DNA from: Lysobacter changpingensis
GTDB taxonomy: Bacteria; Pseudomonadota; Gammaproteobacteria; Xanthomonadales; Xanthomonadaceae
DNA length: 64,000 nucleotides
NCBI RefSeq assembly: GCF_017308985.1
Contig: NZ_JADWPE010000007.1
Coordinates: 124,001 to 188,000 of the forward strand
Direction of reading: 5' to 3'
The translations under genes and the position numbers were made by a program. This document shows, in pieces, positions 1-64,000 of this stretch. The notes under the pieces were generated by a model that saw only the letters and a list, made by a program, of their open reading frames with translations, had not been told where the DNA came from and ran no database searches. Positions within the stretch are counted from its first letter, which is position 1; every line of letters begins with the position of its first letter.

Positions 1-3000
1 CGACGTAGAACACCGGGATCAGCAGCAGGCCGAGGAAGGTCGCGAAGATCATGCCGCCGATCACGCCGGTACCGATCGCGTGACGCGAGTTGGCGCCGGC
101 GCCGCTGGAAATCGCCAGCGGGAACACGCCCATGATGAAGGCGAACGACGTCATCAGGATCGGGCGGAAACGCAGGTGCGCCGCTTCGATCGTCGCCTCG
201 CGCAGCGTCTTGCCGTGCTGGCGCTGCTCGATGGCGAACTCCACGATCAGGATCGCGTTCTTGGCGGCAAGGCCAATCACCGTGATCAGGCCGATCTTGA
301 AGTAGATGTCGTTCGGCAGGCCGCGCAGCAGCGAGAACAGCACCGCGCCGAGCGCGCCCAGCGGCACGACCAGCAGCACCGCGACCGGCACCGACCAGCT
401 TTCGTACAGCGCCGCGAGGCACAGGAACACCACCAGGATCGACAGCGCGAGCAGCGCCGGCGCCTGGTTGCCCGACAGGATTTCCTGGTACGACTGGCCC
501 GTCCAGTCGTAGCCGAAGCCCTGCGGCAGGTCGTTCTCGACGATGTTCTGCATCGCGGTCATCGCCTCGCCCGAGCTGTGGCCCGGCGCCTGCGAACCGA
601 CGATTTCCACCGCGGCGTAACCGTTGTAACGCGTGAGCGACGGCGACGCGGTGATCCAGTGGCTGCGCACGACGTTCGACAGCGGCACCATCGACGCGGC
701 CTCGCCCTCGGCCGGCTGCGTGAGCGGGCTGGGCGTGTAGAAGCGCGCGAGCGATTCCGGACCGGTGCGGTACGGCGCATCGGCCTGCATGGTCACGCGC
801 TTCACGCGGCCTTCGTCGACGAAGTCGTTGACGTACACCGGCGCCAGCATCAGCTGGATCGCGCTGTAGATGTCGCCCACCGACAAGCCCATCGACTGTG
901 CCTGCACGCGGTCGACGTCCAGCCGCAGCTGCGGCGACTCTTCCAGCTGGTTCGGACGCACCGCCGTCAGCGCCTGGTTCTGCGCGGCCTTGCCGAGCAG
1001 CACGTTGCGCGCTTCGGTCAGGGCTTCGCGTCCCTGGCCGCTGCGGTCCTGCAGGTACATGTCGAAGCCGCCGAACTGGCCCAGGCCCGACACCGTCGGC
1101 AGGTTGATCACGAAGATCTGCGCGTCGCGGATGCCGAACAGCGCCATGTTCGCCTTCTGGATGAACTCGGCGGCGGTGACGTCGCGGTCGTCCCACGGCT
1201 TGAGGCGGATGAACGCGATGCCCACGTTCTCGCCCTGGCCCACGAAGCTGAAGCCGGCGACGGTGAAGATGCCGTCGAACGCCTCGTCCTTCTCCATCGT
1301 CTGGCGCACCTGGTCCAGCACGGCGTTGGTGCGGTTGATGGTCGCGCCCGGCGGCAGGTTGATCAGCGCGATGGCGTAGCCCTGATCTTCCTCGGGGAGG
1401 AAGCTGCCCGGCATGCGCGTGAACAGGAAGCCGCACAGCACCACCAGCACGCCGAACACCATCATCCAGCGCGGCGTGTGCTTGATCGCGCTGCCGATGT
1501 GGCCGACGTACGTCTTGGCGACCTTGTCGTAGTACTTGTTGAAGGTGCGGAAGACGATGTTGTCGCGGTGGTGGTCGGCGGTGGGCTTCAGCAGCGTCGC
1601 GCACAGCGCGGGCGTGAAGCCCAGCGCGAGGAACGCCGAGAAGAACATCGCCATGGCGATGGTGATGGCGAACTGCTTGTAGATCTCGCCCGCCGAACCG
1701 CCCTGGAACGCGGACGGGATGAACACCGCCGCCAGCACGACCGTGATCGCCACGACCGCGCCGCTGATCTGCGTCATCGACTTGCGCGTGGCGGCCTTCG
1801 GCGACAGGCCTTCCTCGGTCATGATGCGTTCGACGTTCTCGATCACCACGATCGCGTCGTCCACCACGATGCCGATCGCCAGCACCATGCCGAACAGGCT
1901 GAGCTGGTTGATGGTGAAGCCGATGAAGTACATCCCCAGGAACGTGCCGAGCAGCGCGATCGGGATCACCAGCGTCGGGATCAGCGTCGCCCGGAAGTTC
2001 TGCAGGAAGATAAGCATCACCAGGAAGACGAGCACGATCGCCTCGAACAGCGTCTTGATCACTTCCTTGATCGAGACGGCGACGAAGGTCGAGCTGTCGT
2101 ACGGCGAGAACCAGGTCACGCCCTTGGGGAACGTGGCCTGCAGTTCGTTCATGCGCTGCGTGACGGCTTCGGCGACGCCCAGCGCGTTGGCGCCCGGCGC
2201 CAGCTGGATCGCGAAACCGGCCGCGGGCTTGCCGTCCCAGCGGCTGTCGAAGCCGTAGGAGGTGGCGCCCAGGCCGACGCGCGCGACATCGCGAAGGCGC
2301 ACGGTGGTGCCGTCGGCATTGGTGCGCAGGATGATGTTGCCGAACTGCTCGGGCGTGCTGAAGCGGCCTTCGGCGGACACCGTCGCGGTGAAGCCCTGCT
2401 CGACCGGCGCGGGATCGGCGCCGATCTTGCCGGCCGCGAACTGCACGTTCTGCGAGCGGACCGCCTGCAGCACCTGCGTCGCCGACAGGCCGAAGCCGCG
2501 CAGACGATCCGGGTTCAACCAGATGTTCATCGCGTATTCGCTGCCGAACTGCTGGGTGCTGCCGACGCCCGGCACGCGCGCGATCTGGTCGAGCACGCGC
2601 GAGCCGATGATGTCGCTCAGCGCGTCGCGGTCCATCGTGTCGTCGTCGCTACGCAGCGCGACGACCTTCAGGAAGCCCGCATTCGCCTTGGCGACGACCA
2701 CGCCCTGCTGGGTCACTTCGGTCGGCAGACGCGGCGTGGCGAGCGCGACCTTGTTCTGCACCTGCACCTGCGCGATGTCCGGATCGGTGCCCGGCGCGAA
2801 GGTGAGCGTGATGTTCGAGCCGCCGCTGGAGCTGGACGACGAGGAGAAGTAGACGAGGTTGTCGATGCCCGTCAGCTGCTGCTCGATGACCTGCGTGACC
2901 GCGCCTTCGGCCGTCTCGGCGCTCGCGCCGGGATACGACGCGGACACCGTCACCTGCGGCGGCGCGATGGAGGGATACGACTCGACGCCGAGGTTCAGGA

Positions 3001-3079
3001 TCGCGAGCACGCCGCAAAGCGAGATCAGGATCGCGATGACCCAGGCGAAGACCGGGTGGTTGATGAAGAATCTGGACAT
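1..3079 (-). CDS. RND multidrug efflux permease (AcrB/MexB family), C-terminus cut by window edge
   Basis: Inner-membrane proton-driven pump of a tripartite efflux system (HAE1 family). The reading frame starts MSRFFINHPVFAWVIAIL, the typical N-terminal first transmembrane segment of AcrB-type pumps. 1026 codons are present; AcrB has 1049 residues, so only about the last 20-30 residues lie beyond position 1. The transmembrane proton-relay pair is present as D407-D408 in GIVVDDAIVVIENVER, at the same residue numbers as in E. coli AcrB. Late motifs AAKNAILIVEFA and FRPILMTSFAFI are also intact. The start is 9 nt downstream of the adaptor gene stop, so the two form an operon. No outer-membrane channel gene is visible; it may lie past the left edge. 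Substrates cannot be inferred. Confidence 0.96.
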   Translation of the reverse strand, partial: MSRFFINHPVFAWVIAILISLCGVLAILNLGVESYPSIAPPQVTVSASYPGASAETAEGAVTQVIEQQLTGIDNLVYFSSSSSSSGGSNITLTFAPGTDPDIAQVQVQNKVALATPRLPTEVTQQGVVVAKANAGFLKVVALRSDDDTMDRDALSDIIGSRVLDQIARVPGVGSTQQFGSEYAMNIWLNPDRLRGFGLSATQVLQAVRSQNVQFAAGKIGADPAPVEQGFTATVSAEGRFSTPEQFGNIILRTNADGTTVRLRDVARVGLGATSYGFDSRWDGKPAAGFAIQLAPGANALGVAEAVTQRMNELQATFPKGVTWFSPYDSSTFVAVSIKEVIKTLFEAIVLVFLVMLIFLQNFRATLIPTLVIPIALLGTFLGMYFIGFTINQLSLFGMVLAIGIVVDDAIVVIENVERIMTEEGLSPKAATRKSMTQISGAVVAITVVLAAVFIPSAFQGGSAGEIYKQFAITIAMAMFFSAFLALGFTPALCATLLKPTADHHRDNIVFRTFNKYYDKVAKTYVGHIGSAIKHTPRWMMVFGVLVVLCGFLFTRMPGSFLPEEDQGYAIALINLPPGATINRTNAVLDQVRQTMEKDEAFDGIFTVAGFSFVGQGENVGIAFIRLKPWDDRDVTAAEFIQKANMALFGIRDAQIFVINLPTVSGLGQFGGFDMYLQDRSGQGREALTEARNVLLGKAAQNQALTAVRPNQLEESPQLRLDVDRVQAQSMGLSVGDIYSAIQLMLAPVYVNDFVDEGRVKRVTMQADAPYRTGPESLARFYTPSPLTQPAEGEAASMVPLSNVVRSHWITASPSLTRYNGYAAVEIVGSQAPGHSSGEAMTAMQNIVENDLPQGFGYDWTGQSYQEILSGNQAPALLALSILVVFLCLAALYESWSVPVAVLLVVPLGALGAVLFSLLRGLPNDIYFKIGLITVIGLAAKNAILIVEFAIEQRQHGKTLREATIEAAHLRFRPILMTSFAFIMGVFPLAISSGAGANSRHAIGTGVIGGMIFATFLGLLLIPVFYV

Positions 3080-3088
3080 GGCGGGGGA

Positions 3089-4309
3089 TTAGTCCTTCTG
3101 GGCCGGTTCCTGACCGGCTGCCTTCTTGGCCGGCTCCTCGCCGGCGGCCTTGCCGGCCTGTCCCTGCGGAGCGCCGGGCGCGGCGGCGGCGCTGCCGGCG
3201 GCGTCCGCCGGCTTGGCCGTGGCCGGCGAACCCGGCTGCGCACGCTGCACGCCCGAGACGATGACCTGGTCGTTCGGCGCCAGGCCCTGGGTCACGACCC
3301 AGTTGCCGCCCTGCTGGCGATCGGCGCGGACGTCCTTGCGCGCGACCTTGCCGTCGGCCCCCACGACCAGCACGAACGCGCTCTTCGCGTCGCGCTGCAG
3401 GCCGGCCTGCGGGACGAGGTAGGCGTTCGGCTGCGTGCCGAGCGTCGCCTGCAGCGTCACGAAGGTGCCCGGCAGCAGGTTCTTCTCCGGATTCGGGATC
3501 AGCGCGCGCAGCGCGATCGCGCCGGTGGTCGGATCGACCACGTCGCCGGAGAAGTTCAGCTTGCCCGGATGCTCGTAGGGCGTGCCGTCCGGCAGCAGCA
3601 CGGTGACAGTGGAGTCGCTCTGCGAACCGTGCGCGCGGCGGACCTGCTCCAGTTCGGACACGCTCAGCGAGAAGTTCACGTAGAGCTGGTCGATCTGGTC
3701 GACGGTCGTCAGCAATGTCGCCGTGCCCTGGCCGACGAGGGCGCCCTCGGTGACCATCTGCTGGTTCGCGCGACCGCTGATCGGCGCGGTCACCGTCGCA
3801 TAACCCAGGTTGATGCGGGCGTTGGCCAGCGCGGCTTCGGCCTGCTTCACCGCGGCGCCTGCGCTGCGCTCGGCGGCGAGCGCGTTGTCGAGGTCGGACT
3901 GCGAGACGAACTTGTCCGGGGCGAGGCGACGCGCGCGGTCGGCCGCGGCCTTCGAATTGGCGTAGTTCGCCTGCGCCGAGGCGAGCGAGGCCTGCGCCTG
4001 GCCGACTTCGGCCTGCAGCGGCGCCGGGTCGATCAGGAACAGCACCTGGCCGGCCTTCACGTCGCTGCCTTCCTCATAGACGCGCCGCTGCAGCACGCCC
4101 GGGACGCGGGCGCGCACGTCGGCGCTACGGAATGCGGCCAGGCGGCCCACCAGATCCTTCTGCAACGGCACATCGCGCGGCTGCACCTTGACCACGCCGA
4201 CTTCCGGCGGAGGCATGCCGCCCTGGGGCTGCTGATCCTTGCCGCCGCAGGCGGACAGTGCGAGGGCCAACGCGGCGGCGATCGCCACCGTGCGCGGGTT
4301 CTTGACCAT
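3089..4309 (-). CDS. RND efflux periplasmic adaptor (membrane fusion lipoprotein)
   Basis: 406-residue AcrA/MexA-type adaptor joining the RND permease to an outer-membrane channel. The N-terminus is a lipoprotein signal (MVKNPRTVAIAAALALALSAC, lipobox LSAC) that would anchor the mature protein by Cys21 to the inner membrane. Then follow the barrel-sandwich half (VGVVKVQPRDVPLQKDLVG), a coiled-coil hairpin rich in Ala/Gln, the second lipoyl half (TAPISGRANQQMVTEG) and the beta-barrel domain. The C-terminal tail is low-complexity Ala/Pro/Lys. The ATG at 4309 was chosen over an in-frame ATG at 4333 because GGAG lies 9 nt before it and it gives a clean lipoprotein signal. First gene of the adaptor-permease operon; no adjacent TetR regulator is seen. 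Confidence 0.95.
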   Translation of the reverse strand: MVKNPRTVAIAAALALALSACGGKDQQPQGGMPPPEVGVVKVQPRDVPLQKDLVGRLAAFRSADVRARVPGVLQRRVYEEGSDVKAGQVLFLIDPAPLQAEVGQAQASLASAQANYANSKAAADRARRLAPDKFVSQSDLDNALAAERSAGAAVKQAEAALANARINLGYATVTAPISGRANQQMVTEGALVGQGTATLLTTVDQIDQLYVNFSLSVSELEQVRRAHGSQSDSTVTVLLPDGTPYEHPGKLNFSGDVVDPTTGAIALRALIPNPEKNLLPGTFVTLQATLGTQPNAYLVPQAGLQRDAKSAFVLVVGADGKVARKDVRADRQQGGNWVVTQGLAPNDQVIVSGVQRAQPGSPATAKPADAAGSAAAAPGAPQGQAGKAAGEEPAKKAAGQEPAQKD

Positions 4310-4431
4310 GGGGGAAGACTCCAGTTCCTTCATTACGAGCGTCGAAGCCCGGACGGGTTCTAATTCCTATACCGCTCAGTCTAGCATTCGTCGGGAGCGG
4401 CCCATCTCCCATTGGTCACGTCTATCGGCGA

Positions 4432-5100
4432 TCAGGCCGTTTGGAGCAAAGACCACAGCTGTGCGGGATCGGGCATGTCGCGGTACGGGAGCCGTCCCCA
4501 GCACGCCACCGGGAGCCGCTGCTTCAGCAGTTCGAAGTTGTCGTCGGCGCGGGCCATGGCCGGATCGATGTCGTTGGCGATCCAGCCCGCCAGCCGCAGC
4601 CCGTCGCGTTCGATCGCACGGGCGGTCAGGCGCGCATGGCTGATGCAGCCCAGCCGCAGCCCCACGACCATCACCACCGGCAGGTCCAGCACGCGCGCCA
4701 GGTCGGCCTGGTCCAGCGTGGCCGACAGCGGGGCGGCCCAACCGCCGACGCCTTCCACCACCACCACATCGGCCTGCGCGGACAGGCGCTCGAACGCGGA
4801 CACGATGGGCGCAAGGGTAACGCGGATACCGGCGTCGCTGGCAGCCAGTTCCGGCGCCAGCGGATTGGGCAGGGCGAACGGATTCACGTCCGCATAGGCC
4901 GGCCGCGGCGAACTGGCGGCCTGCAGCGCGAGCGCGTCCTCGTTGCGCCAACCCTCCGGCGTGGCCTCGCAGCCGCTGGCGAGGGGCTTCATGCCGGCCG
5001 CCCGCAGCCCGCGTGCGCGCAACGCATGCAGCAGCGTCGCACTGGCCAGGGATTTGCCGATGCCCGTGTCGGTGCCGGTGACGAACCAGCCGCGGTTCAT
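4432..5100 (-). CDS. bioD: Dethiobiotin synthetase
   Basis: ATP-dependent cytosolic enzyme that closes the ureido ring of dethiobiotin from 7,8-diaminopelargonate and CO2, the penultimate step of biotin synthesis. 222 residues, normal for BioD. The P-loop GTDTGIGKS lies near the N-terminus; MKPLASGCE (substrate lysine region) and VVVVEGVGGWAAPLS (Walker-B-like EGxGG) follow in family order. The ATG at 5100 is preceded by GGGAGG at good spacing, so the longer frame beginning at 5118 is not needed. It stands alone; other bio genes are not in this window. The stop is about 120 nt ahead of the efflux adaptor on the same strand, so read-through is possible but not implied. Confidence 0.93.
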   Translation of the reverse strand: MNRGWFVTGTDTGIGKSLASATLLHALRARGLRAAGMKPLASGCEATPEGWRNEDALALQAASSPRPAYADVNPFALPNPLAPELAASDAGIRVTLAPIVSAFERLSAQADVVVVEGVGGWAAPLSATLDQADLARVLDLPVVMVVGLRLGCISHARLTARAIERDGLRLAGWIANDIDPAMARADDNFELLKQRLPVACWGRLPYRDMPDPAQLWSLLQTA

Positions 5101-5184
5101 GCCGCCTCCCGGTTGCACGCGGCCGTGGCGACCCCATCTACGTCGGTATCTGAGGCACTATTGCGATGTGGAAACGAGGCGCTC

Positions 5185-5670
5185 ATGTTCACCAGCGAAA
5201 GTCTAAGCGGCAGCAAGCCGGAACAGTACGAACAGCTGCTCGCGCAGGCCCGCGCGCTGGTGCACGGCGAGCGCGACCGCATCGCCAACGCGGCCAATCT
5301 GTCGGCGCTGGTCTATCACGCGCTGCCGCAGCTCAACTGGGTCGGTTTCTACTTCTTCGACGGCACCGAACTGGTGGTCGGCCCGTTCCAGGGCCTGCCG
5401 GCCTGCGTGCGCATCCCGCTCGACAAGGGCGTGTGCGGCGCGGCGGCCTCGACTCGCCAGACCCAGCGGATCGACGACGTGCACGCCTTCCCGGGCCATA
5501 TCGCCTGCGATTCGGCGTCGAACTCCGAGCTGGTCGTCCCGCTGGTGTCGTCGAAGGGCGAGCTGATCGGCGTGTTCGACCTGGACAGTCCGGTTCACGA
5601 TCGTTTCGACGTTGATGACCAGCACGGCCTGGAGGCGATCGCGCGGGCTTTCGTGGAGTCACTCGAATGA
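5185..5670 (+). CDS. msrC: Free methionine-(R)-sulfoxide reductase (GAF-domain fRMsr)
   Basis: 161-residue single GAF-domain enzyme that reduces free L-methionine-R-sulfoxide with thioredoxin. It carries NWVGFYFFDG, GPFQGLPACVRIPLDKGVCG and HIACDSASNSELVVPL. The three cysteines are C74, C84 and C108, spaced 10 and 24 apart exactly as in E. coli C84/C94/C118, including the catalytic last one, so it should be active. Start ATG is preceded by GAGG. The stop overlaps the start of the next gene as ATGA, indicating translational coupling. It is divergent from bioD across an 84-nt spacer. Confidence 0.9.
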   Translation: MFTSESLSGSKPEQYEQLLAQARALVHGERDRIANAANLSALVYHALPQLNWVGFYFFDGTELVVGPFQGLPACVRIPLDKGVCGAAASTRQTQRIDDVHAFPGHIACDSASNSELVVPLVSSKGELIGVFDLDSPVHDRFDVDDQHGLEAIARAFVESLE

Positions 5671-6038
5671 CCAGCACCGACAAGCTGCGCAACATCGGCC
5701 CGAAGTCCGCCGCCTGGCTGCGCCAGGTCGGACTGCGCACGCGCGACGACCTCGCCGCGGTGGGCACGGTGGAAGCCTTCATGCGCGTCAAGCGCGCGGG
5801 CTTCAAGCCGACGTTGAACCTGCTGTACGCGATCGAAGGCGCGCTGCAGGACTGCCACTGGCAGGAGATTTCCGACGAACGCCGCAGCGAACTGATCCTC
5901 GCCGCCGACGCCGCCACCGCGCTGCTCCCGCCGCCGCGCTACAAGCCGGCCGCCGCGCCGGTGACCACCACGCAGATGGCACGCGAGGATTCGATGGCGA
6001 TGCCGGCGTTGTTCGACGAGCCGGCGGATCGGGAGTGA
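5667..6038 (+). CDS. TfoX C-terminal-domain protein
   Basis: 123-residue protein whose first ~80 residues (LRNIGPKSAAWLRQVGLRT, then GFKPTLNLLYAIEGAL) match the helix-hairpin-type C-terminal domain of the competence regulator TfoX/Sxy. The N-terminal TfoX domain is absent, so this is a stand-alone C-terminal-domain protein; such proteins are common and have no defined biochemical role. It overlaps the upstream reductase gene by 4 nt. The last ~40 residues are Ala/Pro-rich and probably disordered. Whether it takes part in DNA uptake is unknown. Confidence 0.82.
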   Translation: MTSTDKLRNIGPKSAAWLRQVGLRTRDDLAAVGTVEAFMRVKRAGFKPTLNLLYAIEGALQDCHWQEISDERRSELILAADAATALLPPPRYKPAAAPVTTTQMAREDSMAMPALFDEPADRE

Positions 6039-6060
6039 GTCCGTAGCGTCACCGCCTCGG

Positions 6061-6105
6061 CTTCTGCTCCCTTCCCTGCTTGCAGGGAGAGTTGGGGAGG
6101 GGTGA
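6061..6105. repeat. Dispersed CTCCCT-type intergenic hairpin repeat
   Basis: Short palindrome TCCCTGCttGCAGGGA at 6073-6088 followed by GGGGAGGGG. The same layout recurs at 8491, 44546, 63788 and 63913, so it belongs to a dispersed family. Located after the TfoX-domain gene, it could act as a transcript end, though no T-run follows. Confidence 0.6.
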
Positions 6106-6254
6106 AGCATCACCCGCGGCCCTGGAAGCAACTCGCTCCAGATCTAGCAGCCTCCTTATCGCGCCCTCCACGCCGAGGCAGCGGCTCCCCCTGAGCCCCA
6201 AAAACACCCAAACGAAGCACAACCGCGAAAATGCCGTAGACTTCGCCCCGCTTC

Positions 6255-6447
6255 GAGGTGACCCGCCGGCGTCCTGCCCACGGGTTGAAACGGGAAGCCG
6301 GTGACGCCGCACCACGGCCAGTCCGGCACTGCCCCCGCAACGGTAAGCGAGCAACAGGCTCGGCACACCGCCACTGTGCGCATGCACGGGAAGGCGCCGC
6401 AGCCGGAGGACATCGTCCTCGCCCGCGAGTCCGGAGACCGGCCACGA
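6255..6447 (+). promoter_or_regulatory. Cobalamin (adenosylcobalamin) riboswitch
   Basis: Leader of the btuB-type gene with the conserved blocks of the B12 riboswitch in order: GGTG near 6257, GGGAAGCCGGTG at 6292, the core CTGCCCCCGCAACGGTAAGC around 6328-6347, GCCACTGTGCG around 6369, GGGAAGGCG, and the B12 box GAGTCCGGAGACCGGCC at 6427-6443. About 155 nt separate the B12 box from the ATG at 6602. In Gram-negatives these elements usually repress translation of cobalamin uptake genes when B12 is plentiful. The G/C-rich stretch after 6444 could form the expression-platform stem. Confidence 0.95.
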
Positions 6448-6601
6448 AGCAGGCCGCCTGGCGACAGGCCGGCCTCCACTGGTTGCGATGCGGAGGGCGT
6501 CGCGGCGGCGACGTCGGCGCGCCCGCGCCCCGTAGCGGCCTCGATTCTTCCGGCAACCGTTCCCTTTGCCGTTGGCGCCCGATCCGCGCCGGAGAATCGC
6601 G

Positions 6602-8473
6602 ATGTCCTTCCGCAGCACCGTCCACGTCCAAGCGCTCGCCCTGGCCTGCGCGTCCGCCCTGCCCCTGCTCGCGCACGCGGCGCCGCAGGCGACCGACCTG
6701 GACGAAGTCGTCGTCACCGCCAACCGCACCGCCGTCACCGTCAACGACGCGCTCGCGCCGGTGGAAGTGATCGACGCCGAACAGATCCGCCGCAGCCAGG
6801 CGCGTTCGCTGCCGGACCTGCTGCGTGGCCGCGCCGGCATCTCGCTGTCGAACCAGGGCGGCGCGGGCAAGCTCACCACGCTGTTCCTGCGCGGTGCCGA
6901 ATCCGACCACGTGCTCGTGCTCGTCGACGGCGTGCGCATCGGCTCGGCGACCTCGGGCCTGGCATCGCTGCAGGACTTGCCGGTCGACCTGATCGATCGC
7001 GTCGAAATCGTGCGCGGCCCGCGTTCGAGCCTGTACGGCGCCGACGCCATCGGCGGCGTCATCCAGGTGTTCACGCGCCGCGACCGCAACGGCTTCGCGC
7101 CGCGCGTGAGCGTCGGCGGCGGTTCCAACGGCCTCAACGAATTCTCCACCGGCTTCGGCGGTCGCAGTGGGCGCGCGTGGTTCGGCGCGGACTACTCGTA
7201 CAGCCACACGCAGGGCATCGACGCGTGCAGCGGTTACCTGGATCCGGTGACCTTCGACGGCGCGGGCTGCTTCATCGCACCGGGCTCGCAGCCCGATCGC
7301 GACGGCTACACGCGCGATGCACTGTCGGTCCGCGGCGGCATCGAGTTCGACGAACAGTGGAGCCTGGAAGGCCACGCGCTGCGCAACGAAGGCGACAACG
7401 AGTTCGACGGCGATTTCACCGATCGCGCGAAGACCGTGCAGCAGGTCGTCGGCGGCAAGCTGCGCTGGCACCCGAACAGCCGCGTCGACCTGCACCTGAC
7501 CGCCGGCCGCAACACCGATGCGTCGGACAACTACCTCGGCGACACCTACCTCGACTACTTCAGCACCTACCGCGACAGCGCCACGCTGCAGGGCGATTTC
7601 GGCCTCGCCGAGAAGCACCTGCTCAGCATCGGCCTGGACTGGCTCGACGACAGCGTGAGCAGCACGACGCAGTACGACGAGACCTCGCGCGACAACAAGG
7701 CGGCGTTCGTGCAGTACCAGGGGCGCTTCGGTGCGCAATCGCTGGAAGCCAGCGTGCGCCGCGACGACAACGAGCAGTTCGGCGGCCACACCACCGGCAG
7801 CGCCGCGTGGGGCATCGAGTTCGCGCACGGCTGGCGCATCACCGCCGGCTACGGCAGCGCGTTCAAGGCGCCGACGTTCAATGAACTGTACTACCCGTTC
7901 TTCGGCAACGCGGACCTGCATCCGGAAGAATCGGAAACCTGGGAACTCGGCACCGCCTGGCGCGGCGACACCTTCAACGTGCGACTCGACGCGTTCACCA
8001 CCGACGTGGACGACCTGATCGCCTTCGACGCCGCGATCGGCCTGCCGAACAACGTCGAACGCGCGCGCATGCGCGGCGCCGAGCTCGGCATCGACACGAC
8101 GGTCGCCGACTGGACCATCAACGGCGCGATCAGCTACCTCGACACCGAGAACCGCAGCGGCTTCTACGCGGGCAACGAGCTCGCCCGCCGTGCGAAGCAG
8201 AGCGCGCGCGTGGACGTGGATCGCGCCTTCGGCAAGTTCCGCCTGGGCGTCACCGCGGCAGGCGAAGGTTCGCGTTTCGACGACGTCGCCAACACGCGCC
8301 GCCTCGGCGGCTACGGCACGCTCGACCTGCGCGCCGAGTACGCGATCACCCCGGCCCTGACGGTGCAGGCGCGCGTGGCGAACGTGTTCGACCGCGATTA
8401 CGAGACGGTGGCGTTCTACAACCAGGCCGGCCGCGAGTGGTTCCTGACGCTGCGGTATGCGCCGGTGAACTGA
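6602..8473 (+). CDS. btuB: TonB-dependent vitamin B12 receptor
   Basis: Outer-membrane beta-barrel of 623 residues that imports corrinoids using TonB-ExbB-ExbD energy. Order: signal peptide ending AHAAPQ near residue 25, TonB box LDEVVVTANR, plug domain (ADAIGGVIQVFTRR), 22-strand barrel, and a C-terminal strand ending WFLTLRYAPVN, where an aromatic near the end guides BAM assembly. B12 specificity is inferred from the cobalamin riboswitch directly upstream; length is normal for BtuB (614 in E. coli). The ATG at 6602 is preceded by GGAG and starts the signal peptide. No btuCDF transporter genes follow in this window, so the inner-membrane part must be elsewhere. Confidence 0.93.
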   Translation: MSFRSTVHVQALALACASALPLLAHAAPQATDLDEVVVTANRTAVTVNDALAPVEVIDAEQIRRSQARSLPDLLRGRAGISLSNQGGAGKLTTLFLRGAESDHVLVLVDGVRIGSATSGLASLQDLPVDLIDRVEIVRGPRSSLYGADAIGGVIQVFTRRDRNGFAPRVSVGGGSNGLNEFSTGFGGRSGRAWFGADYSYSHTQGIDACSGYLDPVTFDGAGCFIAPGSQPDRDGYTRDALSVRGGIEFDEQWSLEGHALRNEGDNEFDGDFTDRAKTVQQVVGGKLRWHPNSRVDLHLTAGRNTDASDNYLGDTYLDYFSTYRDSATLQGDFGLAEKHLLSIGLDWLDDSVSSTTQYDETSRDNKAAFVQYQGRFGAQSLEASVRRDDNEQFGGHTTGSAAWGIEFAHGWRITAGYGSAFKAPTFNELYYPFFGNADLHPEESETWELGTAWRGDTFNVRLDAFTTDVDDLIAFDAAIGLPNNVERARMRGAELGIDTTVADWTINGAISYLDTENRSGFYAGNELARRAKQSARVDVDRAFGKFRLGVTAAGEGSRFDDVANTRRLGGYGTLDLRAEYAITPALTVQARVANVFDRDYETVAFYNQAGREWFLTLRYAPVN

Positions 8474-8477
8474 GCTT

Positions 8478-8530
8478 CCTGCTTCTGCTCCCTCCCCTGC
8501 GAATGCAGGGGAGGGTGGGGAGGGGCTGCG
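8478..8530 (+). terminator. Repeat hairpin after btuB, likely terminator
   Basis: Perfect 10-bp stem CCTCCCCTGC / GCAGGGGAGG with a GAAT loop at 8491-8514, 18 nt past the btuB stop. It is another copy of the dispersed hairpin family and lacks a strong T-run, so intrinsic termination is likely but unproven. The rest of the 8474-8684 spacer shows nothing recognisable. Confidence 0.5.
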
Positions 8531-8684
8531 TACACAGCGCGGCCGACCGGACGAAGGCGTCGTTCAGGTCACCGCACCTCCCAGCCCGCGACCTCTCCCA
8601 CCGGAAGACAGCCTCAACCATCGCGCGACGCCGCGATCACGACCGCATCGCGATCCTACCCTTCAGTCCCCAGTCGCGCGCGAC

Positions 8685-9230
8685 GTGAAAGGCCACGCCC
8701 TCCTCATCATCGACATGATCAACGCCCTCGATTTCCCCGAGGGCGAAAAGCTGCTCGCCACCGCGAAGCCGGCCGCGCGCCGCATCGCGAGTTTGAAGCA
8801 GCGGCTGAAGCCGCGCGGCGTGCCGGTGATCTACGTCAACGACAACTACGGCCAGTGGCGTTCGGATTTCAAGCAGGTCGTGGCGCGATGCGCCGCGCCG
8901 GACTCGCTCGGCGCGCCACTGGTGACCCTGTTGCGTCCGGAAGAAGACGACTTCTTCGTGCTGAAACCCGAACGCAGCGGCTTCCGCGACACCCCGCTGC
9001 GCATGCTGCTGGGGAAGCTCGACGCGAAAACGCTGATCCTCACCGGCATCGCGCTCGACGCATGCGTGCTGGCCACCGCCTCCGACGCCAACATGCACGG
9101 CTTCAAGCTGCACGTGCCCTCCGATTGCGTCGCGTCGGAAACGCCGGGACGACGCACGGCTTCGCTCAAGCTGCTGCGCGACTCGCTGCAGGTGGATACG
9201 CGGCCGTCGCGCGCGATCACACTGCGCTGA
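8685..9230 (+). CDS. Isochorismatase-family cysteine hydrolase
   Basis: 181-residue cytosolic alpha/beta hydrolase of the isochorismatase/nicotinamidase superfamily. The family triad is visible: D10 in LLIIDMINALDF, K94 in FVLKPERSGF and the nucleophile C127 in LTGIALDACVLATA, the last following the usual cis-peptide Ile-Ala pair. The true substrate (isochorismate, nicotinamide, a carbamate or a peroxyureidoacrylate) cannot be told from sequence. The start is GTG at 8685; no upstream ATG in frame improves on it. Its 3' end overlaps the convergent membrane-protein gene by 14 nt. Confidence 0.85.
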   Translation: MKGHALLIIDMINALDFPEGEKLLATAKPAARRIASLKQRLKPRGVPVIYVNDNYGQWRSDFKQVVARCAAPDSLGAPLVTLLRPEEDDFFVLKPERSGFRDTPLRMLLGKLDAKTLILTGIALDACVLATASDANMHGFKLHVPSDCVASETPGRRTASLKLLRDSLQVDTRPSRAITLR

Positions 9231-11055
9231 GCCGGCGCCCAACGCGCGAACGCTCGAACCACCACAACGCGGCGCTCGCGACCAGCCAGCCCAGCCACCA
9301 CGGCCAGCGCGCACCGGGGCGACGCGGCGCCTGCAACGCGCCGCTCGCGGGAGTCGCACCCGATGAGGAAGCGGCGAGCCGCAGCGTCGCCTCGCGCGTG
9401 GCCTGCGCCTTGAGTGCCGGCGCGGCATCGCGCGCACGCACGAAGAACGCCTGCTCGCGATCGCCGGACCGAAGCCGGTGCCATCCCGCCGAACGCGGCC
9501 AGAACGCGGCGCATCCGCGCGCGGCCGGATCGCGCACCAATCCATGTTCGCGGGCGCCGGGCGCGATCACCCGCGCACCCTCCTGCACGCCGCACAACGA
9601 CATGCGCTGTCCTTCCCACGCATCGCGATCGATGTCGAACGCCGTCTGCGGACGCGCACGCGCGAGCGTCGCGAACGCACCGCTCCACATCTGTGCGTGC
9701 CGGTCGTCGCGTCCCACGAGCACCAGGCGGAAGCTGTCCGTCACCAGCCACACGCCGACGCGTCCGCGTCCGTGCGCGCGCCACGTGGCAAGCGGCGCAC
9801 CGTCGGCATCGCGCAGCAGCGGCACGCCGTAGGACGCACGCACCGTCGCATCGCGGCGCGCCAGGACCGGCAGCTCCGGCGGCGGCTCCTCACGCGAGCG
9901 CGGGGCATCCTGCGAACCAGGGCCGAGGCGCGCGCGTTCGGCCGCATCGTCGCGCGCGGTGGCTGGCAGCCGCACCGGAGTCGAATCGCGACCGCCATCG
10001 AACGCGAATCCGAGCGCACGCAAGCGCGCGCGCTCGTGCGCCGACAGCGCACCGGTGACGCGCACCAGCAACCCGAGCCCGTCGCGCACCGCCGCATCGA
10101 GGTCGCCGCGTTGCGCCTCGCCCATCGACGACCACGCGCGTTCGTCGATGACCGCGACGTCGAAACGCGCAAGCGTCCCCGCGTTGATCGCAACCGGCGC
10201 ATCGCCGAGCTGCACGCCACCGCCGACCGCGACCTGCGCCTGCGACGGCAAGCCCGCATCTTCCAGCCAGCGACGCAGATACTTCACCTCCGGGCCCGGC
10301 GCGCCGGCAAGCAGCAGCACGCGCGGCGGCACGGGCGTTTCGACCAGCAGGGGGACGTCGATCTCCTCGATCACGCGCTGGCCGGCATCAAGCACGCGCA
10401 GGCGGAACGTCGCACTCCCCTCGCCTCGCGCGGTGGCGGACAGGTCGAATCGGCCATCGCGGGCCAGCGTCGTGCGATCGACACGGCGGCGCGCGGGATC
10501 GAGCAGTTCGGCTGCGCCGTTCGCGACGCCGCCCACGCGACCGCCCACGTTGAACTCGTCGCCCGCCGCGATACGCCCGGGCGAATGCAGTTCGAGCACA
10601 CCGCGCGGAAGCGGCGATGGCGTGAACTCGACGGCGACGCCGTTGGCGGCGTCGAGATCGCGCGCGTCCAGCCCATCGCCGATCACGCGCACGCGCTGCG
10701 TTCCGGGATGACGACGCAATGCCGTGGCCAGATCGGGTACGCGCTCGACGTCGGACCACTGCGGCGCTTCTGGAAGCGCGACCAGCGCATCGCCGGCCGT
10801 GGCCTTCGCGCGCTGCGCGCCGGACGTCGCGACGACCAGCGTGCCCGCACGGCCCGGTACGGTCGGCGGCCACAGCGCGAAGTACAACAGCGCGGCGCAG
10901 ACCGGCTGCGCGACCAGCAACACCGCGATGCGCGCGGCGTGCGAACGCTGCGCTGGCCCGGCGCGCAGATGGCGATACACCAGACGCACGATCGCAAGCA
11001 GCGCGGCGAACGCGAGCAGCCATGCGGTCGTCGTCGGCGTGAACAGCGGCGTCAT
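9217..11055 (-). CDS. Large membrane-anchored protein of the MoxR operon (function unknown)
   Basis: 612 residues. The N-terminus has two transmembrane helices (TTAWLLAFAALLAIVRLVY and AARIAVLLVAQPVCAALLYF) and one more lies near the C-terminus (WPWWLGWLVASAALWWFE). Between them is a large presumably periplasmic part with a class-I glutamine-amidotransferase-like or BatA/VWA-like fold (VLLLAGAPGPEVKYLRRWLEDAG; FDVAVIDERAWSSM). I recognise no catalytic motif. Last gene of the minus-strand MoxR operon: its ATG overlaps the DUF4175 stop as ATGA. Its end overlaps the convergent hydrolase gene by 14 nt. Proteins in this slot resemble the C-terminal partner of the BatA-type cluster; no function is assigned. 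Confidence 0.75.
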   Translation of the reverse strand: MTPLFTPTTTAWLLAFAALLAIVRLVYRHLRAGPAQRSHAARIAVLLVAQPVCAALLYFALWPPTVPGRAGTLVVATSGAQRAKATAGDALVALPEAPQWSDVERVPDLATALRRHPGTQRVRVIGDGLDARDLDAANGVAVEFTPSPLPRGVLELHSPGRIAAGDEFNVGGRVGGVANGAAELLDPARRRVDRTTLARDGRFDLSATARGEGSATFRLRVLDAGQRVIEEIDVPLLVETPVPPRVLLLAGAPGPEVKYLRRWLEDAGLPSQAQVAVGGGVQLGDAPVAINAGTLARFDVAVIDERAWSSMGEAQRGDLDAAVRDGLGLLVRVTGALSAHERARLRALGFAFDGGRDSTPVRLPATARDDAAERARLGPGSQDAPRSREEPPPELPVLARRDATVRASYGVPLLRDADGAPLATWRAHGRGRVGVWLVTDSFRLVLVGRDDRHAQMWSGAFATLARARPQTAFDIDRDAWEGQRMSLCGVQEGARVIAPGAREHGLVRDPAARGCAAFWPRSAGWHRLRSGDREQAFFVRARDAAPALKAQATREATLRLAASSSGATPASGALQAPRRPGARWPWWLGWLVASAALWWFERSRVGRRLSAV

Positions 11056-13238
11056 CGTGCGTTCTCCTGCCGCAGCGCATCCAGGTATCGACGACCTGCG
11101 GCATCGCCGTCATCGCGACGCGGAACGGTGGTCGGCGGACGCGGCAGCAGCGGCCACAGCTGCGCGCGCAACTCGCGGCGGCACGGCACGCACGCCGGCT
11201 CGGCGCGCAGCGCATCGATCGCGGCGATCAGCGACAGCGGATCGGCCACACGCGATTCGTTGGCACGCAGCCAGCGGTCGAGCGAGGCAAAGTCGATGTC
11301 GCGCGCGACACCGTCATCGACGTGCGCCTCGTCCAGCGCCTGCCACAGCTGCAGGAGCGCCGGATCCGGCGGCGTCGCCGCGACCAGTGCATCGCCGCGA
11401 CGCGCGATGCCCGCGCGGTCGCCGGTCATGCGACGCGATTCGTCGATCGGCGGAAGCTCCGGGCCCACGCGCGCGAGGTAGATGCGGCTGGCCTGCTGCA
11501 CCTGCTTGATGTGCTTGAGCGCGGTGTATGCGTAGGGCAACGCCTGGTCCGGATGCCCCTGGCGCAGATGACCTTCCGACTGCCACATCGCGTCGAGCGC
11601 GAGTTTCAGCGTGGCGCGCGTTTCCGGATCGAGCAGCGTCGCGGCTTCGGCGTGGTCGTGCGTGTGGCCGTATTCCTCGAGCACCGCGCCTTCCTGGCCG
11701 AACGTCGCGGGCGTCGCGGGTTCGTCGTGCGCATGATCGTCGGCGGGTTCGTCGGCGTGTTCGTGCTCGTCTGTGGCCTCGGTCTGCGACTCGGTGACCG
11801 CGGAAACATCGTCCGACGTCGGCGGCGGCTTCGGCGCACCTTCGGCCTCTTCGCCGAGGAACTGGCCGTAACGCAGGCGCAGGATGCGCTGGTCGACACC
11901 GATCGCGTCGCTGCGGCGCAGGTATTCGGTGGCATCGAGCCGGCGCTTCTCCTTCAGCAGCGCTTCGGCATCGATGATGATCTGCCGCTGGCTGCGGAAG
12001 TACGCCGGCATCACCTTGCGCACCATGCCTTCCATGTCGCTGGTTTCGGTGCCCAGATCCGACGGCCAGCGCAGGATCAGGCTCGCGCTGCGCGCGTTCT
12101 GCGGCGATGGCGTGCGGTTGTCTTCCACTTCCAGCTGCGCGATCAGGTCGTCGCCCACCGCGAAGCCGAGCGAGCGCAGATCGAGCGAATGCGCGAAGCG
12201 CTTGGTCGTTGCGCTGCCTGTGCCACGCAGCGCGACCGTCTGTTCGCGGAAGGTGATGTTCTCGCCGCTGCCCTGCGCGAGGGTGACGCGCAGCTTCGCG
12301 GTGTTCGCGATGCCGTAATCGTCGGTGGCTTCGAACGAGACGGCCCACGCCTTCTGGTTCGCGGTGGCGAGGCTGAGGCTGCGATCGGGTTCGAGCACGC
12401 GCACCTGCGGCGGGCGGTCGGCGACGGCATCCAGGCGATGCGGCTTCGCGTCGCGCAGCGGCGGCGCATCCTTCAGGCTCAGTCGATACAGCGCCGAGCG
12501 CGTGAGCACGTGCTCGCCGCGCCAGATCTCGCCATCGCGACGCAGCGCGACGCGGCGGCCGTCGTGGAAGACCAGTTCGGCGGCAGCGGGCTGCGGCGCA
12601 AGGCGCAGCGTCCACGCAAGCTTCGTGCCCAGCGGCGCGCGCGTGTCGAGCGAAGGTTCGTCGCGCGCGGCCTGCCGCGTGTAGGCGGGCGGCGCGACGC
12701 GCAGGTTCTGTTCGACGATGCGCGTGTGCGTCGGCCTGGCGGCTTCGCCACTGAGCTGCGCGACGACGTCGTCGAAGGCCTGCGCGGGGCGATTCGGCCA
12801 TAACAGCGCGGCGGCGAACACGATGGCGGCGATCGCCACTGAAAGCACGATCGCGCGCGTCGACCAGCGCGGACGGAGCTCCGGCGCCGCGCCGCGCTCA
12901 AGACGGTCGATCAGGCGAGCACGCTGGAGGCGTTCGAGCGTCGTCAGCGACGCTTCGTGCGCGAACAGCAGGTCCGTGCTGTCTTCCATGTCCGGGCGCG
13001 TCGCGTCCAGGCGCTGTACGAGCCAATGCGTGTCGAGCTTGCGCGCGCGATGCATTGCGAACGCCACGACGACGGCGGCCGTGATGAGGAACGACGCGAC
13101 GGCGATGCCGACGCCTTGCCATCGCCAAGCGATGGCTGCGACGGCGAAGGCCCAAGGCAGCGTGCGCGCGATGGCGTCGAGCGCGACGCGCGTGCGGGCG
13201 TGCTGCAAGGTCTGGCGCAGCAGCGTGGTCGCGTTCAT
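11052..13238 (-). CDS. DUF4175-like membrane protein
   Basis: 728 residues. Two N-terminal transmembrane helices (LPWAFAVAAIAW, then VASFLITAAVVVAFAM) precede a helical stretch, a third helix (AIVLSVAIAAIVFAAALLW) and a long periplasmic domain with beta-sandwich-like text and a coiled-coil region near 430-560. A His/Glu/Asp-rich segment (DEHEHADEPADDHAHDE, ~residues 505-521, then EYGHTHDHAEAA) could bind metal. The ATG at 13238 forms ATGA with the upstream stop, and this decides the start over a longer frame to 13316. Part of the MoxR/DUF58/BatA-type operon; DUF4175 proteins have this genomic context but no established biochemistry. Confidence 0.8.
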   Translation of the reverse strand: MNATTLLRQTLQHARTRVALDAIARTLPWAFAVAAIAWRWQGVGIAVASFLITAAVVVAFAMHRARKLDTHWLVQRLDATRPDMEDSTDLLFAHEASLTTLERLQRARLIDRLERGAAPELRPRWSTRAIVLSVAIAAIVFAAALLWPNRPAQAFDDVVAQLSGEAARPTHTRIVEQNLRVAPPAYTRQAARDEPSLDTRAPLGTKLAWTLRLAPQPAAAELVFHDGRRVALRRDGEIWRGEHVLTRSALYRLSLKDAPPLRDAKPHRLDAVADRPPQVRVLEPDRSLSLATANQKAWAVSFEATDDYGIANTAKLRVTLAQGSGENITFREQTVALRGTGSATTKRFAHSLDLRSLGFAVGDDLIAQLEVEDNRTPSPQNARSASLILRWPSDLGTETSDMEGMVRKVMPAYFRSQRQIIIDAEALLKEKRRLDATEYLRRSDAIGVDQRILRLRYGQFLGEEAEGAPKPPPTSDDVSAVTESQTEATDEHEHADEPADDHAHDEPATPATFGQEGAVLEEYGHTHDHAEAATLLDPETRATLKLALDAMWQSEGHLRQGHPDQALPYAYTALKHIKQVQQASRIYLARVGPELPPIDESRRMTGDRAGIARRGDALVAATPPDPALLQLWQALDEAHVDDGVARDIDFASLDRWLRANESRVADPLSLIAAIDALRAEPACVPCRRELRAQLWPLLPRPPTTVPRRDDGDAAGRRYLDALRQENAR

Positions 13239-14407
13239 GGCGCCACCGCGCGTCGCGACGACGTCGCGAGCCAGCGTTCGAGCAGGAAGACCAGCGCGAT
13301 GAGCAACGCCAGCCATGGCTGGAGATCGCGCGGCGAGATCGGGAACGTCGTTCCGCCCGTCAGCGGATCATGTTCACCGGAAAGAGCGCGCGACGGCGAT
13401 GCAGGCGGCGGTTCGAGCGCGTCGCGCAGGTACTGCGGGAACGTGGCGTCGAGCAGCTGCGGCATCGCCTGCGGAGTGAGCGTGCGCGTAAAGCGCAGCA
13501 CACGGCCGTGACCGTAGGCGGCGCCTTCGATGAGGGCCGAACCGGCTTCGTCGCGCCACAACGTTGCCCATGCGGGCACTTCTGCGGTCAAGGGAAGGTG
13601 CGCACCGACGTCCAGCAGCAGCGTGCCGCCATTGCGCGCCCAGTCGCGGACATTCGTCGGAACATCGCCCGCCGAGAGCCACGCGAGCTGCTCGGCGTTG
13701 GCAGGCAAGGGCTGTCCGATAGGCGCGATATCCACCTTCGCGTTCACGTTGGCCGGCTGCCACGCGAGCGAAGCGGCGCGCAGGTAACGCGCGGCGGCCG
13801 CACGATCGGGCGCATGGCGCACAATCAATGTCGGAGCGGCAGGTGCCTTCTGCGCCACTTCCGCCGGCATCGCACCCGGCACGACGCGCCAGTCGATCTT
13901 TCGCGACAGCACGATGCGCCGGCCATCGGCATGATCGATGCGCTCCGGCACGAACACGGTCAGCGCGACCTCTTCCGGCAGGTTCGCATCGAGCTCGCGC
14001 AACAGGCTCGGAAGCGATGCGTGGGCCGCATCCGGCATCGCCTCTACTTCCGGAAAACCCAGCGCCAGCCAATGCCAACGCGCCTGCGGCGAATCGAACG
14101 CCGCTCGCGCTTTTGCCAGATCGACGCCCGGCGTCACGGCGACGTACGGTGCATGCGATTCACCGCCGTGAAGCACGGGACGCGCGAGCAGCAGCGCCAT
14201 CAGCGCGACCAGCAGCAGGCGCACGATCAGCAGCGGCCATTCGTCGAAGCGGATGCGATGACGGGGCTTGGGTTTCTGCCGCAGCCAGCGCAGCGCGGCG
14301 AACGCGGTCGGGCGCTGCTCGCTGCGCCGCGCCAGGTGGATCGCCAGCGGGATCAGCAGTGCGCCCAGTGCGGCCAGCGCGGCGGGAATCAGGAACGCGA
14401 GGCTCAC
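13235..14407 (-). CDS. BatA-type N-terminal membrane-domain protein
   Basis: 390 residues. It begins MSLAFLIPAALAALGALLIP, the first helix of the BatA N-terminal (aerotolerance regulator) domain, followed by the signature HLARRSEQRPTAFAALRWL and a second helix WPLLIVRLLLVALMALLLARP. A periplasmic Rossmann-like region follows, with a final helix LQPWLALLIALVFLLERWLA close to the C-terminus. The MIDAS motif (DxSxS) of a full von Willebrand A domain is not seen, so it is not a complete Bat protein. Start and stop both overlap neighbours by 4 nt (ATGA), which indicates a translationally coupled operon. Confidence 0.83.
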   Translation of the reverse strand: MSLAFLIPAALAALGALLIPLAIHLARRSEQRPTAFAALRWLRQKPKPRHRIRFDEWPLLIVRLLLVALMALLLARPVLHGGESHAPYVAVTPGVDLAKARAAFDSPQARWHWLALGFPEVEAMPDAAHASLPSLLRELDANLPEEVALTVFVPERIDHADGRRIVLSRKIDWRVVPGAMPAEVAQKAPAAPTLIVRHAPDRAAAARYLRAASLAWQPANVNAKVDIAPIGQPLPANAEQLAWLSAGDVPTNVRDWARNGGTLLLDVGAHLPLTAEVPAWATLWRDEAGSALIEGAAYGHGRVLRFTRTLTPQAMPQLLDATFPQYLRDALEPPPASPSRALSGEHDPLTGGTTFPISPRDLQPWLALLIALVFLLERWLATSSRRAVAP

Positions 14408-15318
14408 GCGTACTCCGCGGCGTCGCGCGCGCCGAACAGCCGCCGCAGCGGCAGGTCGAGCGGCTGGTCGAGCACGTATTCGGCATGGCGGATGCCGCTG
14501 GAATCCAGCCGCGCATCGAGTTCACGCCGCGCCTGCGTGAAGCGCGCGAGGAACTCCGCGCGCATCGCCGCACCGTCGCCAAGCAGTTCCTCGCCCGTTT
14601 CCGGGTCGTGGAAGCGATGGCCGCCGCTGAAGGGGAAGTCGCGCTCCTCGGCGGTGAGGATGCGCACGGTCAACACTTCGCGACGTGCCGCCGCAAGGCG
14701 CGTCATCACGTCGATGGCGCCTTCGTCGAAGCCGTCGCTGAGCAGCACCACCAGATCGCCCGCGCCGATGCGTTCCCACAGCGGGCGCAGCTTCTCCGGC
14801 GATGGCCACTGCCCGCGTGCCTCAAGCCCGTGCAGTTCGAGCAGGAAACGGTCGCGCTGGCGCAGCCCCGCGCCGGGCGCGAGCAGGCGCACGCCGTCGT
14901 CGCGCAACGCGACCAGGCCGAAGCGATCGCCCTGTCGTAGCGCGAGTTCGGCGACGCAGGCAGCCAATCCTTTTGCGGCCGAAAGCCGCGACCAGCCCGG
15001 CCGCGCCTTGTCTTCCTGCGCCATCGACGCGCTCGCGTCGATCAGCAACCACGCGGCAAGCGGACTTTCGCGTTCGGCTTCGCGAACGAAGAAGCGATCC
15101 GAGCGCGCGTAGAGCTTCCAGTCGATCTGGCGCAGTTCGTCGCCCGGCTCGTACGCGCGGTACTGCGCGAATTCCAGTCCCGCGCCGCGACTGCGGCTGT
15201 GATGCAGCCCGAGCCCCTGCAGCCCGACCGCGCGTCGCGAGGTCAGGCGCAGGTCCTTCAGCCGCGCGCGCACGGCGGGCGGGATGAAGTCGGCGATGCG
15301 GGTACCGGGCGCGTTCAT
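14404..15318 (-). CDS. DUF58 domain protein
   Basis: 304-residue cytosolic protein of the DUF58/vWA-like family that accompanies MoxR ATPases. It has the DUF58 core (GDELRQIDWKLYARSDRFFV) and a MIDAS-like motif in LLIDASASMAQ (DxSxS at ~residues 93-97), so a metal-dependent adhesion-type fold is likely. It sits directly after moxR (13-nt spacer) and overlaps the BatA-like gene by 4 nt. In characterised relatives, MoxR plus vWA proteins act as a chaperone pair for maturation of periplasmic or metal enzymes; the client here is unknown. Confidence 0.9.
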   Translation of the reverse strand: MNAPGTRIADFIPPAVRARLKDLRLTSRRAVGLQGLGLHHSRSRGAGLEFAQYRAYEPGDELRQIDWKLYARSDRFFVREAERESPLAAWLLIDASASMAQEDKARPGWSRLSAAKGLAACVAELALRQGDRFGLVALRDDGVRLLAPGAGLRQRDRFLLELHGLEARGQWPSPEKLRPLWERIGAGDLVVLLSDGFDEGAIDVMTRLAAARREVLTVRILTAEERDFPFSGGHRFHDPETGEELLGDGAAMRAEFLARFTQARRELDARLDSSGIRHAEYVLDQPLDLPLRRLFGARDAAEYA

Positions 15319-15331
15319 CGGAACGTGGCGA

Positions 15332-16327
15332 TCAGCCGGTGAACGGCACCGCGCGCAGCAGCGCGGCGATCACGTCGTCGGCGCTCTTCTGCTCGGCTTC
15401 CGCGGCGAACGACAACAGCAGGCGATGGCGCATCACCGGCGCGGCGAGCGCGGCGATGTCCTCGCGCGTCGCGGCGAGGCGGCCGTGCAGCAGCGCACGC
15501 GCCTTCGCGGCGAGGACCAGCGACTGGCCCGCGCGCGGACCGGCGCCCCACTTCACCCACTGCTTCACTTCGTCGGGAACGTCGGCGCCGGGGCGCGTGG
15601 CGCGCACCAGGCGCGTGACCCACGCGAGCAGGTCGTCGCCGAAATGCACCTCGCGCACCAGCGCCTGCAGCGCGAGCACTTCCTCGCCGTGCATCACGCT
15701 GGGCACGTGCGCGCTGTGCGTGCCGGTGGTCTGCGCGAGGATGTCGCGCTCCTCGCGCTCGGTCGGGTAATCCACGCGGATGTGCAGCAGGAAGCGGTCC
15801 AGCTGCGCTTCGGGCAGCGGATACGTGCCGGCCTGTTCGATCGGGTTCTGCGTCGCCAGCACGAAGAACGGCGCCGGCAGCGTGTGCGTCACGCCGGCAT
15901 AGCTGACGGTGCGTTCCTGCATCGCTTCCAGCAGCGCGGCCTGCGTCTTCGGCGGAGTGCGATTGAGTTCGTCGGCGAGCAGCAGGTTGGTGAAGATCGG
16001 GCCCGGCTGGAAGCGGAAATGGCGATGGCCGGTGCCGTGGTCTTCTTCCAGCAGTTCCGTGCCGAGGATGTCGCTGGGCATCAGGTCGGGCGTGAACTGG
16101 ACGCGGCGGAACTGCAGTTCCAGCGCCTGTCCGAGCGAGCGCACCAGCAGCGTCTTGCCCAGGCCCGGAACGCCTTCGAGCAGGCAGTGGCCACCGGCGA
16201 GCAGGCCGATGAGCAACTGCTCGACGACGGATTCCTGTCCGACGATCGCCTGCGCGATGGCGTTGCGCAGCGTGCCGAGGCGTTCGAGCTGGGTCTTGAG
16301 TTGCGCTTCGGTGAGGGTGTGGTTCAT
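15332..16327 (-). CDS. MoxR-family AAA+ ATPase
   Basis: 331 residues, the usual MoxR length. Walker A is GVPGLGKT near residue 55, Walker B LLLADELNRTPPKTQAALLEAM near residue 120, sensor 1 VLATQNPIEQAGTYPLPEAQ, and the lid domain ends with LLSFAAEAEQKSADDVI. MoxR ATPases act as chaperones with vWA-domain partners. The ATG at 16327 was chosen because the protein then begins MNHTLTEAQLKTQLERLG like its family; the frame is open far upstream only because of high G+C. First gene of the five-gene operon down to 9217. Confidence 0.93.
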   Translation of the reverse strand: MNHTLTEAQLKTQLERLGTLRNAIAQAIVGQESVVEQLLIGLLAGGHCLLEGVPGLGKTLLVRSLGQALELQFRRVQFTPDLMPSDILGTELLEEDHGTGHRHFRFQPGPIFTNLLLADELNRTPPKTQAALLEAMQERTVSYAGVTHTLPAPFFVLATQNPIEQAGTYPLPEAQLDRFLLHIRVDYPTEREERDILAQTTGTHSAHVPSVMHGEEVLALQALVREVHFGDDLLAWVTRLVRATRPGADVPDEVKQWVKWGAGPRAGQSLVLAAKARALLHGRLAATREDIAALAAPVMRHRLLLSFAAEAEQKSADDVIAALLRAVPFTG

Positions 16328-16354
16328 GTGTGGAGTCCGTGTTCGCTCTTGCTC

Positions 16355-16438
16355 GTCATTCCCGCGCACGCGGGAATCCAGTGCCTTCGTCGTCCGCCCT
16401 GAAGTCGCTGGATCCCCGCTTTCGCGGGGATGACGACC
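16355..16438. repeat. Paired CCCGCG hairpin repeat between DUF4159 and moxR genes
   Basis: Two palindromes in tandem: ATTCCCGCGcaCGCGGGAAT at 16358-16377 and ATCCCCGCtttCGCGGGGAT at 16412-16431, the second followed by TGACGAC. This is the common 'GGATCCCCGCTTTCGCGGGGATGA' dispersed unit of Xanthomonadaceae. It separates the DUF4159 gene from moxR and probably ends or attenuates the upstream transcript. Confidence 0.7.
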
Positions 16439-16446
16439 CTGGGGCA

Positions 16447-17148
16447 TCAACTGCTCAACGCATACATCACGATGTTGACGGCGAACTTCGTGTTGTCCTC
16501 GGCGAGGAAACGCTTGTTGCGCCAGTCGTAATCCCACTCGCAGCCGTAATCCTTGTTGCTGTAGAGCACGCCCAGGCGGCCGTCGATCTCGATGGCCTTC
16601 AGATAGTCGTGCACCAGGTCGTCGCCCCAGCCGTTGAGTTCGAACGTGGTGGCCGGCGGGCCGTCCTTGAACTCGAAGAAGCTGCGGTACAGCGCGTGGT
16701 TGTTCGGCAGCTTCTTCAGCGCCTTCGGGCCGAAGATCTTCGCCATCTGTTCCTCGAACGACTTGGCGAACAATCCGTCGATGTCGTGGTTGCAGTCGTC
16801 CACGAAGACGAAGCCGCCGTTGCGCACGTAACGCTCGAAGTTGCGCCGCTCGGCCGGATTGAAGTCCACCAGCTTGTGGCCGGCGAGGTAGCAGAAGGGC
16901 GCCGTGAGCATCTTCGGATCGGCCAGCGCCAGCACGTGCTCCTTCGGGTCCACGCGCAGGTGGGTGTAGTCGATCAGCGAGGTGATCAGGTTCGCCGGCA
17001 TCCGCTGGTCGACGTCCCAGTCGCCGGAGTCGTACTTCAACCGCGTCAGCCAGAAGTCGTAATCCGCAGCCGCCGCCTGCGCGAGAGGCGGCAGCATCGC
17101 GGCTGCCGCGCTTCCCAGCATCAGGCGGAGGAACTGCGCGCGGTTCAT
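16447..17148 (-). CDS. DUF4159 exported protein
   Basis: 233 residues. Signal peptide MNRAQFLRLMLGSAAAAMLPPLAQA, then a DUF4159 domain (YDFWLTRLKYDSGDWDVDQR; GGFVFVDDCNHDIDGLF; LYSNKDYGCEWDYDW). DUF4159 has a glutamine-amidotransferase-like fold but lacks a known activity. The ATG at 17148 overlaps the TldD stop by 4 nt, so it is translated in coupling with the Tat-exported TldD protein, and both should reach the periplasm. This ties the TldD/TldE genes to the MoxR operon next door. Confidence 0.85.
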   Translation of the reverse strand: MNRAQFLRLMLGSAAAAMLPPLAQAAAADYDFWLTRLKYDSGDWDVDQRMPANLITSLIDYTHLRVDPKEHVLALADPKMLTAPFCYLAGHKLVDFNPAERRNFERYVRNGGFVFVDDCNHDIDGLFAKSFEEQMAKIFGPKALKKLPNNHALYRSFFEFKDGPPATTFELNGWGDDLVHDYLKAIEIDGRLGVLYSNKDYGCEWDYDWRNKRFLAEDNTKFAVNIVMYALSS

Positions 17149-18770
17149 ATCGACCGCGCGGTATTGATGACGTTGATTCCGTTGAACCGCGCCGTAGCCG
17201 CGCCGTGCGACACCGCCGAGACCTGGCTCGGCTGGCCCTTGCCGTCGAAGAACGAACCGTTGAGGCGGAAGTCGCGCTCGTCGCAGATCGCCACGCACGC
17301 GTTCCAGAATTCCGGCGTGCGGATCTGGTACGCGGCGTCTTCAACCAGGCCGGTGACCTTGCCGTTCCTGATCTCGTAGAACAGCTGGCCGCCGAACTGC
17401 GCGTTGTAGCGCTGCTGGTCGATGGAATACGACCCGCGGCCGTGCACATACAGGCCGTTTTCGACGTCCTTGACCATGTCGGCGACGCTGAGCGGCGTCT
17501 TGCCCGGCATCAGCGAAACGTTCGCCATGCGCTGGAACTGCACGCTCGACCACGAATCGGCGTAGCTGCAACCGTGCGATTCGGTGTGGCCGAGGATGTG
17601 CGCTTCATCGCGCGTGGCCTGGTAATCGACGAGTACACCATCGCGCACCAGGTCCCACTGCTTCGTCTTCACGCCTTCGTCGTCGTAACCGACCGCGCCG
17701 AGGCTGCCCGGACGCGTCTTGTCGGCGACGAAGTTGACGATGTCGCTGCCCCACTTGTAGCCCGCGTCGCGCTTGTCGAGCGTGGCGAAGCTGGTGCCGG
17801 CGTAATTGGCTTCGTAGCCGAGCACGCGGTCGAGTTCGAGCGGATGGCCGACGTTCTCGTGGATGGTGAGGAACAGGTTCGTCGGGTCGATGACCAGGTC
17901 GTACTTGCCCGGCTTCACCGACGGTGCCTTGAGCTTCGCGCGTGCGTCACGCGCGGCCTGCACCGCGTCTTCCACCACGTCGTAGCTGGTGGCGTATGCG
18001 GTGATGCCGCCGGGCAGCGCGCGCTTGCCGGCCGCCGCGCCGTCCAGGTATTCGTAGCCCATGCCCATCGGTGCGGACAGGCCATTGCGCGTGCGGAACT
18101 TGCCGCTCGCCTTGTCCACCGCGGTGGCCGTCACCGGCAGCCAGATGCGGTGGATGTCCTGGCCGACGTAGCTGCCATCGGTGGACGCGAAGTACTTCTG
18201 TTCGTTGATGAGGAACAGCGTGGAGTTGAAGAAATCCGCGCCGGCCTTCATCGCCGCGGCATTGACCGACAGCAGCAGGTCGACCTTGTCCTTGATCGGC
18301 ACTTCCATGCCGTTCTTGCGGATAGGCGTGGCCCAGCGCACCTCGCCCAATGCGGGCGTGGGCGCCAGTTCGACCTTGCGCGTCTGGTTGCGCGCGTTGG
18401 CCTTCGCGATCGACAACGCGGTGCGCGTCGCCTGCGCGACGGCTTCCGGCGTCTGCACGTGCGTGGCGGCGAAACCCCACGCGCCGTCGGCGAGCACGCG
18501 CACGCCGACGCCGGAAGACTCGGCGTTGACGACGTTCTCCACGCGCGCTTCGCGGGTGATGACCGACTGGCGCAGGTAACGGCCGATGCGCACGTCGGAA
18601 TACTGCGCGCCGCCAGCACGGGCCGTAGCGAGCGCGGCGTCGGCGAGCTGCCGACGACGCGCATGATCGACCGGTTCCAGCAGCGCTTCCGCAGCAACGC
18701 TGCGCCCGAACGGGAGCAGCGCGCCTGCCGTGGTCAAACCGGTAAAGCTGAGGAAATCACGACGTTGCAC
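17145..18770 (-). CDS. Tat-exported TldD-like metallopeptidase (copy A)
   Basis: 541-residue member of the TldD/PmbA (peptidase U62) family. It starts MQRRDFLSFTGLTTAG, a twin-arginine (RRDFL) signal with hydrophobic core and AAEA-type cleavage site. The zinc motif HExxxH is intact as HENVGHPLE near residue 320, followed by DRVLGYEANYAGTSF. E. coli TldD is cytosolic, so a Tat signal implies periplasmic action here. It lies 15 nt after the TldE-like gene and overlaps the DUF4159 gene by 4 nt. It is a close paralogue of the gene at 20144-21772, co-linear over its full length. Substrate unknown; E. coli TldD/E matures microcin B17 and degrades CcdA. Confidence 0.92.
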   Translation of the reverse strand: MQRRDFLSFTGLTTAGALLPFGRSVAAEALLEPVDHARRRQLADAALATARAGGAQYSDVRIGRYLRQSVITREARVENVVNAESSGVGVRVLADGAWGFAATHVQTPEAVAQATRTALSIAKANARNQTRKVELAPTPALGEVRWATPIRKNGMEVPIKDKVDLLLSVNAAAMKAGADFFNSTLFLINEQKYFASTDGSYVGQDIHRIWLPVTATAVDKASGKFRTRNGLSAPMGMGYEYLDGAAAGKRALPGGITAYATSYDVVEDAVQAARDARAKLKAPSVKPGKYDLVIDPTNLFLTIHENVGHPLELDRVLGYEANYAGTSFATLDKRDAGYKWGSDIVNFVADKTRPGSLGAVGYDDEGVKTKQWDLVRDGVLVDYQATRDEAHILGHTESHGCSYADSWSSVQFQRMANVSLMPGKTPLSVADMVKDVENGLYVHGRGSYSIDQQRYNAQFGGQLFYEIRNGKVTGLVEDAAYQIRTPEFWNACVAICDERDFRLNGSFFDGKGQPSQVSAVSHGAATARFNGINVINTARSI

Positions 18771-18785
18771 GATCGAACTTCCCCG

Positions 18786-20120
18786 TCACACCGCGTCGGA
18801 AAGCGAGGTGAAGGTGAAATCGCGCAGCTTCATCGGCGGGATCATCATCACGAACGAGGATTCGTCGCCGGCCACGCGCACCGGACGGCCGAGTTCCTCG
18901 ATGTTGTTGAGCATGATCACCGGCGACTCGTTGAAGCGGAAGTTCTTCACCGGGTGCTTGATCTGGCCGTTCTCGATGTAGAAGGTGCCGTCGCGCGTGA
19001 GGCCGGTCAGCAGCACGGTCTGCGGATCGACCATGCGGATGTACCAGGTGCGCGTGACGAGGATGCCCTTCTGCGTGCCGCGCACCAGGTCGGCCGTGGA
19101 CTTGTCGCCGCCGGCGACCAGCAGGTTGCCCGGCTCGCCCACGGCGCGCTTGCCCTGCTTCTTGGCCCAGTAGCGCGAGTAGTTGAGCGCGACGACCTTG
19201 CCGTTCTCGACGATGTTCATCTTCTCGCGCGGCAGGCCTTCGGAATCCCACGGCAGCACCGGCGCGCGCGGATCCCACGGGTCGGCGCTGATGTTCACGC
19301 GCGAGTCGTAGACCTGCTCGCCAAGCTTGTTGCCGCCGCCCTTCTTCGACAGGAAGCTGCGGCCTTCATCGGCCTGGCGCGCGTCGAAGAAATTCATCAT
19401 GAACGAGATCAGGCCCGCGGCCGCAGCCGGTTCCAGGATCACGGTGTACTTGCCCGGCTCCAGCGCCTTGGCTTCGGCCGATTCGGTGGCCTTGCGCATG
19501 GCGGTGCGGATGTCGGCGTCGGCCTTGAAGTCGGACGCGTCCTTGAGGTTGCGACCGACCCAGCCCGAACCGCGGCCGTCTTCGGTGCGCACGGTGCAGG
19601 TGTAGTTGAAGTTCGCGCCGCGCTGGTAGGCGAAGTTGCCGTTGGAGTTGGCGATGGCCACGAAGTTCTGGCCGTCTTCCAGAAAGCCCGCGGCGATCAG
19701 CTTCTCGCCCTTGCACGGGCCGATGGAATCGGCCGCCACCTTGGCGCGGTATTCCGGCGTGATGCCCGCGGTGGATTCGCTGAAGGTCGGGCTCGGCTTG
19801 TAGGTCTGCTTCTCGATCGCCGGCATGAACTCCGGGTTTTCCGGCGCCAGGCGCGCGAGGTCCTCGGCGCGGCGCACGACGCGTTCGAGCGAGGCGTCGT
19901 CGAACTCGTTGATGGTCGCGGTGCCCACGCGATTGCCGAAGGCGACTTCGACCGCGAGTTCGGTGTTGTCGACGATGCCGCTGGTGGAGATGTTGTTCAG
20001 CGCGAAACGGATGTTGCCGTCGACCGAGCCCGACAGCGTCGCGCTGATCTGGTCGGCCTTGGACAGCTTGATGACCTTGTCCAGGATGGCCTTGGACTGT
20101 TCTTCGGTGAAGATGCTCAT
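18786..20120 (-). CDS. TldE/PmbA-like protein
   Basis: 444 residues, standard length for the TldE (PmbA) subunit of the TldD-TldE heterodimer. It contains GRGSGWVGRNLKD, LEPAAAAGLISFMMNFFDARQADEGRS (written in part) and VTRTWYIRMVDPQT. As expected for TldE it lacks the HExxxH zinc motif, which is supplied by TldD. No signal peptide or twin-arginine motif is present, although both TldD copies that flank it carry one; co-export as a passenger of TldD is one explanation. It is 23 nt after one tldD copy and 15 nt before the other, all on the minus strand, so a single operon is likely. Confidence 0.92.
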   Translation of the reverse strand: MSIFTEEQSKAILDKVIKLSKADQISATLSGSVDGNIRFALNNISTSGIVDNTELAVEVAFGNRVGTATINEFDDASLERVVRRAEDLARLAPENPEFMPAIEKQTYKPSPTFSESTAGITPEYRAKVAADSIGPCKGEKLIAAGFLEDGQNFVAIANSNGNFAYQRGANFNYTCTVRTEDGRGSGWVGRNLKDASDFKADADIRTAMRKATESAEAKALEPGKYTVILEPAAAAGLISFMMNFFDARQADEGRSFLSKKGGGNKLGEQVYDSRVNISADPWDPRAPVLPWDSEGLPREKMNIVENGKVVALNYSRYWAKKQGKRAVGEPGNLLVAGGDKSTADLVRGTQKGILVTRTWYIRMVDPQTVLLTGLTRDGTFYIENGQIKHPVKNFRFNESPVIMLNNIEELGRPVRVAGDESSFVMMIPPMKLRDFTFTSLSDAV

Positions 20121-20143
20121 TTATTCAGTTCTCCAGCGCGCGA

Positions 20144-21772
20144 TCAGCCGAGGCTGCGGGCGGTGTTGATGACGTTGATGCCGTTGAAGCGCGCCGTGCT
20201 CGAACCGTGCGAGACCGCCGAGACCTGGCCCGGCTGGCCCTTGCCGTCGAAGAACGAACCGCCGAGGCGATAGTCGCTTTCGTCGCAGACGGCGGCGCAG
20301 GCGTTCCAGAATTCCGGCGTGCGGATCTGGTAGGCGACGTCCTCGATCTGCTGGGTGATCTTGCCGTTCTTGATCTCGTAGAACAGCTGGCCGCCGAACT
20401 GCGCGTTGTAACGCTGCTGGTCGATGGAGAACGAGCCGTCGCCGATGATGTAGATGCCGTTCTCGACGTCCTTGATCATGTCGGCGACCGACAGCTTGTT
20501 CTTGCCCGGCGCCAGCGACACGTTGGCCATGCGCTGGAACTGCACGCTCGACCACGAGTCGGCGTAGCAGCAGCCGTCGGATTCGGTCTTGCCGAGGATG
20601 TGGGCCTGGTCGCGGATGGTCTGGTAGTCGACCAGCTTGCCGTCGCTGATGAGGTCCCACTTCTTGGTCTTCACGCCTTCGTCGTCGTAACCGACGGCGC
20701 CGAGGCTGCCCGGCTGGATCTTGTCGGCGAAGATGTTGACGATGCCGCTGCCGTACTGGAAGCGCTCCTTCTGCTTGTCCAGCGTGGCGAAGCTGGTGCC
20801 GGCGTAGTTGGCTTCGTAGCCGAGCACGCGGTCGAGTTCGAGCGGATGGCCGACCGACTCGTGGATGGTGAGCCAGGTGTGCGACGGATCGAGCACGAGG
20901 TCGTACTTGCCGGGCTTGACCGACGGCGCCTTCAGCTTGGCCTTCGCCTGCTTTGCGGCGGCGATGGCGTCTTCCTTCATGTCGTACGACAGGCCGTAGT
21001 TCACCACGCCGTTCGGCGAGATGACCTTGCCCGACGATGCGCCGTCCAGGTATTCGAACCCCAGGCCCATCGGCGAGGACAGGCCGTCGCGCGTGCGGAA
21101 CTTGCCGGTGGCCTGGTCGATGGCGGTGACGGTCATCGGCGCCCAGATGCGGTGCACGTCCTGGTCGATGTAGCTGCCGTCGGTGGACGCGAAGTACTTC
21201 TGCTCGTTGACAAGGAACAGCATCGAGTTGACGAAGTTGGCGCCGGCGTTGATCGCCGCGGCGTTCACGCCCAGCAGCAGGTCGGCCTTGTCTTTCAGCG
21301 GCACTTCCATCGCGTTCTTCTTGATCGGCGTCTTCCACGACACCTCGCCCACGCCAGGCGCCTTGGCCAGCTGGACCGGCGTGGTCTGCATCTTCGCGTT
21401 GGCCTTGGCGATCGCTGCGGCCTGCTGCGCGGCCTTCACCACGCCCTGCGTGTTCAGTGCGTTGGTGGCGGCGAAGCCCCAGGCGCCGTTGACCAGCACG
21501 CGCACGCCGATGCCGGTGGATTCGGTGTTCACGACGTTCTGGACCTTGTCCTCGCGCGTGATGACGAACTGGCGCAGGTAACGGCCGATGCGGACGTCGG
21601 AATAGCTGGCGCCCGCGGACGTGGCGGCCTGCAGCGCGGCGTCGGCCAGCTGCTTCTTCTTGGCCACGTCGAGGGTGGTGAGCAGCTCTTCGGCGGCGAT
21701 GGCGCGGCCGAACGGCAACATCAGCCCGGCGGCACCGATGCCGGACATGGTGAGGAAGGAACGTCTATCCAC
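20144..21772 (-). CDS. Tat-exported TldD-like metallopeptidase (copy B)
   Basis: 542 residues from a GTG start at 21772. That start was chosen because the protein then begins MDRRSFLTMSGIGAAG, matching the twin-arginine signal and full length of its paralogue; the longer frame to 21838 would bury the signal. HExxxH is present as HESVGHPLE, with DRVLGYEANYAGTSF after it. The distal motif ESDGCCYADSW replaces ESHGCSYADSW of copy A, one of few differences near the likely active site. First gene of the tldD-tldE-tldD-DUF4159 operon. The duplication is old enough for the N-terminal halves to have diverged. Confidence 0.9.
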   Translation of the reverse strand: MDRRSFLTMSGIGAAGLMLPFGRAIAAEELLTTLDVAKKKQLADAALQAATSAGASYSDVRIGRYLRQFVITREDKVQNVVNTESTGIGVRVLVNGAWGFAATNALNTQGVVKAAQQAAAIAKANAKMQTTPVQLAKAPGVGEVSWKTPIKKNAMEVPLKDKADLLLGVNAAAINAGANFVNSMLFLVNEQKYFASTDGSYIDQDVHRIWAPMTVTAIDQATGKFRTRDGLSSPMGLGFEYLDGASSGKVISPNGVVNYGLSYDMKEDAIAAAKQAKAKLKAPSVKPGKYDLVLDPSHTWLTIHESVGHPLELDRVLGYEANYAGTSFATLDKQKERFQYGSGIVNIFADKIQPGSLGAVGYDDEGVKTKKWDLISDGKLVDYQTIRDQAHILGKTESDGCCYADSWSSVQFQRMANVSLAPGKNKLSVADMIKDVENGIYIIGDGSFSIDQQRYNAQFGGQLFYEIKNGKITQQIEDVAYQIRTPEFWNACAAVCDESDYRLGGSFFDGKGQPGQVSAVSHGSSTARFNGINVINTARSLG

Positions 21773-22172
21773 TGTTGTAGTACCCCCGGAGTGGGCCCGC
21801 GGACGCCGGAACGGCGGGCGGGCAGGCGATCGAGACAAAATCGCACCGACTGTGGGTGGGGGGCTCGGGGGCCGTCAAGTGACGAACGGGCTATAGGGGC
21901 GCCCTCCACGGCCGGGCGCGGATGGAACTGTGCGCTCGGTTCGCCGGCGCGCGGACAGGATCGAGCCACTGTGCGGAGTCGGGCCGTTCGCTGGGATGTG
22001 ATGGCGCGCGGGCGCGATGTTCCTGAACCCGAGCGCCAGCGGTGGGCTCACTCGGCAACGCACGGGGGAGCCGCCCGGTGCGAGCGATCACCGCGACAGG
22101 AGTGGCAGCCGTCTTCCCGGCCCGGAGCGCGCGACGCACGGAGACGATGCGTCGCGGCTCCGTGAGGTCGGG
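21773..22172. other. 400-bp intergenic region before tldD copy B
   Basis: No gene is supported here. The right part holds the hairpin at 22123-22162; the left part presumably contains the promoter of the minus-strand tldD operon, but no clear -35/-10 pair was recognised. Small open frames across it have no ribosome site or recognisable product. Confidence 0.4.
22123..22162 (-). terminator. Long G/C hairpin after the SdrD_B-like gene
   Basis: Near-perfect stem CGGAGC-GC-GCGACGCA (22123-22138) with TGCGTCGC-G-GCTCCG (22148-22162), 9-nt loop, beginning 10 nt past the stop of the minus-strand gene at 22173. There is no T-run, so it is a strong stem but an atypical terminator. Confidence 0.55.
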
Positions 22173-23060
22173 TCAGTAGAACGTGCGCGTGCACGGCGTG
22201 ACCGGGATGATGTTCGCGCCGTTGTTGAGCTGGTCGAGCCAGGTCTTCAGCGTGGCCTGCTCATCGCGCTGCGAATGGCCGGAAGGCGTGTTGGGGTATA
22301 GCCCCAGCGACGCATTGGCATCGTCCATCAGCTCGTTGATGGTGCACTTGCAGGGCAGGAAGTAGGCATCGCCGTCGACGAAGCCGGCTTCGACGTTCAA
22401 CGTCATCGCGGCCAGTTGCACCGAGAGCATGTAGGCCATGTTGACCGAGTTGCCGCCCAGCAGCCAGGCGCGGAAGCCGTCGTAGTTGAGCGGATCGAAT
22501 GCGGTGCCGCTCGCGCCGACCAGGTTGAGCGTGGAGAGCAGGCCCAGTTCGGTCGCCATTTCGCCGCCGTCGTTCATGCGGTCCTGGCCGTTCTTGTTGC
22601 TCCAGAAACCGAGCGTGTGGCCGCCGCTTCCCTTCTTGCAGTAATTGCCGAAGTACACGGTCACCGTCTTGCACGGCACGATGGAGAAGTTCTTCGGGTT
22701 GACCGGAACGCCGTTCACGCGTGGCGCGGTCTGCACCCAGTTGGACTGGAGCGGCGTGGCTTCGAGCACCGAATAACCCGAGCCGCCGGTGAGCCCCGAC
22801 CAGACGGCGGTGGTGTTCCTCGTGCTCGTGGTGCCGTTGGGGCGTGTGAGCGTCATCGGCCAGCCGGTGAGGAACGGCTCGCCGGTGTCGCGCACGCCGT
22901 TGGCGTTGGCGTCGTAGAACTTCTTCACCACGACCGAGCCGGTGTAGGGATTGACCGTGGTTGCGGTCTGCGCGAAGGCGGCACCGGCGAAAGTGCCGAG
23001 AACAAGCACGGCGCTGGCGATCGCCGGGAGACGATGCCGGGGATGGGTACGGAGTTTCAT
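22173..23060 (-). CDS. Secreted SdrD_B-like protein of unknown function
   Basis: 295 residues with a Sec signal peptide (RLPAIASAVLVLGTFAGAAFAQ). A prealbumin-like SdrD_B/Cna_B-type module follows (SVVVKKFYDANANGVRDTGEP; calcium-loop-like DANANGVRD), then GGHTLGFWSNKNGQDRMNDG, a motif shared by assorted secreted proteins from many phyla. Four Cys sit in CKTVTVYFGNYC and CKC, with a further one near the C-terminus (PCTRTF). No LPXTG, PEP-CTERM or transmembrane anchor is seen, so it is probably released or held in the periplasm or on the surface. ATG at 23060 was chosen over the open upstream frame because it starts the signal peptide. Function is unassigned. Confidence 0.7.
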   Translation of the reverse strand: MKLRTHPRHRLPAIASAVLVLGTFAGAAFAQTATTVNPYTGSVVVKKFYDANANGVRDTGEPFLTGWPMTLTRPNGTTSTRNTTAVWSGLTGGSGYSVLEATPLQSNWVQTAPRVNGVPVNPKNFSIVPCKTVTVYFGNYCKKGSGGHTLGFWSNKNGQDRMNDGGEMATELGLLSTLNLVGASGTAFDPLNYDGFRAWLLGGNSVNMAYMLSVQLAAMTLNVEAGFVDGDAYFLPCKCTINELMDDANASLGLYPNTPSGHSQRDEQATLKTWLDQLNNGANIIPVTPCTRTFY

Positions 23061-23342
23061 GGGGGATGCCCTCGAACGTGGCCCTTGGCGCCGACCTCCC
23101 TTCGTAACGCGCAACAGAGCCTGGTAAGGAACGGCCGCCCGCGTCGCACGGGCGTGGTCCTGTCGTGAACGCGCACGAGCTTCCGCAAACGTTGCGCCCT
23201 CCCTACAACGCGAGCCGATTGGCGGAGCGGACACGCGCGGCCTGCGCCGCGCGTCTGCATTCGTGCGCACGGTGAAAGCTGCATTCAGCCCATGCGCCAC
23301 ACGTCATCCACTGGCGAACTCAGCAGGGAACGTGAAGAGACC

Positions 23343-23603
23343 TCAGCGCCCGACCATGAAGCCGCTGTCGCCTTCCGTCAGCGTTCCGCCGTGATCAGTC
23401 TTGTCGCCGACCGTGGCTGCCGCCTTTCCATCGATCACGAACCCAGCCGAGCCGCTGACGATCGTCGCGCCGCAACTGGTTCTGTCGCCGACGCGGGCGA
23501 CCGCGCGGCCATTGCTGGTGAATGCGTTGGCACCCGAGACGACGGTGCCCTTGCCATGAATCGGACACTCATGCGCGTGTCCGACGAGAACGAGAGGTTT
23601 CAT
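23343..23603 (-). CDS. PAAR-domain protein (T6SS spike tip)
   Basis: 86-residue stand-alone PAAR protein: MKPLVLVGHAHECPIHGKG, then repeated beta-turn units with GDRTSCG and GDKTDHG whose His/Cys residues form the zinc-bound tip. PAAR proteins sharpen the VgrG spike of type VI secretion systems and can carry effectors; here no effector domain is attached. GGAG lies 6 nt before the ATG. It sits 66 nt after the stop of a truncated hcp on the same strand; no other T6SS genes are nearby, so it is an orphan left by a rearrangement or served by a T6SS elsewhere. Confidence 0.87.
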   Translation of the reverse strand: MKPLVLVGHAHECPIHGKGTVVSGANAFTSNGRAVARVGDRTSCGATIVSGSAGFVIDGKAAATVGDKTDHGGTLTEGDSGFMVGR

Positions 23604-23669
23604 CTTCGACTCCGAAGCATCGACTCTGGAAAGAATCGGGCGCCGCCCCACGCGGCGCCCGATCCGACA

Positions 23670-23837
23670 TCACGCCGTCAGCGGCGCGCGCCAGTCGTCC
23701 GAACCGGAGGTGCCGGCGACGGTGTGCTCCCAGGTGATCTTGCGGTAGGCCATCGACACTTCGATCAGCTGCGTGTAGTTGTCCGAGTTCCGGATCTCAA
23801 CTACCTGCTTCGCCTGCAGGCGCACGGCGTCGATATC
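23670..23837 (-). pseudogene. hcp: 3' fragment of hcp (T6SS tube protein)
   Basis: The last ~40-55 codons of an Hcp-family gene: SDNYTQLIEVSMAYRKITWE followed by HTVAGTSGSDDWRAPLTA and a stop. This matches the conserved C-terminal strands of Hcp tube proteins. Upstream the frame stays open but the text stops resembling Hcp near 23837, and roughly the first two thirds of the gene (Hcp is ~160-170 residues) are gone. The loss coincides with the start of the accessory island, so the island junction or a later deletion removed the 5' part. It cannot make a functional tube. Confidence 0.72.
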
Positions 23838-23846
23838 GGTGCCCTC

Positions 23847-24080
23847 GTGTTGGGGCAGACATCGGCCCACGCCGGTCGGGCGAGCGCAGTAGCACTCGAG
23901 ATGTGCGTGGCCGCCTTTCGGACCGTCGACGAGTTCGCGCGGACCGCCAGCGGTGATCCGCTCCCCTACCCGGAGCGGGAGCGGTTCTTCGCCTTCCTTT
24001 GCTCGACCTTGATGCAGGACGATTCGAACGAATCGACCACAACGCTCAAGGAACGCCTGATCAGGTTGATGAGCGCATGA
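23847..24080 (+). CDS. Small ORF at the island's left edge, possibly a 3' remnant
   Basis: 77 codons from a GTG at 23847; the frame is open further left but runs into the hcp fragment on the other strand, so the real start may be lost. The C-terminal part looks protein-like (FRTVDEFARTASGDPLPYPE; KERLIRLMSA). I recognise no family. Its stop overlaps the next gene as ATGA, which argues that it was a translated member of the operon. It may be the 3' end of a longer gene whose start was removed by the event that truncated hcp. Confidence 0.45.
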   Translation: MLGQTSAHAGRASAVALEMCVAAFRTVDEFARTASGDPLPYPERERFFAFLCSTLMQDDSNESTTTLKERLIRLMSA

Positions 24081-24796
24081 GCTATAGCCAAGCATTCCAG
24101 CGAGTGATCGTCGCCTTTTCCACACTGCTCCGCGACGCCTGGGCCGGTGTCTTTGCACTGGTATTCGCGAAGAGGCCGAGAACCCTGCGACGCTCTTTTG
24201 CAGCCATCGGAAGCAAACTGGACACATTCTTCTCTGGCGTCTGGTGGTGGCATGCACGCCGATACATGATGGAGAAGCGACTCGGCCAGGCACTTGAACG
24301 ATTCGGGGATAATTCGATTGCTGCCCGCTGGGTAACCGAGCGATACCGCGAGATGCACTTCGCGGTGACGTACTGGCGAAGCGCACCCGCGCTCGTCCGA
24401 CGCGCGGCACTCGCTGCACGCGAAGCCGGCGTATCTGTGAGCGACCTTCGACTGATCGTGCTCAATACCGACCTGCGTATGCGGCGCAACAAGGTCTTTC
24501 TTCGCCGATCGACCCTCATGCGCGTGCTATCCGCCGCATTCGCCACGATCGTATGCGTGCATTGGGTTCTGATGAACTGCCTCGTCGTGCTTGCACTTGG
24601 GGCGGCATGGCTCAAGGTCCTCGCGATCGTGTGCATCTTCGTCGTCTATGCGACGCTGTATCGAGGCTGGAGCCTCTTCGGGTACCGCGCGATAGCTGCC
24701 GTCGACCGATCAGGAAATCTGCTGGATCAGGTTTGCGTACAAACCCAGAATGCACACGCTGCAGATCCGCAACCAACTGTGCTCAAACGCCGCTGA
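24077..24796 (+). CDS. Hypothetical two-TM membrane protein
   Basis: 239 residues, no recognised family. The first ~165 residues are basic/aromatic and helical (FSGVWWWHARRYMMEKRLG; RAALAAREAGVSVSDLRLIV). Two adjacent transmembrane helices follow at roughly 170-220 (LSAAFATIVCVHWVLMNCLV and WLKVLAIVCIFVVYATLYRG). A cytosolic tail ends QPTVLKRR. The start overlaps the stop of the small upstream ORF (ATGA) and the SPFH gene begins 27 nt after its stop, so the three look co-transcribed. Association with an SPFH protein suggests a membrane-linked complex, but that is inference only. Confidence 0.65.
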   Translation: MSYSQAFQRVIVAFSTLLRDAWAGVFALVFAKRPRTLRRSFAAIGSKLDTFFSGVWWWHARRYMMEKRLGQALERFGDNSIAARWVTERYREMHFAVTYWRSAPALVRRAALAAREAGVSVSDLRLIVLNTDLRMRRNKVFLRRSTLMRVLSAAFATIVCVHWVLMNCLVVLALGAAWLKVLAIVCIFVVYATLYRGWSLFGYRAIAAVDRSGNLLDQVCVQTQNAHAADPQPTVLKRR

Positions 24797-24823
24797 AGTT
24801 CACATCGGAGACAAGGGGAATCC

Positions 24824-25423
24824 ATGTTCGGTTTGCGCTATGTCAAAGCCAGTCCAAGCACCTACCTTATTCAATACCGCAACGGGCAACCGGTACGGGA
24901 GGGCACAGGATTGGCCTTCTTCTATTTCGCCCCCAACGCCTCCCTGGTCTCAGTGCCTCTGGAGAGCGTCGACGTTGCCTTCATGTTCAATGAGGTGAGC
25001 AGCGACTTCCAGGCCGTAACGGCGCAGGGGCAGGTGACCTATCGCGTCGCCGATCCCAAGCTCCTGGCCAGCCTGATGAACTTCACCCTCAAGCCTAACG
25101 GCGAGTATGTCTCGGAGGATCCTTCGCGACTGCCACAGCGCGTAGTCAACGCTGCACAGGTGCAGTTACGCTCGGTCCTGTCCGGGCAGACCCTGCAAGA
25201 ACTGCTGCGCGGCTCCGAACGACTGGTGCAAACCGTGCGCGAAGGTCTTCGTCGGCCGGATGGGCTTCCTGGTCTTGGGCTGGAACTGGTCAACCTCTCC
25301 GTGCTGGCCGTGCGACCTAATCCGGAAACCGCGCGCGCACTAGAAGCGACGGTTCCCGAGCCGGCAGCAACCGAAACGATGTACCGACGCAGTTTCCCTC
25401 GCGGAAGGGATCGCGATGAGTGA
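24824..25423 (+). CDS. SPFH (band-7/flotillin-type) domain protein, short
   Basis: 199 residues. The text follows the SPFH domain from start to end: GLRYVKASPSTYLIQYRNGQ, GTGLAFFYFAPNASLVSVPL, FQAVTAQGQVTYRVADPKLL, then VNAAQVQLRSVLSGQTLQEL and LGLELVNLSVLAVRPNPETA. SPFH proteins scaffold membrane microdomains and prohibitin-like rings. Relatives continue ~80-140 residues in a coiled-coil tail; here the frame ends at RRSFPRGRDRDE just where that tail would begin, so the protein is probably C-terminally truncated or frameshifted. It overlaps the next ORF by 8 nt (ATGAGTGA). Confidence 0.78.
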   Translation: MFGLRYVKASPSTYLIQYRNGQPVREGTGLAFFYFAPNASLVSVPLESVDVAFMFNEVSSDFQAVTAQGQVTYRVADPKLLASLMNFTLKPNGEYVSEDPSRLPQRVVNAAQVQLRSVLSGQTLQELLRGSERLVQTVREGLRRPDGLPGLGLELVNLSVLAVRPNPETARALEATVPEPAATETMYRRSFPRGRDRDE

Positions 25424-25941
25424 ACTGGAGACCTTCTGGAGTCGACGCTTCAGTACTGAGTTTACTGACGAAGAAATCGACGAGCGGACGAAGATTGTCC
25501 CCCAACCACTTGGCTCGCTTGCCGAGTTCCCGATAGAAGTAGCGGAGTGGAAATTGGATGTTGCGCTCAGGACACACTTCGTCCCTAGCACCCAGACTCG
25601 CAGTATTCTGCGTCAACTCCACGCACTTTGCCGCTGTTACAGCGAGCAGCGATACCCTGGCCACGTCGCGTTCCTGAGGAATGTGCACTCTAGCGATGCG
25701 GAGCACGTCCTATCCAGTAAAGGTCGTACAGCACCCTGCGGCCAAGGCATACGAGCAACGTCTAGGTCAAGCAGCTTTGGCCGGCTCCATGACACCGTCC
25801 GAGCGACTGCACTCTGGCCTCACAGAACAAGGTGAACCAAGAGCACGCAGGGCCAAGGAACCTCCAAAGCCCAAGGTCACCGGAGAAGCCTTGCTCGAGG
25901 GTGCTGTGGCGCTTAACAACAGCCTAAGGCCAAGAACCTAA
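25416..25941 (+). pseudogene. Unidentified ORF pair, probably one gene broken by a frameshift
   Basis: A frame opens at ATG 25416 with GGAAGG at good distance and reads MSELETFWSRRFSTEFTDEE, then LHALCRCYSEQRYPGHVAFL, and runs to 25835. From about 25690 on, the next frame (open 25681-25941) is more protein-like (KVVQHPAAKAYEQRLGQAAL; ARRAKEPPKPKVTGEALLEG), whereas the first frame becomes Ser/Arg shadow text. The simplest reading is one gene of ~170 codons with a frame change around 25650-25700. No family is recognised. An alternative is two overlapping genes, which the overlap length makes unlikely. Confidence 0.4.
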
Positions 25942-26025
25942 CTGCCCGCCGAATCGCCCCACTAGAGCAGAACTACGTTGCGTCTGGATGGCGCTGACCA
26001 GCTAAACCCAGGGAGGAAGGAGAGA

Positions 26026-26394
26026 ATGGCACTGCAATTGACAACATCAAAACAGTTGCTGCGCGAGCCCGGACGATATGCCTGGTCGCCCCTGCTATGC
26101 AGTACGATGCTGGGCATCTCCCTCCAAGAATTGGCCTTCATTCTTGGCGTAAGCGAGTTTGCTCTGCACCGTCGGCCAGACGCCCCCATTGTGCAGCGAA
26201 GGCTCGGCGCCTTCGCCGAAGTCTTAGACTGGCTGTTGGTGATCACGCCAGACGTGGAGTCTGCTGCGTTTCATTTGAAGAATACCCCGATACGGGCGTT
26301 GAAGCAGCGGACGCTCCTCGAGACGATCGGCGACGGCGAATACGAGAAAGCTCTCCGCTACCTGCAAACGATCGTCGGCGGCCAGAATGGATAA
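26026..26394 (+). CDS. Xre/MbcA/ParS-like antitoxin (DUF2384-type)
   Basis: 122 residues. Start at ATG 26026 is set by a strong ribosome site (AGGAAGGAGAGA). The N-terminal half carries a helix-turn-helix-like stretch (STMLGISLQELAFILGVSEF). The C-terminal half resembles the toxin-binding domain of MbcA/ParS antitoxins (PIRALKQRTLLETIGDGEYE, then KALRYLQTIVGG). Such genes normally precede a RES-domain NAD-degrading toxin, but only ~75 nt separate this stop from the end of the convergent tniQ gene and no RES frame is seen. It may be an orphan antitoxin or an anti-addiction gene. The assignment rests on pattern and could be wrong. Confidence 0.55.
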   Translation: MALQLTTSKQLLREPGRYAWSPLLCSTMLGISLQELAFILGVSEFALHRRPDAPIVQRRLGAFAEVLDWLLVITPDVESAAFHLKNTPIRALKQRTLLETIGDGEYEKALRYLQTIVGGQNG

Positions 26395-26469
26395 GCATGG
26401 CGCGCACCCGGGCTCCTTACGTCTAAGCGCCATTCAAAGTGAGTTTCAAGGCCTCGTCTGGCACCTCCT

Positions 26470-27471
26470 TCATGAAACCTGCTTCTCAATCGCCACCGAA
26501 CGAACACATGGTTCAGCCTGCTCCGCATCTCCATTCCTCTCACTTCGCTTAATACTGAGCTGCAGAAATAGCTCTTCCATGGACCCTCCGTGAGATGCGA
26601 GGGTTAAAGCCAAGTGGTACAACGAGATATGAGGCCGCCACCGCGGACGCGGAGACAGGAGAAGGTGTTGGAAATGGCGGGTGAACCACGCCCTGACCTG
26701 CGGACGCCCCTGCAGGTCCCGGATGGCCTCACGGATCATCGTTTCAACGGCAACACGTGAAGTGCGGGCCCGCTCTGCGACAAGATCATGAATATCCGAA
26801 AGGCGCGCACAACCTGTATCGCGCCAGCGCCAGGACACCAACTCTGTATAACAGTGAATCGCGGAGTCAGATTCATTGATACGCGCACCGCTGCCCGATC
26901 CGACCTGTAGAGCTCCCGTGCGTGACATAGGAAAATGAGAAAGCGGGCGTTGAAGATTCGCAGGACGCTCTTCCAACATCTCATGATGGGAGGGGCAAAA
27001 CTCAATGCCCGCTGCCTGATGAATTCTCCTGAACCATGTGAAGCCTTCTGCCTCCATGGCGTCTATCTGACAGCGCCTACAGAATTTCGTTCGATGCCGA
27101 GCCGGTAGTAAGCAAGCGTGCTCGTGCAAGGCACTTCGCGTGTAATAGTCAAGGGCCTTGGCGCCATCTCTGGAGTGCATGCTGAGAACTAGCATGTACC
27201 CCATCCCATGCCTCCATGCGTACGGATGAAGCTCCTCCTCAGTATCAGCGCTGGCGAGCAGCCGGAGCACTTGCGCCGCCGCAAGAGAAGAGTCGAGTCC
27301 CCCTCCCATCGATTGGCCCCCGCCCGACCACTTTTCGATCATCCTTGGAACGGAATCTAGGTTGTTGAGCGCCGCAGTCCGATAGAGGTGCCCCCACACA
27401 GTCTCATCGGGCTTCGCCTTGGGAACCAGTATCTGCGACTGGTTCCATCCAAAGGACGAAGGAGGAGTCAT
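26470..27471 (-). CDS. tniQ: TniQ/TnsD-like target-selection protein
   Basis: 333 residues. The N-terminus has the TniQ opening pattern PKAKPDETVWGHLYRTAAL, and the zinc-binding part reads CRRCQIDAMEAEGFTWFRR followed by HQAAGIEFCPSHHEMLEE (CxxC...W.R.HQ..G..FC..H), the hallmark of TniQ/TnsD. In Tn7, TnsD binds the 3' end of glmS and directs insertion just beyond it; this gene lies exactly there, in the same orientation as glmS. It is shorter than TnsD (508) and somewhat shorter than other TniQ proteins (~400). Its ATG falls inside the second TnsB-type repeat of the element's end, leaving no room for tnsABC on this side. SD GGAG is not found, so expression may be weak. Confidence 0.8.
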   Translation of the reverse strand: MTPPSSFGWNQSQILVPKAKPDETVWGHLYRTAALNNLDSVPRMIEKWSGGGQSMGGGLDSSLAAAQVLRLLASADTEEELHPYAWRHGMGYMLVLSMHSRDGAKALDYYTRSALHEHACLLPARHRTKFCRRCQIDAMEAEGFTWFRRIHQAAGIEFCPSHHEMLEERPANLQRPLSHFPMSRTGALQVGSGSGARINESDSAIHCYTELVSWRWRDTGCARLSDIHDLVAERARTSRVAVETMIREAIRDLQGRPQVRAWFTRHFQHLLLSPRPRWRPHISLYHLALTLASHGGSMEELFLQLSIKRSERNGDAEQAEPCVRSVAIEKQVS

Positions 27472-27516
27472 GACAGACTTAATTAATCCGTACAGACTTT
27501 ATTGTTCGTAATCACA
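27471..27516 (-). repeat. Tn7-like transposon end (glmS-proximal terminus) with two TnsB-type repeats
   Basis: Read on the minus strand from 27516: TGTGATTACGAACAATAAAG continuing TCTGTACGG. The block ACAATAAAGTCT is identical to the outermost TnsB-binding repeat of the Tn7 right end as I recall it (TGTGGGCGGACAATAAAGTC). A second copy, AATTAAGTCTGTCA at 27484-27471, follows 19 nt inside the first, AATAAAGTCTGTAC at 27503-27490. The terminal TGTG lies 22 bp beyond the glmS stop codon, the standard Tn7 insertion distance and orientation. The adjacent ACGAC (27517-27521) is the candidate 5-bp target duplication; its partner at the other end was not located. Confidence 0.78.
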
Positions 27517-27538
27517 ACGACCGAACGTGCCCGGGGAA

Positions 27539-29371
27539 TTACTCCACCGTCACCGACTTCGCCAGATTCCGCGGCTTGTCCACGTCGGTACCGCGCGCCA
27601 GTGCGGCGTGGTACGCCAGCAGCTGCACCGGGATCGCATGCACCACCGGCGACAGCACGCCGACGTGACGCGGGGCGCGGATGACGTGCACGCCTTCGGA
27701 GGCGCCGAACTGGCTGTCCTCGTCGGTGAAGACGAACAGCTCGCCGCCGCGGGCGCGCACTTCCTGCATGTTGGACTTCACCTTCTCCAGCAGCGTGTCG
27801 TTCGGCGCGATGACCACCACCGGCATCGCGGCGTCCACCAGGGCGAGCGGGCCGTGCTTGAGTTCGCCCGCCGGGTAGGCCTCGGCATGGATGTAGGAGA
27901 TTTCCTTGAGCTTGAGCGCGCCTTCCAGCGCGATCGGGTAATGCACGCCGCGGCCGAGGAACAGCGCGTGCTGCTTCGGCGCGAAGCGCTCGGCCCAGGC
28001 GGTGATCTGCGGCTCCAGGTTCAGCGCGTGCTGCACGCTGCCGGGCAGGAAGCGCAGCGCGTCCAGGTACTGGCCTTCCTGCTCCACGCCCAGGCGGTCG
28101 TTCAGCTTCGCCAGCGTTGCGGCCAGCGTGAACAGCGCCACCAGCTGCGTGGTGAAGGCCTTGGTGGATGCCACGCCGATCTCGGCGCCGGCGCGCGTGT
28201 AGTACACCAGCCGGCTGGCGCGCGGGATGGCGCTTTCGGGCACGTTGCAGATGGACAGCGTGCGGTCGTGGCCCAGCGACTTGGCGTACTTCAGCGCTTC
28301 CATCGTGTCGAGCGTTTCGCCCGACTGCGAGATGGTGACGATGAGGTGCTTCGGGTTGGCAACGGCCTTGCGGTAGCGGTATTCGCTGGCGATTTCGACC
28401 GAGCACGGCAAGCCGGAGATGGCTTCGATCCAGTAACGCGCGGTGAGGCCGGCGTAGTAGCTGGTGCCGCAGGCGAGGATCTGCACGCCTTCGACGCCGC
28501 GCAACACGTCCTCCGCGCTCGCGCCGAACAGCAGCGGACTGAACGCGTTGGCGTCCATCACCGCCTCGATGGTGTCGGCGATGGCGCGCGGCTGCTCGTG
28601 GATTTCCTTCTGCATGAAGTGGCGGTACGGGCCCAGCTCCAGCGAGGCGAGCGACACGTCGGACACGTGCACTTCGCGTTCGATCGGCGCATTGTTCGCA
28701 TCGAACACGCGCACGCCCTCGCGGGTCACTTCGGCGGTGTCGCCTTCTTCGAGGAAGATCACCTGGCGCGTGGCCTGCACGATCGCGGACACATCGCTCG
28801 CGACGAAATTCTCGCCCTCGCCCAGCCCCACCAGCAGCGGGCAGCCCATGCGTGCGGCGATGAGGCGGCCGGGTTCGCGCTTGCTGACCACGGCGATGGC
28901 GTAGGCACCGACGAGTTCACGCACCGAGTTCTGCACGGCCGTCAGCAGATCCGCGCCCTGCGACTGGTGGAAGTGGATCAGGTGCGCGATGACCTCGGTG
29001 TCGGTCTGCGACTCGAACACGTAGCCCTTCGCGCGCAGGGCTTCGCGCTGCTCGTCGTGATTCTCGATGATGCCGTTGTGCACCACCGCCAGCTCGCCGA
29101 AGGAGATGTGCGGATGCGCGTTGGCTTCGGTCACGCCGCCGTGCGTGGCCCAGCGCGTGTGGCCGATGCCGAGCGTGGCGTGGAAGTCCTCGGACTGCGC
29201 GGCGGCCTCCATCTCGGCCACACGGCCGGTGCGGCGCACGCGGCGGACGTCGGCACCGTCCAGGACGGCGATACCGGCGGAGTCGTAGCCGCGGTATTCC
29301 AGGCGCTTGAGGCCTTCGATCAGCACCGGTACCACGTCGCGATCGGCGATCGCACCCACAATTCCGCACAT
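27539..29371 (-). CDS. glmS: Glutamine--fructose-6-phosphate aminotransferase (isomerising)
   Basis: 610-residue cytosolic enzyme making glucosamine-6-phosphate from fructose-6-phosphate and glutamine, the first committed step to UDP-GlcNAc for peptidoglycan and LPS. The Cys nucleophile follows Met1 (MCGIVGAI) for the class-II glutaminase half ([16 protein letters not shown]). Two SIS isomerase domains follow ([40 protein letters not shown]). The C-terminus NLAKSVTVE is the invariant end that encodes the TnsD binding site attTn7, and a Tn7-like end lies just downstream. It is separated from glmU by an efflux cluster inserted on the opposite strand. Confidence 0.98.
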
Positions 29372-29435
29372 GCAGCGGCACTCCAGATCGGGAAGACGGA
29401 CAGTTTAGCGGGAGGTACGCGATGGCGGCTTTACG

Positions 29436-29474
29436 GCGGACACCGGAGTGTCCGCGCGGACACCGCGGACACCG
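29436..29474 (+). promoter_or_regulatory. Triple GCGGACACCG repeat with palindromes, candidate enhancer site
   Basis: GCGGACACCG occurs at 29436-29445, 29456-29465 and 29465-29474. Between the first two lies a perfect 16-bp palindrome GTGTCCGCGCGGACAC (29448-29463), and GGACACcggaGTGTCC is a further inverted repeat. The cluster is centred ~65 bp before the sigma-54-type promoter, the normal place for an NtrC-type activator. The likely binder is the regulator encoded at 34438-35772; this is inference. Confidence 0.6.
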
Positions 29475-29514
29475 TGCCGCACGCGCAAGTGGTTGAAAAC
29501 AAAGAGCGCGGGGG

Positions 29515-29533
29515 TTGGCACGCTCCGTGCGTG
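29515..29533 (+). promoter_or_regulatory. Probable sigma-54 (-24/-12) promoter of the efflux operon
   Basis: TTGGCACGctccGTGC matches the consensus TGGCACG-N4-TTGC with the invariant GG (29517-29518) and GC (29529-29530) exactly 10 nt apart. It lies ~35 nt before the adaptor ATG at 29565, giving a short leader. Upstream enhancer-like repeats and a downstream NtrC-family gene in the same cluster support it. Confidence 0.65.
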
Positions 29534-29564
29534 TTCAGGTGGGTTCCCATCACCGACCGACCGC

Positions 29565-30854
29565 ATGATCCGCGACACCTCCGGCCAAGACCGCGTCATC
29601 GCCGCGCCCCCCGCGAACCCGCGTCGCAAGCAGCTGCTCATCGGCGGCGGCGTGACGGCGGCCCTGCTGCTGGCCTTGAGCGTGCCCACCCTGGGGCGCT
29701 GGCTGGGCGCCGGACAGTCGGTCAGCGGCGAGCGCCTGCGCACGGCCGAGGTCCGCCGCGGCACGCTGGTGCGCGACGTCTCGGTGCAGGGCCGGATGGT
29801 CGCCGCGGTCAGCCCCACCCTGTATGCGCCGGCCGCCGGCACGGTCACGCTGAAGGTGCAGGCCGGCGACACCATCAAGCAGGGCCAGACGCTGGCGGTG
29901 ATCGACAGCCCGGAGCTGCGCAGCAAGCTCGTGCAGGAACAGTCGACCCTGGCGAGCCTGCAGGCCGAAGCCAGCCGCGCCGCGCTCGACGCGCAACTGG
30001 CGCGCTCCACCGCGCAGAAGGCGCTGGACCAGGCACAGATCGACCGCACCGCGGCGATGCGCGACCTGGAACGCAGCCAGAAGGGTTTCGATGGCGGCGC
30101 GGTGTCGAGCATCGAAGTGGCCCGCGCGCAGGACACGCTGAAGAAGGCCGATATCGGCCTGCTGCACGCGCAGCGCGATTACGGCCTGCAGGATCGCGGC
30201 GCCGGCCTGGACACGCGCAACAAGCACCTGCTCGCACAGCGCCAGCAGGCGCTGGTCGACGACCTGCAGCGCCAGGTGGACGAACTCAACATCCGCTCGC
30301 CCGTGGACGGCATGGTCGGCACGGTGAACATCACCGATCGCACGGTGGTGCCGGCCAATCAGCCGCTGCTGGTGGTGGTCGATCTGCGCGAACTCGAGGT
30401 CGAACTCCCCGTGCCTGAAAGCTACGCCGACGACCTGCGCCTGGGCATGGGCGCGGAGATCAGCTACGGCGGGCAGAAGTACAACGGCCAGCTGCGTTCG
30501 GTGTCGCCCGAAGTCGTCAACGGCCAGGTGATGGCGCGCGTGCGCTTCGCCGACGACCAGCCCGACGGCAAGCGCCCGACCGGCCTGCGCCAGAACCAGC
30601 GCGTCAGCACGCGCGTGATGATCGAGGAGAAGCCGAACGTGCTGATGGTGCAGCGCGGCCCGTTCCTCGATACCGGCGGCGGTCGGGTCGCCTACAAGCT
30701 CGACGGCGACAGCGCGATCAAGACCGCGATCACCACCGGCGCCAGCAGCCTGTCCGACGTGGAAGTGCTGTCGGGCCTCCAGCCCGGCGACCGCATCGTG
30801 ATTTCCGACACCACCGCATTCAACGGCGCCGAGGAAGTCATGGTCAACGACTGA
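29565..30854 (+). CDS. HlyD/MacA-type periplasmic adaptor of an ABC efflux system
   Basis: 429 residues. A single N-terminal membrane anchor (RRKQLLIGGGVTAALLLALS), the first lipoyl half (TLYAPAAGTVTLKVQAGDTI), a long coiled-coil (about 115-250), the second lipoyl half (NIRSPVDGMVGTVNITDRTV) and a beta-barrel follow in adaptor order. It links the downstream ABC permeases to an outer-membrane channel. The start at 29565 was chosen because earlier frame text has no coding character and lies across the promoter. First gene of the operon continuing with an ATPase and two permeases; 80 nt separate it from the ATPase. Confidence 0.9.
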   Translation: MIRDTSGQDRVIAAPPANPRRKQLLIGGGVTAALLLALSVPTLGRWLGAGQSVSGERLRTAEVRRGTLVRDVSVQGRMVAAVSPTLYAPAAGTVTLKVQAGDTIKQGQTLAVIDSPELRSKLVQEQSTLASLQAEASRAALDAQLARSTAQKALDQAQIDRTAAMRDLERSQKGFDGGAVSSIEVARAQDTLKKADIGLLHAQRDYGLQDRGAGLDTRNKHLLAQRQQALVDDLQRQVDELNIRSPVDGMVGTVNITDRTVVPANQPLLVVVDLRELEVELPVPESYADDLRLGMGAEISYGGQKYNGQLRSVSPEVVNGQVMARVRFADDQPDGKRPTGLRQNQRVSTRVMIEEKPNVLMVQRGPFLDTGGGRVAYKLDGDSAIKTAITTGASSLSDVEVLSGLQPGDRIVISDTTAFNGAEEVMVND

Positions 30855-30934
30855 CCGGTAACGTTCCCTCGCCTTCGCGCATCCCTGTCCACGCCCCGAA
30901 ACCTTCGCCGAACACGCACCACCAGGAGCCCGCC

Positions 30935-31663
<729 letters not shown>

Positions 31664-31676
31664 GGAGCGCGCGACC

Positions 31677-32996
31677 ATGTTCACCTACTACCTGCGGCTG
31701 GCGGCGATCTCGCTCAAGCGCAACCGCATCCTCACCGCCCTCATGGTGGCGGCGATCGCGCTGGGCATCGGCATGTCGATGACCTCGATGACCGTGCTGC
31801 ACATGATGAGCGCCAATCCGTTGTCGCATAAGGACGAGAAGGTCCGGCGCATCCTGCTCGACAACTGGGACGTGAACGACCCGTGGGACGAGGACAACCC
31901 GACCGAACCGCCGGACCTGGTGACCTACCAGGACGCCAACAACCTCGTGCAGGCGCACAAGGCCGAGCACGAGGCGGCGTTCTTCCCCAACGTGCTTCCG
32001 CTGGAGCCGGACAAGCGCGAGGTCAAGCCGTACATGGTCGAAGCGCTGTTCACCACGTCGGGCTTCTTCCCGATCTTCGAGCCGCCATTCCGCTACGGCA
32101 GCGGCTGGTCGCCCGCGGAAGACCGCAACGCCGCGCGCGTGGCGGTGATCGACAGCGAGACCAACGACAAACTCTTCGGCGGCGAGAACAGCGTGGGCCG
32201 CAAGGTACGGCTGGGCGGCGAGGACTACACCGTCGTCGGCGTGCTGGAGAAGTGGCGTCCGACGCCGCGCGTTTACCACGTCGCCAACGGCGCTTTCAAT
32301 GATCCGCAGTCGGTGTTCGTGCCCTTCGCCATCGGCATCGAGAAGCAGCTCAACAGCAACTCGAACAACAGCTGCTACAAGGACGCCGAACCGGGTTACG
32401 CCGGCCTGCTCGCGTCGGAATGCATCTGGATCGACCTGTGGGTGCAGGTGAAGGACGACGCCGACGCGCAACGCTACGCGAGCTTCCTCAACGACTACGT
32501 GGCCGAGCAGAAGAAGACCGGCCGCTTCCAGCGTCCGACCAACAACCGCGTCTACACGGTGTCGGAGTTCCTGGAAGCGCAGCGCGTGGTCGGTCGCGAC
32601 GTGCGCACGCAGGTGTGGCTGGCGTTCGCGTTCTTCGCGGTGTGCCTGATCAATACGGTGGGCCTGCTGCTGGCGAAGTTCATGGGCAAGGCGCCGGAAA
32701 TCGGCCTGCGTCGCGCGGTCGGTGCGAGCAAGCCGGCGGTGTTCGCGCAGTACCTGACCGAATCGGGCCTGGTCGGCCTCGCCGGCGGCCTGTGCGGGCT
32801 GGTGCTGACGGGCCTCGGGCTGCTGGCGCTACGAAAGCTGTATGCGGGCACCTCGATCGAACGGCTCGCCGAACTGGACTGGAGCATGGTCTTCGCATCC
32901 CTGCTGATCGCGTTGATCGCCAGCCTCATCGCCGGTCTCTATCCGACGTGGCGCGCCTGCCAGGTGCAGCCGGCCACGCAGTTGAAGACGCAGTAA
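31677..32996 (+). CDS. ABC transporter permease (MacB/FtsX fold), first of two
   Basis: 439 residues. One N-terminal helix (RILTALMVAAIALGIGMSM), a large periplasmic MacB_PCD domain (residues ~50-290), then three C-terminal helices (VWLAFAFFAVCLINTVGLLL; VGLAGGLCGLVLTGLGLLAL; MVFASLLIALIASLIAGLYP), the FtsX/MacB topology. The motif GKAPEIGLRRAVGASKPAVF before the second-last helices is typical of the family. Start ATG at 31677 is 13 nt after the ATPase stop with GAGG ahead. It presumably forms a heterodimer with the next gene product. Exported substrate unknown (peptides, macrolides or lipids are possible). Confidence 0.92.
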   Translation: MFTYYLRLAAISLKRNRILTALMVAAIALGIGMSMTSMTVLHMMSANPLSHKDEKVRRILLDNWDVNDPWDEDNPTEPPDLVTYQDANNLVQAHKAEHEAAFFPNVLPLEPDKREVKPYMVEALFTTSGFFPIFEPPFRYGSGWSPAEDRNAARVAVIDSETNDKLFGGENSVGRKVRLGGEDYTVVGVLEKWRPTPRVYHVANGAFNDPQSVFVPFAIGIEKQLNSNSNNSCYKDAEPGYAGLLASECIWIDLWVQVKDDADAQRYASFLNDYVAEQKKTGRFQRPTNNRVYTVSEFLEAQRVVGRDVRTQVWLAFAFFAVCLINTVGLLLAKFMGKAPEIGLRRAVGASKPAVFAQYLTESGLVGLAGGLCGLVLTGLGLLALRKLYAGTSIERLAELDWSMVFASLLIALIASLIAGLYPTWRACQVQPATQLKTQ

Positions 32997-33012
32997 CCGC
33001 GAGGAAACCATC

Positions 33013-34251
33013 ATGGAATTCCGCCCGATCCTCAACGCGCTCATGCGCAACAAGACCGGCCTGCTGCTGATCGCGCTGCAGGTCGCCATCACGCTGGCCA
33101 TCGTGTGCAACAGCGTCTTCATCATCCTGCAGCGCATCGAGAAGGTGAACCGTCCCAGCGGCATGGACGAAAGCGCGCTGTTCACCATCACCAGCCTGGG
33201 ATTCGCGCAGGACTTCGACCTGCGCGGCAGCATTCGCGAGGACCTGGAGACGCTGCGCTCGATTCCCGGCGTGGTCGACGCCACCACGATCAACTCCGTG
33301 CCGCTGTCCAACGGCGGCTGGAGCGAGGGCATCACCACGCAGCCCGAGAGCGTGCCGGAGGAACAGCGCAAGAACGTGCCGACCGCGCTGTACCTGGTCG
33401 ACGAGCACGGCGTGAACACGCTGGGCGTGAAGCTCGTCGCCGGCCGCAACTTCACCGTCGGTGACGTGAGCTACCGCTCGAAGGACGACAAGGGCACGCC
33501 GCACACGCTGATCATCACCCAGGCGCTCGCCGACCAGCTGTATCCGGAAGGCAACGCGGTCGGCAAGGTGATCTACAGCGGCATCGGCGGCCGGAACGGG
33601 CCGATCACCATCGTCGGCATCATCGAGCGCCTGCAGGCGCCGTGGGTGGGCTGGGACAAGGTCGAGCACGCGATGCTGGTGCCGCAGTACCAGGACGGCG
33701 AGTTCGATTCGAGTTCCGCGCGCTATCTCATCCGCACCGAACCCGGCCGCCGCGACGAGGTGATGAAGGAAGCCGAACGCAAGCTGGGCGAGATCAACAC
33801 CGGCCGCATCGTGCGTGGGCTGCGTTCGGTCGAGGAAGTGCGCGGCGAAAGTTACCGCCAGGACCGCGCGATGACCGTCGTGCTGGGCACGGTGATCTTC
33901 TCGCTGCTCGCGGTGACCGGGTTGGGCATCGTCGGCATGGTCAGCTTCTGGGTGACGCGCCGCGTGAAGCAGATCGGCACGCGCCGTGCGCTGGGTGCGC
34001 GCCGCTTCGACATCCGCCGCTACTTCATGATCGAGAACGTGATCGTGGTGGGCGTGGGCATCGCGCTCGGCCTGCTGCTCACGTACGGCTTCAACATCTG
34101 GCTGATGAAGCATTACGAGCTGCCGCGCCTGTCGTGGTACTACGCGCCGCTGGGCGCGCTGACGGTGCTGCTGCTGGGACAGCTGGCGGTGTTCGGACCG
34201 GCGACGCGTGCGTCGCGGGTGTCGCCGGCGGTGGCGACGCGGACGGTGTGA
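33013..34251 (+). CDS. ABC transporter permease (MacB/FtsX fold), second of two
   Basis: 412 residues with the same four-helix topology: N-terminal GLLLIALQVAITLAIVCNSV, periplasmic domain, then FSLLAVTGLGIVGMVSFWVT, VIVVGVGIALGLLLTYGFNI and ALTVLLLGQLAVFGPATRAS. The loop motif VKQIGTRRALGARRFDIRRY matches MacB permeases. Sequence is clearly different from the first permease, so this is a heterodimeric exporter and not a recent duplication. 16 nt after the preceding stop. Confidence 0.92.
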   Translation: MEFRPILNALMRNKTGLLLIALQVAITLAIVCNSVFIILQRIEKVNRPSGMDESALFTITSLGFAQDFDLRGSIREDLETLRSIPGVVDATTINSVPLSNGGWSEGITTQPESVPEEQRKNVPTALYLVDEHGVNTLGVKLVAGRNFTVGDVSYRSKDDKGTPHTLIITQALADQLYPEGNAVGKVIYSGIGGRNGPITIVGIIERLQAPWVGWDKVEHAMLVPQYQDGEFDSSSARYLIRTEPGRRDEVMKEAERKLGEINTGRIVRGLRSVEEVRGESYRQDRAMTVVLGTVIFSLLAVTGLGIVGMVSFWVTRRVKQIGTRRALGARRFDIRRYFMIENVIVVGVGIALGLLLTYGFNIWLMKHYELPRLSWYYAPLGALTVLLLGQLAVFGPATRASRVSPAVATRTV

Positions 34252-34285
34252 GCGGTTCCGGGATTCGGGATTCGAAGACATGCTG

Positions 34286-34303
34286 TTCCCGCGCGGGCGG
34301 GAA
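34286..34303. repeat. Short CCCGC hairpin repeat after the ABC operon
   Basis: TTCCCGCgcggGCGGGAA palindrome, preceded by GGGATTCGGGATTCG at 34262-34275, a two-unit relative of the heptamer array at 43827. Both are dispersed-repeat motifs of this genome. The hairpin may end the efflux transcript; the remaining spacer to 34437 shows nothing else. Confidence 0.5.
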
Positions 34304-34437
34304 TCCATCAGGGCGCGATGTCATGGTTCCCAAGGATCTGACATCGTCCCGACGCGAACCCTGTAACCGGCGGCGGCCGTTCGCTCCTCTCTCCGGAACG
34401 GCCGCCGCCCCATGCGCCCCACTGCTACCCTAGGCCG

Positions 34438-35772
34438 ATGCGGACCATCCTGGTCATCGACGACAACCATGCCGTGCACGTCGCGCTCGACGTGCTGTTC
34501 TCGCTGGCCGACCTGCGCGTGCTCAGCGCGCAGTCGCCGGAGGAAGGCCTGCAACTGCTGGAACGCGAGACGATCGATCTCGTCATCCAGGACATGAACT
34601 TCACCGCCGACACGACCTCCGGCGAGGAAGGCATCGCGCTGTTCCGCACGATCCGCGACCGTTTCCCCGACCTGCCGATCATCCTGCTCACCGCGTGGAC
34701 GCGGCTGGAGTCGGCCGTCGCGCTGGTGAAGGCCGGCGCCGCCGATTACCTCGGCAAACCGTGGGACGACCGCAAGCTGATGACCACGGTCACCAACCTG
34801 CTGGAACTGGGCGAGGCGAATCGCGCGCTCGCGCAGCATCGCGACGGCGAGCGCCGTCGTCGGCAGGAACTGGAACGCCAGTACGACCTGCGCGGCATCG
34901 TGTTCGGCGATCCGGCGAGCGAACGCGTCGTCAGCCTCGCGTGCCACGTCGCGCGCGCCGACGTGCCGGTGCTGGTCACCGGTCCGAACGGCGCCGGCAA
35001 GGAGCGCATCGCCGAGATCATCCAGGCCAATTCCGCCGTGCGCGAAGGCCCGTACGTGACGCTCAACTGCGGCGCATTGCCGTCGGAGCTGATCGAGGCC
35101 GAGCTGTTCGGCGCGGAAGCCGGCGCGTACACCAGCGCCAACAAGTCGCGCGAAGGCAAGTTCGAATCGGCCGACGGCGGCACGCTGCTGCTCGACGAGA
35201 TCGGCAACCTGCCGCCGGCCGGGCAGATGAAACTGCTGCGGGTCCTGGAAACCGGCCGCTTCCAGCGCCTGGGTTCGAACCGCGAGCGCCAGGTGAAGGT
35301 GCGCGTGATTGCCGCGACCAATGCCGACATTCCGGCGATGATCCGCGCCGGCGCGTTCCGCGAGGATCTCTACTACCGCCTCAACGTGATCGAGCTGCGC
35401 GTGCCGCCGCTGGCGGAGCGTCGCGGCGACATCCTGCCGCTGGCCGAGCACTTCCTCGAAGGCCGGCGCCGCCTGAGCGACTCGGCGCGCAGCGCGTTGC
35501 TGCGGCATTCGTGGCCGGGCAACGTGCGCGAGATGAAGAACGCGATCCAGCGTGCATTGCTGCTCGGCCGTGCGGACGTGATCGATGCCGACGAACTCGG
35601 CCTCGCCGCCATCGCAGCCAGCCCGCGCACGCACGACGGCGAACTCGATCGCGAGACGATCGAATCGGCATTGCAGCGCGCCGGCGGCGTGATGAGCCAG
35701 GCCGCGGCGGACCTGGGCCTCAGCCGGCAGGCGCTGTACCGGCGGCTCGACAAGCTCGGCATTGCCCGGTGA
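34438..35772 (+). CDS. NtrC-family sigma-54 response regulator with variant GAFTGA loop
   Basis: 444 residues: receiver domain (VIDDNHAVHVAL; acceptor Asp52 in LVIQDMNFT; Lys107 in YLGKPWD), AAA+ sigma-54 interaction domain (~155-380; Walker A GPNGAGKE, Walker B GGTLLLDEIGNLP, RHSWPGNVREMKNAI) and a Fis-type HTH (MSQAAADLGLSRQALYRRLD). The sigma-54 contact loop is GAYTSA (229-234) instead of GAFTGA; the key Thr is kept, while Phe and the second Gly are changed. Other relatives tolerate Tyr, so activity is likely but worth testing. It is followed 4 nt later by its kinase and presumably activates the promoter at 29515. Confidence 0.93.
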   Translation: MRTILVIDDNHAVHVALDVLFSLADLRVLSAQSPEEGLQLLERETIDLVIQDMNFTADTTSGEEGIALFRTIRDRFPDLPIILLTAWTRLESAVALVKAGAADYLGKPWDDRKLMTTVTNLLELGEANRALAQHRDGERRRRQELERQYDLRGIVFGDPASERVVSLACHVARADVPVLVTGPNGAGKERIAEIIQANSAVREGPYVTLNCGALPSELIEAELFGAEAGAYTSANKSREGKFESADGGTLLLDEIGNLPPAGQMKLLRVLETGRFQRLGSNRERQVKVRVIAATNADIPAMIRAGAFREDLYYRLNVIELRVPPLAERRGDILPLAEHFLEGRRRLSDSARSALLRHSWPGNVREMKNAIQRALLLGRADVIDADELGLAAIAASPRTHDGELDRETIESALQRAGGVMSQAAADLGLSRQALYRRLDKLGIAR

Positions 35773-35776
35773 TGCC

Positions 35777-37093
35777 ATGCAGCCGCAGACGCGCCAGTTC
35801 TCGATGGCCGGAAAGCTCGCGTTGCTGCTGTTCGTGGCGATGCTGGGCGCCGCCGGGCTCGCGGCGCTGCTGATCGACTGGCTCGACAACGCGCTGCTCG
35901 GCGCGAGCCTGGCGATGCTGGCCTGTGCGATCGTCGCGCCATGGATCGCGCAACGCTATCTCGCCCGACAACTCAGTCTGTTCCGCGCGTTGTCGGGTTC
36001 GGTGGCGAGCTTCCGCGACGGCGATTTCAGTTTCAGCGTGACGCGCCGGTCGCATGACGAACTCGACGACCTGGTCGAGGCGCACAACGAACTCGGCCGC
36101 GTTCTGCGCGAGGAGCGCCAGTCGCTGTTCCAGCGCGAACTGCTGCTCGACACGGTCGTGCAGAACACGCCGACCGCGCTGCTGCTCACCGAGAGCCGCG
36201 GCGCGATCGTGTACGGCAACGTCGCCGCGCGCCAGCTGTTCCATGACGGGCGCAAGGTCGAAGGACTGAAGTTCGCGCAGCTGATGGAACACACGCCCGC
36301 GCCGTTGCGCGAGGCACTCGGCGAAGGCCGTGACCGGCTTTTCAGCTTCGAGCATGCCGGGCAGGAAGAGACCTACCACCTCGCGCGTCGCGACTTCCAT
36401 CTCAATGGCCGCGTGCACACGCTGTACATGTTCAAGCGGCTCACCGCCGAGTTGAACCGGCAGGAAGTGGCGACGTGGAAGAAGGTGATCCGCGTGATCA
36501 GCCACGAGCTCAACAACTCGCTGGCGCCGATCACGTCGCTGGCGCATTCGGGCGCCGAGCTGCTGCGGCGCGAGGACTACGAGAAGCTCGGGCGCATCTT
36601 CGAAACCATCGAGGAACGCGCGCGGCATCTGCACGGCTTCCTGCGCGGGTACTCGAGCGTGGCGAAGCTGCCCGTGCCGGAACTGGAAACGGTGGAATGG
36701 GCGCCGTTCCTGTCGCGGCTGCAGCAGCATTACGCGTTCCAGCATGGCCCGGTGCCGGACGATCCGGCGCGCTTCGATCCCGCGCAGGTCGAGCAGGCGC
36801 TGATCAACGTGCTGAAGAACGCGCACGAATCCGGCTCCGCGCACGAGGACGTGACCGTGTCGGTCCGGCAGGTCGGGCGCGTGCTGCGGGTGGAAGTGAG
36901 CGATCGCGGTCCGGGCATGTCGGATGCGGTGCTCGCCAACGCGCTGGTGCCGTTCTACTCGACCAAGCGCAGTGGCAGTGGCCTGGGTTTGGCGCTCGCG
37001 CGCGAGATCTGCGAGGCGCACGGGGGCCGGATCGGCCTGGCGAATCGCGACGGCGGCGGGCTGACGGTGAGTTTGACGCTGCCCGCCGAGTAA
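35777..37093 (+). CDS. Membrane sensor histidine kinase (NtrY-like)
   Basis: 438 residues. Two N-terminal helices (KLALLLFVAMLGAAGLAALL and ALLGASLAMLACAIVAPW) with almost no periplasmic loop, a HAMP-like linker (RALSGSVASFRDGDF), a PAS-like region (~130-215), then the H-box VISHELNNSLAPITSLAHSG with phospho-His, N-box ALINVLKNAHESG, G1 VSDRGPGMS and G2 GSGLGLALARE. The lack of a sensory loop suggests sensing in the membrane or cytosol. The ATG at 35777 was chosen over an upstream TTG inside the regulator gene. Pairs with the adjacent regulator. Confidence 0.92.
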   Translation: MQPQTRQFSMAGKLALLLFVAMLGAAGLAALLIDWLDNALLGASLAMLACAIVAPWIAQRYLARQLSLFRALSGSVASFRDGDFSFSVTRRSHDELDDLVEAHNELGRVLREERQSLFQRELLLDTVVQNTPTALLLTESRGAIVYGNVAARQLFHDGRKVEGLKFAQLMEHTPAPLREALGEGRDRLFSFEHAGQEETYHLARRDFHLNGRVHTLYMFKRLTAELNRQEVATWKKVIRVISHELNNSLAPITSLAHSGAELLRREDYEKLGRIFETIEERARHLHGFLRGYSSVAKLPVPELETVEWAPFLSRLQQHYAFQHGPVPDDPARFDPAQVEQALINVLKNAHESGSAHEDVTVSVRQVGRVLRVEVSDRGPGMSDAVLANALVPFYSTKRSGSGLGLALAREICEAHGGRIGLANRDGGGLTVSLTLPAE

Positions 37094-37113
37094 CGGGGAA
37101 CGAGCGGAGAACG

Positions 37114-37164
37114 GGAAACGAGTGAAGAACGCCCTGCTCGTTGCTGGTTCCTTTCACTCGTTCC
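37114..37164. terminator. Inverted repeat between convergent kinase gene and glmU
   Basis: GGAAACGAGTGAA (37114-37126) pairs with TTCACTCGTTCC (37153-37164) with one bulge; the loop is 26 nt. It lies between two converging genes and could serve both transcripts. A related AACGAG repeat occurs at 60162. Confidence 0.45.
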
Positions 37165-38534
37165 TAGCCTTTGGGCTTCTTCACCGGCCGCTGCCACCCC
37201 TCCACCACCGACTGCCGCGCACGCGCCACGGTGAGCTTGCCTTCGGGCGCATCGCGCGTGACGACCGAACCCGCGGCGATCGTCGCCTCACGGCCGATCG
37301 TCACCGGCGCAACGAGCGAGGAATTGGAGCCGATGAACGCGCCGTCCTCGATGATCGTGGTCGACTTGTTCACGCCGTCGTAGTTGCAGGTGATCGTGCC
37401 GGCGCCGACATTCACGCGCGAGCCGATGACGGTATCGCCGAGGTACGTGAGGTGGTTGGCCTTGCTGGTCACGCCGATGCGCGCGTTCTTGGTCTCGACG
37501 AAGTTGCCGATGTGCACGCCGTCGGCGAGCACGGTGCCCGGACGCAGGCGCGAATACGGACCGATCTGCGCCGCGCCTTCGACGACGACACCATCGAGGT
37601 CGCAATGCGCGCGCACTTCGGTGCCGGGGCCGAGGGTGACGTCCTTCAGGCGGCAGAACGGGCCGATGCGAACGCCGTCGCCGAGCACGACCTTGCCTTC
37701 CAGCACCACGTCCACGTCGATCTCCACGTCGTGGCCGACGCTCACCTCGCCACGCTGGTCGTAACGCGACGGGTCGGCCAGGCGGGCGCCCTGCACACAG
37801 AGCGCACGCGCCGCGCGACGCTGGAAGGCGCGTTCGAGTTGCGCGAGTTGCCACGCATCGTTGGCACCTTCGACTTCGATCGGATCCTGCACGTGGACCA
37901 TCTCGGCCGCGTTGAATTCGGCGGCGGCGGAGGCGAAGACATCGGTGAGGTAGTACTCGCCCTGCGCGTTGTCGTTGCCCAGGTGCTGCAGCCAGCGGCG
38001 CAGGGCCTCGCCGTCGGCGACGAGGATGCCAGTGTTGACGGTGCGGATCTCGCGCTGCTCGTCGTCGGCGTCCTTGTGTTCGACGATGCGGCCGACGCGA
38101 CCCTGCGGATCGCGCACGATGCGGCCGTAGCCGGTGGGATCGTCGAGATCGGCGACCAGCACCGCGATGCGTCCCGGCGCCTGCAACAGGCGTTGCAGCG
38201 TCTGCGCGGTGATCAGCGGCACGTCGCCGTACAGCACCAGCACGCGCGCGTCGACCGGCACCGACGGCATCGCCTGCTGCACCGCATGGCCGGTGCCCAG
38301 GCGCTGCTCCTGCTCGGTCCAGTGCAGGTCCGGCTGGTCGGCGAACGCCGCACGCACCTGCTCGCCCCCGTGCCCGTACACGACGTGAACGCCGGCCGCA
38401 CCGAGCTGGCGCGCGGTGTCGATCACGTGCCCCAGCATCGGCTTGCCGGCGATCTTCTGCAGCACCTTGGCCGTGGACGATTTCATGCGCTTGCCCTCGC
38501 CGGCGGCGAGGATGACGACGTGCAACTGGTTCAT
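37164..38534 (-). CDS. glmU: Bifunctional GlcNAc-1-P uridyltransferase / GlcN-1-P acetyltransferase
   Basis: 456 residues, the E. coli length. The N-terminal uridyltransferase shows [17 protein letters not shown] and LYGDVPLI; the C-terminal left-handed beta-helix hexapeptide acetyltransferase shows [34 protein letters not shown] and NYDGVNKS. It turns GlcN-1-P into UDP-GlcNAc using acetyl-CoA and UTP. With glmS and the atp operon on the same strand, it keeps the family's usual order, here interrupted by glycosyltransferase and efflux genes. Confidence 0.98.
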
Positions 38535-38671
38535 GCGTGTTCCTGTTCTGTTCCTGATGCCGGCCCGGACGTCGACGCCGCGAGCGGAATCTTAGCAATG
38601 GTCCGGCGACAGGCTTCCCGTGCGGCGCGGCCTTCAGCAAGTGTGACCGACGGCTGGTCTAGAATCACGGC

Positions 38672-39073
38672 ATGCGCCGACTGATCCCCACCCCCACACT
38701 GCTCCGGCAGGGCGGCAGTTACTTCCTGATCGGCATGTTGCAGTTGCTGGTGGACTGGGCCGTTTTCGTGAGCCTGAGCGCCGCCGGCGTCGCCGTCGAG
38801 CCCGCCAACGTGGTGGGTCGCGTCAGTGGCGCGGTGCTCGGGTTCTGGTTCAACGGCCGGTTCACCTTCGGCTCGGAAGGCACCCTGGGGCGGCGCCAGT
38901 TCGCGCGCTTCGTGCTGATGTGGCTCGGGACCACGGCAGTGAGCACGTGGGCCATGGCGAACATCGACGCGGCGGTTGGCCTCAAATGGGCGTGGCTGGC
39001 CAAGCCGGCCATCGACCTGGCGCTGAGTGCGGTCGGATTCCTTCTCTCGCGGCACTGGGTGTACCGGCGCTGA
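38672..39073 (+). CDS. GtrA-like membrane protein
   Basis: 133 residues with four transmembrane helices of the GtrA/DPMS type (FLIGMLQLLVDWAVFVSLSA; VGRVSGAVLGFWFNGRFTF; FVLMWLGTTAVSTWAMANI; AIDLALSAVGFLLSRHWVYR). GtrA proteins help flip polyprenyl-phosphate sugars, usually alongside a GT2 enzyme and a membrane glycosyltransferase, the set that follows here. A TAGAAT hexamer at 38660-38665 ends only 6 nt before the ATG and would give a near-leaderless transcript. Confidence 0.88.
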   Translation: MRRLIPTPTLLRQGGSYFLIGMLQLLVDWAVFVSLSAAGVAVEPANVVGRVSGAVLGFWFNGRFTFGSEGTLGRRQFARFVLMWLGTTAVSTWAMANIDAAVGLKWAWLAKPAIDLALSAVGFLLSRHWVYRR

Positions 39074-39181
39074 TCGCTCCAGGCCCGGCCCGCCCACCAC
39101 CCCGGCCCAGCCGAACTGTTCTCGCAGACAGTCGTCTTTTTTCGCAGATAGACTAGGCCGATTTCCCTAGGCGCAGAGTGC

Positions 39182-41617
39182 ATGGACGCAGTTCCCCGAA
39201 CGTTGTCGCTGCCGTCGTCCGTGCGGCAGCTGATCCTGTGGGTCACACCGCTACTGACGGTTTTTGGCTTCCTTTTCCATTCGACGTGGCGCAACGTCGC
39301 GGTATTCACCGTGGTGGACTATGCCCTCATCGCTGCTGCGATCACCACCATCACGGGCCTGGTGTGGATGGTGCAGCGACGCCGGTTCGTCGCGACGGCT
39401 GCCGGGGCGTGGCTCGTGGCGCTGGCGTGTTTCGCCGGACTCGGGCCGACGGCGGCAGCCCTCGTCATCGCGGCCGTGGCCCTCGGCCTGGGTACGTTGC
39501 TCGTGGCCGACGACGAGCCTGCCCGTGCGGAGCTCGCACTGCTTGCCGGCCTTGGCATCATCTGCGCGGCGGTCGGCTGGCTGCTGCCGTTTCCGATCCA
39601 TCGTCCTTCGGTGTATTTCCTCGTCGCCGCGCTCGTCATCTCCTTGCGACGCCGGGCGATCGTGTCCGCGGTACGACCGCTCGGTAGCCGGTTCGTTTCC
39701 GCCATCGACCAGGCCCCTGTGGCCGCGTTCGTCGCGATCACCTGCGTGGGCATCGCATCGACCGCCGCCTGGTTGCCCACCGCGCAGTCCGACGACGTCA
39801 GCTACCACCTGGCGCTGCCGTGGCAACTGCAGGAACTGGGCTACTACCGCATGGCCGCGGGCGATTCGCTCTGGGCCGTGGCGCCGTGGGCGAGCGATGT
39901 GGTGCATGCGATTGCGCAGCTGCTCGCGGGGAGCGAGGCGCGCGGCGCCGTCAACGGCATCTGGTTGCTGCTCATCTGCGGAGCGCTCTGGCAGCTCGGC
40001 CTCCTGCTTGGACTGCCCTCCGCACTGCGCTGGATGGCGATCGCGCTTTACGTCACGTTCCCCATGTCGAGTTCCCTGCTGGCGGGCATGCAGACGGAGA
40101 CGGCCACGACGGCCACGCTGCTCGGGCTCGCCATCGCGATCGGCAGGCCTGCCGTCTACGGCCGAAAGCGGCTCTGCCTGATTGCCGTACTCGCCGGCCT
40201 GCTGCTGGCGCTGAAACTGTCCAATGCACTGTTGCTGATTCCGATGGGCGTCTGGCTGGTGGCCAGAGCCGGTCGCGGGCTGCCGTGGAAGTGGCTGCTG
40301 CCGGCCAGCGCGCTGGGTCTCCTCGTTGCCGCATCGAGCTACTTCTACGCATACCTGCTCACCGGCAATCCCACCCTGCCCTTCCTCAACGGCATCTTCC
40401 AGTCGCCCTACTTCCAGCCGATCAACTGGAAGGACGAGCTGTGGGATGCCGGTGTGAACTGGAGGACGCCCTGGGACCTGACGTTCCATACCACGCGCTA
40501 CCTGAGCGCCAAGGACGGCGCATCCGGAATGGCGCTCCTGCTGATCTTCGCCGGCACCCTGCTTGCGCTGCTCCGACGTCGCGCGCGTGCGTTGGCTCTG
40601 GTGGGCCTGGGCTGCTTCCTGCTGGTTTTCTTCCAGATCCAGTACGTGCGCTACGTCCATCCGTCCTTCGCACTGCTGGTGCCCGTCGCGATGGCCGGCT
40701 TGAACCAGCTTGAGCTGCGCAGGCAGACGCTGGCAGCTGTCGGCGCGATCGTCGTTCTGAACCTGAGCCTGCTTTCCACGGGTTACTGGCAGATCCACGG
40801 CGGGATGCTGCATGTGTTCCTGCTCGAAGGCAGCAGGGAGGCGTTGCGGAAGTTCGTTCCGCAGCGTGAGGTCGCGGCCCGCGTTCGGGATCTGTACCAC
40901 GGCAGCAAGCAGGCCCTCTTCCACAATGTGATTTCGCACGGCAACGCCGAACTGGCGGGGACCGCGTACACGACAGCCTGGTACGACTGGCGTCTCAGAG
41001 GACTTGCCGCCGCCGCCGATTCGGATCCGACCGGCAAGGCATGGCGAAAGTTGCTCTCGGACTTCGGCGTGGAAGTCGTGGTGGTCGACACGCAGAGGCC
41101 GAGTCCGGCGTTGAGCGCGGCCCTGCGCTCCAGCGAGAGCCGCCAGGTGTCGAGCGTGGGCAATTATGAAATCTGGGAGATAGCCGGTATCTCGCTGCCG
41201 GCCGCCACGACTGTCGAGAAGCCCGAGTACATCAAGGTCCGCTATCCGGTGTCGGGCGACGTTCGACGGTTCGATTCCAGCATTTCCATGCACTGCGACC
41301 AGGTGAACGTCCCGATCATCGTCTCCTGGTCGGCGCGTTACGCGGACCGCCCCGGCGAAACGCATCTGGAGTCGCGCTGGGCCACCTGCACGACTTCGGA
41401 AGTGGCCAGCATCGAGAACGCGCTCACGCTGAACGAACCGGTCAAGGAGTTCGTGGTGACCGCTTCGCCAACCAAGCCCATGCGTTTCTCCCTGATTCGC
41501 GCCGCCACGATCCCGGCTTCCGATGTCGCCCGCGATCGGGATCTCGCGAGCGGGCTCCGCCAATCCATTGCTTCGCTATTCGTGCGCAAACAGCAGGACG
41601 GAAACGCCCATGAATGA
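39182..41617 (+). CDS. Large membrane glycosyltransferase-like protein (GT39/ArnT type)
   Basis: 811 residues. Around a dozen helices occupy the first ~550 residues, then comes a soluble part to the end. The first large loop has TAQSDDVSYHLALPWQLQEL, like the acidic catalytic loop (DD/DE) of polyprenyl-phosphate-dependent GT39/GT-C enzymes. It probably uses a lipid-linked sugar made by the neighbouring GT2 protein to decorate a periplasmic glycan or lipid. The C-terminal domain (IKVRYPVSGDVRRFDSSISM) is not recognised. Its stop overlaps the GT2 gene start by 8 nt. The specific sugar and acceptor cannot be named. Confidence 0.72.
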   Translation: MDAVPRTLSLPSSVRQLILWVTPLLTVFGFLFHSTWRNVAVFTVVDYALIAAAITTITGLVWMVQRRRFVATAAGAWLVALACFAGLGPTAAALVIAAVALGLGTLLVADDEPARAELALLAGLGIICAAVGWLLPFPIHRPSVYFLVAALVISLRRRAIVSAVRPLGSRFVSAIDQAPVAAFVAITCVGIASTAAWLPTAQSDDVSYHLALPWQLQELGYYRMAAGDSLWAVAPWASDVVHAIAQLLAGSEARGAVNGIWLLLICGALWQLGLLLGLPSALRWMAIALYVTFPMSSSLLAGMQTETATTATLLGLAIAIGRPAVYGRKRLCLIAVLAGLLLALKLSNALLLIPMGVWLVARAGRGLPWKWLLPASALGLLVAASSYFYAYLLTGNPTLPFLNGIFQSPYFQPINWKDELWDAGVNWRTPWDLTFHTTRYLSAKDGASGMALLLIFAGTLLALLRRRARALALVGLGCFLLVFFQIQYVRYVHPSFALLVPVAMAGLNQLELRRQTLAAVGAIVVLNLSLLSTGYWQIHGGMLHVFLLEGSREALRKFVPQREVAARVRDLYHGSKQALFHNVISHGNAELAGTAYTTAWYDWRLRGLAAAADSDPTGKAWRKLLSDFGVEVVVVDTQRPSPALSAALRSSESRQVSSVGNYEIWEIAGISLPAATTVEKPEYIKVRYPVSGDVRRFDSSISMHCDQVNVPIIVSWSARYADRPGETHLESRWATCTTSEVASIENALTLNEPVKEFVVTASPTKPMRFSLIRAATIPASDVARDRDLASGLRQSIASLFVRKQQDGNAHE

Positions 41618-42581
41618 ACGAACTCCGCCTCGCCTTGCCGTCGTGATTCCGTGCTACGGCGTCGGTGCCCTGGTCCTCGATGTGATCGCCGGCATCGGGC
41701 CGGAAGCGGGATGGATCTACGTCGTGGATGACCAGTGCCCGTTGTCCACCGGACGACTGGTCGAACGCGAATGCCGTGACCCACGGGTCACCGTCCTGTA
41801 TCACGAGAAGAACCAGGGCGTGGGCGGCGCGGTGATCACCGGCTACACGGCGGCACTGGAAAGCGACGCGGTGGCCATCGTGAAGATCGACGGCGACGGG
41901 CAGATGGATCCGGCCATGATCGACCGGTTGGCGGCGCCGATCCTCGCCGGGCGCGCGGACTACACCAAAGGCAATCGCTTCCACCATATTGCCGACGTGG
42001 CCGCAATGCCGGCCGTCCGCCTGATCGGCAACGCGGTGTTGTCCTTCATGACCAAGCTGTCCAGCGGCTACTGGCAGCTGTTCGACCCGACCAATGGCTT
42101 CACGGCGATCCATCGCAAGGTGGTGTCCGAGATTCCGCTGGACCGCGTGGCCAGACGTTACTTTTTCGAGTCGGACATGCTGTACCAGCTCAATCAGGTT
42201 CGCGCTGTCGTGGCGGAGATGCCCATGTCCGCACGTTACGAAGGCGAGCCTTCGAGCCTGCGCCCGATGCGCGTGATTGGTCCTTTTCTTGCAGGACATT
42301 CGCGCAACGCTTTCCGTCGCCTCATCTACAGCTACTTCGTTCGCGGTTTCTCGGTGGCGTCATTGGAGCTGCTGGTCGGCATACCGATGCTGGCCTTTGG
42401 TGTCATCTTCGGAGCGATCGCGTGGTGCCGTTCGATCGCGTTGGGAGAGGTATCCACCGCGGGCACCGTGATGCTGGCGGCCCTGCCCCTGATCCTGGGT
42501 AGCCAGCTGATCCTGTCGTGGCTCAATTTCGACATCGCGTCGGAACCCAGGCAGCCGCTGCATCGACTGCTGGGCGATTGA
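41610..42581 (+). CDS. GT2-family glycosyltransferase with C-terminal membrane helices
   Basis: 323 residues from ATG 41610; the upstream in-frame extension lies inside the previous gene. GT-A fold motifs: LAVVIPCYGVGALVLDVIAG, WIYVVDDQCPLSTG (nucleotide-sugar Asp pair), KIDGDGQMDP (metal-binding DxD) and PTNGFTAIHRKVV. Two helices follow (SLELLVGIPMLAFGVIFGAI; TVMLAALPLILGSQLILSWL). This is the layout of polyprenyl-phosphate sugar synthases (GtrB-like), which fits the GtrA-like gene and the GT39-like gene before it. Confidence 0.88.
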   Translation: MNERTPPRLAVVIPCYGVGALVLDVIAGIGPEAGWIYVVDDQCPLSTGRLVERECRDPRVTVLYHEKNQGVGGAVITGYTAALESDAVAIVKIDGDGQMDPAMIDRLAAPILAGRADYTKGNRFHHIADVAAMPAVRLIGNAVLSFMTKLSSGYWQLFDPTNGFTAIHRKVVSEIPLDRVARRYFFESDMLYQLNQVRAVVAEMPMSARYEGEPSSLRPMRVIGPFLAGHSRNAFRRLIYSYFVRGFSVASLELLVGIPMLAFGVIFGAIAWCRSIALGEVSTAGTVMLAALPLILGSQLILSWLNFDIASEPRQPLHRLLGD

Positions 42582-42587
42582 AGTCAT

Positions 42588-42613
42588 GCGCCGGACCGGA
42601 CACGATCCGGCGC
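42588..42613 (+). terminator. Hairpin after the glycosyltransferase operon
   Basis: GCGCCGGA / TCCGGCGC perfect 8-bp stem with a 10-nt loop, 7 nt past the stop. It lacks a T-run. The following stretch to 42826 holds no recognised gene or signal. Confidence 0.5.
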
Positions 42614-42826
42614 CCGTCGTTGGGCATTGTGCGGGAACGTTCCCTGCTTCGCGACGTTGCACGACGCTCCCGCGCACGGACAGTGCGCAATCAGCTGCGC
42701 GCGTGCTTTGACACGCGCTATGAACGCCGAGCTCACCACGCTTGTGTTGGCAGCCCCACGCCTCAGCCCGGGAAGATTTTCTGCCCGGCGCAGCAGTTGT
42801 TCTGGTGAATCTTCCGGCCAGCATCC

Positions 42827-43801
42827 TTACTTGCGGATGGCATGCACCACCTGGTCTGCCAGCAGGCGCATCAGCTCCTGGCTCCTGCGATTCACGGTAT
42901 CGAGAATCAGGCCGGTGGCAACCGACAGCAACGCCGAAAGCACCAGGGCCGCCGCCAGGACCGCCGTGGAAGGATGCGTGACCTTCCCGGTGGTGGCGAA
43001 TTCGCCGATGACGATGGAGCCGGCGGCCATACCGCCCAGCAGGCACAGCAGCGCGAGCCATCCGAAGAACCGCAGCGGGCGGTAATCCTTGTACAGGAAC
43101 GCGATGGTGCGCAGCACCCGGTAGCCGTCGCGGAAGGTGTGGAGTTTCGAATGGCTGCCGACGGGCCGCGCGCCGTAAGGGACGGGGATCTCGCGGACGG
43201 TCATGCCGTTGGCGAGCGCGAAGACGGTCATTTCCGTCTCGATCTCGAAGCCCTGCGACAGCACCGGCATGGATCGCACGAACCGGCGGTTGAACGCGCG
43301 ATAGCCCGACAGCGCGTCGGAGATCCCGTAACCGAACAGTCGCGTGATCACGCCGCGCACGAGCCGGTTGCCGAATCCGTGGAATCGCCGGAACGCGCCA
43401 TCGTGATGCTGCTCCAGGCGGGTGCCGACCACCATGTCCGCCGAGCCGGCGATGACCGGCGCGAGCAGTTCGCGCGCATGGGCCGCGGGATAGGTATCGT
43501 CGCCATCGACCATCAGCAGGATGTCGGCATCGACTTCGCGGAACATCGCGCGCACGACGTTGCCCTTGCCCTTCATGGGAACGCGGGTCACGCGCGCGCC
43601 GGCCGCTTCGGCCGTGGCGGCCGTCAAGTCCGTGCTCGCGTTGTCGAAGACGTGCACGGTGGCATCCGGCAACGCCGCGCGGAAATCCGTCACGACCTTG
43701 GCGATCGTCGTGGCCTCGTTGTAGCAGGGAACGACGACCGCGACTCGAACGGGGGTATCCATCGTGATGGTTCGGTGAAAGTTCGGCGCATTATCTTGCA
43801 T
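42827..43801 (-). CDS. GT2-family glycosyltransferase (dolichyl/polyprenyl-phosphate sugar transferase type)
   Basis: 324 residues from ATG 43801 (AAGG 8 nt upstream), or 311 from ATG 43762, which gives the more family-typical start [16 protein letters not shown] but lacks a ribosome site. GT-A motifs are [12 protein letters not shown] (DxD), [18 protein letters not shown] and [12 protein letters not shown]. Two C-terminal helices ([40 protein letters not shown]) place it at the inner membrane. Convergent with the preceding operon. A second lipid-linked sugar synthase beside the first suggests two precursor sugars. Confidence 0.9.
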
Positions 43802-43826
43802 GTACGCGACCTTGGCTCCCCTGCTG

Positions 43827-43973
43827 GGGACTCGGGACTCGGGACTCGGGACTCGGGACTCGGGACTCGGGACTCGGGACTCGGGACTCGGGACTCGGGA
43901 TTCGGGATTCGGGATTCGGGATTCGGGATTCGGGATTCGGGATTCGGGATTCGGGATTCGGGATTCGGGATTC
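43827..43973. repeat. Tandem heptamer array (10 GGGACTC + 11 GGGATTC)
   Basis: Twenty-one contiguous 7-bp units with no interruption: ten GGGACTC (43827-43896) then eleven GGGATTC (43897-43973). The switch of one base midway is abrupt, so the two blocks expanded separately. A 7-bp unit stays open in every frame, explaining spurious ORFs here. It lies 26 bp before the start of the GT2 gene on the minus strand and so may affect its expression. Confidence 0.95.
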
Positions 43974-44093
43974 GGGAAGAGCGTACGCGGCTCCGTGAGT
44001 TGCCGGGGCCCAGAAACGACAAAGGCGACGGGGTCGCCGTCGCCTTGTCCGCGGTGAAGGGAGTTCGTTGTTCCGAATCCCCAATCCCGTCCT

Positions 44094-44519
44094 TCAGTGC
44101 TTCATGTTCTTGCGCAAACGCTCCAGCGCGCTGAGCTGGGCGATGCTCATGGCCAGCTGGGCCTGGGCTTCTTCCATGCTCATCTTCGGATCCTTCTTCG
44201 ACAGGATCCGCTCGGCTTCTTCCTTCGCGGCGCGGACGGCGGCTTCGTCGATGTCCTGCGCGCGCACGGCGGTGTCGGCCAGCACGGTGACGACCGTCGG
44301 CTGCACCTCGAGGATGCCGCCCGAGATCGCGAAGTCCAGCTGCTCGCCACCGGGCAGGGTCACCACGACCTTGCCCGGCTTCAGGCGGGTGATCAGCGGC
44401 GCGTGCTTCGGCGCGATGCCGAGCTCGCCGATCTCACCGGTGGCGACCACCAGCTCGGCGTCGCCGTGGAAGATTTCCTGCTCGGCGCTGACGATGTCAC
44501 AACGAATCGTGGATGCCAT
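44094..44519 (-). CDS. atpC: ATP synthase epsilon chain
   Basis: 141-residue epsilon subunit of the F1 central stalk. It has the beta-barrel N-terminal part ([39 protein letters not shown]) and two C-terminal helices ([20 protein letters not shown]) that can inhibit ATP hydrolysis. Last gene of the atp operon; a repeat hairpin lies between it and atpD. Confidence 0.97.
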
Positions 44520-44545
44520 GGAGAACGTGCCTTTCTTCTGCGTCC

Positions 44546-44569
44546 CCCTCTCCCGCCTGCGGGAGAGGG
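44546..44569. repeat. Dispersed CCCTCTCCCGC hairpin between atpD and atpC
   Basis: Perfect 11-bp stem CCCTCTCCCGC / GCGGGAGAGGG with a 2-nt loop, followed on the plus strand by TTGGGGTGAGGG. It is the canonical member of the dispersed family, here inside the atp operon, where it could lower atpC relative to atpD. Confidence 0.75.
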
Positions 44570-44663
44570 TTGGGGTGAGGGCGGAAGCGGAGCCTCCACC
44601 CTGACCCTCTCACCTTCGCGCACCGTTCAGTGCTGCGATGGGAGAGGGAACAAGATCAACCGA

Positions 44664-46207
<1,544 letters not shown>

Positions 46208-46211
46208 CGCC

Positions 46212-47075
46212 TTACACCGCCGCGGCGCCGCCGACGATTTCCGAGATTTCCTGCGTGATCGCAGCCTGGCGGGCCTTGTTGTAGACCAGGTTCAGCGTGC
46301 CGATCAGCTTGGTGGCGTTGTCGGAGGCGGCCTTCATCGCGACCATGCGCGCGGCATGCTCGGACGCGACGTTCTCCAGCACCGCCTGGTACACCAGCGA
46401 CTCGACGTAGCGGTTGAGCACGTGGTCGAGCACGGTCGCCGCATCGGGTTCGTAGATGTAGTCCCAGTCGTGCTTGGCGACCTGCGTCTCCGCCGGCGGC
46501 AGCGGCAGCAGTTGGTCGAACGCCGCACGCTGGGTCATCGTGTTGACGAAGTCGTTGTAGCAGACGAACACGCGGTCGAGGTTGCCGCTGCTGTAGCCGT
46601 CCAGCATCACCTTGACCACGCCGACCAGGTCTTCCAGCTTCGGCTGGTCGCCCAGGTGGGTGACCGAACCGACCATGTTGACCTTGATGCGACGGAAGAA
46701 CACCGAGGCCTTCTGGCCGATGGTGACGACGTCGATCTCGACGCCCTGCTCGTGCCACTTGCGGAACTCGCCGAGCAGCTTGCGGAACAGGTTGTTGTTC
46801 AGGCCACCGGCGAGGCCGCGGTCCGACGACACGATGATGTAGCCGACGCGCTTCACGTCCTGGCGCTCGACCAGGTACGGATGCTGGTAATCGGAGTTGG
46901 CCTGCGCCAGGTGGCCGATCACCTGCTTCATCACGCGCGCATACGGACGCGAGACCTTCATGCGTTCCTGCGCCTTGCGGATCTTGGAAGCCGAGACCAT
47001 CTCGAGCGCGCGCGTCACCTTGCGGGTGTTCTGCACGCTCTTGATCTTGGATTTGATTTCGCGTCCGCCTGCCAT
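46212..47075 (-). CDS. atpG: ATP synthase gamma chain
   Basis: 287-residue rotor shaft of F1. N-terminal coiled-coil [20 protein letters not shown] and C-terminal helix [20 protein letters not shown] (conserved rotor contact) are intact; internal [17 protein letters not shown] is the gamma signature. Lies in order between atpA and atpD. Confidence 0.98.
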
Positions 47076-47094
47076 CTGTCGCTCGCTCTGCTCG

Positions 47095-47185
47095 CTCGTG
47101 ATTCGTGATTAGTCATTCGTGATTCGTATGGTTGGCGATCCGCGTGCTGCTTTTGCGAATCACCAATCCCGAATCACGAATCACG
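47095..47185. repeat. GATTCGTGATT repeat element in atpA-atpG spacer
   Basis: CGTGATTCGTGATTAGTCAT-type units at ~47097-47128 and reverse-complement units GCGAATCACCAATCCCGAAT plus CACGAATCACGG at ~47154-47185. The layout is the same as in the next spacer, consistent with a mobile or expanding hairpin. Confidence 0.7.
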
Positions 47186-47188
47186 GCT

Positions 47189-48739
47189 TCACCAGGTGCC
47201 GGTCTGCTTGAACTCGGCGATGCCCTTCTTGAAGGTCGCCTCGATCTCGTCGTTCCAGTTGCCGGTGCTGTTGATCGTCTTGACCAGCTCGCCCTGCGTG
47301 TTGACGAAGTGGGCGTGCAGACCCTCTTCGAACGCCAGGATCTTGTTGACCGGCACGTCGTCGAGGTAGCCCTCGTTGACGGCGTAGATCGACAGGGCCT
47401 GCAGCGCGATCGACATCGGCGCGTACTGCTTCTGCTTCATCAGCTCGGTGACGCGCTGGCCGCGCTCGAGCTGCTTGCGGGTGGCTTCGTCCAGGTCGGA
47501 GGCGAACTGCGCGAACGCAGCCAGCTCACGGTACTGGGCGAGCGCGATGCGGATGCCGCCCGACAGCTTCTTGATGATCTTGGTCTGGGCCGCACCACCG
47601 ACGCGCGACACCGAGATACCGGCGTTCACGGCCGGGCGGATGCCGGCGTTGAACAGGTCGGTTTCCAGGAAGATCTGGCCGTCGGTGATCGAGATCACGT
47701 TGGTCGGCACGAACGCGGACACGTCGCCGGCCTGCGTTTCGATGATCGGCAGCGCGGTCAGCGAACCGGTCTTGCCCTTCACTTCGCCGTTGGTGAACTT
47801 CTCGACGTACTCCTCGGACACGCGCGCGGCGCGCTCGAGCAGGCGGCTGTGCAGGTAGAACACGTCGCCCGGGTAGGCTTCGCGACCCGGCGGGCGCTTG
47901 AGCAGCAGCGAGATCTGGCGGTAGGCGACGGCCTGCTTGGACAGGTCGTCGTACACGATCAGCGCATCTTCGCCGCGGTCCATGAAGAACTCGCCCATCG
48001 TGCAGCCCGAGTAGGCCGAGATGTACTGCATGGCGGCCGATTCGGACGCCGTGGCGGCGACGACGATCGTGTGCGCCAGCGCGCCGTTCTCTTCCAGGCG
48101 ACGCACGATGTTCGCGACGGTCGAGGCCTTCTGGCCGATCGCCACGTACACGCACTTGATGCCCGTGCCCTTCTGGTTGATCACCGCGTCGATGGCCAGG
48201 GCGGTCTTGCCGGTCTGGCGGTCGCCGATGACCAGCTCGCGCTGGCCGCGGCCGATCGGGATCATCGCGTCGACGGTCTTGTAACCGGTCTGCACCGGCT
48301 GGTCGACCGACTTGCGCCAGATCACGCCCGGGGCGACGCGCTCCACCGGAGCGGTCTGCGAGGCGCCGATCGGGCCCTTGCCGTCGATCGGCTCGCCCAG
48401 CGCGTTCACGACGCGGCCGAGCAGTTCGCGACCCACCGGCACTTCGAGGATACGGCCGGTCGTCTTGGCGACGTCGCCTTCGCGCAGGTGCTCGTAGTCA
48501 CCCAGGACCACGGCGCCGACCGAGTCGCGCTCCAGGTTCAGCGCCAGCGCGTAGGTGCTGTTCGGCAGCTCGATCATTTCGCCCTGCATCACGTCGGCCA
48601 GGCCGTAGATGCGCACGATGCCGTCCGACACCGAGGTGACGGTGCCTTCGTTGCGCGCTTCGGCGGTCAGCTTGACCTTCTCGATGCGGGTCTTGATCAG
48701 TTCACTGATTTCGGACGGGTTGAGCGTGGTGGTTGCCAT
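47189..48739 (-). CDS. atpA: ATP synthase subunit alpha
   Basis: 516-residue non-catalytic F1 subunit. N-terminus [21 protein letters not shown]-loop [15 protein letters not shown], and the arginine-finger region [20 protein letters not shown] (finger residue in [19 protein letters not shown]) are intact. ATG at 48739 was chosen on homology; the frame extends 8 codons further. 48 nt after atpH. Confidence 0.98.
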
Positions 48740-48787
48740 GGGTTGAGTCCCTTGATCCGGCATAGACCGGAATTGCAGATGAATTCG

Positions 48788-49315
48788 TTATTGCGACAGC
48801 GTCGACTGCAGGCGCTCGAGCTTGCCCTTCAGCGAGCCGTCGATGACCACGTCGCCCGCGTCGATCACCGCGCCGCCGATCAGCGAGGCATCGACCGCCG
48901 TCTCGATCTCGACCTCTCGGCCGAAGCGCTTCTTCAGCGCGGCCTTGATGGCGTCGAGTTCGGCGGACGGCAGCTCGCTCGCAGCGGTGACCTTCGCCTT
49001 GACCACGCGCTCGGCTTCGGCGCGCAGCTCTTCGAACTGGCCGGTGATTTCCGGCAGCAGCACGAGGCGGCGGTTGTCGGCGAGCAGGCCGAGGAAGCGG
49101 GTGAAGGCTTCATCGGCGCCGTCCGGCGCAAGCAGGCCGACCGCGTCGGCGGGGTTGAGCAGCGGGTGGCCGAGCAGCGCCTGCGCCTGCGGATCGGCAG
49201 CCACGCGCGAAGCGAAGGCGAGCGCCTGCGACCACGCAGCGGTGCGACCGCCCTCGCGCGAAAGCGCGAAGGCGGCACGTGCGTACGGACGGGCGAGGGT
49301 CAAGGCCTGGGTCAT
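48788..49315 (-). CDS. atpH: ATP synthase delta chain
   Basis: 175-residue peripheral-stalk subunit linking F1 alpha to subunit b. Starts MTQALTLARPYARAAFALSR; the C-terminal region (ALKKRFGREVEIETAVDASL; GGAVIDAGDVVIDGSLKGKL) is the OSCP/delta signature. Position between atpF and atpA is canonical. Confidence 0.97.
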   Translation of the reverse strand: MTQALTLARPYARAAFALSREGGRTAAWSQALAFASRVAADPQAQALLGHPLLNPADAVGLLAPDGADEAFTRFLGLLADNRRLVLLPEITGQFEELRAEAERVVKAKVTAASELPSAELDAIKAALKKRFGREVEIETAVDASLIGGAVIDAGDVVIDGSLKGKLERLQSTLSQ

Positions 49316-49363
49316 TTCAGATCATTCCGCTCGAGCGAGCCTGGGTGATGCCGTGTGCACAGA

Positions 49364-49834
49364 TCAAAGCTGGGCTGCCAGCTCGTCGAGCAGCGCCTTG
49401 TGGGCGTTGGCGTCGATTTCGCGCTTAAGCAGCTTTTCGGCGCCGGTCACGGCCAGCGTGGAGACCTGCTTGCGCAGTTCCTCGCGGGCGCGGTTCGATG
49501 CCGCCGCAATCTCGGCTTCGGCCGCCGACTTCTGCCGGTTGGCTTCGGCGATCGCGTCGTTCTTGGCCTGGTCGATGATCTGATTGGCGCGCTGGTGCGC
49601 CTGCTCGATGATCTCGTTGGCCTTGGTACGCGCGCTACGCAGCTCGGCGTCGACGCTCTGCTGTGCCTGCGCGAGGTTCTTCTGGCTCTGCTCGGCGGCA
49701 GCCAGGCCCTCGGCAATCTTTTGTTGACGTTCTTCGATCGCCTTGTTCAGCGGCGGCCAAATGAACTTCATCGTGAACCAGATCAACACGATGAACGTGA
49801 TCATCTGGCCGAAGAAGGTCATGTTGAGATTCAT
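49364..49834 (-). CDS. atpF: ATP synthase subunit b
   Basis: 156-residue stator. One N-terminal helix ([20 protein letters not shown]) then a long charged coiled-coil rich in Ala/Gln/Glu that dimerises along F1. Same length as E. coli b. 48 nt separate it from atpH. Confidence 0.97.
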
Positions 49835-49928
49835 GACAGCTCCGATGGAACGCGGGTTTTTCGGGCTTTACGCCCGGGAGAGCCGTCCGGGTCTCGGACG
49901 GCTCAATAGATCGGCTTGCGGCCCGGGA

Positions 49929-50216
<288 letters not shown>

Positions 50217-50284
50217 CTACTGAAACGTTTTGGTTTGGACGACTAAGGAAGGTGAAGCTTGGAAGGTGAAGCGGTAAAGCGAAA

Positions 50285-51524
<1,240 letters not shown>

Positions 51525-51710
51525 AGCGCCCGGTAGAGCCGCAAAAGTATAAAGGTCGCCTTAAGTCCGGGCAACCGGCGAGGGTTACGGAGGCCGGATT
51601 TCGGGCCAATCCCCACGTTTCGCCCCGACTGCGACATTTTCCTGAACGATAGCCGCAACCTATCGCCGCCGCTGGAACATTCGATTGGACCGCGAGGGCC
51701 GCAGCTGCAT

Positions 51711-51729
51711 AATGAGAACCACTCTCATT
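51711..51729 (+). promoter_or_regulatory. Fur-type iron box upstream of DUF2061 gene
   Basis: AATGAGAaccacTCTCATT is a perfect 7-5-7 palindrome of 19 bp that closely matches Fur boxes of xanthomonads (AATGAGAATCATTCTCATT). It ends 13 nt before the ATG at 51743, so bound Fur would block transcription or RNA polymerase entry when iron is sufficient. Confidence 0.75.
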
Positions 51730-51742
51730 TGAGGACCCGCTC

Positions 51743-51964
51743 ATGGCCAAGACCTTCAGTTTCGCCGCCGTCCATTTCAGCGTCGCCTTCACCGTCGGCT
51801 ACCTGATGACCGGCAGCGTCTGGGTGGGCGGTGCGCTGGCCCTGGTCGAGCCGGCGTGCAACACGGTCGCGCTCCACTTCCACGAGAAGGTGTGGAAGCG
51901 CATCGAAGCGCGCGGCCAGGCCGCGCGCCAACCCGATGCTGCGAGCGGCGCCGTCGCGTTGTGA
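51743..51964 (+). CDS. DUF2061 small membrane protein
   Basis: 73 residues. It begins MAKTFSFAAVHFSVAFTVGY and has two helices separated by GSVWVGGALALVEPACNTVA; HFHEKVWKRIE is the conserved end of DUF2061. GAGGA is well placed before the ATG. Function unknown. The Fur box directly upstream indicates induction by iron starvation. The C-terminal ~12 residues are low complexity. Confidence 0.85.
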   Translation: MAKTFSFAAVHFSVAFTVGYLMTGSVWVGGALALVEPACNTVALHFHEKVWKRIEARGQAARQPDAASGAVAL

Positions 51965-52088
51965 CGCAGTTCCGCTTCCGGCGTCCCATCGCGACCGGTT
52001 GCGGAACCTTTCCCGAGTCCCCCGGTCCCATCCACCGATCGCCCGCCGACGGTCTCTCCTCGTCAACGGCAGTCCCGGTGGGCCCTCC

Positions 52089-52114
52089 GAAGCCCCGGCT
52101 CGCGCCGGGGCTTC
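52089..52114 (+). terminator. Strong hairpin after the DUF2061 gene
   Basis: Perfect 11-bp stem GAAGCCCCGGC / GCCGGGGCTTC with TCGC loop. GCCTTGTC follows, so the T-content is modest. The remainder of the 51965-52295 spacer has no recognised gene; it presumably includes the promoter of the outer-membrane protein gene. Confidence 0.65.
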
Positions 52115-52295
52115 GCCTTGTCCGGCCATCGCGAATCGCGCAGTCGCGCTGCGATGCGCGTGAGCCGCATGTGATCGCATATGCCCTCGAACGCGTCGTC
52201 GCCGCATCGACGCGCACGACGCGGCGACTTTCACTTCTGCTGCATCGCGCCTGCGGCTCCATAGCCACTCGCATTCGTTTCGATGGAGTGGACTG

Positions 52296-53102
52296 ATGAT
52301 GGAGTTGAAGCATTTGGGCCTTGCATTGGGCCTGTCTTCCCTGCTCTTCGCGAGCGCCGCGCAGGCGCAACAGAACGATCGTTTCACCCTTCGCCTCGGC
52401 GTGATGGATGCCGACGCGTCCAGCGAACTCACCGCCCGCACGCAGTTCATGGGGCAGGACTATCGCTACAGCCAGGAATTCGATTTCGGCAGCAACGAGG
52501 TGTCGCCGCGAATCGACGGCACCTTCCGTTTCAGCGAACGCCAGCGGCTGGTATTCGACTACTTCCAGTACGACAAGGAGAACACCACCACGCTCGATGG
52601 CGACCTGTCGTTCGGCGAGGTCACGATCCCCGCGGGCAGCTTCGCGCGTGCCGAAGCCGAGTTCACGCTGGCGAGCCTGATGTACGACTACGCGGTGGTG
52701 GACACCGATACCTTCGAACTGGGCCTGCAGATCGGCGCCGAATGGGCGAAGCTCGACGGACGCCTGCTCGCGGAAGCCGGCCCGTACCGGTATGAAGACC
52801 GCGACCAGCAGGACGGCTACGCACCCGTGGTCGGTGCGCGGTTCACGTTCGCGCCGGGCGAGAAGTGGCTGATCAACCTGCAGGGCCAGTACCTGGACGC
52901 CGACTGGGGCGACTTCGGCGACTACGACGGCAGCATCTCGCGCGCGAACGCGGCGGTGGAGTACCGCTTCACGCCGGTGTTCGGCGCATTCGTCGGCTAC
53001 GACTGGTTCAAGCTCGATGCGCGTCGCGGCGGACGCGATGGATCGCTCGGCCTCGACCATCGCTTCAAGGGGCCGGTCGCGGGGGTGTCGTTCTCGTTCT
53101 GA
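52296..53102 (+). CDS. Outer-membrane beta-barrel protein
   Basis: 268 residues. Signal peptide MMELKHLGLALGLSSLLFAS ending AQAQ, then alternating amphipathic strands with aromatic girdle residues and a terminal strand GPVAGVSFSF with the C-terminal Phe that BAM recognises. About 12 strands are plausible. The nearest pattern is an OmpW-like or porin-like small barrel without a recognised ligand. GGAG lies 7 nt before the ATG. Confidence 0.8.
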   Translation: MMELKHLGLALGLSSLLFASAAQAQQNDRFTLRLGVMDADASSELTARTQFMGQDYRYSQEFDFGSNEVSPRIDGTFRFSERQRLVFDYFQYDKENTTTLDGDLSFGEVTIPAGSFARAEAEFTLASLMYDYAVVDTDTFELGLQIGAEWAKLDGRLLAEAGPYRYEDRDQQDGYAPVVGARFTFAPGEKWLINLQGQYLDADWGDFGDYDGSISRANAAVEYRFTPVFGAFVGYDWFKLDARRGGRDGSLGLDHRFKGPVAGVSFSF

Positions 53103-53125
53103 TCGAAGTTGCAACGCACCAAAGC

Positions 53126-53157
53126 GAAACAGGCGCGGAACTCCGCGCCTGTTTCGT
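53126..53157. terminator. Bidirectional terminator between barrel gene and lpdA
   Basis: CGAAACAGGCGCGG / CCGCGCCTGTTTCG perfect 14-bp stem with a 4-nt loop. A-rich before and TTTCGTT after, so it can act on both converging transcripts. Confidence 0.85.
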
Positions 53158-53179
53158 TGCTGCCGCCTGGAACCCCGAC

Positions 53180-54997
53180 CTACTTCTTCTTCGGGATGTA
53201 CAGGTCGGTGATCGTGCCTTCGTAGACTTCGGCCGCCATCGCCACCGTTTCGCTGAGCGTCGGGTGCGGATGGATCGTCGCGCCGATGTCGCCGGCTTCG
53301 GCGCCCATCTCGATGGCCAGCGCCACTTCGCTGATCAGGTCGCCCGCGTGCACGCCGACGATGCCGCCGCCGATGACGCGATGCGTCTTCTCGTCGAAGA
53401 CCAGCTTGGTGAAGCCCTCGCCACGGCCGATGCCGACCGCGCGGGCGGACGCGGCCCACGGGAACTTGCCCACGCCCACGTGCAGGCCCTTGGCCTTGGC
53501 TTCGGTCTCGGTGACGCCGACCCACGCGATCTCGGGATCGGTGTAGGCCACCGACGGCACCACGCGCGCGACCCACTCGCGCTTCTCGCCGGCGATCACT
53601 TCCGCCGCGAGCTTGCCCTCGTGCGTCGCCTTGTGCGCGAGCATCGGCTGTCCGACGAGATCGCCGATGGCGAAGATGTGCGGCACGTTGGTGCGCATCT
53701 GGCGATCGACCGGGATGAAGCCGCGCTCGGTCACCTGCACGCCGGCCTTGTCGGCGTCGATCCTGTTGCCGTTCGGCGCGCGGCCCACGGCGACCAGCAC
53801 GCGATCCCACGTGCCCTTCTCCAGCGCGGGCGTCGCGCCGGCGTCGGCGGCTTCGAACGACACGGTGATGCCGCCCTTCGCGGCCTCGACCTTCGCGGCC
53901 TTGGTCTTGAGATGGACGACGACGCCCTGCTTCTTCAGGCGATCGGCCAGCGGCTTCACCAGGTCCTTGTCGGCGCCCGGCATCAGCTGGTCCATGAATT
54001 CCACGACGGTCACTTCGCTGCCCAGCGCGCGATACACCGTCGCCATTTCCAGGCCGATGATGCCGCCGCCGACGACGAGGAGCTTTTTCGGCACTTCGGC
54101 CAGCTCCAGCGCATCGGTGGAATCCATGATGCGCGGGTCGTCCCACGGGAAGTTCGGCAGCTTCACCGCCTGCGAACCGGCCGCGATGATGCACTGCTCG
54201 AAACGCAGCAGCTGCGTCTTGCCGTCGTCGCCGGTGATCTCCAGTTCGTTGGGCGACACGAATTTCCCGACGCCCTGCACCGAACGCACCTTGCGCTGCT
54301 TGGCCATGCCGGCCAGGCCCTTAGTGAACTGCGACACGACCTTGTTCTGCTTGAAGTCGCGCAGCTTGTCGAGGTCGATCTTCGGCTTGCCGAAGCTGAT
54401 GCCGATGTCGGCCGAATGCGCGGCTTCCTCGATCAGCGCCGCCGCGTGCAGCAGCGCCTTCGACGGGATGCAGCCGACGTTGAGGCAAACGCCGCCAAGC
54501 GTGGCGTAGCGTTCGACGATGACGGTATCGAGGCCGAGGTCGGCCGCGCGGAACGCGGCGGTGTAGCCGCCGGGACCCGAGCCGAGCACGACCACGCGGC
54601 ATTCGATGTCGGCCTTGCGACCGGTACCGAGCGCGGGCTTGGGCGCCTCGCTCGGCGGCGCGGCCGGGGACGGCGCGACCGGCGGCTTCGTCTGCTCGGG
54701 GGACGGCGCGGCGGCGGCCGGCGCGGGGGCTTCGGCCGGCTTCGGCACGGCGGCTTCGCCGGCGCCTTCCAGCACGACGATCACGGCGCCCTCGGCGACC
54801 TTGTCGCCGACCTTCACCTTGATCTCCTTCACCACGCCTTCGTCGGACGACGGGACTTCCATCGTCGCCTTGTCCGATTCCAGTGTGACCAGGCCCTGGT
54901 CCTTCTTCACCGTATCGCCGACGGCGACGAGCAGCTCGATCACCGGTACGCCGTCGTAGTCGCCGATGTCCGGCACCTTGACTTCAATGGTCGCCAT
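53180..54997 (-). CDS. lpdA: Dihydrolipoyl dehydrogenase (E3) with N-terminal lipoyl domain
   Basis: 605-residue FAD enzyme reoxidising dihydrolipoamide in pyruvate dehydrogenase. The N-terminal lipoyl domain (residues 1-80; lipoyl Lys43 in LESDKATMEVP) is joined by an Ala/Pro linker to the E3 body: FAD motif VLGSGPGGYTAAFRAADLGL, redox-active disulphide GGVCLNVGCIPSK, NAD motif VVGGGIIGLEMATVYRALGS, and the dimer-interface His near the end (ATIHPHPTLSETVAMAAE). Neisseria and xanthomonads share this lipoyl-E3 form. The operon order aceF - exported protein - lpdA lacks aceE nearby. Confidence 0.97.
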   Translation of the reverse strand: MATIEVKVPDIGDYDGVPVIELLVAVGDTVKKDQGLVTLESDKATMEVPSSDEGVVKEIKVKVGDKVAEGAVIVVLEGAGEAAVPKPAEAPAPAAAAPSPEQTKPPVAPSPAAPPSEAPKPALGTGRKADIECRVVVLGSGPGGYTAAFRAADLGLDTVIVERYATLGGVCLNVGCIPSKALLHAAALIEEAAHSADIGISFGKPKIDLDKLRDFKQNKVVSQFTKGLAGMAKQRKVRSVQGVGKFVSPNELEITGDDGKTQLLRFEQCIIAAGSQAVKLPNFPWDDPRIMDSTDALELAEVPKKLLVVGGGIIGLEMATVYRALGSEVTVVEFMDQLMPGADKDLVKPLADRLKKQGVVVHLKTKAAKVEAAKGGITVSFEAADAGATPALEKGTWDRVLVAVGRAPNGNRIDADKAGVQVTERGFIPVDRQMRTNVPHIFAIGDLVGQPMLAHKATHEGKLAAEVIAGEKREWVARVVPSVAYTDPEIAWVGVTETEAKAKGLHVGVGKFPWAASARAVGIGRGEGFTKLVFDEKTHRVIGGGIVGVHAGDLISEVALAIEMGAEAGDIGATIHPHPTLSETVAMAAEVYEGTITDLYIPKKK

Positions 54998-55016
54998 TGT
55001 GGGGTTCTCCTGCGGC

Positions 55017-55694
55017 TCAGCCGGTGGCGCCGGCGAGCGTCTGTTCCAGTTGCACGTCGAGTTCGTCGAGCGATTCCTCGAGCTCGCGCCAGCGCTTGTA
55101 GCGTTTCTCGTCGCTATCGTCGGTGGCCTCGATCAGCAGGCCGACCTGTTCCATGAGTTCGGCCGTGGGGCCGCAGCCGGGCTGCAGGCCGCTGACGCGC
55201 AGCGACCCGCCGGCCGCCGCATCGTCCACGACGAACAGCAGCACCTCGCCCTCGTGGAACTGCGCGGTGCGATCGGCCGGGACCTGCGTGCTCAGCGCAC
55301 GCTGCCAGTCGGCGACGACGCGACGCGCGAGCGCGGCCGGCATCGGCACTTCGATCACCTCGGGCTGCTGGCCGATGCGCAGTTCGCGCTTGCCGCCGCT
55401 CCACACTTCGATGCGTTCGTCGGCCTGCGTGTAGCGCAGGCGCCAGTCGCCCTCGCCTTCGCCGGCGAACAGCTGCACGCCGCTTTCGGCGCTGCGCGCG
55501 GGCAGGCGGGTCAGGCTGAGCACGGGCTTGTCGCCGCCGAAGAACAGCTGCTCCACGGCGGTGCCGTAGTTCTCCGTCGCCGGCGGCCAGCCGCGGCCGA
55601 GGTCCAGCGCGCACGCCTCGTCGGCGTGCGCGGCGGACGTCGTCGCGAGGGCGGCGAAGGCCGCCAGCGTCAGGCCCAGCGCGCGGAACGTCAC
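55017..55694 (-). CDS. Exported protein of unknown function between aceF and lpdA
   Basis: 225 residues from a GTG at 55694 that overlaps the aceF stop (GTGA), which fixes the start. Signal peptide MTFRALGLTLAAFAALATTS with cleavage near AAHA. Mature part has two Cys (C-terminal LQPGCGPTAELMEQ and DEACALDLGRGW) and a helical, acidic C-terminus (DSDEKRYKRWRELEESLDEL). I recognise no family; a role in pyruvate dehydrogenase is unlikely as it is exported. It is co-translated with aceF and 19 nt before lpdA, so it is an insertion into a metabolic operon. Confidence 0.7.
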   Translation of the reverse strand: MTFRALGLTLAAFAALATTSAAHADEACALDLGRGWPPATENYGTAVEQLFFGGDKPVLSLTRLPARSAESGVQLFAGEGEGDWRLRYTQADERIEVWSGGKRELRIGQQPEVIEVPMPAALARRVVADWQRALSTQVPADRTAQFHEGEVLLFVVDDAAAGGSLRVSGLQPGCGPTAELMEQVGLLIEATDDSDEKRYKRWRELEESLDELDVQLEQTLAGATG

Positions 55695-57133
55695 AGCAGC
55701 ACGCGCCGCATGTCGGCCAGCAGCTGCGCCAGGTACGCGGTGAAGCGCGCGGCGGCGGCGCCGTCGATGACGCGGTGGTCGTAGCTCAGCGACAGCGGCA
55801 GGATCAGGCGCGGCGCGAACTGCTTGCCGTCCCACACCGGACGGATCGCCGACTTCGACACGCCGAGGATCGCGACTTCCGGTGCATTCACGATCGGGGT
55901 GAACTTGGTACCGCCGATGCCGCCCAGCGAGCTGATCGAGAAGCAGCCGCCGCTCATGTCGGCCGGGCCCAGCTTGCCGTCGCGCGCCTTCTTGGCGAGT
56001 TCGGCGGTTTCCTGGGCGATCTGCAGCACGCCCTTCTTGTCCACGTCGCGCACGACCGGCACGACCAGCCCGTTCGGCGTGTCGGCGGCGAAGCCGATGT
56101 GGAAGTACTTCTTCATCACCAGGTTCTCGCCGGAACCATCGAGCGATGCGTTGAAGGTCGGGTACTTCTGCATCGCCGCGACCGACGCCTTCATCAGGAA
56201 GGCGAGCATGGTGAGCTTGACGCCGCTCTTCTCGTTTTCCTTGTTGAGCGCGACGCGCAGCTCTTCCAGGTCGGTGATGTCGGCATCGTCGTGCTGCGTG
56301 ACGTGCGGGATCATCGCCCAGTTGCGCGCGAGGTTCGCGCCGGACAGCTTCTGGATGCGCGACAGCGGCTTGCTTTCGATCTCGCCGAACTTGGCGAAGT
56401 CGACCTTCGGCCACGGCAGCAGGTTGAGGCCGCCGCCACCGGCGACCGGCGCGGCACCGGCCGACGGCGCGGCGCCGCCTTCCATCACCGACTTCACGAA
56501 TTTCTGCACATCCTCGCGGCTGATGCGGCCACCGCGCTCGCTGCCGGCGACGTGCGACAGGTCCACGCCGAGCTCGCGCGCGAACAGGCGCACTGCCGGG
56601 CTGGCGTAGGGCACCTTGTCGGGCATCAACTCGCCCGAGTCGAAGGTGACCGGCGGGCTGCGCGGCGGCATCGCTTCCGGATCCACGCCCGGACGCGAGG
56701 CGTCGATCGAGGCCTGGGCGATGCGGTCGGGCTGCTGCGGCACGACGACGGGCTCGACCTTGGCACCGGTCTCGGCGGTCTTGACCTGCTGCGACGGCGC
56801 GGCCGGCTCGGCACGCGCGGGCGCGGCGGCCTTGGCCGGAGCCGGAGCCTGAGCGGCGGCGGGCTGCGGCACTTCGGCGGCCGGCGCTCCGTCGGTCGGC
56901 TCGATCAGCGCCACGACGCTGCCTTCGGCCAGCTCGTCGCCGATCTTGACCTTGATCTCGCGGATGACGCCGGCGAACGGCGCCGGAACCTCCATGGTGG
57001 CCTTGTCCGATTCCAGCGTGACCAGTCCCTGGTCCAGCTTCACCGTGTCGCCGACCGCGACCAGCAATTCGATCACCGGCACGCCGTCGTAGTTCCCGAT
57101 GTCGGGAACGCGTGCTTCTTTGAGCTCAGCCAT
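55691..57133 (-). CDS. aceF: Dihydrolipoamide acetyltransferase (E2) of pyruvate dehydrogenase
   Basis: 480 residues with a single lipoyl domain (Lys in LESDKATMEVPAPF), an Ala/Pro linker, a peripheral-subunit-binding domain (ASPAVRLFARELGVDLSHVA; RGGRISREDV) and the catalytic core with SYDHRVIDGA (catalytic His/Asp). Start ATG 57133 is chosen because it begins the lipoyl domain; the open frame continues upstream only through G+C bias. First gene of the aceF - exported protein - lpdA operon. Confidence 0.96.
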   Translation of the reverse strand: MAELKEARVPDIGNYDGVPVIELLVAVGDTVKLDQGLVTLESDKATMEVPAPFAGVIREIKVKIGDELAEGSVVALIEPTDGAPAAEVPQPAAAQAPAPAKAAAPARAEPAAPSQQVKTAETGAKVEPVVVPQQPDRIAQASIDASRPGVDPEAMPPRSPPVTFDSGELMPDKVPYASPAVRLFARELGVDLSHVAGSERGGRISREDVQKFVKSVMEGGAAPSAGAAPVAGGGGLNLLPWPKVDFAKFGEIESKPLSRIQKLSGANLARNWAMIPHVTQHDDADITDLEELRVALNKENEKSGVKLTMLAFLMKASVAAMQKYPTFNASLDGSGENLVMKKYFHIGFAADTPNGLVVPVVRDVDKKGVLQIAQETAELAKKARDGKLGPADMSGGCFSISSLGGIGGTKFTPIVNAPEVAILGVSKSAIRPVWDGKQFAPRLILPLSLSYDHRVIDGAAAARFTAYLAQLLADMRRVLL

Positions 57134-57225
57134 GTGTGGGGGGTCCCGCAGACGCGAAAACCCTATTGTGCGGTTTGCCGGCCCATGCGCCAACCGCGCC
57201 GGCCGTACGTCACGGTATCCAGTAC

Positions 57226-58044
57226 CTAACGTGTCCTTTCGCCGGCCGGTTCCGCCCGGGCGGCCTGTTCGGCGGCATCGGCGGCGGGCGTGCCGCCGTC
57301 CGCGCGGCGCGACTCCAGCAGGCCCAGCGGCTGGCCGCCGGGCAGGCGGAATTCCAGCGCATCGTCGATCCGGTCGAGTTCGGCCAGCCGCCCGCACAAC
57401 GCCTGCGCACGCTTCTCCAGCGCCCGGGCGCGCGGTTCAACACGGGCGTCGATCTGCGCGTCGAGGTCCTCCAGCCGCTTCAGCCGCGACGCGTCGCCGC
57501 TGAAGGCCGCGCCGATCGCGCCGGACACGATGTCGCCGATCATGCTCGGGATCACCTCGGCCACCGCCTCGCCGATGCCGTCGCCCAGCTCGCGTCCGTT
57601 GAAGCGGGTCGCGGTGACCGAACGCGCCAGCCGTGCGTCGATCTGCGCACGCGCGCGATCCAGTTTCTGCTGCACGAGCTTCGGATCGCTGGCGAAACCC
57701 GCCGCCACCTCGCCCAGCACGGTGAAGGCGATGTCGGCGGCGTCGCGGCCGATGGCCTGCGCCTCGGGCATCGCCGCACGCGCGCCCTTCTCGAAGTCGG
57801 CGATGCGCTGGCGGTCGGCGGCGTTCAACCCGACCCAGCGGTCGTCGACGAACAGCCGGCCCTGGCGCATGACGATCGCGTGGGGCGTACCCGCCTCGCG
57901 CGTGAGGATGACGCTGCGTTCGTCGATGGTCAGGTCGTAGTCACTGTCGATGTCGCACGACGCATCGAGTTCGATCTCCGCCGCGGGCGCGATGTTCGCC
58001 GCGCACGCGGCGCACAGCACGCACGACGCTAACAGTCGATTCAT
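57226..58044 (-). CDS. DUF2884-family exported protein
   Basis: 272 residues. Signal peptide MNRLLASCVLCAACAANIAP, then DUF2884 (YggN-like): SCDIDSDYDLTIDERSVILT, IVMRQGRLFVDDRWVGLNAA and DRQRIADFEKGARAAMPEAQ. Function of the family is unknown. The mature protein is helical and Ala-rich; two Cys remain after cleavage. Divergent from ompW across 312 nt. Confidence 0.85.
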   Translation of the reverse strand: MNRLLASCVLCAACAANIAPAAEIELDASCDIDSDYDLTIDERSVILTREAGTPHAIVMRQGRLFVDDRWVGLNAADRQRIADFEKGARAAMPEAQAIGRDAADIAFTVLGEVAAGFASDPKLVQQKLDRARAQIDARLARSVTATRFNGRELGDGIGEAVAEVIPSMIGDIVSGAIGAAFSGDASRLKRLEDLDAQIDARVEPRARALEKRAQALCGRLAELDRIDDALEFRLPGGQPLGLLESRRADGGTPAADAAEQAARAEPAGERTR

Positions 58045-58356
58045 GGAGCGCTTCCCCGTCCGGTCCGTGGCTTGCCATCTTGCCTCGGGCGCGGCGCGCT
58101 GTCCTCCACCGCACCCGCACGTTCGTCGGAAAGCCGTGGCGTGGAGCGTTCGTCAACGCCGGGGCGGCATGGTCAAGCGTGGTTCATCCAGCCCATGGCA
58201 GGCACGCGCGCAACGCGCGGCGACGTCCGCATCGCGAAAGTTCCGTGATCGCGCGATCGCGACGCAAGAACGGTTCATCGACCGATCGCTACGTTGGCCG
58301 CGCCTTTCGAAGGCTGCCTCCCCCAAGGCACGAATCCAATAACAGGAGATGTCTCC
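58045..58356. other. Divergent promoter region between DUF2884 gene and ompW
   Basis: 312 nt without a supported gene. It must hold promoters in both directions but I see no convincing -35/-10 pair or operator; open frames here are G+C artefacts. Confidence 0.4.
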
Positions 58357-59010
58357 ATGAAGCACTTTCGTCATTTGACCCTGGCCGTCGTGGCCACCCT
58401 CGCCATCGCGCCTGCCGCATTCGCGCAGGAGATCACCGGTCCGGACACCAGCGGCAAGCGTTTCGCGGTGGTCGGCGGCTACTCGCTGGCCGAGCCGACC
58501 AAGAACCCGCAGATCGACGGCACGCGCACCAACGTCGACGGCGACGGCGCCGCCACGCTGAGCGCGAACTACTACGTCACCGACAACATCGCCATTGAGG
58601 CGTGGGGCGCGGCCGACAAGTTCGGCAACCGCGTGCGCACGCCCAACGGCAAGATCGCCAGCGTCGACACGCAGCCCTACGCGCTGAGCGGCCAGTACCA
58701 CTTCGGCAACACCCAGAGCATCGTGCGTCCGTTCGTGGGCCTGGGTTACTTCGAAGCCAACACCGACGGCGAGAAGGCCGAGCCGACCGGCGCGCTCGCC
58801 GGCCAGCGCATCGGCGTGGAAACCGCCAAGGGCGCGATGGCCACCGCCGGCGTGGACGTCAACATCACCCCGACCTGGTTCGCCCGCGCCGACGTGCGCT
58901 ACATGCACGACACCACCGGCCAGCCGAACGTCACCGTCGACGGCACCAACGTCGGCAAGGCCGGACTGAACCCGGTCACCGTCGGCGTGGGCCTGGGCGC
59001 GCGCTTCTAA
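58357..59010 (+). CDS. ompW: OmpW-like outer-membrane protein
   Basis: 217 residues. Signal peptide MKHFRHLTLAVVATLAIAPA ending AFAQE, then an eight-strand barrel with OmpW family text (LSANYYVTDNIAIEAWGAAD; QYHFGNTQSIVRPFVGLGY; TPTWFARADVRYMHDT) and final strand VGVGLGARF with C-terminal Phe. AGGAGA precedes the ATG. OmpW barrels pass small hydrophobic compounds. The symbol reflects family, not proven orthology. Confidence 0.87.
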   Translation: MKHFRHLTLAVVATLAIAPAAFAQEITGPDTSGKRFAVVGGYSLAEPTKNPQIDGTRTNVDGDGAATLSANYYVTDNIAIEAWGAADKFGNRVRTPNGKIASVDTQPYALSGQYHFGNTQSIVRPFVGLGYFEANTDGEKAEPTGALAGQRIGVETAKGAMATAGVDVNITPTWFARADVRYMHDTTGQPNVTVDGTNVGKAGLNPVTVGVGLGARF

Positions 59011-59042
59011 GGCGCCCCGCGTCGCATCGTTCCATGCACGGC

Positions 59043-59070
59043 GAAACGGGCCCCGTTTGGGGCCCGTTTC
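59043..59070 (+). terminator. Terminator hairpin after ompW
   Basis: GAAACGGGCCCC / GGGGCCCGTTTC perfect 12-bp stem with a GTTT loop, 32 nt after the stop. A-rich entry and TTTC exit suit Rho-independent termination. Confidence 0.85.
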
Positions 59071-59204
59071 ATGTCGGCCGCGGTACGTCGCCGACGCGCG
59101 CGCGGGGACAGCTCGACCGCGCGCTGAACGTATTCACGCCACGCTAACCGCCTCCCCGTAGGGTCGCGGTGATCCCCGGAATTCACCCCTGCGAGGAATT
59201 GCGC

Positions 59205-59399
59205 ATGACCACGAAGCTCGACAAGCCCCTTCGTCGCGAGATCCAGATCGAGGAACGCGCCTACACCCTGACCATCGACGGCGATGGCCTGAAGCTGGTG
59301 GAGAAGGGCCGACGCAACGGCCAGGAGCTGCGCTGGGCCGACCTGGTGAACGGCAACGCGGCGTTGAACGCGGCGCTTTCGGCCAGCACCGAACGCTGA
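59205..59399 (+). CDS. Small hypothetical protein
   Basis: 64 residues from ATG 59205, set by GAGGA seven nt upstream. Sequence is a beta-rich then helical small fold (RREIQIEERAYTLTIDGDGL; KLVEKGRRNGQELRWADLVN). No family recognised with certainty. Six nt before the glycosylase start, so co-transcribed with it. Confidence 0.65.
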   Translation: MTTKLDKPLRREIQIEERAYTLTIDGDGLKLVEKGRRNGQELRWADLVNGNAALNAALSASTER

Positions 59400-59405
59400 T
59401 CCGCC

Positions 59406-60155
59406 GTGCCCGAAGGTCCCTCGATCGTCATCCTGCGCGAGGAGGCGGCGGGGTTCGAAGGGCGCCTGGTGACGCAGGTCGCCGGCAACAGCCGGCTGGA
59501 CCTGCAACGCATGCGCGGTGAACGCATCACCGCGCTGTGCAGTTGGGGCAAGCATTTCCTGATCCGTTTTCCCGCGTTCACGATGCGCGTGCATTTCATG
59601 CTGTTCGGCAGCTACCGCATCAACGAACGCCGCGAAGCCGCGCCGCGCATGAGCCTGCGCTTCGACGATGGCGACGAACTGAACTTCTACGCCTGCTCGC
59701 TGCGCTACATCGAAGGCGACCTCGACACGGTCTACGACTGGAGTGCCGACGTCATGGCCGACGCCTGGGACCCGAAGCAGGCGCGACGCAAACTGCGCGC
59801 GCGGCCGGAGATGCTCGCCGCCGACGCGCTGCTCGACCAGACGATCTTTTCCGGCGTGGGCAACATCATCAAGAACGAGGTGCTGCACCGGATCCGCGTG
59901 CATCCGGAGAGCCGGGTGGGTGCGTTGTCCTCGCGCAAGCTCGGCGAACTGGTGACGCAGGCGCGCGAATACAGCTTCGATTTCCTGCGCTGGAAAAAGG
60001 CCTACGTGCTGCGCAAGCACTACCAGGTGCATACGAAGACGCTCTGCCCGCGCGACGGCCAGCGACTGACGTACCGGGCGAAGCTGGGACGCGCGCAGCG
60101 GCGGGCGTTTTTCTGCGAGCGGTGCCAGAAGCTTTACCGCCAGGAACGGGTCTAG
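59406..60155 (+). CDS. Fpg/Nei-family DNA glycosylase (endonuclease VIII-like)
   Basis: 249 residues from GTG 59406. The N-terminal proline nucleophile and Glu of the family are in place (MPEGP), with Lys49 in SWGKHFLIRF and the H2TH region (LDQTIFSGVGNIIKNEVLHR). The enzyme removes oxidised bases and nicks at abasic sites. The C-terminal zinc finger is unusual: C214-x2-D217-x19-C237-x2-C240, where the family has four Cys. It may bind zinc through Asp or be partly degenerate. Cytosolic/nucleoid. Confidence 0.88.
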   Translation: MPEGPSIVILREEAAGFEGRLVTQVAGNSRLDLQRMRGERITALCSWGKHFLIRFPAFTMRVHFMLFGSYRINERREAAPRMSLRFDDGDELNFYACSLRYIEGDLDTVYDWSADVMADAWDPKQARRKLRARPEMLAADALLDQTIFSGVGNIIKNEVLHRIRVHPESRVGALSSRKLGELVTQAREYSFDFLRWKKAYVLRKHYQVHTKTLCPRDGQRLTYRAKLGRAQRRAFFCERCQKLYRQERV

Positions 60156-60161
60156 AGGAAC

Positions 60162-60203
60162 GGGGAACGAGGCGTCCTGGCTGTCTCTCGTTCCTCGTTC
60201 CCC
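60162..60203. terminator. Inverted repeat between convergent glycosylase and EamA genes
   Basis: GGGGAACGAG (60162-60171) pairs with CTCGTTCCCC (60194-60203). It is a relative of the AACGAG repeat at 37114. Both sit between convergent genes, as expected of a shared terminator. Confidence 0.55.
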
Positions 60204-60221
60204 TCCACGCTTTCCTCGCCC

Positions 60222-61109
60222 TCAGGGATGCTCCGCCTCCGCGTGCACCTTCTCGCGCCGGATCAGGTACAGGCCGCTGACGACGATGATCGCCGCGCCG
60301 ATCCAGGTGATCGCATCGGGCAACACGCCCCAGAACGTGAGGTCGAACAGCACGCCCCATACCAGCGCGGTGTATTCCAGCGGGGCGATCGCGGACGCCT
60401 CGCCGAGGCGGAACGCCTCGGTGATCGCGTACTGTCCCAGCGCGCCGGCCACGCCGATGCCGGCGATCAGCCACAGGTCCTCGCGACGGATCGCCACCCA
60501 GTCCGGCCACGCCATCGCGCCCGCGCCGGCGGCGATCATCACCATCAGCCAGACCATCATCGACTGCGTACTGTCGGTGCGCGCGAGCACGCGCACGGTG
60601 ATCGCGCTGACGGCGTACATCACCGCCGCGACGAGCACGGCGATCGCGGCCAGGCTGATCATGCCCTCGCCGGTGGGGCGCAGCAGGATGATCACGCCGA
60701 CGAGGCCGACGACGATGGCGGCCCAGCGCCGCGGTCCGACCTTCTCGCCGAGCACCGGGACCGACAGCGCGGTGATCAGCAGCGGCGCGACGAAGAAGAT
60801 CGAATAGGTCGTCGACAGCGGCAAGCGGGCAACGGCATAGACGAACGTCGCCATCATCGCCACGCCCAGCACGCCGCGCAGCAGGTGCAGCGACCAGCGC
60901 ACGCGCAGCAGCGGCGCGATGCCGGCCGTGGCGATCGCCCACACCAGCACCAGCGGCAGGGACGCCGCACCGCGCAGCGACGCCACCTGGAACGGCGGAT
61001 AGTGCGTGGCCAGCTGCTTCAGCCCCGCGTCCATCATCGCGAACATCGCCACCGCGACCAGCATGGTCAGCATGGCGCGGCCCTGTTGCGGATTGCGGGA
61101 GGGGGACAT
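60222..61109 (-). CDS. EamA/DMT-family transporter
   Basis: 295 residues with ten helices in two EamA repeats (TMLVAVAMFAMMDAGLKQLA; LLRGVLGVAMMATFVYAVAR; SIFFVAPLLITALSVPVLGE; LIAGIGVAGALGQYAITEAF; TALVWGVLFDLTFWGVLPDA). The P-x-L-G-E at the end of helix 4 is typical of drug/metabolite transporters. Substrate unknown. No adjacent gene indicates a pathway. Confidence 0.9.
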   Translation of the reverse strand: MSPSRNPQQGRAMLTMLVAVAMFAMMDAGLKQLATHYPPFQVASLRGAASLPLVLVWAIATAGIAPLLRVRWSLHLLRGVLGVAMMATFVYAVARLPLSTTYSIFFVAPLLITALSVPVLGEKVGPRRWAAIVVGLVGVIILLRPTGEGMISLAAIAVLVAAVMYAVSAITVRVLARTDSTQSMMVWLMVMIAAGAGAMAWPDWVAIRREDLWLIAGIGVAGALGQYAITEAFRLGEASAIAPLEYTALVWGVLFDLTFWGVLPDAITWIGAAIIVVSGLYLIRREKVHAEAEHP

Positions 61110-61295
61110 GGCGTGAACCGACGGGTGGGGTCGGCACTATACGGCGCGCGGGGGTTGGGGCGGCAGGGGCCGGATTCGTGTGTCTTTCCGCGCGGTGGGG
61201 CCGCTTTGATCGCTCTCGTTGTTGCCGTAAGGACGCGACGGCGAGGTGCGGAAACAATGCCCGCCTTTGAAGTCTTTGTAGCCTTTGTAGCCTTT

Positions 61296-61373
61296 GTAGC
61301 CCGGGTAAGCGAAGCGCACCCGGGAGCGCGTTCGCCTCTCCAACCCCGGGTGCGCTTCGCTTACCCGGGCTAC
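61296..61373. repeat. Perfect 29-bp inverted repeat with TTTGTAGCC tandem
   Basis: Arms at 61296-61324 and 61345-61373 are exact reverse complements (starting GTAGCCCGGGTAAGCGAAGC), spacer 20 bp. The left arm is preceded by three TTTGTAGCC units (~61274-61301). It sits in a 400-bp spacer (61110-61509) that holds no gene I can support. The shape is that of a dispersed hairpin element of Xanthomonadaceae. Confidence 0.9.
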
Positions 61374-61509
61374 AAGAGCAGCACCGTCTTCGCGGGCAAT
61401 CCCGCCATCCCGGCCATGGCGCCACGCACCGGCTCCGCGTCGCCCTGCCCGACCATCCATGGCCGGGCGTTCGGCCGCGCGAGAGCCAGTGGCTCGCAAG
61501 CGCGCGGCC

Positions 61510-62592
61510 TCACCCCGCCGCATGCCGCAGGCTGTCGATATCGATCACGAACCGATACCGCACATCCGACTTCAACATCCGCTCGTACGCCTCGTTGATC
61601 TGGTCCATCCGGATCAGCTCGATGTCCGACGCCACGCCATGCTCAGCGCAGAAATCCAGCATCTCCTGCGTCTCCGCGATGCCGCCGATCATCGAGCCGG
61701 CCAGGCGCCGGCGCTTGCGGATCAGCACACCGGCGGCGACCGGCTCCGGGGCTTCCGGCAGGCCGAGCAGCACCATCGTGCCGTCGAGCTTGAGCAGGTT
61801 GAGGTACGCGTTGTAGTCGTGTTCGGCCGAGACGGTGTCGAGGATGTAATCGAAACGGCCGGCGAGCGCCTTGAACACGTCGCCATCGCGCGTCGCAGCG
61901 AAATCCCGAGCGCCCAGCGCGAGCGCATCGGCGCGCTTGGACTCGGACGTGCTCAGCACCGTGACGTGCGCGCCCATCGCCGCGGCCAGCTTCACCGCCA
62001 TGTGGCCCAGTCCGCCCAGTCCGACGACCGCCACGCGATCGCCCGCCTTGACGCCGAAATGCTTCAGCGGCGAATACGTCGTGATGCCCGCGCACAACAG
62101 CGGCGCGGCGCGGTCGAGCGGGATGGAATCGGGGATACGCAGCACGTAGCCCGCATCGACCGTGATCTGCGTGGAATAGCCGCCGTAGGTCGGACGGGTG
62201 CGGTCCTGGCGGCGACGGTCGCCAGGATCGCGCTCGAAACTGTTGTACGTGCCGGTCATGCCGAAATTGCAGTACTGCTGCTCGCCGGCTTCGCACGAAG
62301 GACACGTGCGGCACGAATCGACGAAGCAGCCCACGCCGACCGCATCGCCGATCTTGAACGCGGCGACTTCGCTGCCGACCCTGGACACGCGGCCGACGAT
62401 CTCGTGGCCCGGCACCATCGGGAACACCGAGCCGCCCCAGCCGTCGCGCGCCTGGTGGATGTCGGAGTGGCACACGCCGCAGTAGAGGATGTCGATGAGG
62501 ACTTCGTGCGGACCGGGCTCGCGGCGCTCGATGGCGAATGGAACGAGCGGCGTGGTCGCGCCGAGCGCGGCGTAGGCGGGCGTCTTGGACAT
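61510..62592 (-). CDS. Zinc-dependent NAD(P) alcohol dehydrogenase (YahK/cinnamyl-type)
   Basis: 360 residues. Catalytic zinc: C in [12 protein letters not shown] and H in [11 protein letters not shown]; structural zinc Cys cluster in [18 protein letters not shown](P) motif [20 protein letters not shown]. This is the family of broad aldehyde reductases. The ATG at 62592 has AGGA upstream and the usual [11 protein letters not shown] start. Ends with the C-terminal helix typical of the group. Substrate not defined by sequence. Confidence 0.93.
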
Positions 62593-62755
62593 GGGGATTC
62601 CTGAGAATGCGGCGGATGACGGGAAGTCTAGTCGCGCCGGCATGCGCGCACCGTGCGCCAATGGTCGGCATGGCGTCGACACAGCGTTCCAACGCTGCAC
62701 CTTCGCGCCCGCTGCGCTACCCTTTGCGCCCCCGAAACCGTCCACGGAGCCGCTC

Positions 62756-63238
62756 ATGCCTTCCTTCGACATCGTCTCCGAAGTCGACAGCCACGAACTG
62801 ACCAACGCCGTAGACCAGGCCAACCGCGAGCTCGGCACGCGCTTCGATTTCAAGGGCGTGGACGCGAAGTTCGTGCTCGAGGACCAGGTCATCACGCAAT
62901 CGGCGCCGAGCGATTTCCAGCTCAAGCAGATGAACGACATCCTGCGTGCGCGGCTCATCGCGCGCGGCATCGACGTGCGCTGCCTGGAGTTCGGCGACGT
63001 GGAAACCAACCTGGCCGGCGCGCGGCAGAAGATCACGGTGAAGCAGGGCATCGAGCGCGAGCTGGCGAAGAAGATCCAGGGCTCGATCAAGGACGCCAAG
63101 CTCAAGGTCGACAGCCAGATCAACGGCGACAAGCTGCGCGTGACCGGCAAGAAACGCGACGACCTGCAGGCGGCGATCGCGCTGCTGCGCGGCGTCGAAT
63201 TCGAGCGTCCGCTGCAGTTCGAAAACTTCCGCGACTGA
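62756..63238 (+). CDS. yajQ: YajQ-family cyclic-di-GMP-binding protein
   Basis: 160 residues, exact family length. [20 protein letters not shown] and [20 protein letters not shown] start the two tandem ferredoxin-like domains, with [20 protein letters not shown] and [14 protein letters not shown]-type end. In Xanthomonas campestris the homologue binds c-di-GMP and regulates virulence genes with a transcription factor. The ATG has GGAG before it. Six nt before the DUF1415 gene. Confidence 0.95.
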
Positions 63239-63243
63239 CGCGC

Positions 63244-63780
63244 GTGGACGTCGAAGACCCCATCGCCGCGACCCGCCGCTGGCTGGAACGCGCGGTGATC
63301 GGGCTCAACCTGTGCCCGTTCGCGAAAGCCGTGTACGTGAAGCAGCAGGTGCGTTTCGTGCTCAGCGAGGCGACCACGCCGGACGCGCTGCTGGACGAGC
63401 TCGCCTCCGAACTGTCGCTGCTCGCGCGTACGGATCCCGACGTCGTGGACACCACGCTGCTGGTGCATCCGCGCGTGCTGGCGGACTTCCTCGACTACAA
63501 CGATTTCCTCGATCGCGCTGATGCTGCGGTCGCGGCGCTGGGCCTGGAAGGCGAGATCCAGGTCGCGAGCTTCCATCCGCAGTACCGGTTCGCCGGCACG
63601 TATGCCGACGAGATGGGCAACTTCACCAACCGCTCGCCGTATCCGACGCTGCATCTGTTGCGCGAGGCGAGCATCGATCGGGCGGTGGCGGCGTTTCCGG
63701 ATCCTGACGTGATCGTGGAGCGGAACATCGCGACGCTGGAGAAGCTGGGGCCTGAGGGCTGGGACCGGTTGATGGAGTGA
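63244..63780 (+). CDS. DUF1415-family protein
   Basis: 178 residues from GTG 63244 ([20 protein letters not shown]). Strong DUF1415 text: [40 protein letters not shown] and [20 protein letters not shown]. Function of the family is unknown; it is common in gammaproteobacteria. Close to yajQ on the same strand, likely co-transcribed. Confidence 0.92.
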
Positions 63781-63935
63781 TCCCTTCCCTTCTCCCTGCG
63801 GGAGAAGGTGCCCGGAGGGCGGATGAGGGGCGACGAAGGGGCAAGGTCGAAGCTCGCGGCACTCACCGCACCTGCTTTTCGTACGCTTCCCTTCCGTTAC
63901 CCCTCACCCCACCCCTCTCCCGAGGGAGAGGGCCT
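63781..63935. repeat. Two dispersed CCCTCTCCC-type hairpins
   Basis: CCTTCTCCC / GGGAGAAGG (63788-63808) and CCCTCTCCC / GGGAGAGGG (63913-63932), bracketing a short spacer with no gene. The first follows the DUF1415 stop and the second precedes the end of a minus-strand gene, so they probably punctuate converging transcripts. Confidence 0.65.
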
Positions 63936-64000
63936 TCAATCACAGGCTTTCAGCGCCGGCTCGATCAACGCCCGCGCATGCACCAGAGAATCGACGATGC
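63936..64000 (-). CDS. C-terminal tail of a gene running off the right edge
   Basis: On the minus strand a frame reads IVDSLVHARALIEPALKACD then stop at 63936. The 20 residues look like a helical protein end, and the stop is followed by a dispersed terminator-like hairpin. Too short to identify a family. Confidence 0.35.
   Translation of the reverse strand, partial: IVDSLVHARALIEPALKACD

What the first reader, a model, noticed from the sequence alone, without database searches (positions are those of the whole stretch)
27471..27516. A Tn7-like terminus exactly at attTn7, with tniQ as the first gene
Seen directly: TGTG terminus 22 bp past the glmS stop, two TnsB-type repeats (ACAATAAAGTCT and AATTAAGTCTGTCA) and a tniQ/tnsD-like ORF whose ATG overlaps the inner repeat. 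Known: Tn7 inserts downstream of glmS with its right end nearest the gene, and its outer TnsB repeat shares ACAATAAAGTCT. The overlap of end and gene start, with no tnsABC, is an unusual arrangement.
Basis: partly seen in the sequence, partly recalled or inferred. Interest (0 to 1): 0.85.

Follow-up and report, generated by a model that had tools for sequence, protein, structure and literature searches.

The report
Truncated Tn7-like transposon behind glmS
The bases next to the essential gene glmS look like the surviving end of a Tn7-like jumping element, followed at once by one of its target-choosing genes (tniQ); the rest of the jumping machinery appears to have been lost, and fuller relatives that also carry tniQ next to the end exist in other bacteria.

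Summary
At 27473-27516 (minus strand) lies a Tn7-like end: TGTG 22 nt past the glmS stop, then two TnsB-type repeats 19 bp apart. None of 11 congeners has it behind glmS. A glmS-anchored pattern matched 6 of 395 family genomes, three of them with this repeat type; the reversed pattern matched none. The adjoining 333-aa ORF is a TniQ. End plus tniQ first is not unique: G185 has it at glmS, with TnsC-like and TnsB-like genes next to it, and a Pseudomonas plasmid shows two repeats, small tniQ, tnsD and a tnsABC-like operon. Only the overlap of repeat and start codon is peculiar to this window. No second end or tnsABC was found here. The cargo shares two genes with a tnsABCD element behind glmS, where they lie close to tnsA; here the one nearer tnsA is cut and abuts an hcp fragment. 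Best reading: a one-ended, truncated Tn7-like element, probably of the dual TniQ/TnsD kind, with its tniQ frame intact.

The parts
27539..29371 (-). glmS; its 3' end is the attTn7 target
   Evidence: ORF of 610 aa; the same gene in 12 of 12 genus genomes
27517..27538 (-). 22-nt spacer between glmS stop and transposon end; 27517-27521 (ACGAC on +) is the candidate target duplication
   Evidence: duplication untestable without a second end
27473..27516 (-). glmS-side end of a Tn7-like element: terminal TGTG 27513-27516, TnsB-type repeats 27492-27505 and 27473-27486
26470..27471 (-). tniQ, 333 aa, CxxC...CxxH zinc finger (C131, C134, C159, H162); ATG directly at the inner repeat
   Evidence: Pfam TniQ E=1e-5, 26.6 bits against a cut-off of 27, 28 bits in the genome search; PADLOC TniQ E=2.3e-8; hhalign E=3e-7 alone and 2.3e-11 with G185
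26025..26394 (+). cargo ORF, small HTH/antitoxin-like protein (weak)
   Evidence: ORF; Pfam Xre-like-HTH E=0.086 only, on the longer ORF 25978-26394
25416..25835 (+). cargo ORF of unknown family
   Evidence: ORF; no family in Pfam, NCBIfam or PADLOC
24824..25423 (+). cargo, SPFH/Band 7 domain protein
   Evidence: Pfam Band_7 E=3.9e-18
24077..24796 (+). cargo ORF, predicted membrane protein by eye, 44% identical to a protein of the glmS-located element of G040
   Evidence: tblastn E=5.6e-49; no match among plasmids
23784..24080 (+). 5'-truncated XRE-type regulator (65% identical to residues 50-144 of 146 of the G040 gene)
   Evidence: HTH domain of the G040 gene
23670..23796 (-). C-terminal fragment of hcp (T6SS tube protein), abutting the cut XRE gene at about 23774-23796
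   Evidence: TIGR03344 E=7.5e-7, below its cut-off, over model 126-166 of 167; DNA matches to hcp genes in the 20 rows shown end at 23774-23796
23343..23651 (-). PAAR-domain ORF, origin unresolved
   Evidence: NCBIfam T6SS_PAAR E=2.7e-8, below its cut-off

Best explanation
A Tn7-like transposon inserted behind glmS (attTn7). It was probably of the kind that carries a small TniQ gene against the glmS-side end in addition to tnsABC and a long TnsD. What is left is that end with two TnsB sites, tniQ, and a few cargo genes. The far part (the front of the XRE gene and, by inference, tnsABC, tnsD and the far end) was lost by a deletion or rearrangement that joined the XRE gene to a fragment of hcp. 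How the ancestor worked, inferred from named families: TnsB binds the repeats at both ends, TnsC links it to a target selector, a TnsD reads the end of glmS, and the small TniQ serves as adaptor for a second, unidentified target selector. Shown: end, position, TniQ homology, relatives with the same layout, truncated XRE abutting hcp. Inferred: that tnsABC and tnsD were once present here, the role of TniQ, and that TnsB sites at the tniQ start make TnsB its repressor. As it stands the island should not move as a unit, since no second end was found.
For: End and position. Absent behind glmS in 11 of 11 other genus genomes. Glms-anchored pattern 6 of 395 family genomes, control 0. The same kind of end paired and inverted in Herbaspirillum, and on both sides of tnsA-, tnsB-, tnsC-like ORFs and a tniQ in Zobellella. 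TniQ. End + tniQ first + TnsC-like gene and TnsB-like C-terminus in G185: (TnsB fragment against CIP-10 TnsB 223, best of 200 shuffles 56; TnsC 426 against 53). End + broken tniQ + far end 3.8 kb away in G236. Two repeats + tniQ + tnsD + tnsABC-like operon on the Pseudomonas CIP-10 plasmid, and a similar order on the P. koreensis plasmid. Cargo shared with the tnsABCD element of G040. Cut point. GC3 of tniQ and two cargo genes 0.60-0.69 against 0.91-0.93 for glmS and one chromosomal neighbour.
Against: No tnsABC or second end was ever seen here, so their loss is inferred. The XRE and membrane genes could be a module that also travels without tns genes; they were found in one other element only, and the membrane protein has no match among plasmids. 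The window TniQ is close to noise against the CIP-10 one in a pairwise test (49, best of 200 shuffles 46), and the terminal TGT of the CIP-10 and P. koreensis ends was not found at the usual distance. The tree of 15 TniQ/TnsD proteins does not group the end-side TniQs, so the shared layout may have arisen more than once. The Mu-transpos_C model used to look for TnsB in this genome misses some (no match at E 0.01 for the Zobellella one), so a distant TnsB elsewhere is not excluded; a TniA/TniB locus does exist on contig C3. The tniQ frame is intact although its partners are gone, which fits a recent loss or a retained use.
Confidence: 0.76

Rival explanations
1. A small non-autonomous Tn7-like element that never had tnsABC: end, tniQ and cargo, moved in trans by TnsABC of another element, with its own TniQ helping to choose the target.
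For: G236 has both ends 3.8 kb apart, a broken tniQ first and no tns genes that I recognised. Herbaspirillum has two end-bounded stretches without tns genes recognised by eye. The window's tniQ frame is intact.
Against: No second end in the window. The XRE gene is visibly cut. The terminal 5-bp flanks of G236 do not match. A version with a tnsABC-like operon exists.
Confidence: 0.12
2. Not a transposon end: a conserved signal that happens to follow glmS, such as a terminator or regulatory site.
For: Similar text stands directly behind glmS in Crenobacter and SZAS-58, and directly behind a gene read as amt in Rhodocyclaceae and Thiobacillus, without tns genes that I recognised nearby.
Against: Absent in 11 of 11 congeners. 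Inverted pairs bound elements in Herbaspirillum, Zobellella and G236. tniQ or tns genes adjoin such ends in several genomes.
Confidence: 0.03
3. End of an IS21-family element rather than a Tn7-like one.
For: An istA-like ORF lies between two such ends in Herbaspirillum (recognised by eye).
Against: That ORF is preceded by different repeats, so it looks like an IS inserted in the element (by eye). Zobellella has TnsB- and TnsC-like ORFs and a TniQ between such ends, and TniQ adjoins the end in the window.
Confidence: 0.02
4. Retained for use: the end and TniQ act as a unit, for example TniQ guiding or blocking later TnsABC-bearing elements at attTn7.
For: The tniQ frame is open and its zinc-finger ligands are kept although no tnsABC was found in the window.
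Against: The copy in G236 is broken. No test of selection was made. It lies in 1 of 12 genus genomes.
Confidence: 0.05

Closest known systems
Dual TniQ-TnsD Tn7-like transposons (Faure et al. 2023, PMC10293859; passages seen)
   Same: A small TniQ beside a longer TnsD and a tnsABC-like operon in the CIP-10 relative; the passages call a small TniQ a general hallmark of elements that use additional target selectors.
   Different: In the relatives tniQ lies against the end, whereas the passages speak of tandem tniQ/tnsD genes. In the window tnsABC and tnsD were not found.
Prototype Tn7 at attTn7 (PMC11406308, passages; PMC2918618, search listing)
   Different: Two repeats 19 bp apart instead of four partly overlapping 22-bp sites; tniQ next to the end instead of tnsA (Tn7 order recalled); no tnsABCDE found.
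Glms-located element of G040 (L163)
   Same: Same bacterial family, same site, homologous XRE and membrane genes.
   Different: It has tnsABCD, a different repeat type (AATAAAGTTCTATCT), and by eye no tniQ next to the end.
Pseudomonas sp. CIP-10 plasmid element, NZ_CP087161.1 (L168)
   Same: Two repeats 20 bp apart, then a small TniQ-family gene.
   Different: Has tnsD and a tnsABC-like operon; lies on a plasmid; 81 bp between repeat and tniQ; its TniQ is only weakly similar (pairwise 49, best of 200 shuffles 46).

Membership tests
Tn7-like transposon | Terminal TGT with several TnsB-type repeats at one end | tested here: met
   TnsB binding itself not tested
Tn7-like transposon | Second, inverted end | tested here: not met
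   apart from the two repeats, no match better than 10 of 14 to the outer repeat between 21.5 and 27.6 kb
Tn7-like transposon | tnsB (and tnsA, tnsC) | tested here: not met
   tblastn (E up to 0.1) of 13 Tns proteins from four elements against the window: only two TnsD hits, both inside tniQ
Tn7-like transposon | TniQ-domain target selector | tested here: met
Tn7-like transposon | 5-bp target duplication | not testable with these tools
   only one end found
attTn7 insertion | Insertion a little over 20 nt behind the glmS stop | tested here: met
   22 nt here; 23 in G185, G236 and G228, 24 in G040, 26 in G298, 21 in Crenobacter, 22 in SZAS-58
Dual TniQ-TnsD group | Small TniQ plus a longer TnsD in one element | tested here: inconclusive
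   small TniQ present; no separate TnsD in the window, present in the CIP-10 relative
CRISPR-associated transposon | cas effector genes and CRISPR array near tniQ | tested here: inconclusive
   6 window ORFs in PADLOC gave only TniQ models, one of them labelled CAS-I-F associated; no regularly spaced array among the 20 direct-repeat families shown of at least 60; no dedicated array search

The most novel reading that the evidence does not exclude
There is a subgroup of Tn7-like elements that keep a small TniQ gene directly behind the target-side end, apart from tnsABC and tnsD, so that the TnsB sites of the end double as its control region. This TniQ would serve a second, unidentified target selector. 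It can outlive the loss of the transposase genes, as in this window and in G236.
Probability: 0.3. Interest if true: 0.55.

Novelty: new variant of a known kind. Interest (0 to 1): 0.4.

Why it matters
Two published surveys start from tnsB or tnsC (the methods passage of PMC8649781 seen requires a TnsB hit; PMC10293859 took TniQ/TnsD encoded near tnsC). Ends with only a tniQ, or with nothing, would escape them. A glmS-anchored end search finds candidates cheaply (6 of 395 genomes) and could give a fuller count of how often attTn7 has been used and then eroded. The recurring end-side tniQ also points to a possible further targeting route.

Tried and rejected
1. IS21 end and generic glmS signal: see rivals. 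2. AlphaFold model of TniQ without an alignment: mean pLDDT 33, not used; no fold search was made. 3. Close relatives of the window TniQ: none among plasmids; none confirmed among 100 pattern stretches in genome contigs; 1 of 12 genus genomes, the window's own. Of 395 family genomes 5 matched, the window's own included: G185 aligned over the TniQ domain and three others only in short stretches. 4. PDB search: 3 matches, best E 0.17, none a TniQ. 5. Family-wide scan for the end with 3 mismatches: 34 of 395 genomes, but the reversed control also matched many, so most are chance; of the 30 loci fetched, only the window's own holds the glmS C-terminus, and L038 later proved to be the far end in G236. 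6. Of the 33 loci with the end pattern in genome contigs I judged by eye 6 to carry a second repeat in register (L085, L086, L089, L090, L094, L095) and L092 to be one end of a pair; the other 26 I took as chance without further test. 7. TniA/TniB on contig C3 as the missing transposase: no end of this type seen near it or elsewhere in the genome; not excluded. 8. TniQ tree: unresolved. 9. The G185 TnsB fragment scored no better than shuffles against three TnsBs, and its TnsC-like neighbour likewise against three TnsCs; hhalign gave E=0.51 for the former and 5.8e-5 for the latter; the CIP-10 proteins made both clear. 10. Island DNA against plasmids: 68 records; the rows shown match only the SPFH gene, a second search of the left part only hcp in the rows shown, and the tniQ half nothing. 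Viral contigs gave no relative of the G185 TnsC; G185 TniQ gave one weak Vibrio match among plasmids. 11. hcp and PAAR were not found in the loci fetched up.

Full report
What was claimed and what is there. The finding names a Tn7-like end at 27471-27516, right behind glmS, with a tniQ-like ORF starting in it and no tnsABC. The letters are as described. On the minus strand glmS stops at 27541-27539; after 22 nt comes TGTG (27516-27513), then ACAATAAAGTCTGT (27505-27492) and TTAATTAAGTCTGT (27486-27473), 19 bp apart. The ORF 27471-26470 starts at the edge of the inner repeat.

Is it more than chance? ACAATAAAGTCT with at most one mismatch occurs once in the 4.06 Mb genome, here, and the reversed control also gives one, so the motif alone would be weak. 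The expected count of the exact 14-mer is 0.0015. The place decides. glmS is present in 12 of 12 genus genomes, but in about 16 kb behind glmS of the 11 others no match of 11 or more of 14 was found. A pattern anchored on the glmS 3' end and requiring TGT and AATAAAG at the right distance matches 6 of 395 family genomes and the reversed pattern none. The six are the window, G185, G236, G298, G040 and G228. The first three share the AATAAAGTC(T/C)GT repeats; G040 and G298 have AATAAAGTTCTATC-type repeats; G228 shows a single AATAAAG and is doubtful.

The end belongs to a known kind. An exact scan of genome contigs for TGTGN{4,9}ACAATAAAGTCTGT gave 33 loci. By eye, six have a second repeat in register: Crenobacter L094 and SZAS-58 L089 directly behind glmS, Rhodocyclaceae L095 and Thiobacillus L090 directly behind a gene that I read as amt, Zobellella L085 and Colwellia L086. 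Zobellella has copies facing each other about 17.7 kb apart, with ORFs between them that I read as tnsA, tnsB and tnsC by size and order; the second and third are 28 and 29% identical to the G040 TnsB and TnsC, the fourth is TniQ by profile. The Zobellella TnsB gave no Pfam match at E 0.01. Herbaspirillum L092/L137 has inverted pairs bounding two stretches. These pairs, and the absence in congeners, mark the sequence as a transposon end and not a glmS signal.

The ORF is TniQ. Pfam TniQ E=1e-5, 26.6 bits, just under its cut-off of 27; 28 bits in the genome search. PADLOC TniQ E=2.3e-8. hhalign against five TniQ/TnsD proteins gives E=3e-7 for the window protein alone and 2.3e-11 together with G185. 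The ligands C131, C134, C159 and H162 align with those of the relatives. NCBIfam gave no match and the PDB search nothing relevant. It is the only PF06527 match in its genome; close relatives were not found.

The layout recurs. G185, of another genus in the family, has the end 23 nt behind glmS, repeats 19 bp apart, and a TniQ-like ORF as first gene, 28-30% identical to the window protein over about 155 residues. Two further ORFs face it: a TnsC-like ATPase (AAA_22 E=9.5e-4, below its cut-off; hhalign E=5.8e-5 to four TnsC/TniB) and an ORF open to the contig edge. In pairwise tests against three TnsCs and three TnsBs neither beat its shuffles, and hhalign gave E=0.51 for the second. Against the proteins of a Pseudomonas plasmid element they score 426 and 223, with the best of 200 shuffles at 53 and 56. 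I take them as TnsC and the C-terminal part of TnsB. G236, of the same genus as G185, has the end, a broken tniQ and a far end with three spaced repeats (by eye), 3846 bp in all, with no tns genes that I recognised in between; its outermost 5-bp flanks do not match, so I claim no target duplication. The plasmid NZ_CP087161.1 of Pseudomonas sp. CIP-10 gives a fuller plan: two repeats 20 bp apart, a TniQ-family gene (343 aa), an IS3 element, a TnsD-family gene on the other strand, then three overlapping genes annotated as hypothetical protein, transposase and AAA ATPase, which I read as tnsA, tnsB and tnsC, then restriction-modification cargo. The P. koreensis plasmid CP027478.1 has two repeats 20 bp apart, a tniQ match in two pieces, and further genes in a similar order. 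In both plasmids the terminal TGT was not found at the usual distance from the repeats. So tniQ next to the end is a layout seen at five places. The contact of the inner repeat with the start codon is seen only in the window: the gap is 81 bp in CIP-10, 90 in P. koreensis, and 35 or 113 in G185 depending on the start codon. In a tree of 15 TniQ/TnsD proteins the end-side TniQs do not group with support, and the window TniQ barely exceeds shuffles against that of CIP-10 (49 against 46), so common descent of the layout is not shown.

What is missing and why. tblastn of 13 Tns proteins from four elements against the whole window finds only the tniQ region. Apart from the two repeats, nothing scores above 10 of 14 between 21.5 and 27.6 kb. 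Similarity to G002 resumes at about 23289 and to G003 at 21897, so by G002 the foreign stretch is about 4.2 kb. Its cargo gives the clue. The membrane protein (24077-24796) and the XRE-type gene beside it are 44% and 65% identical to neighbouring genes of the G040 element, a tnsABCD element behind glmS (TnsA, Mu-transpos_C, TniB/AAA_22 and TnsD matches). There they lie between cargo and tnsA, with one small HTH-like ORF between the XRE gene and tnsA. In the window the XRE gene lacks its first 49 codons. Its similarity starts at 23784, where that of an hcp fragment on the other strand ends (DNA matches in the 20 rows shown end at 23774-23796; NCBIfam Hcp E=7.5e-7 over model 126-166 of 167, below its cut-off). 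I take this as the scar of the event that removed the tnsA side. The inference rests on one comparison element.

Could another element move it? The Mu-transpos_C model finds one TnsB-like protein in this genome, on contig C3, with a TniB; no other copy of this end was found in the genome. That model misses at least the Zobellella TnsB, so a distant TnsB is not excluded. With one end the island should not be cut out as a unit by the usual mechanism.

Literature. Passages of PMC10293859, PMC11406308 and PMC8649781 were read, not the whole texts. They describe dual TniQ-TnsD loci, the small TniQ as hallmark of additional target selectors, glmS as a TnsD target, overlapping TnsB sites in one end, and surveys that start from tnsB or tnsC. 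Searches listed no paper whose title or abstract start describes a tniQ placed alone at the end or amt as a Tn7-like site; this is not proof that none exists.

Verdict. The arrangement is real and partly shared by relatives, and the lack of tnsABC is best explained by truncation. It is a variant of a known kind of element in a decayed state. The open questions are what second target the end-side TniQ serves and whether the intact frame here still does anything.

Noticed in passing
L095 and L090 (ends directly behind the stop of the neighbouring gene), L137:8710-9595 and 9595-18011: The same type of Tn7-like end stands within a few nt of the stop of a gene that reads by eye as the ammonium transporter amt in three genomes (Rhodocyclaceae, Thiobacillus, Herbaspirillum); a possible further attachment site. 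One paper search listed no report of it.
   Followed up: partly
L137:8710-18011 (Herbaspirillum lusitanum): Two neighbouring stretches each bounded by inverted ends and without tns genes recognised by eye; the smaller contains an istA-like ORF, the larger reads as metabolic and transport cargo.
   Followed up: partly
L145:6637-10345 (G000 contig C3): TniA- and TniB-like genes with a third ORF that resembles small TniQ only by eye; a Tn7 relative in the same genome.
   Followed up: partly
L161 (G236:C4:68073-71918): 3846-bp element with both ends, a broken tniQ and other ORFs but no tns genes recognised; the outermost 5-bp flanks do not match.
   Followed up: partly
L164 (G228), 0-3.1 kb behind glmS: A pattern match behind glmS with a single AATAAAG, followed by two ORFs on the opposite strand, by eye of defence type; whether it is a transposon end is open.
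   Followed up: no
window 23343-23796: PAAR-domain ORF and hcp C-terminal fragment; not found in the loci fetched up.
   Followed up: partly
L138:346-359 (Crenobacter): A second, weaker copy of the outer repeat in the same orientation 5 kb from the glmS-side end, as if an older element had been displaced.
   Followed up: no
L047 (G308) and L038 (G236): Two AAGTCTGT-type repeats in a row, as in a transposon end; L038 is the far end in G236, L047 was not placed.
   Followed up: partly
L169:9836-11104 (CP137918.1): A relative of the G185 and CIP-10 TnsC lies beside IS30 elements on a small resistance plasmid.
   Followed up: no
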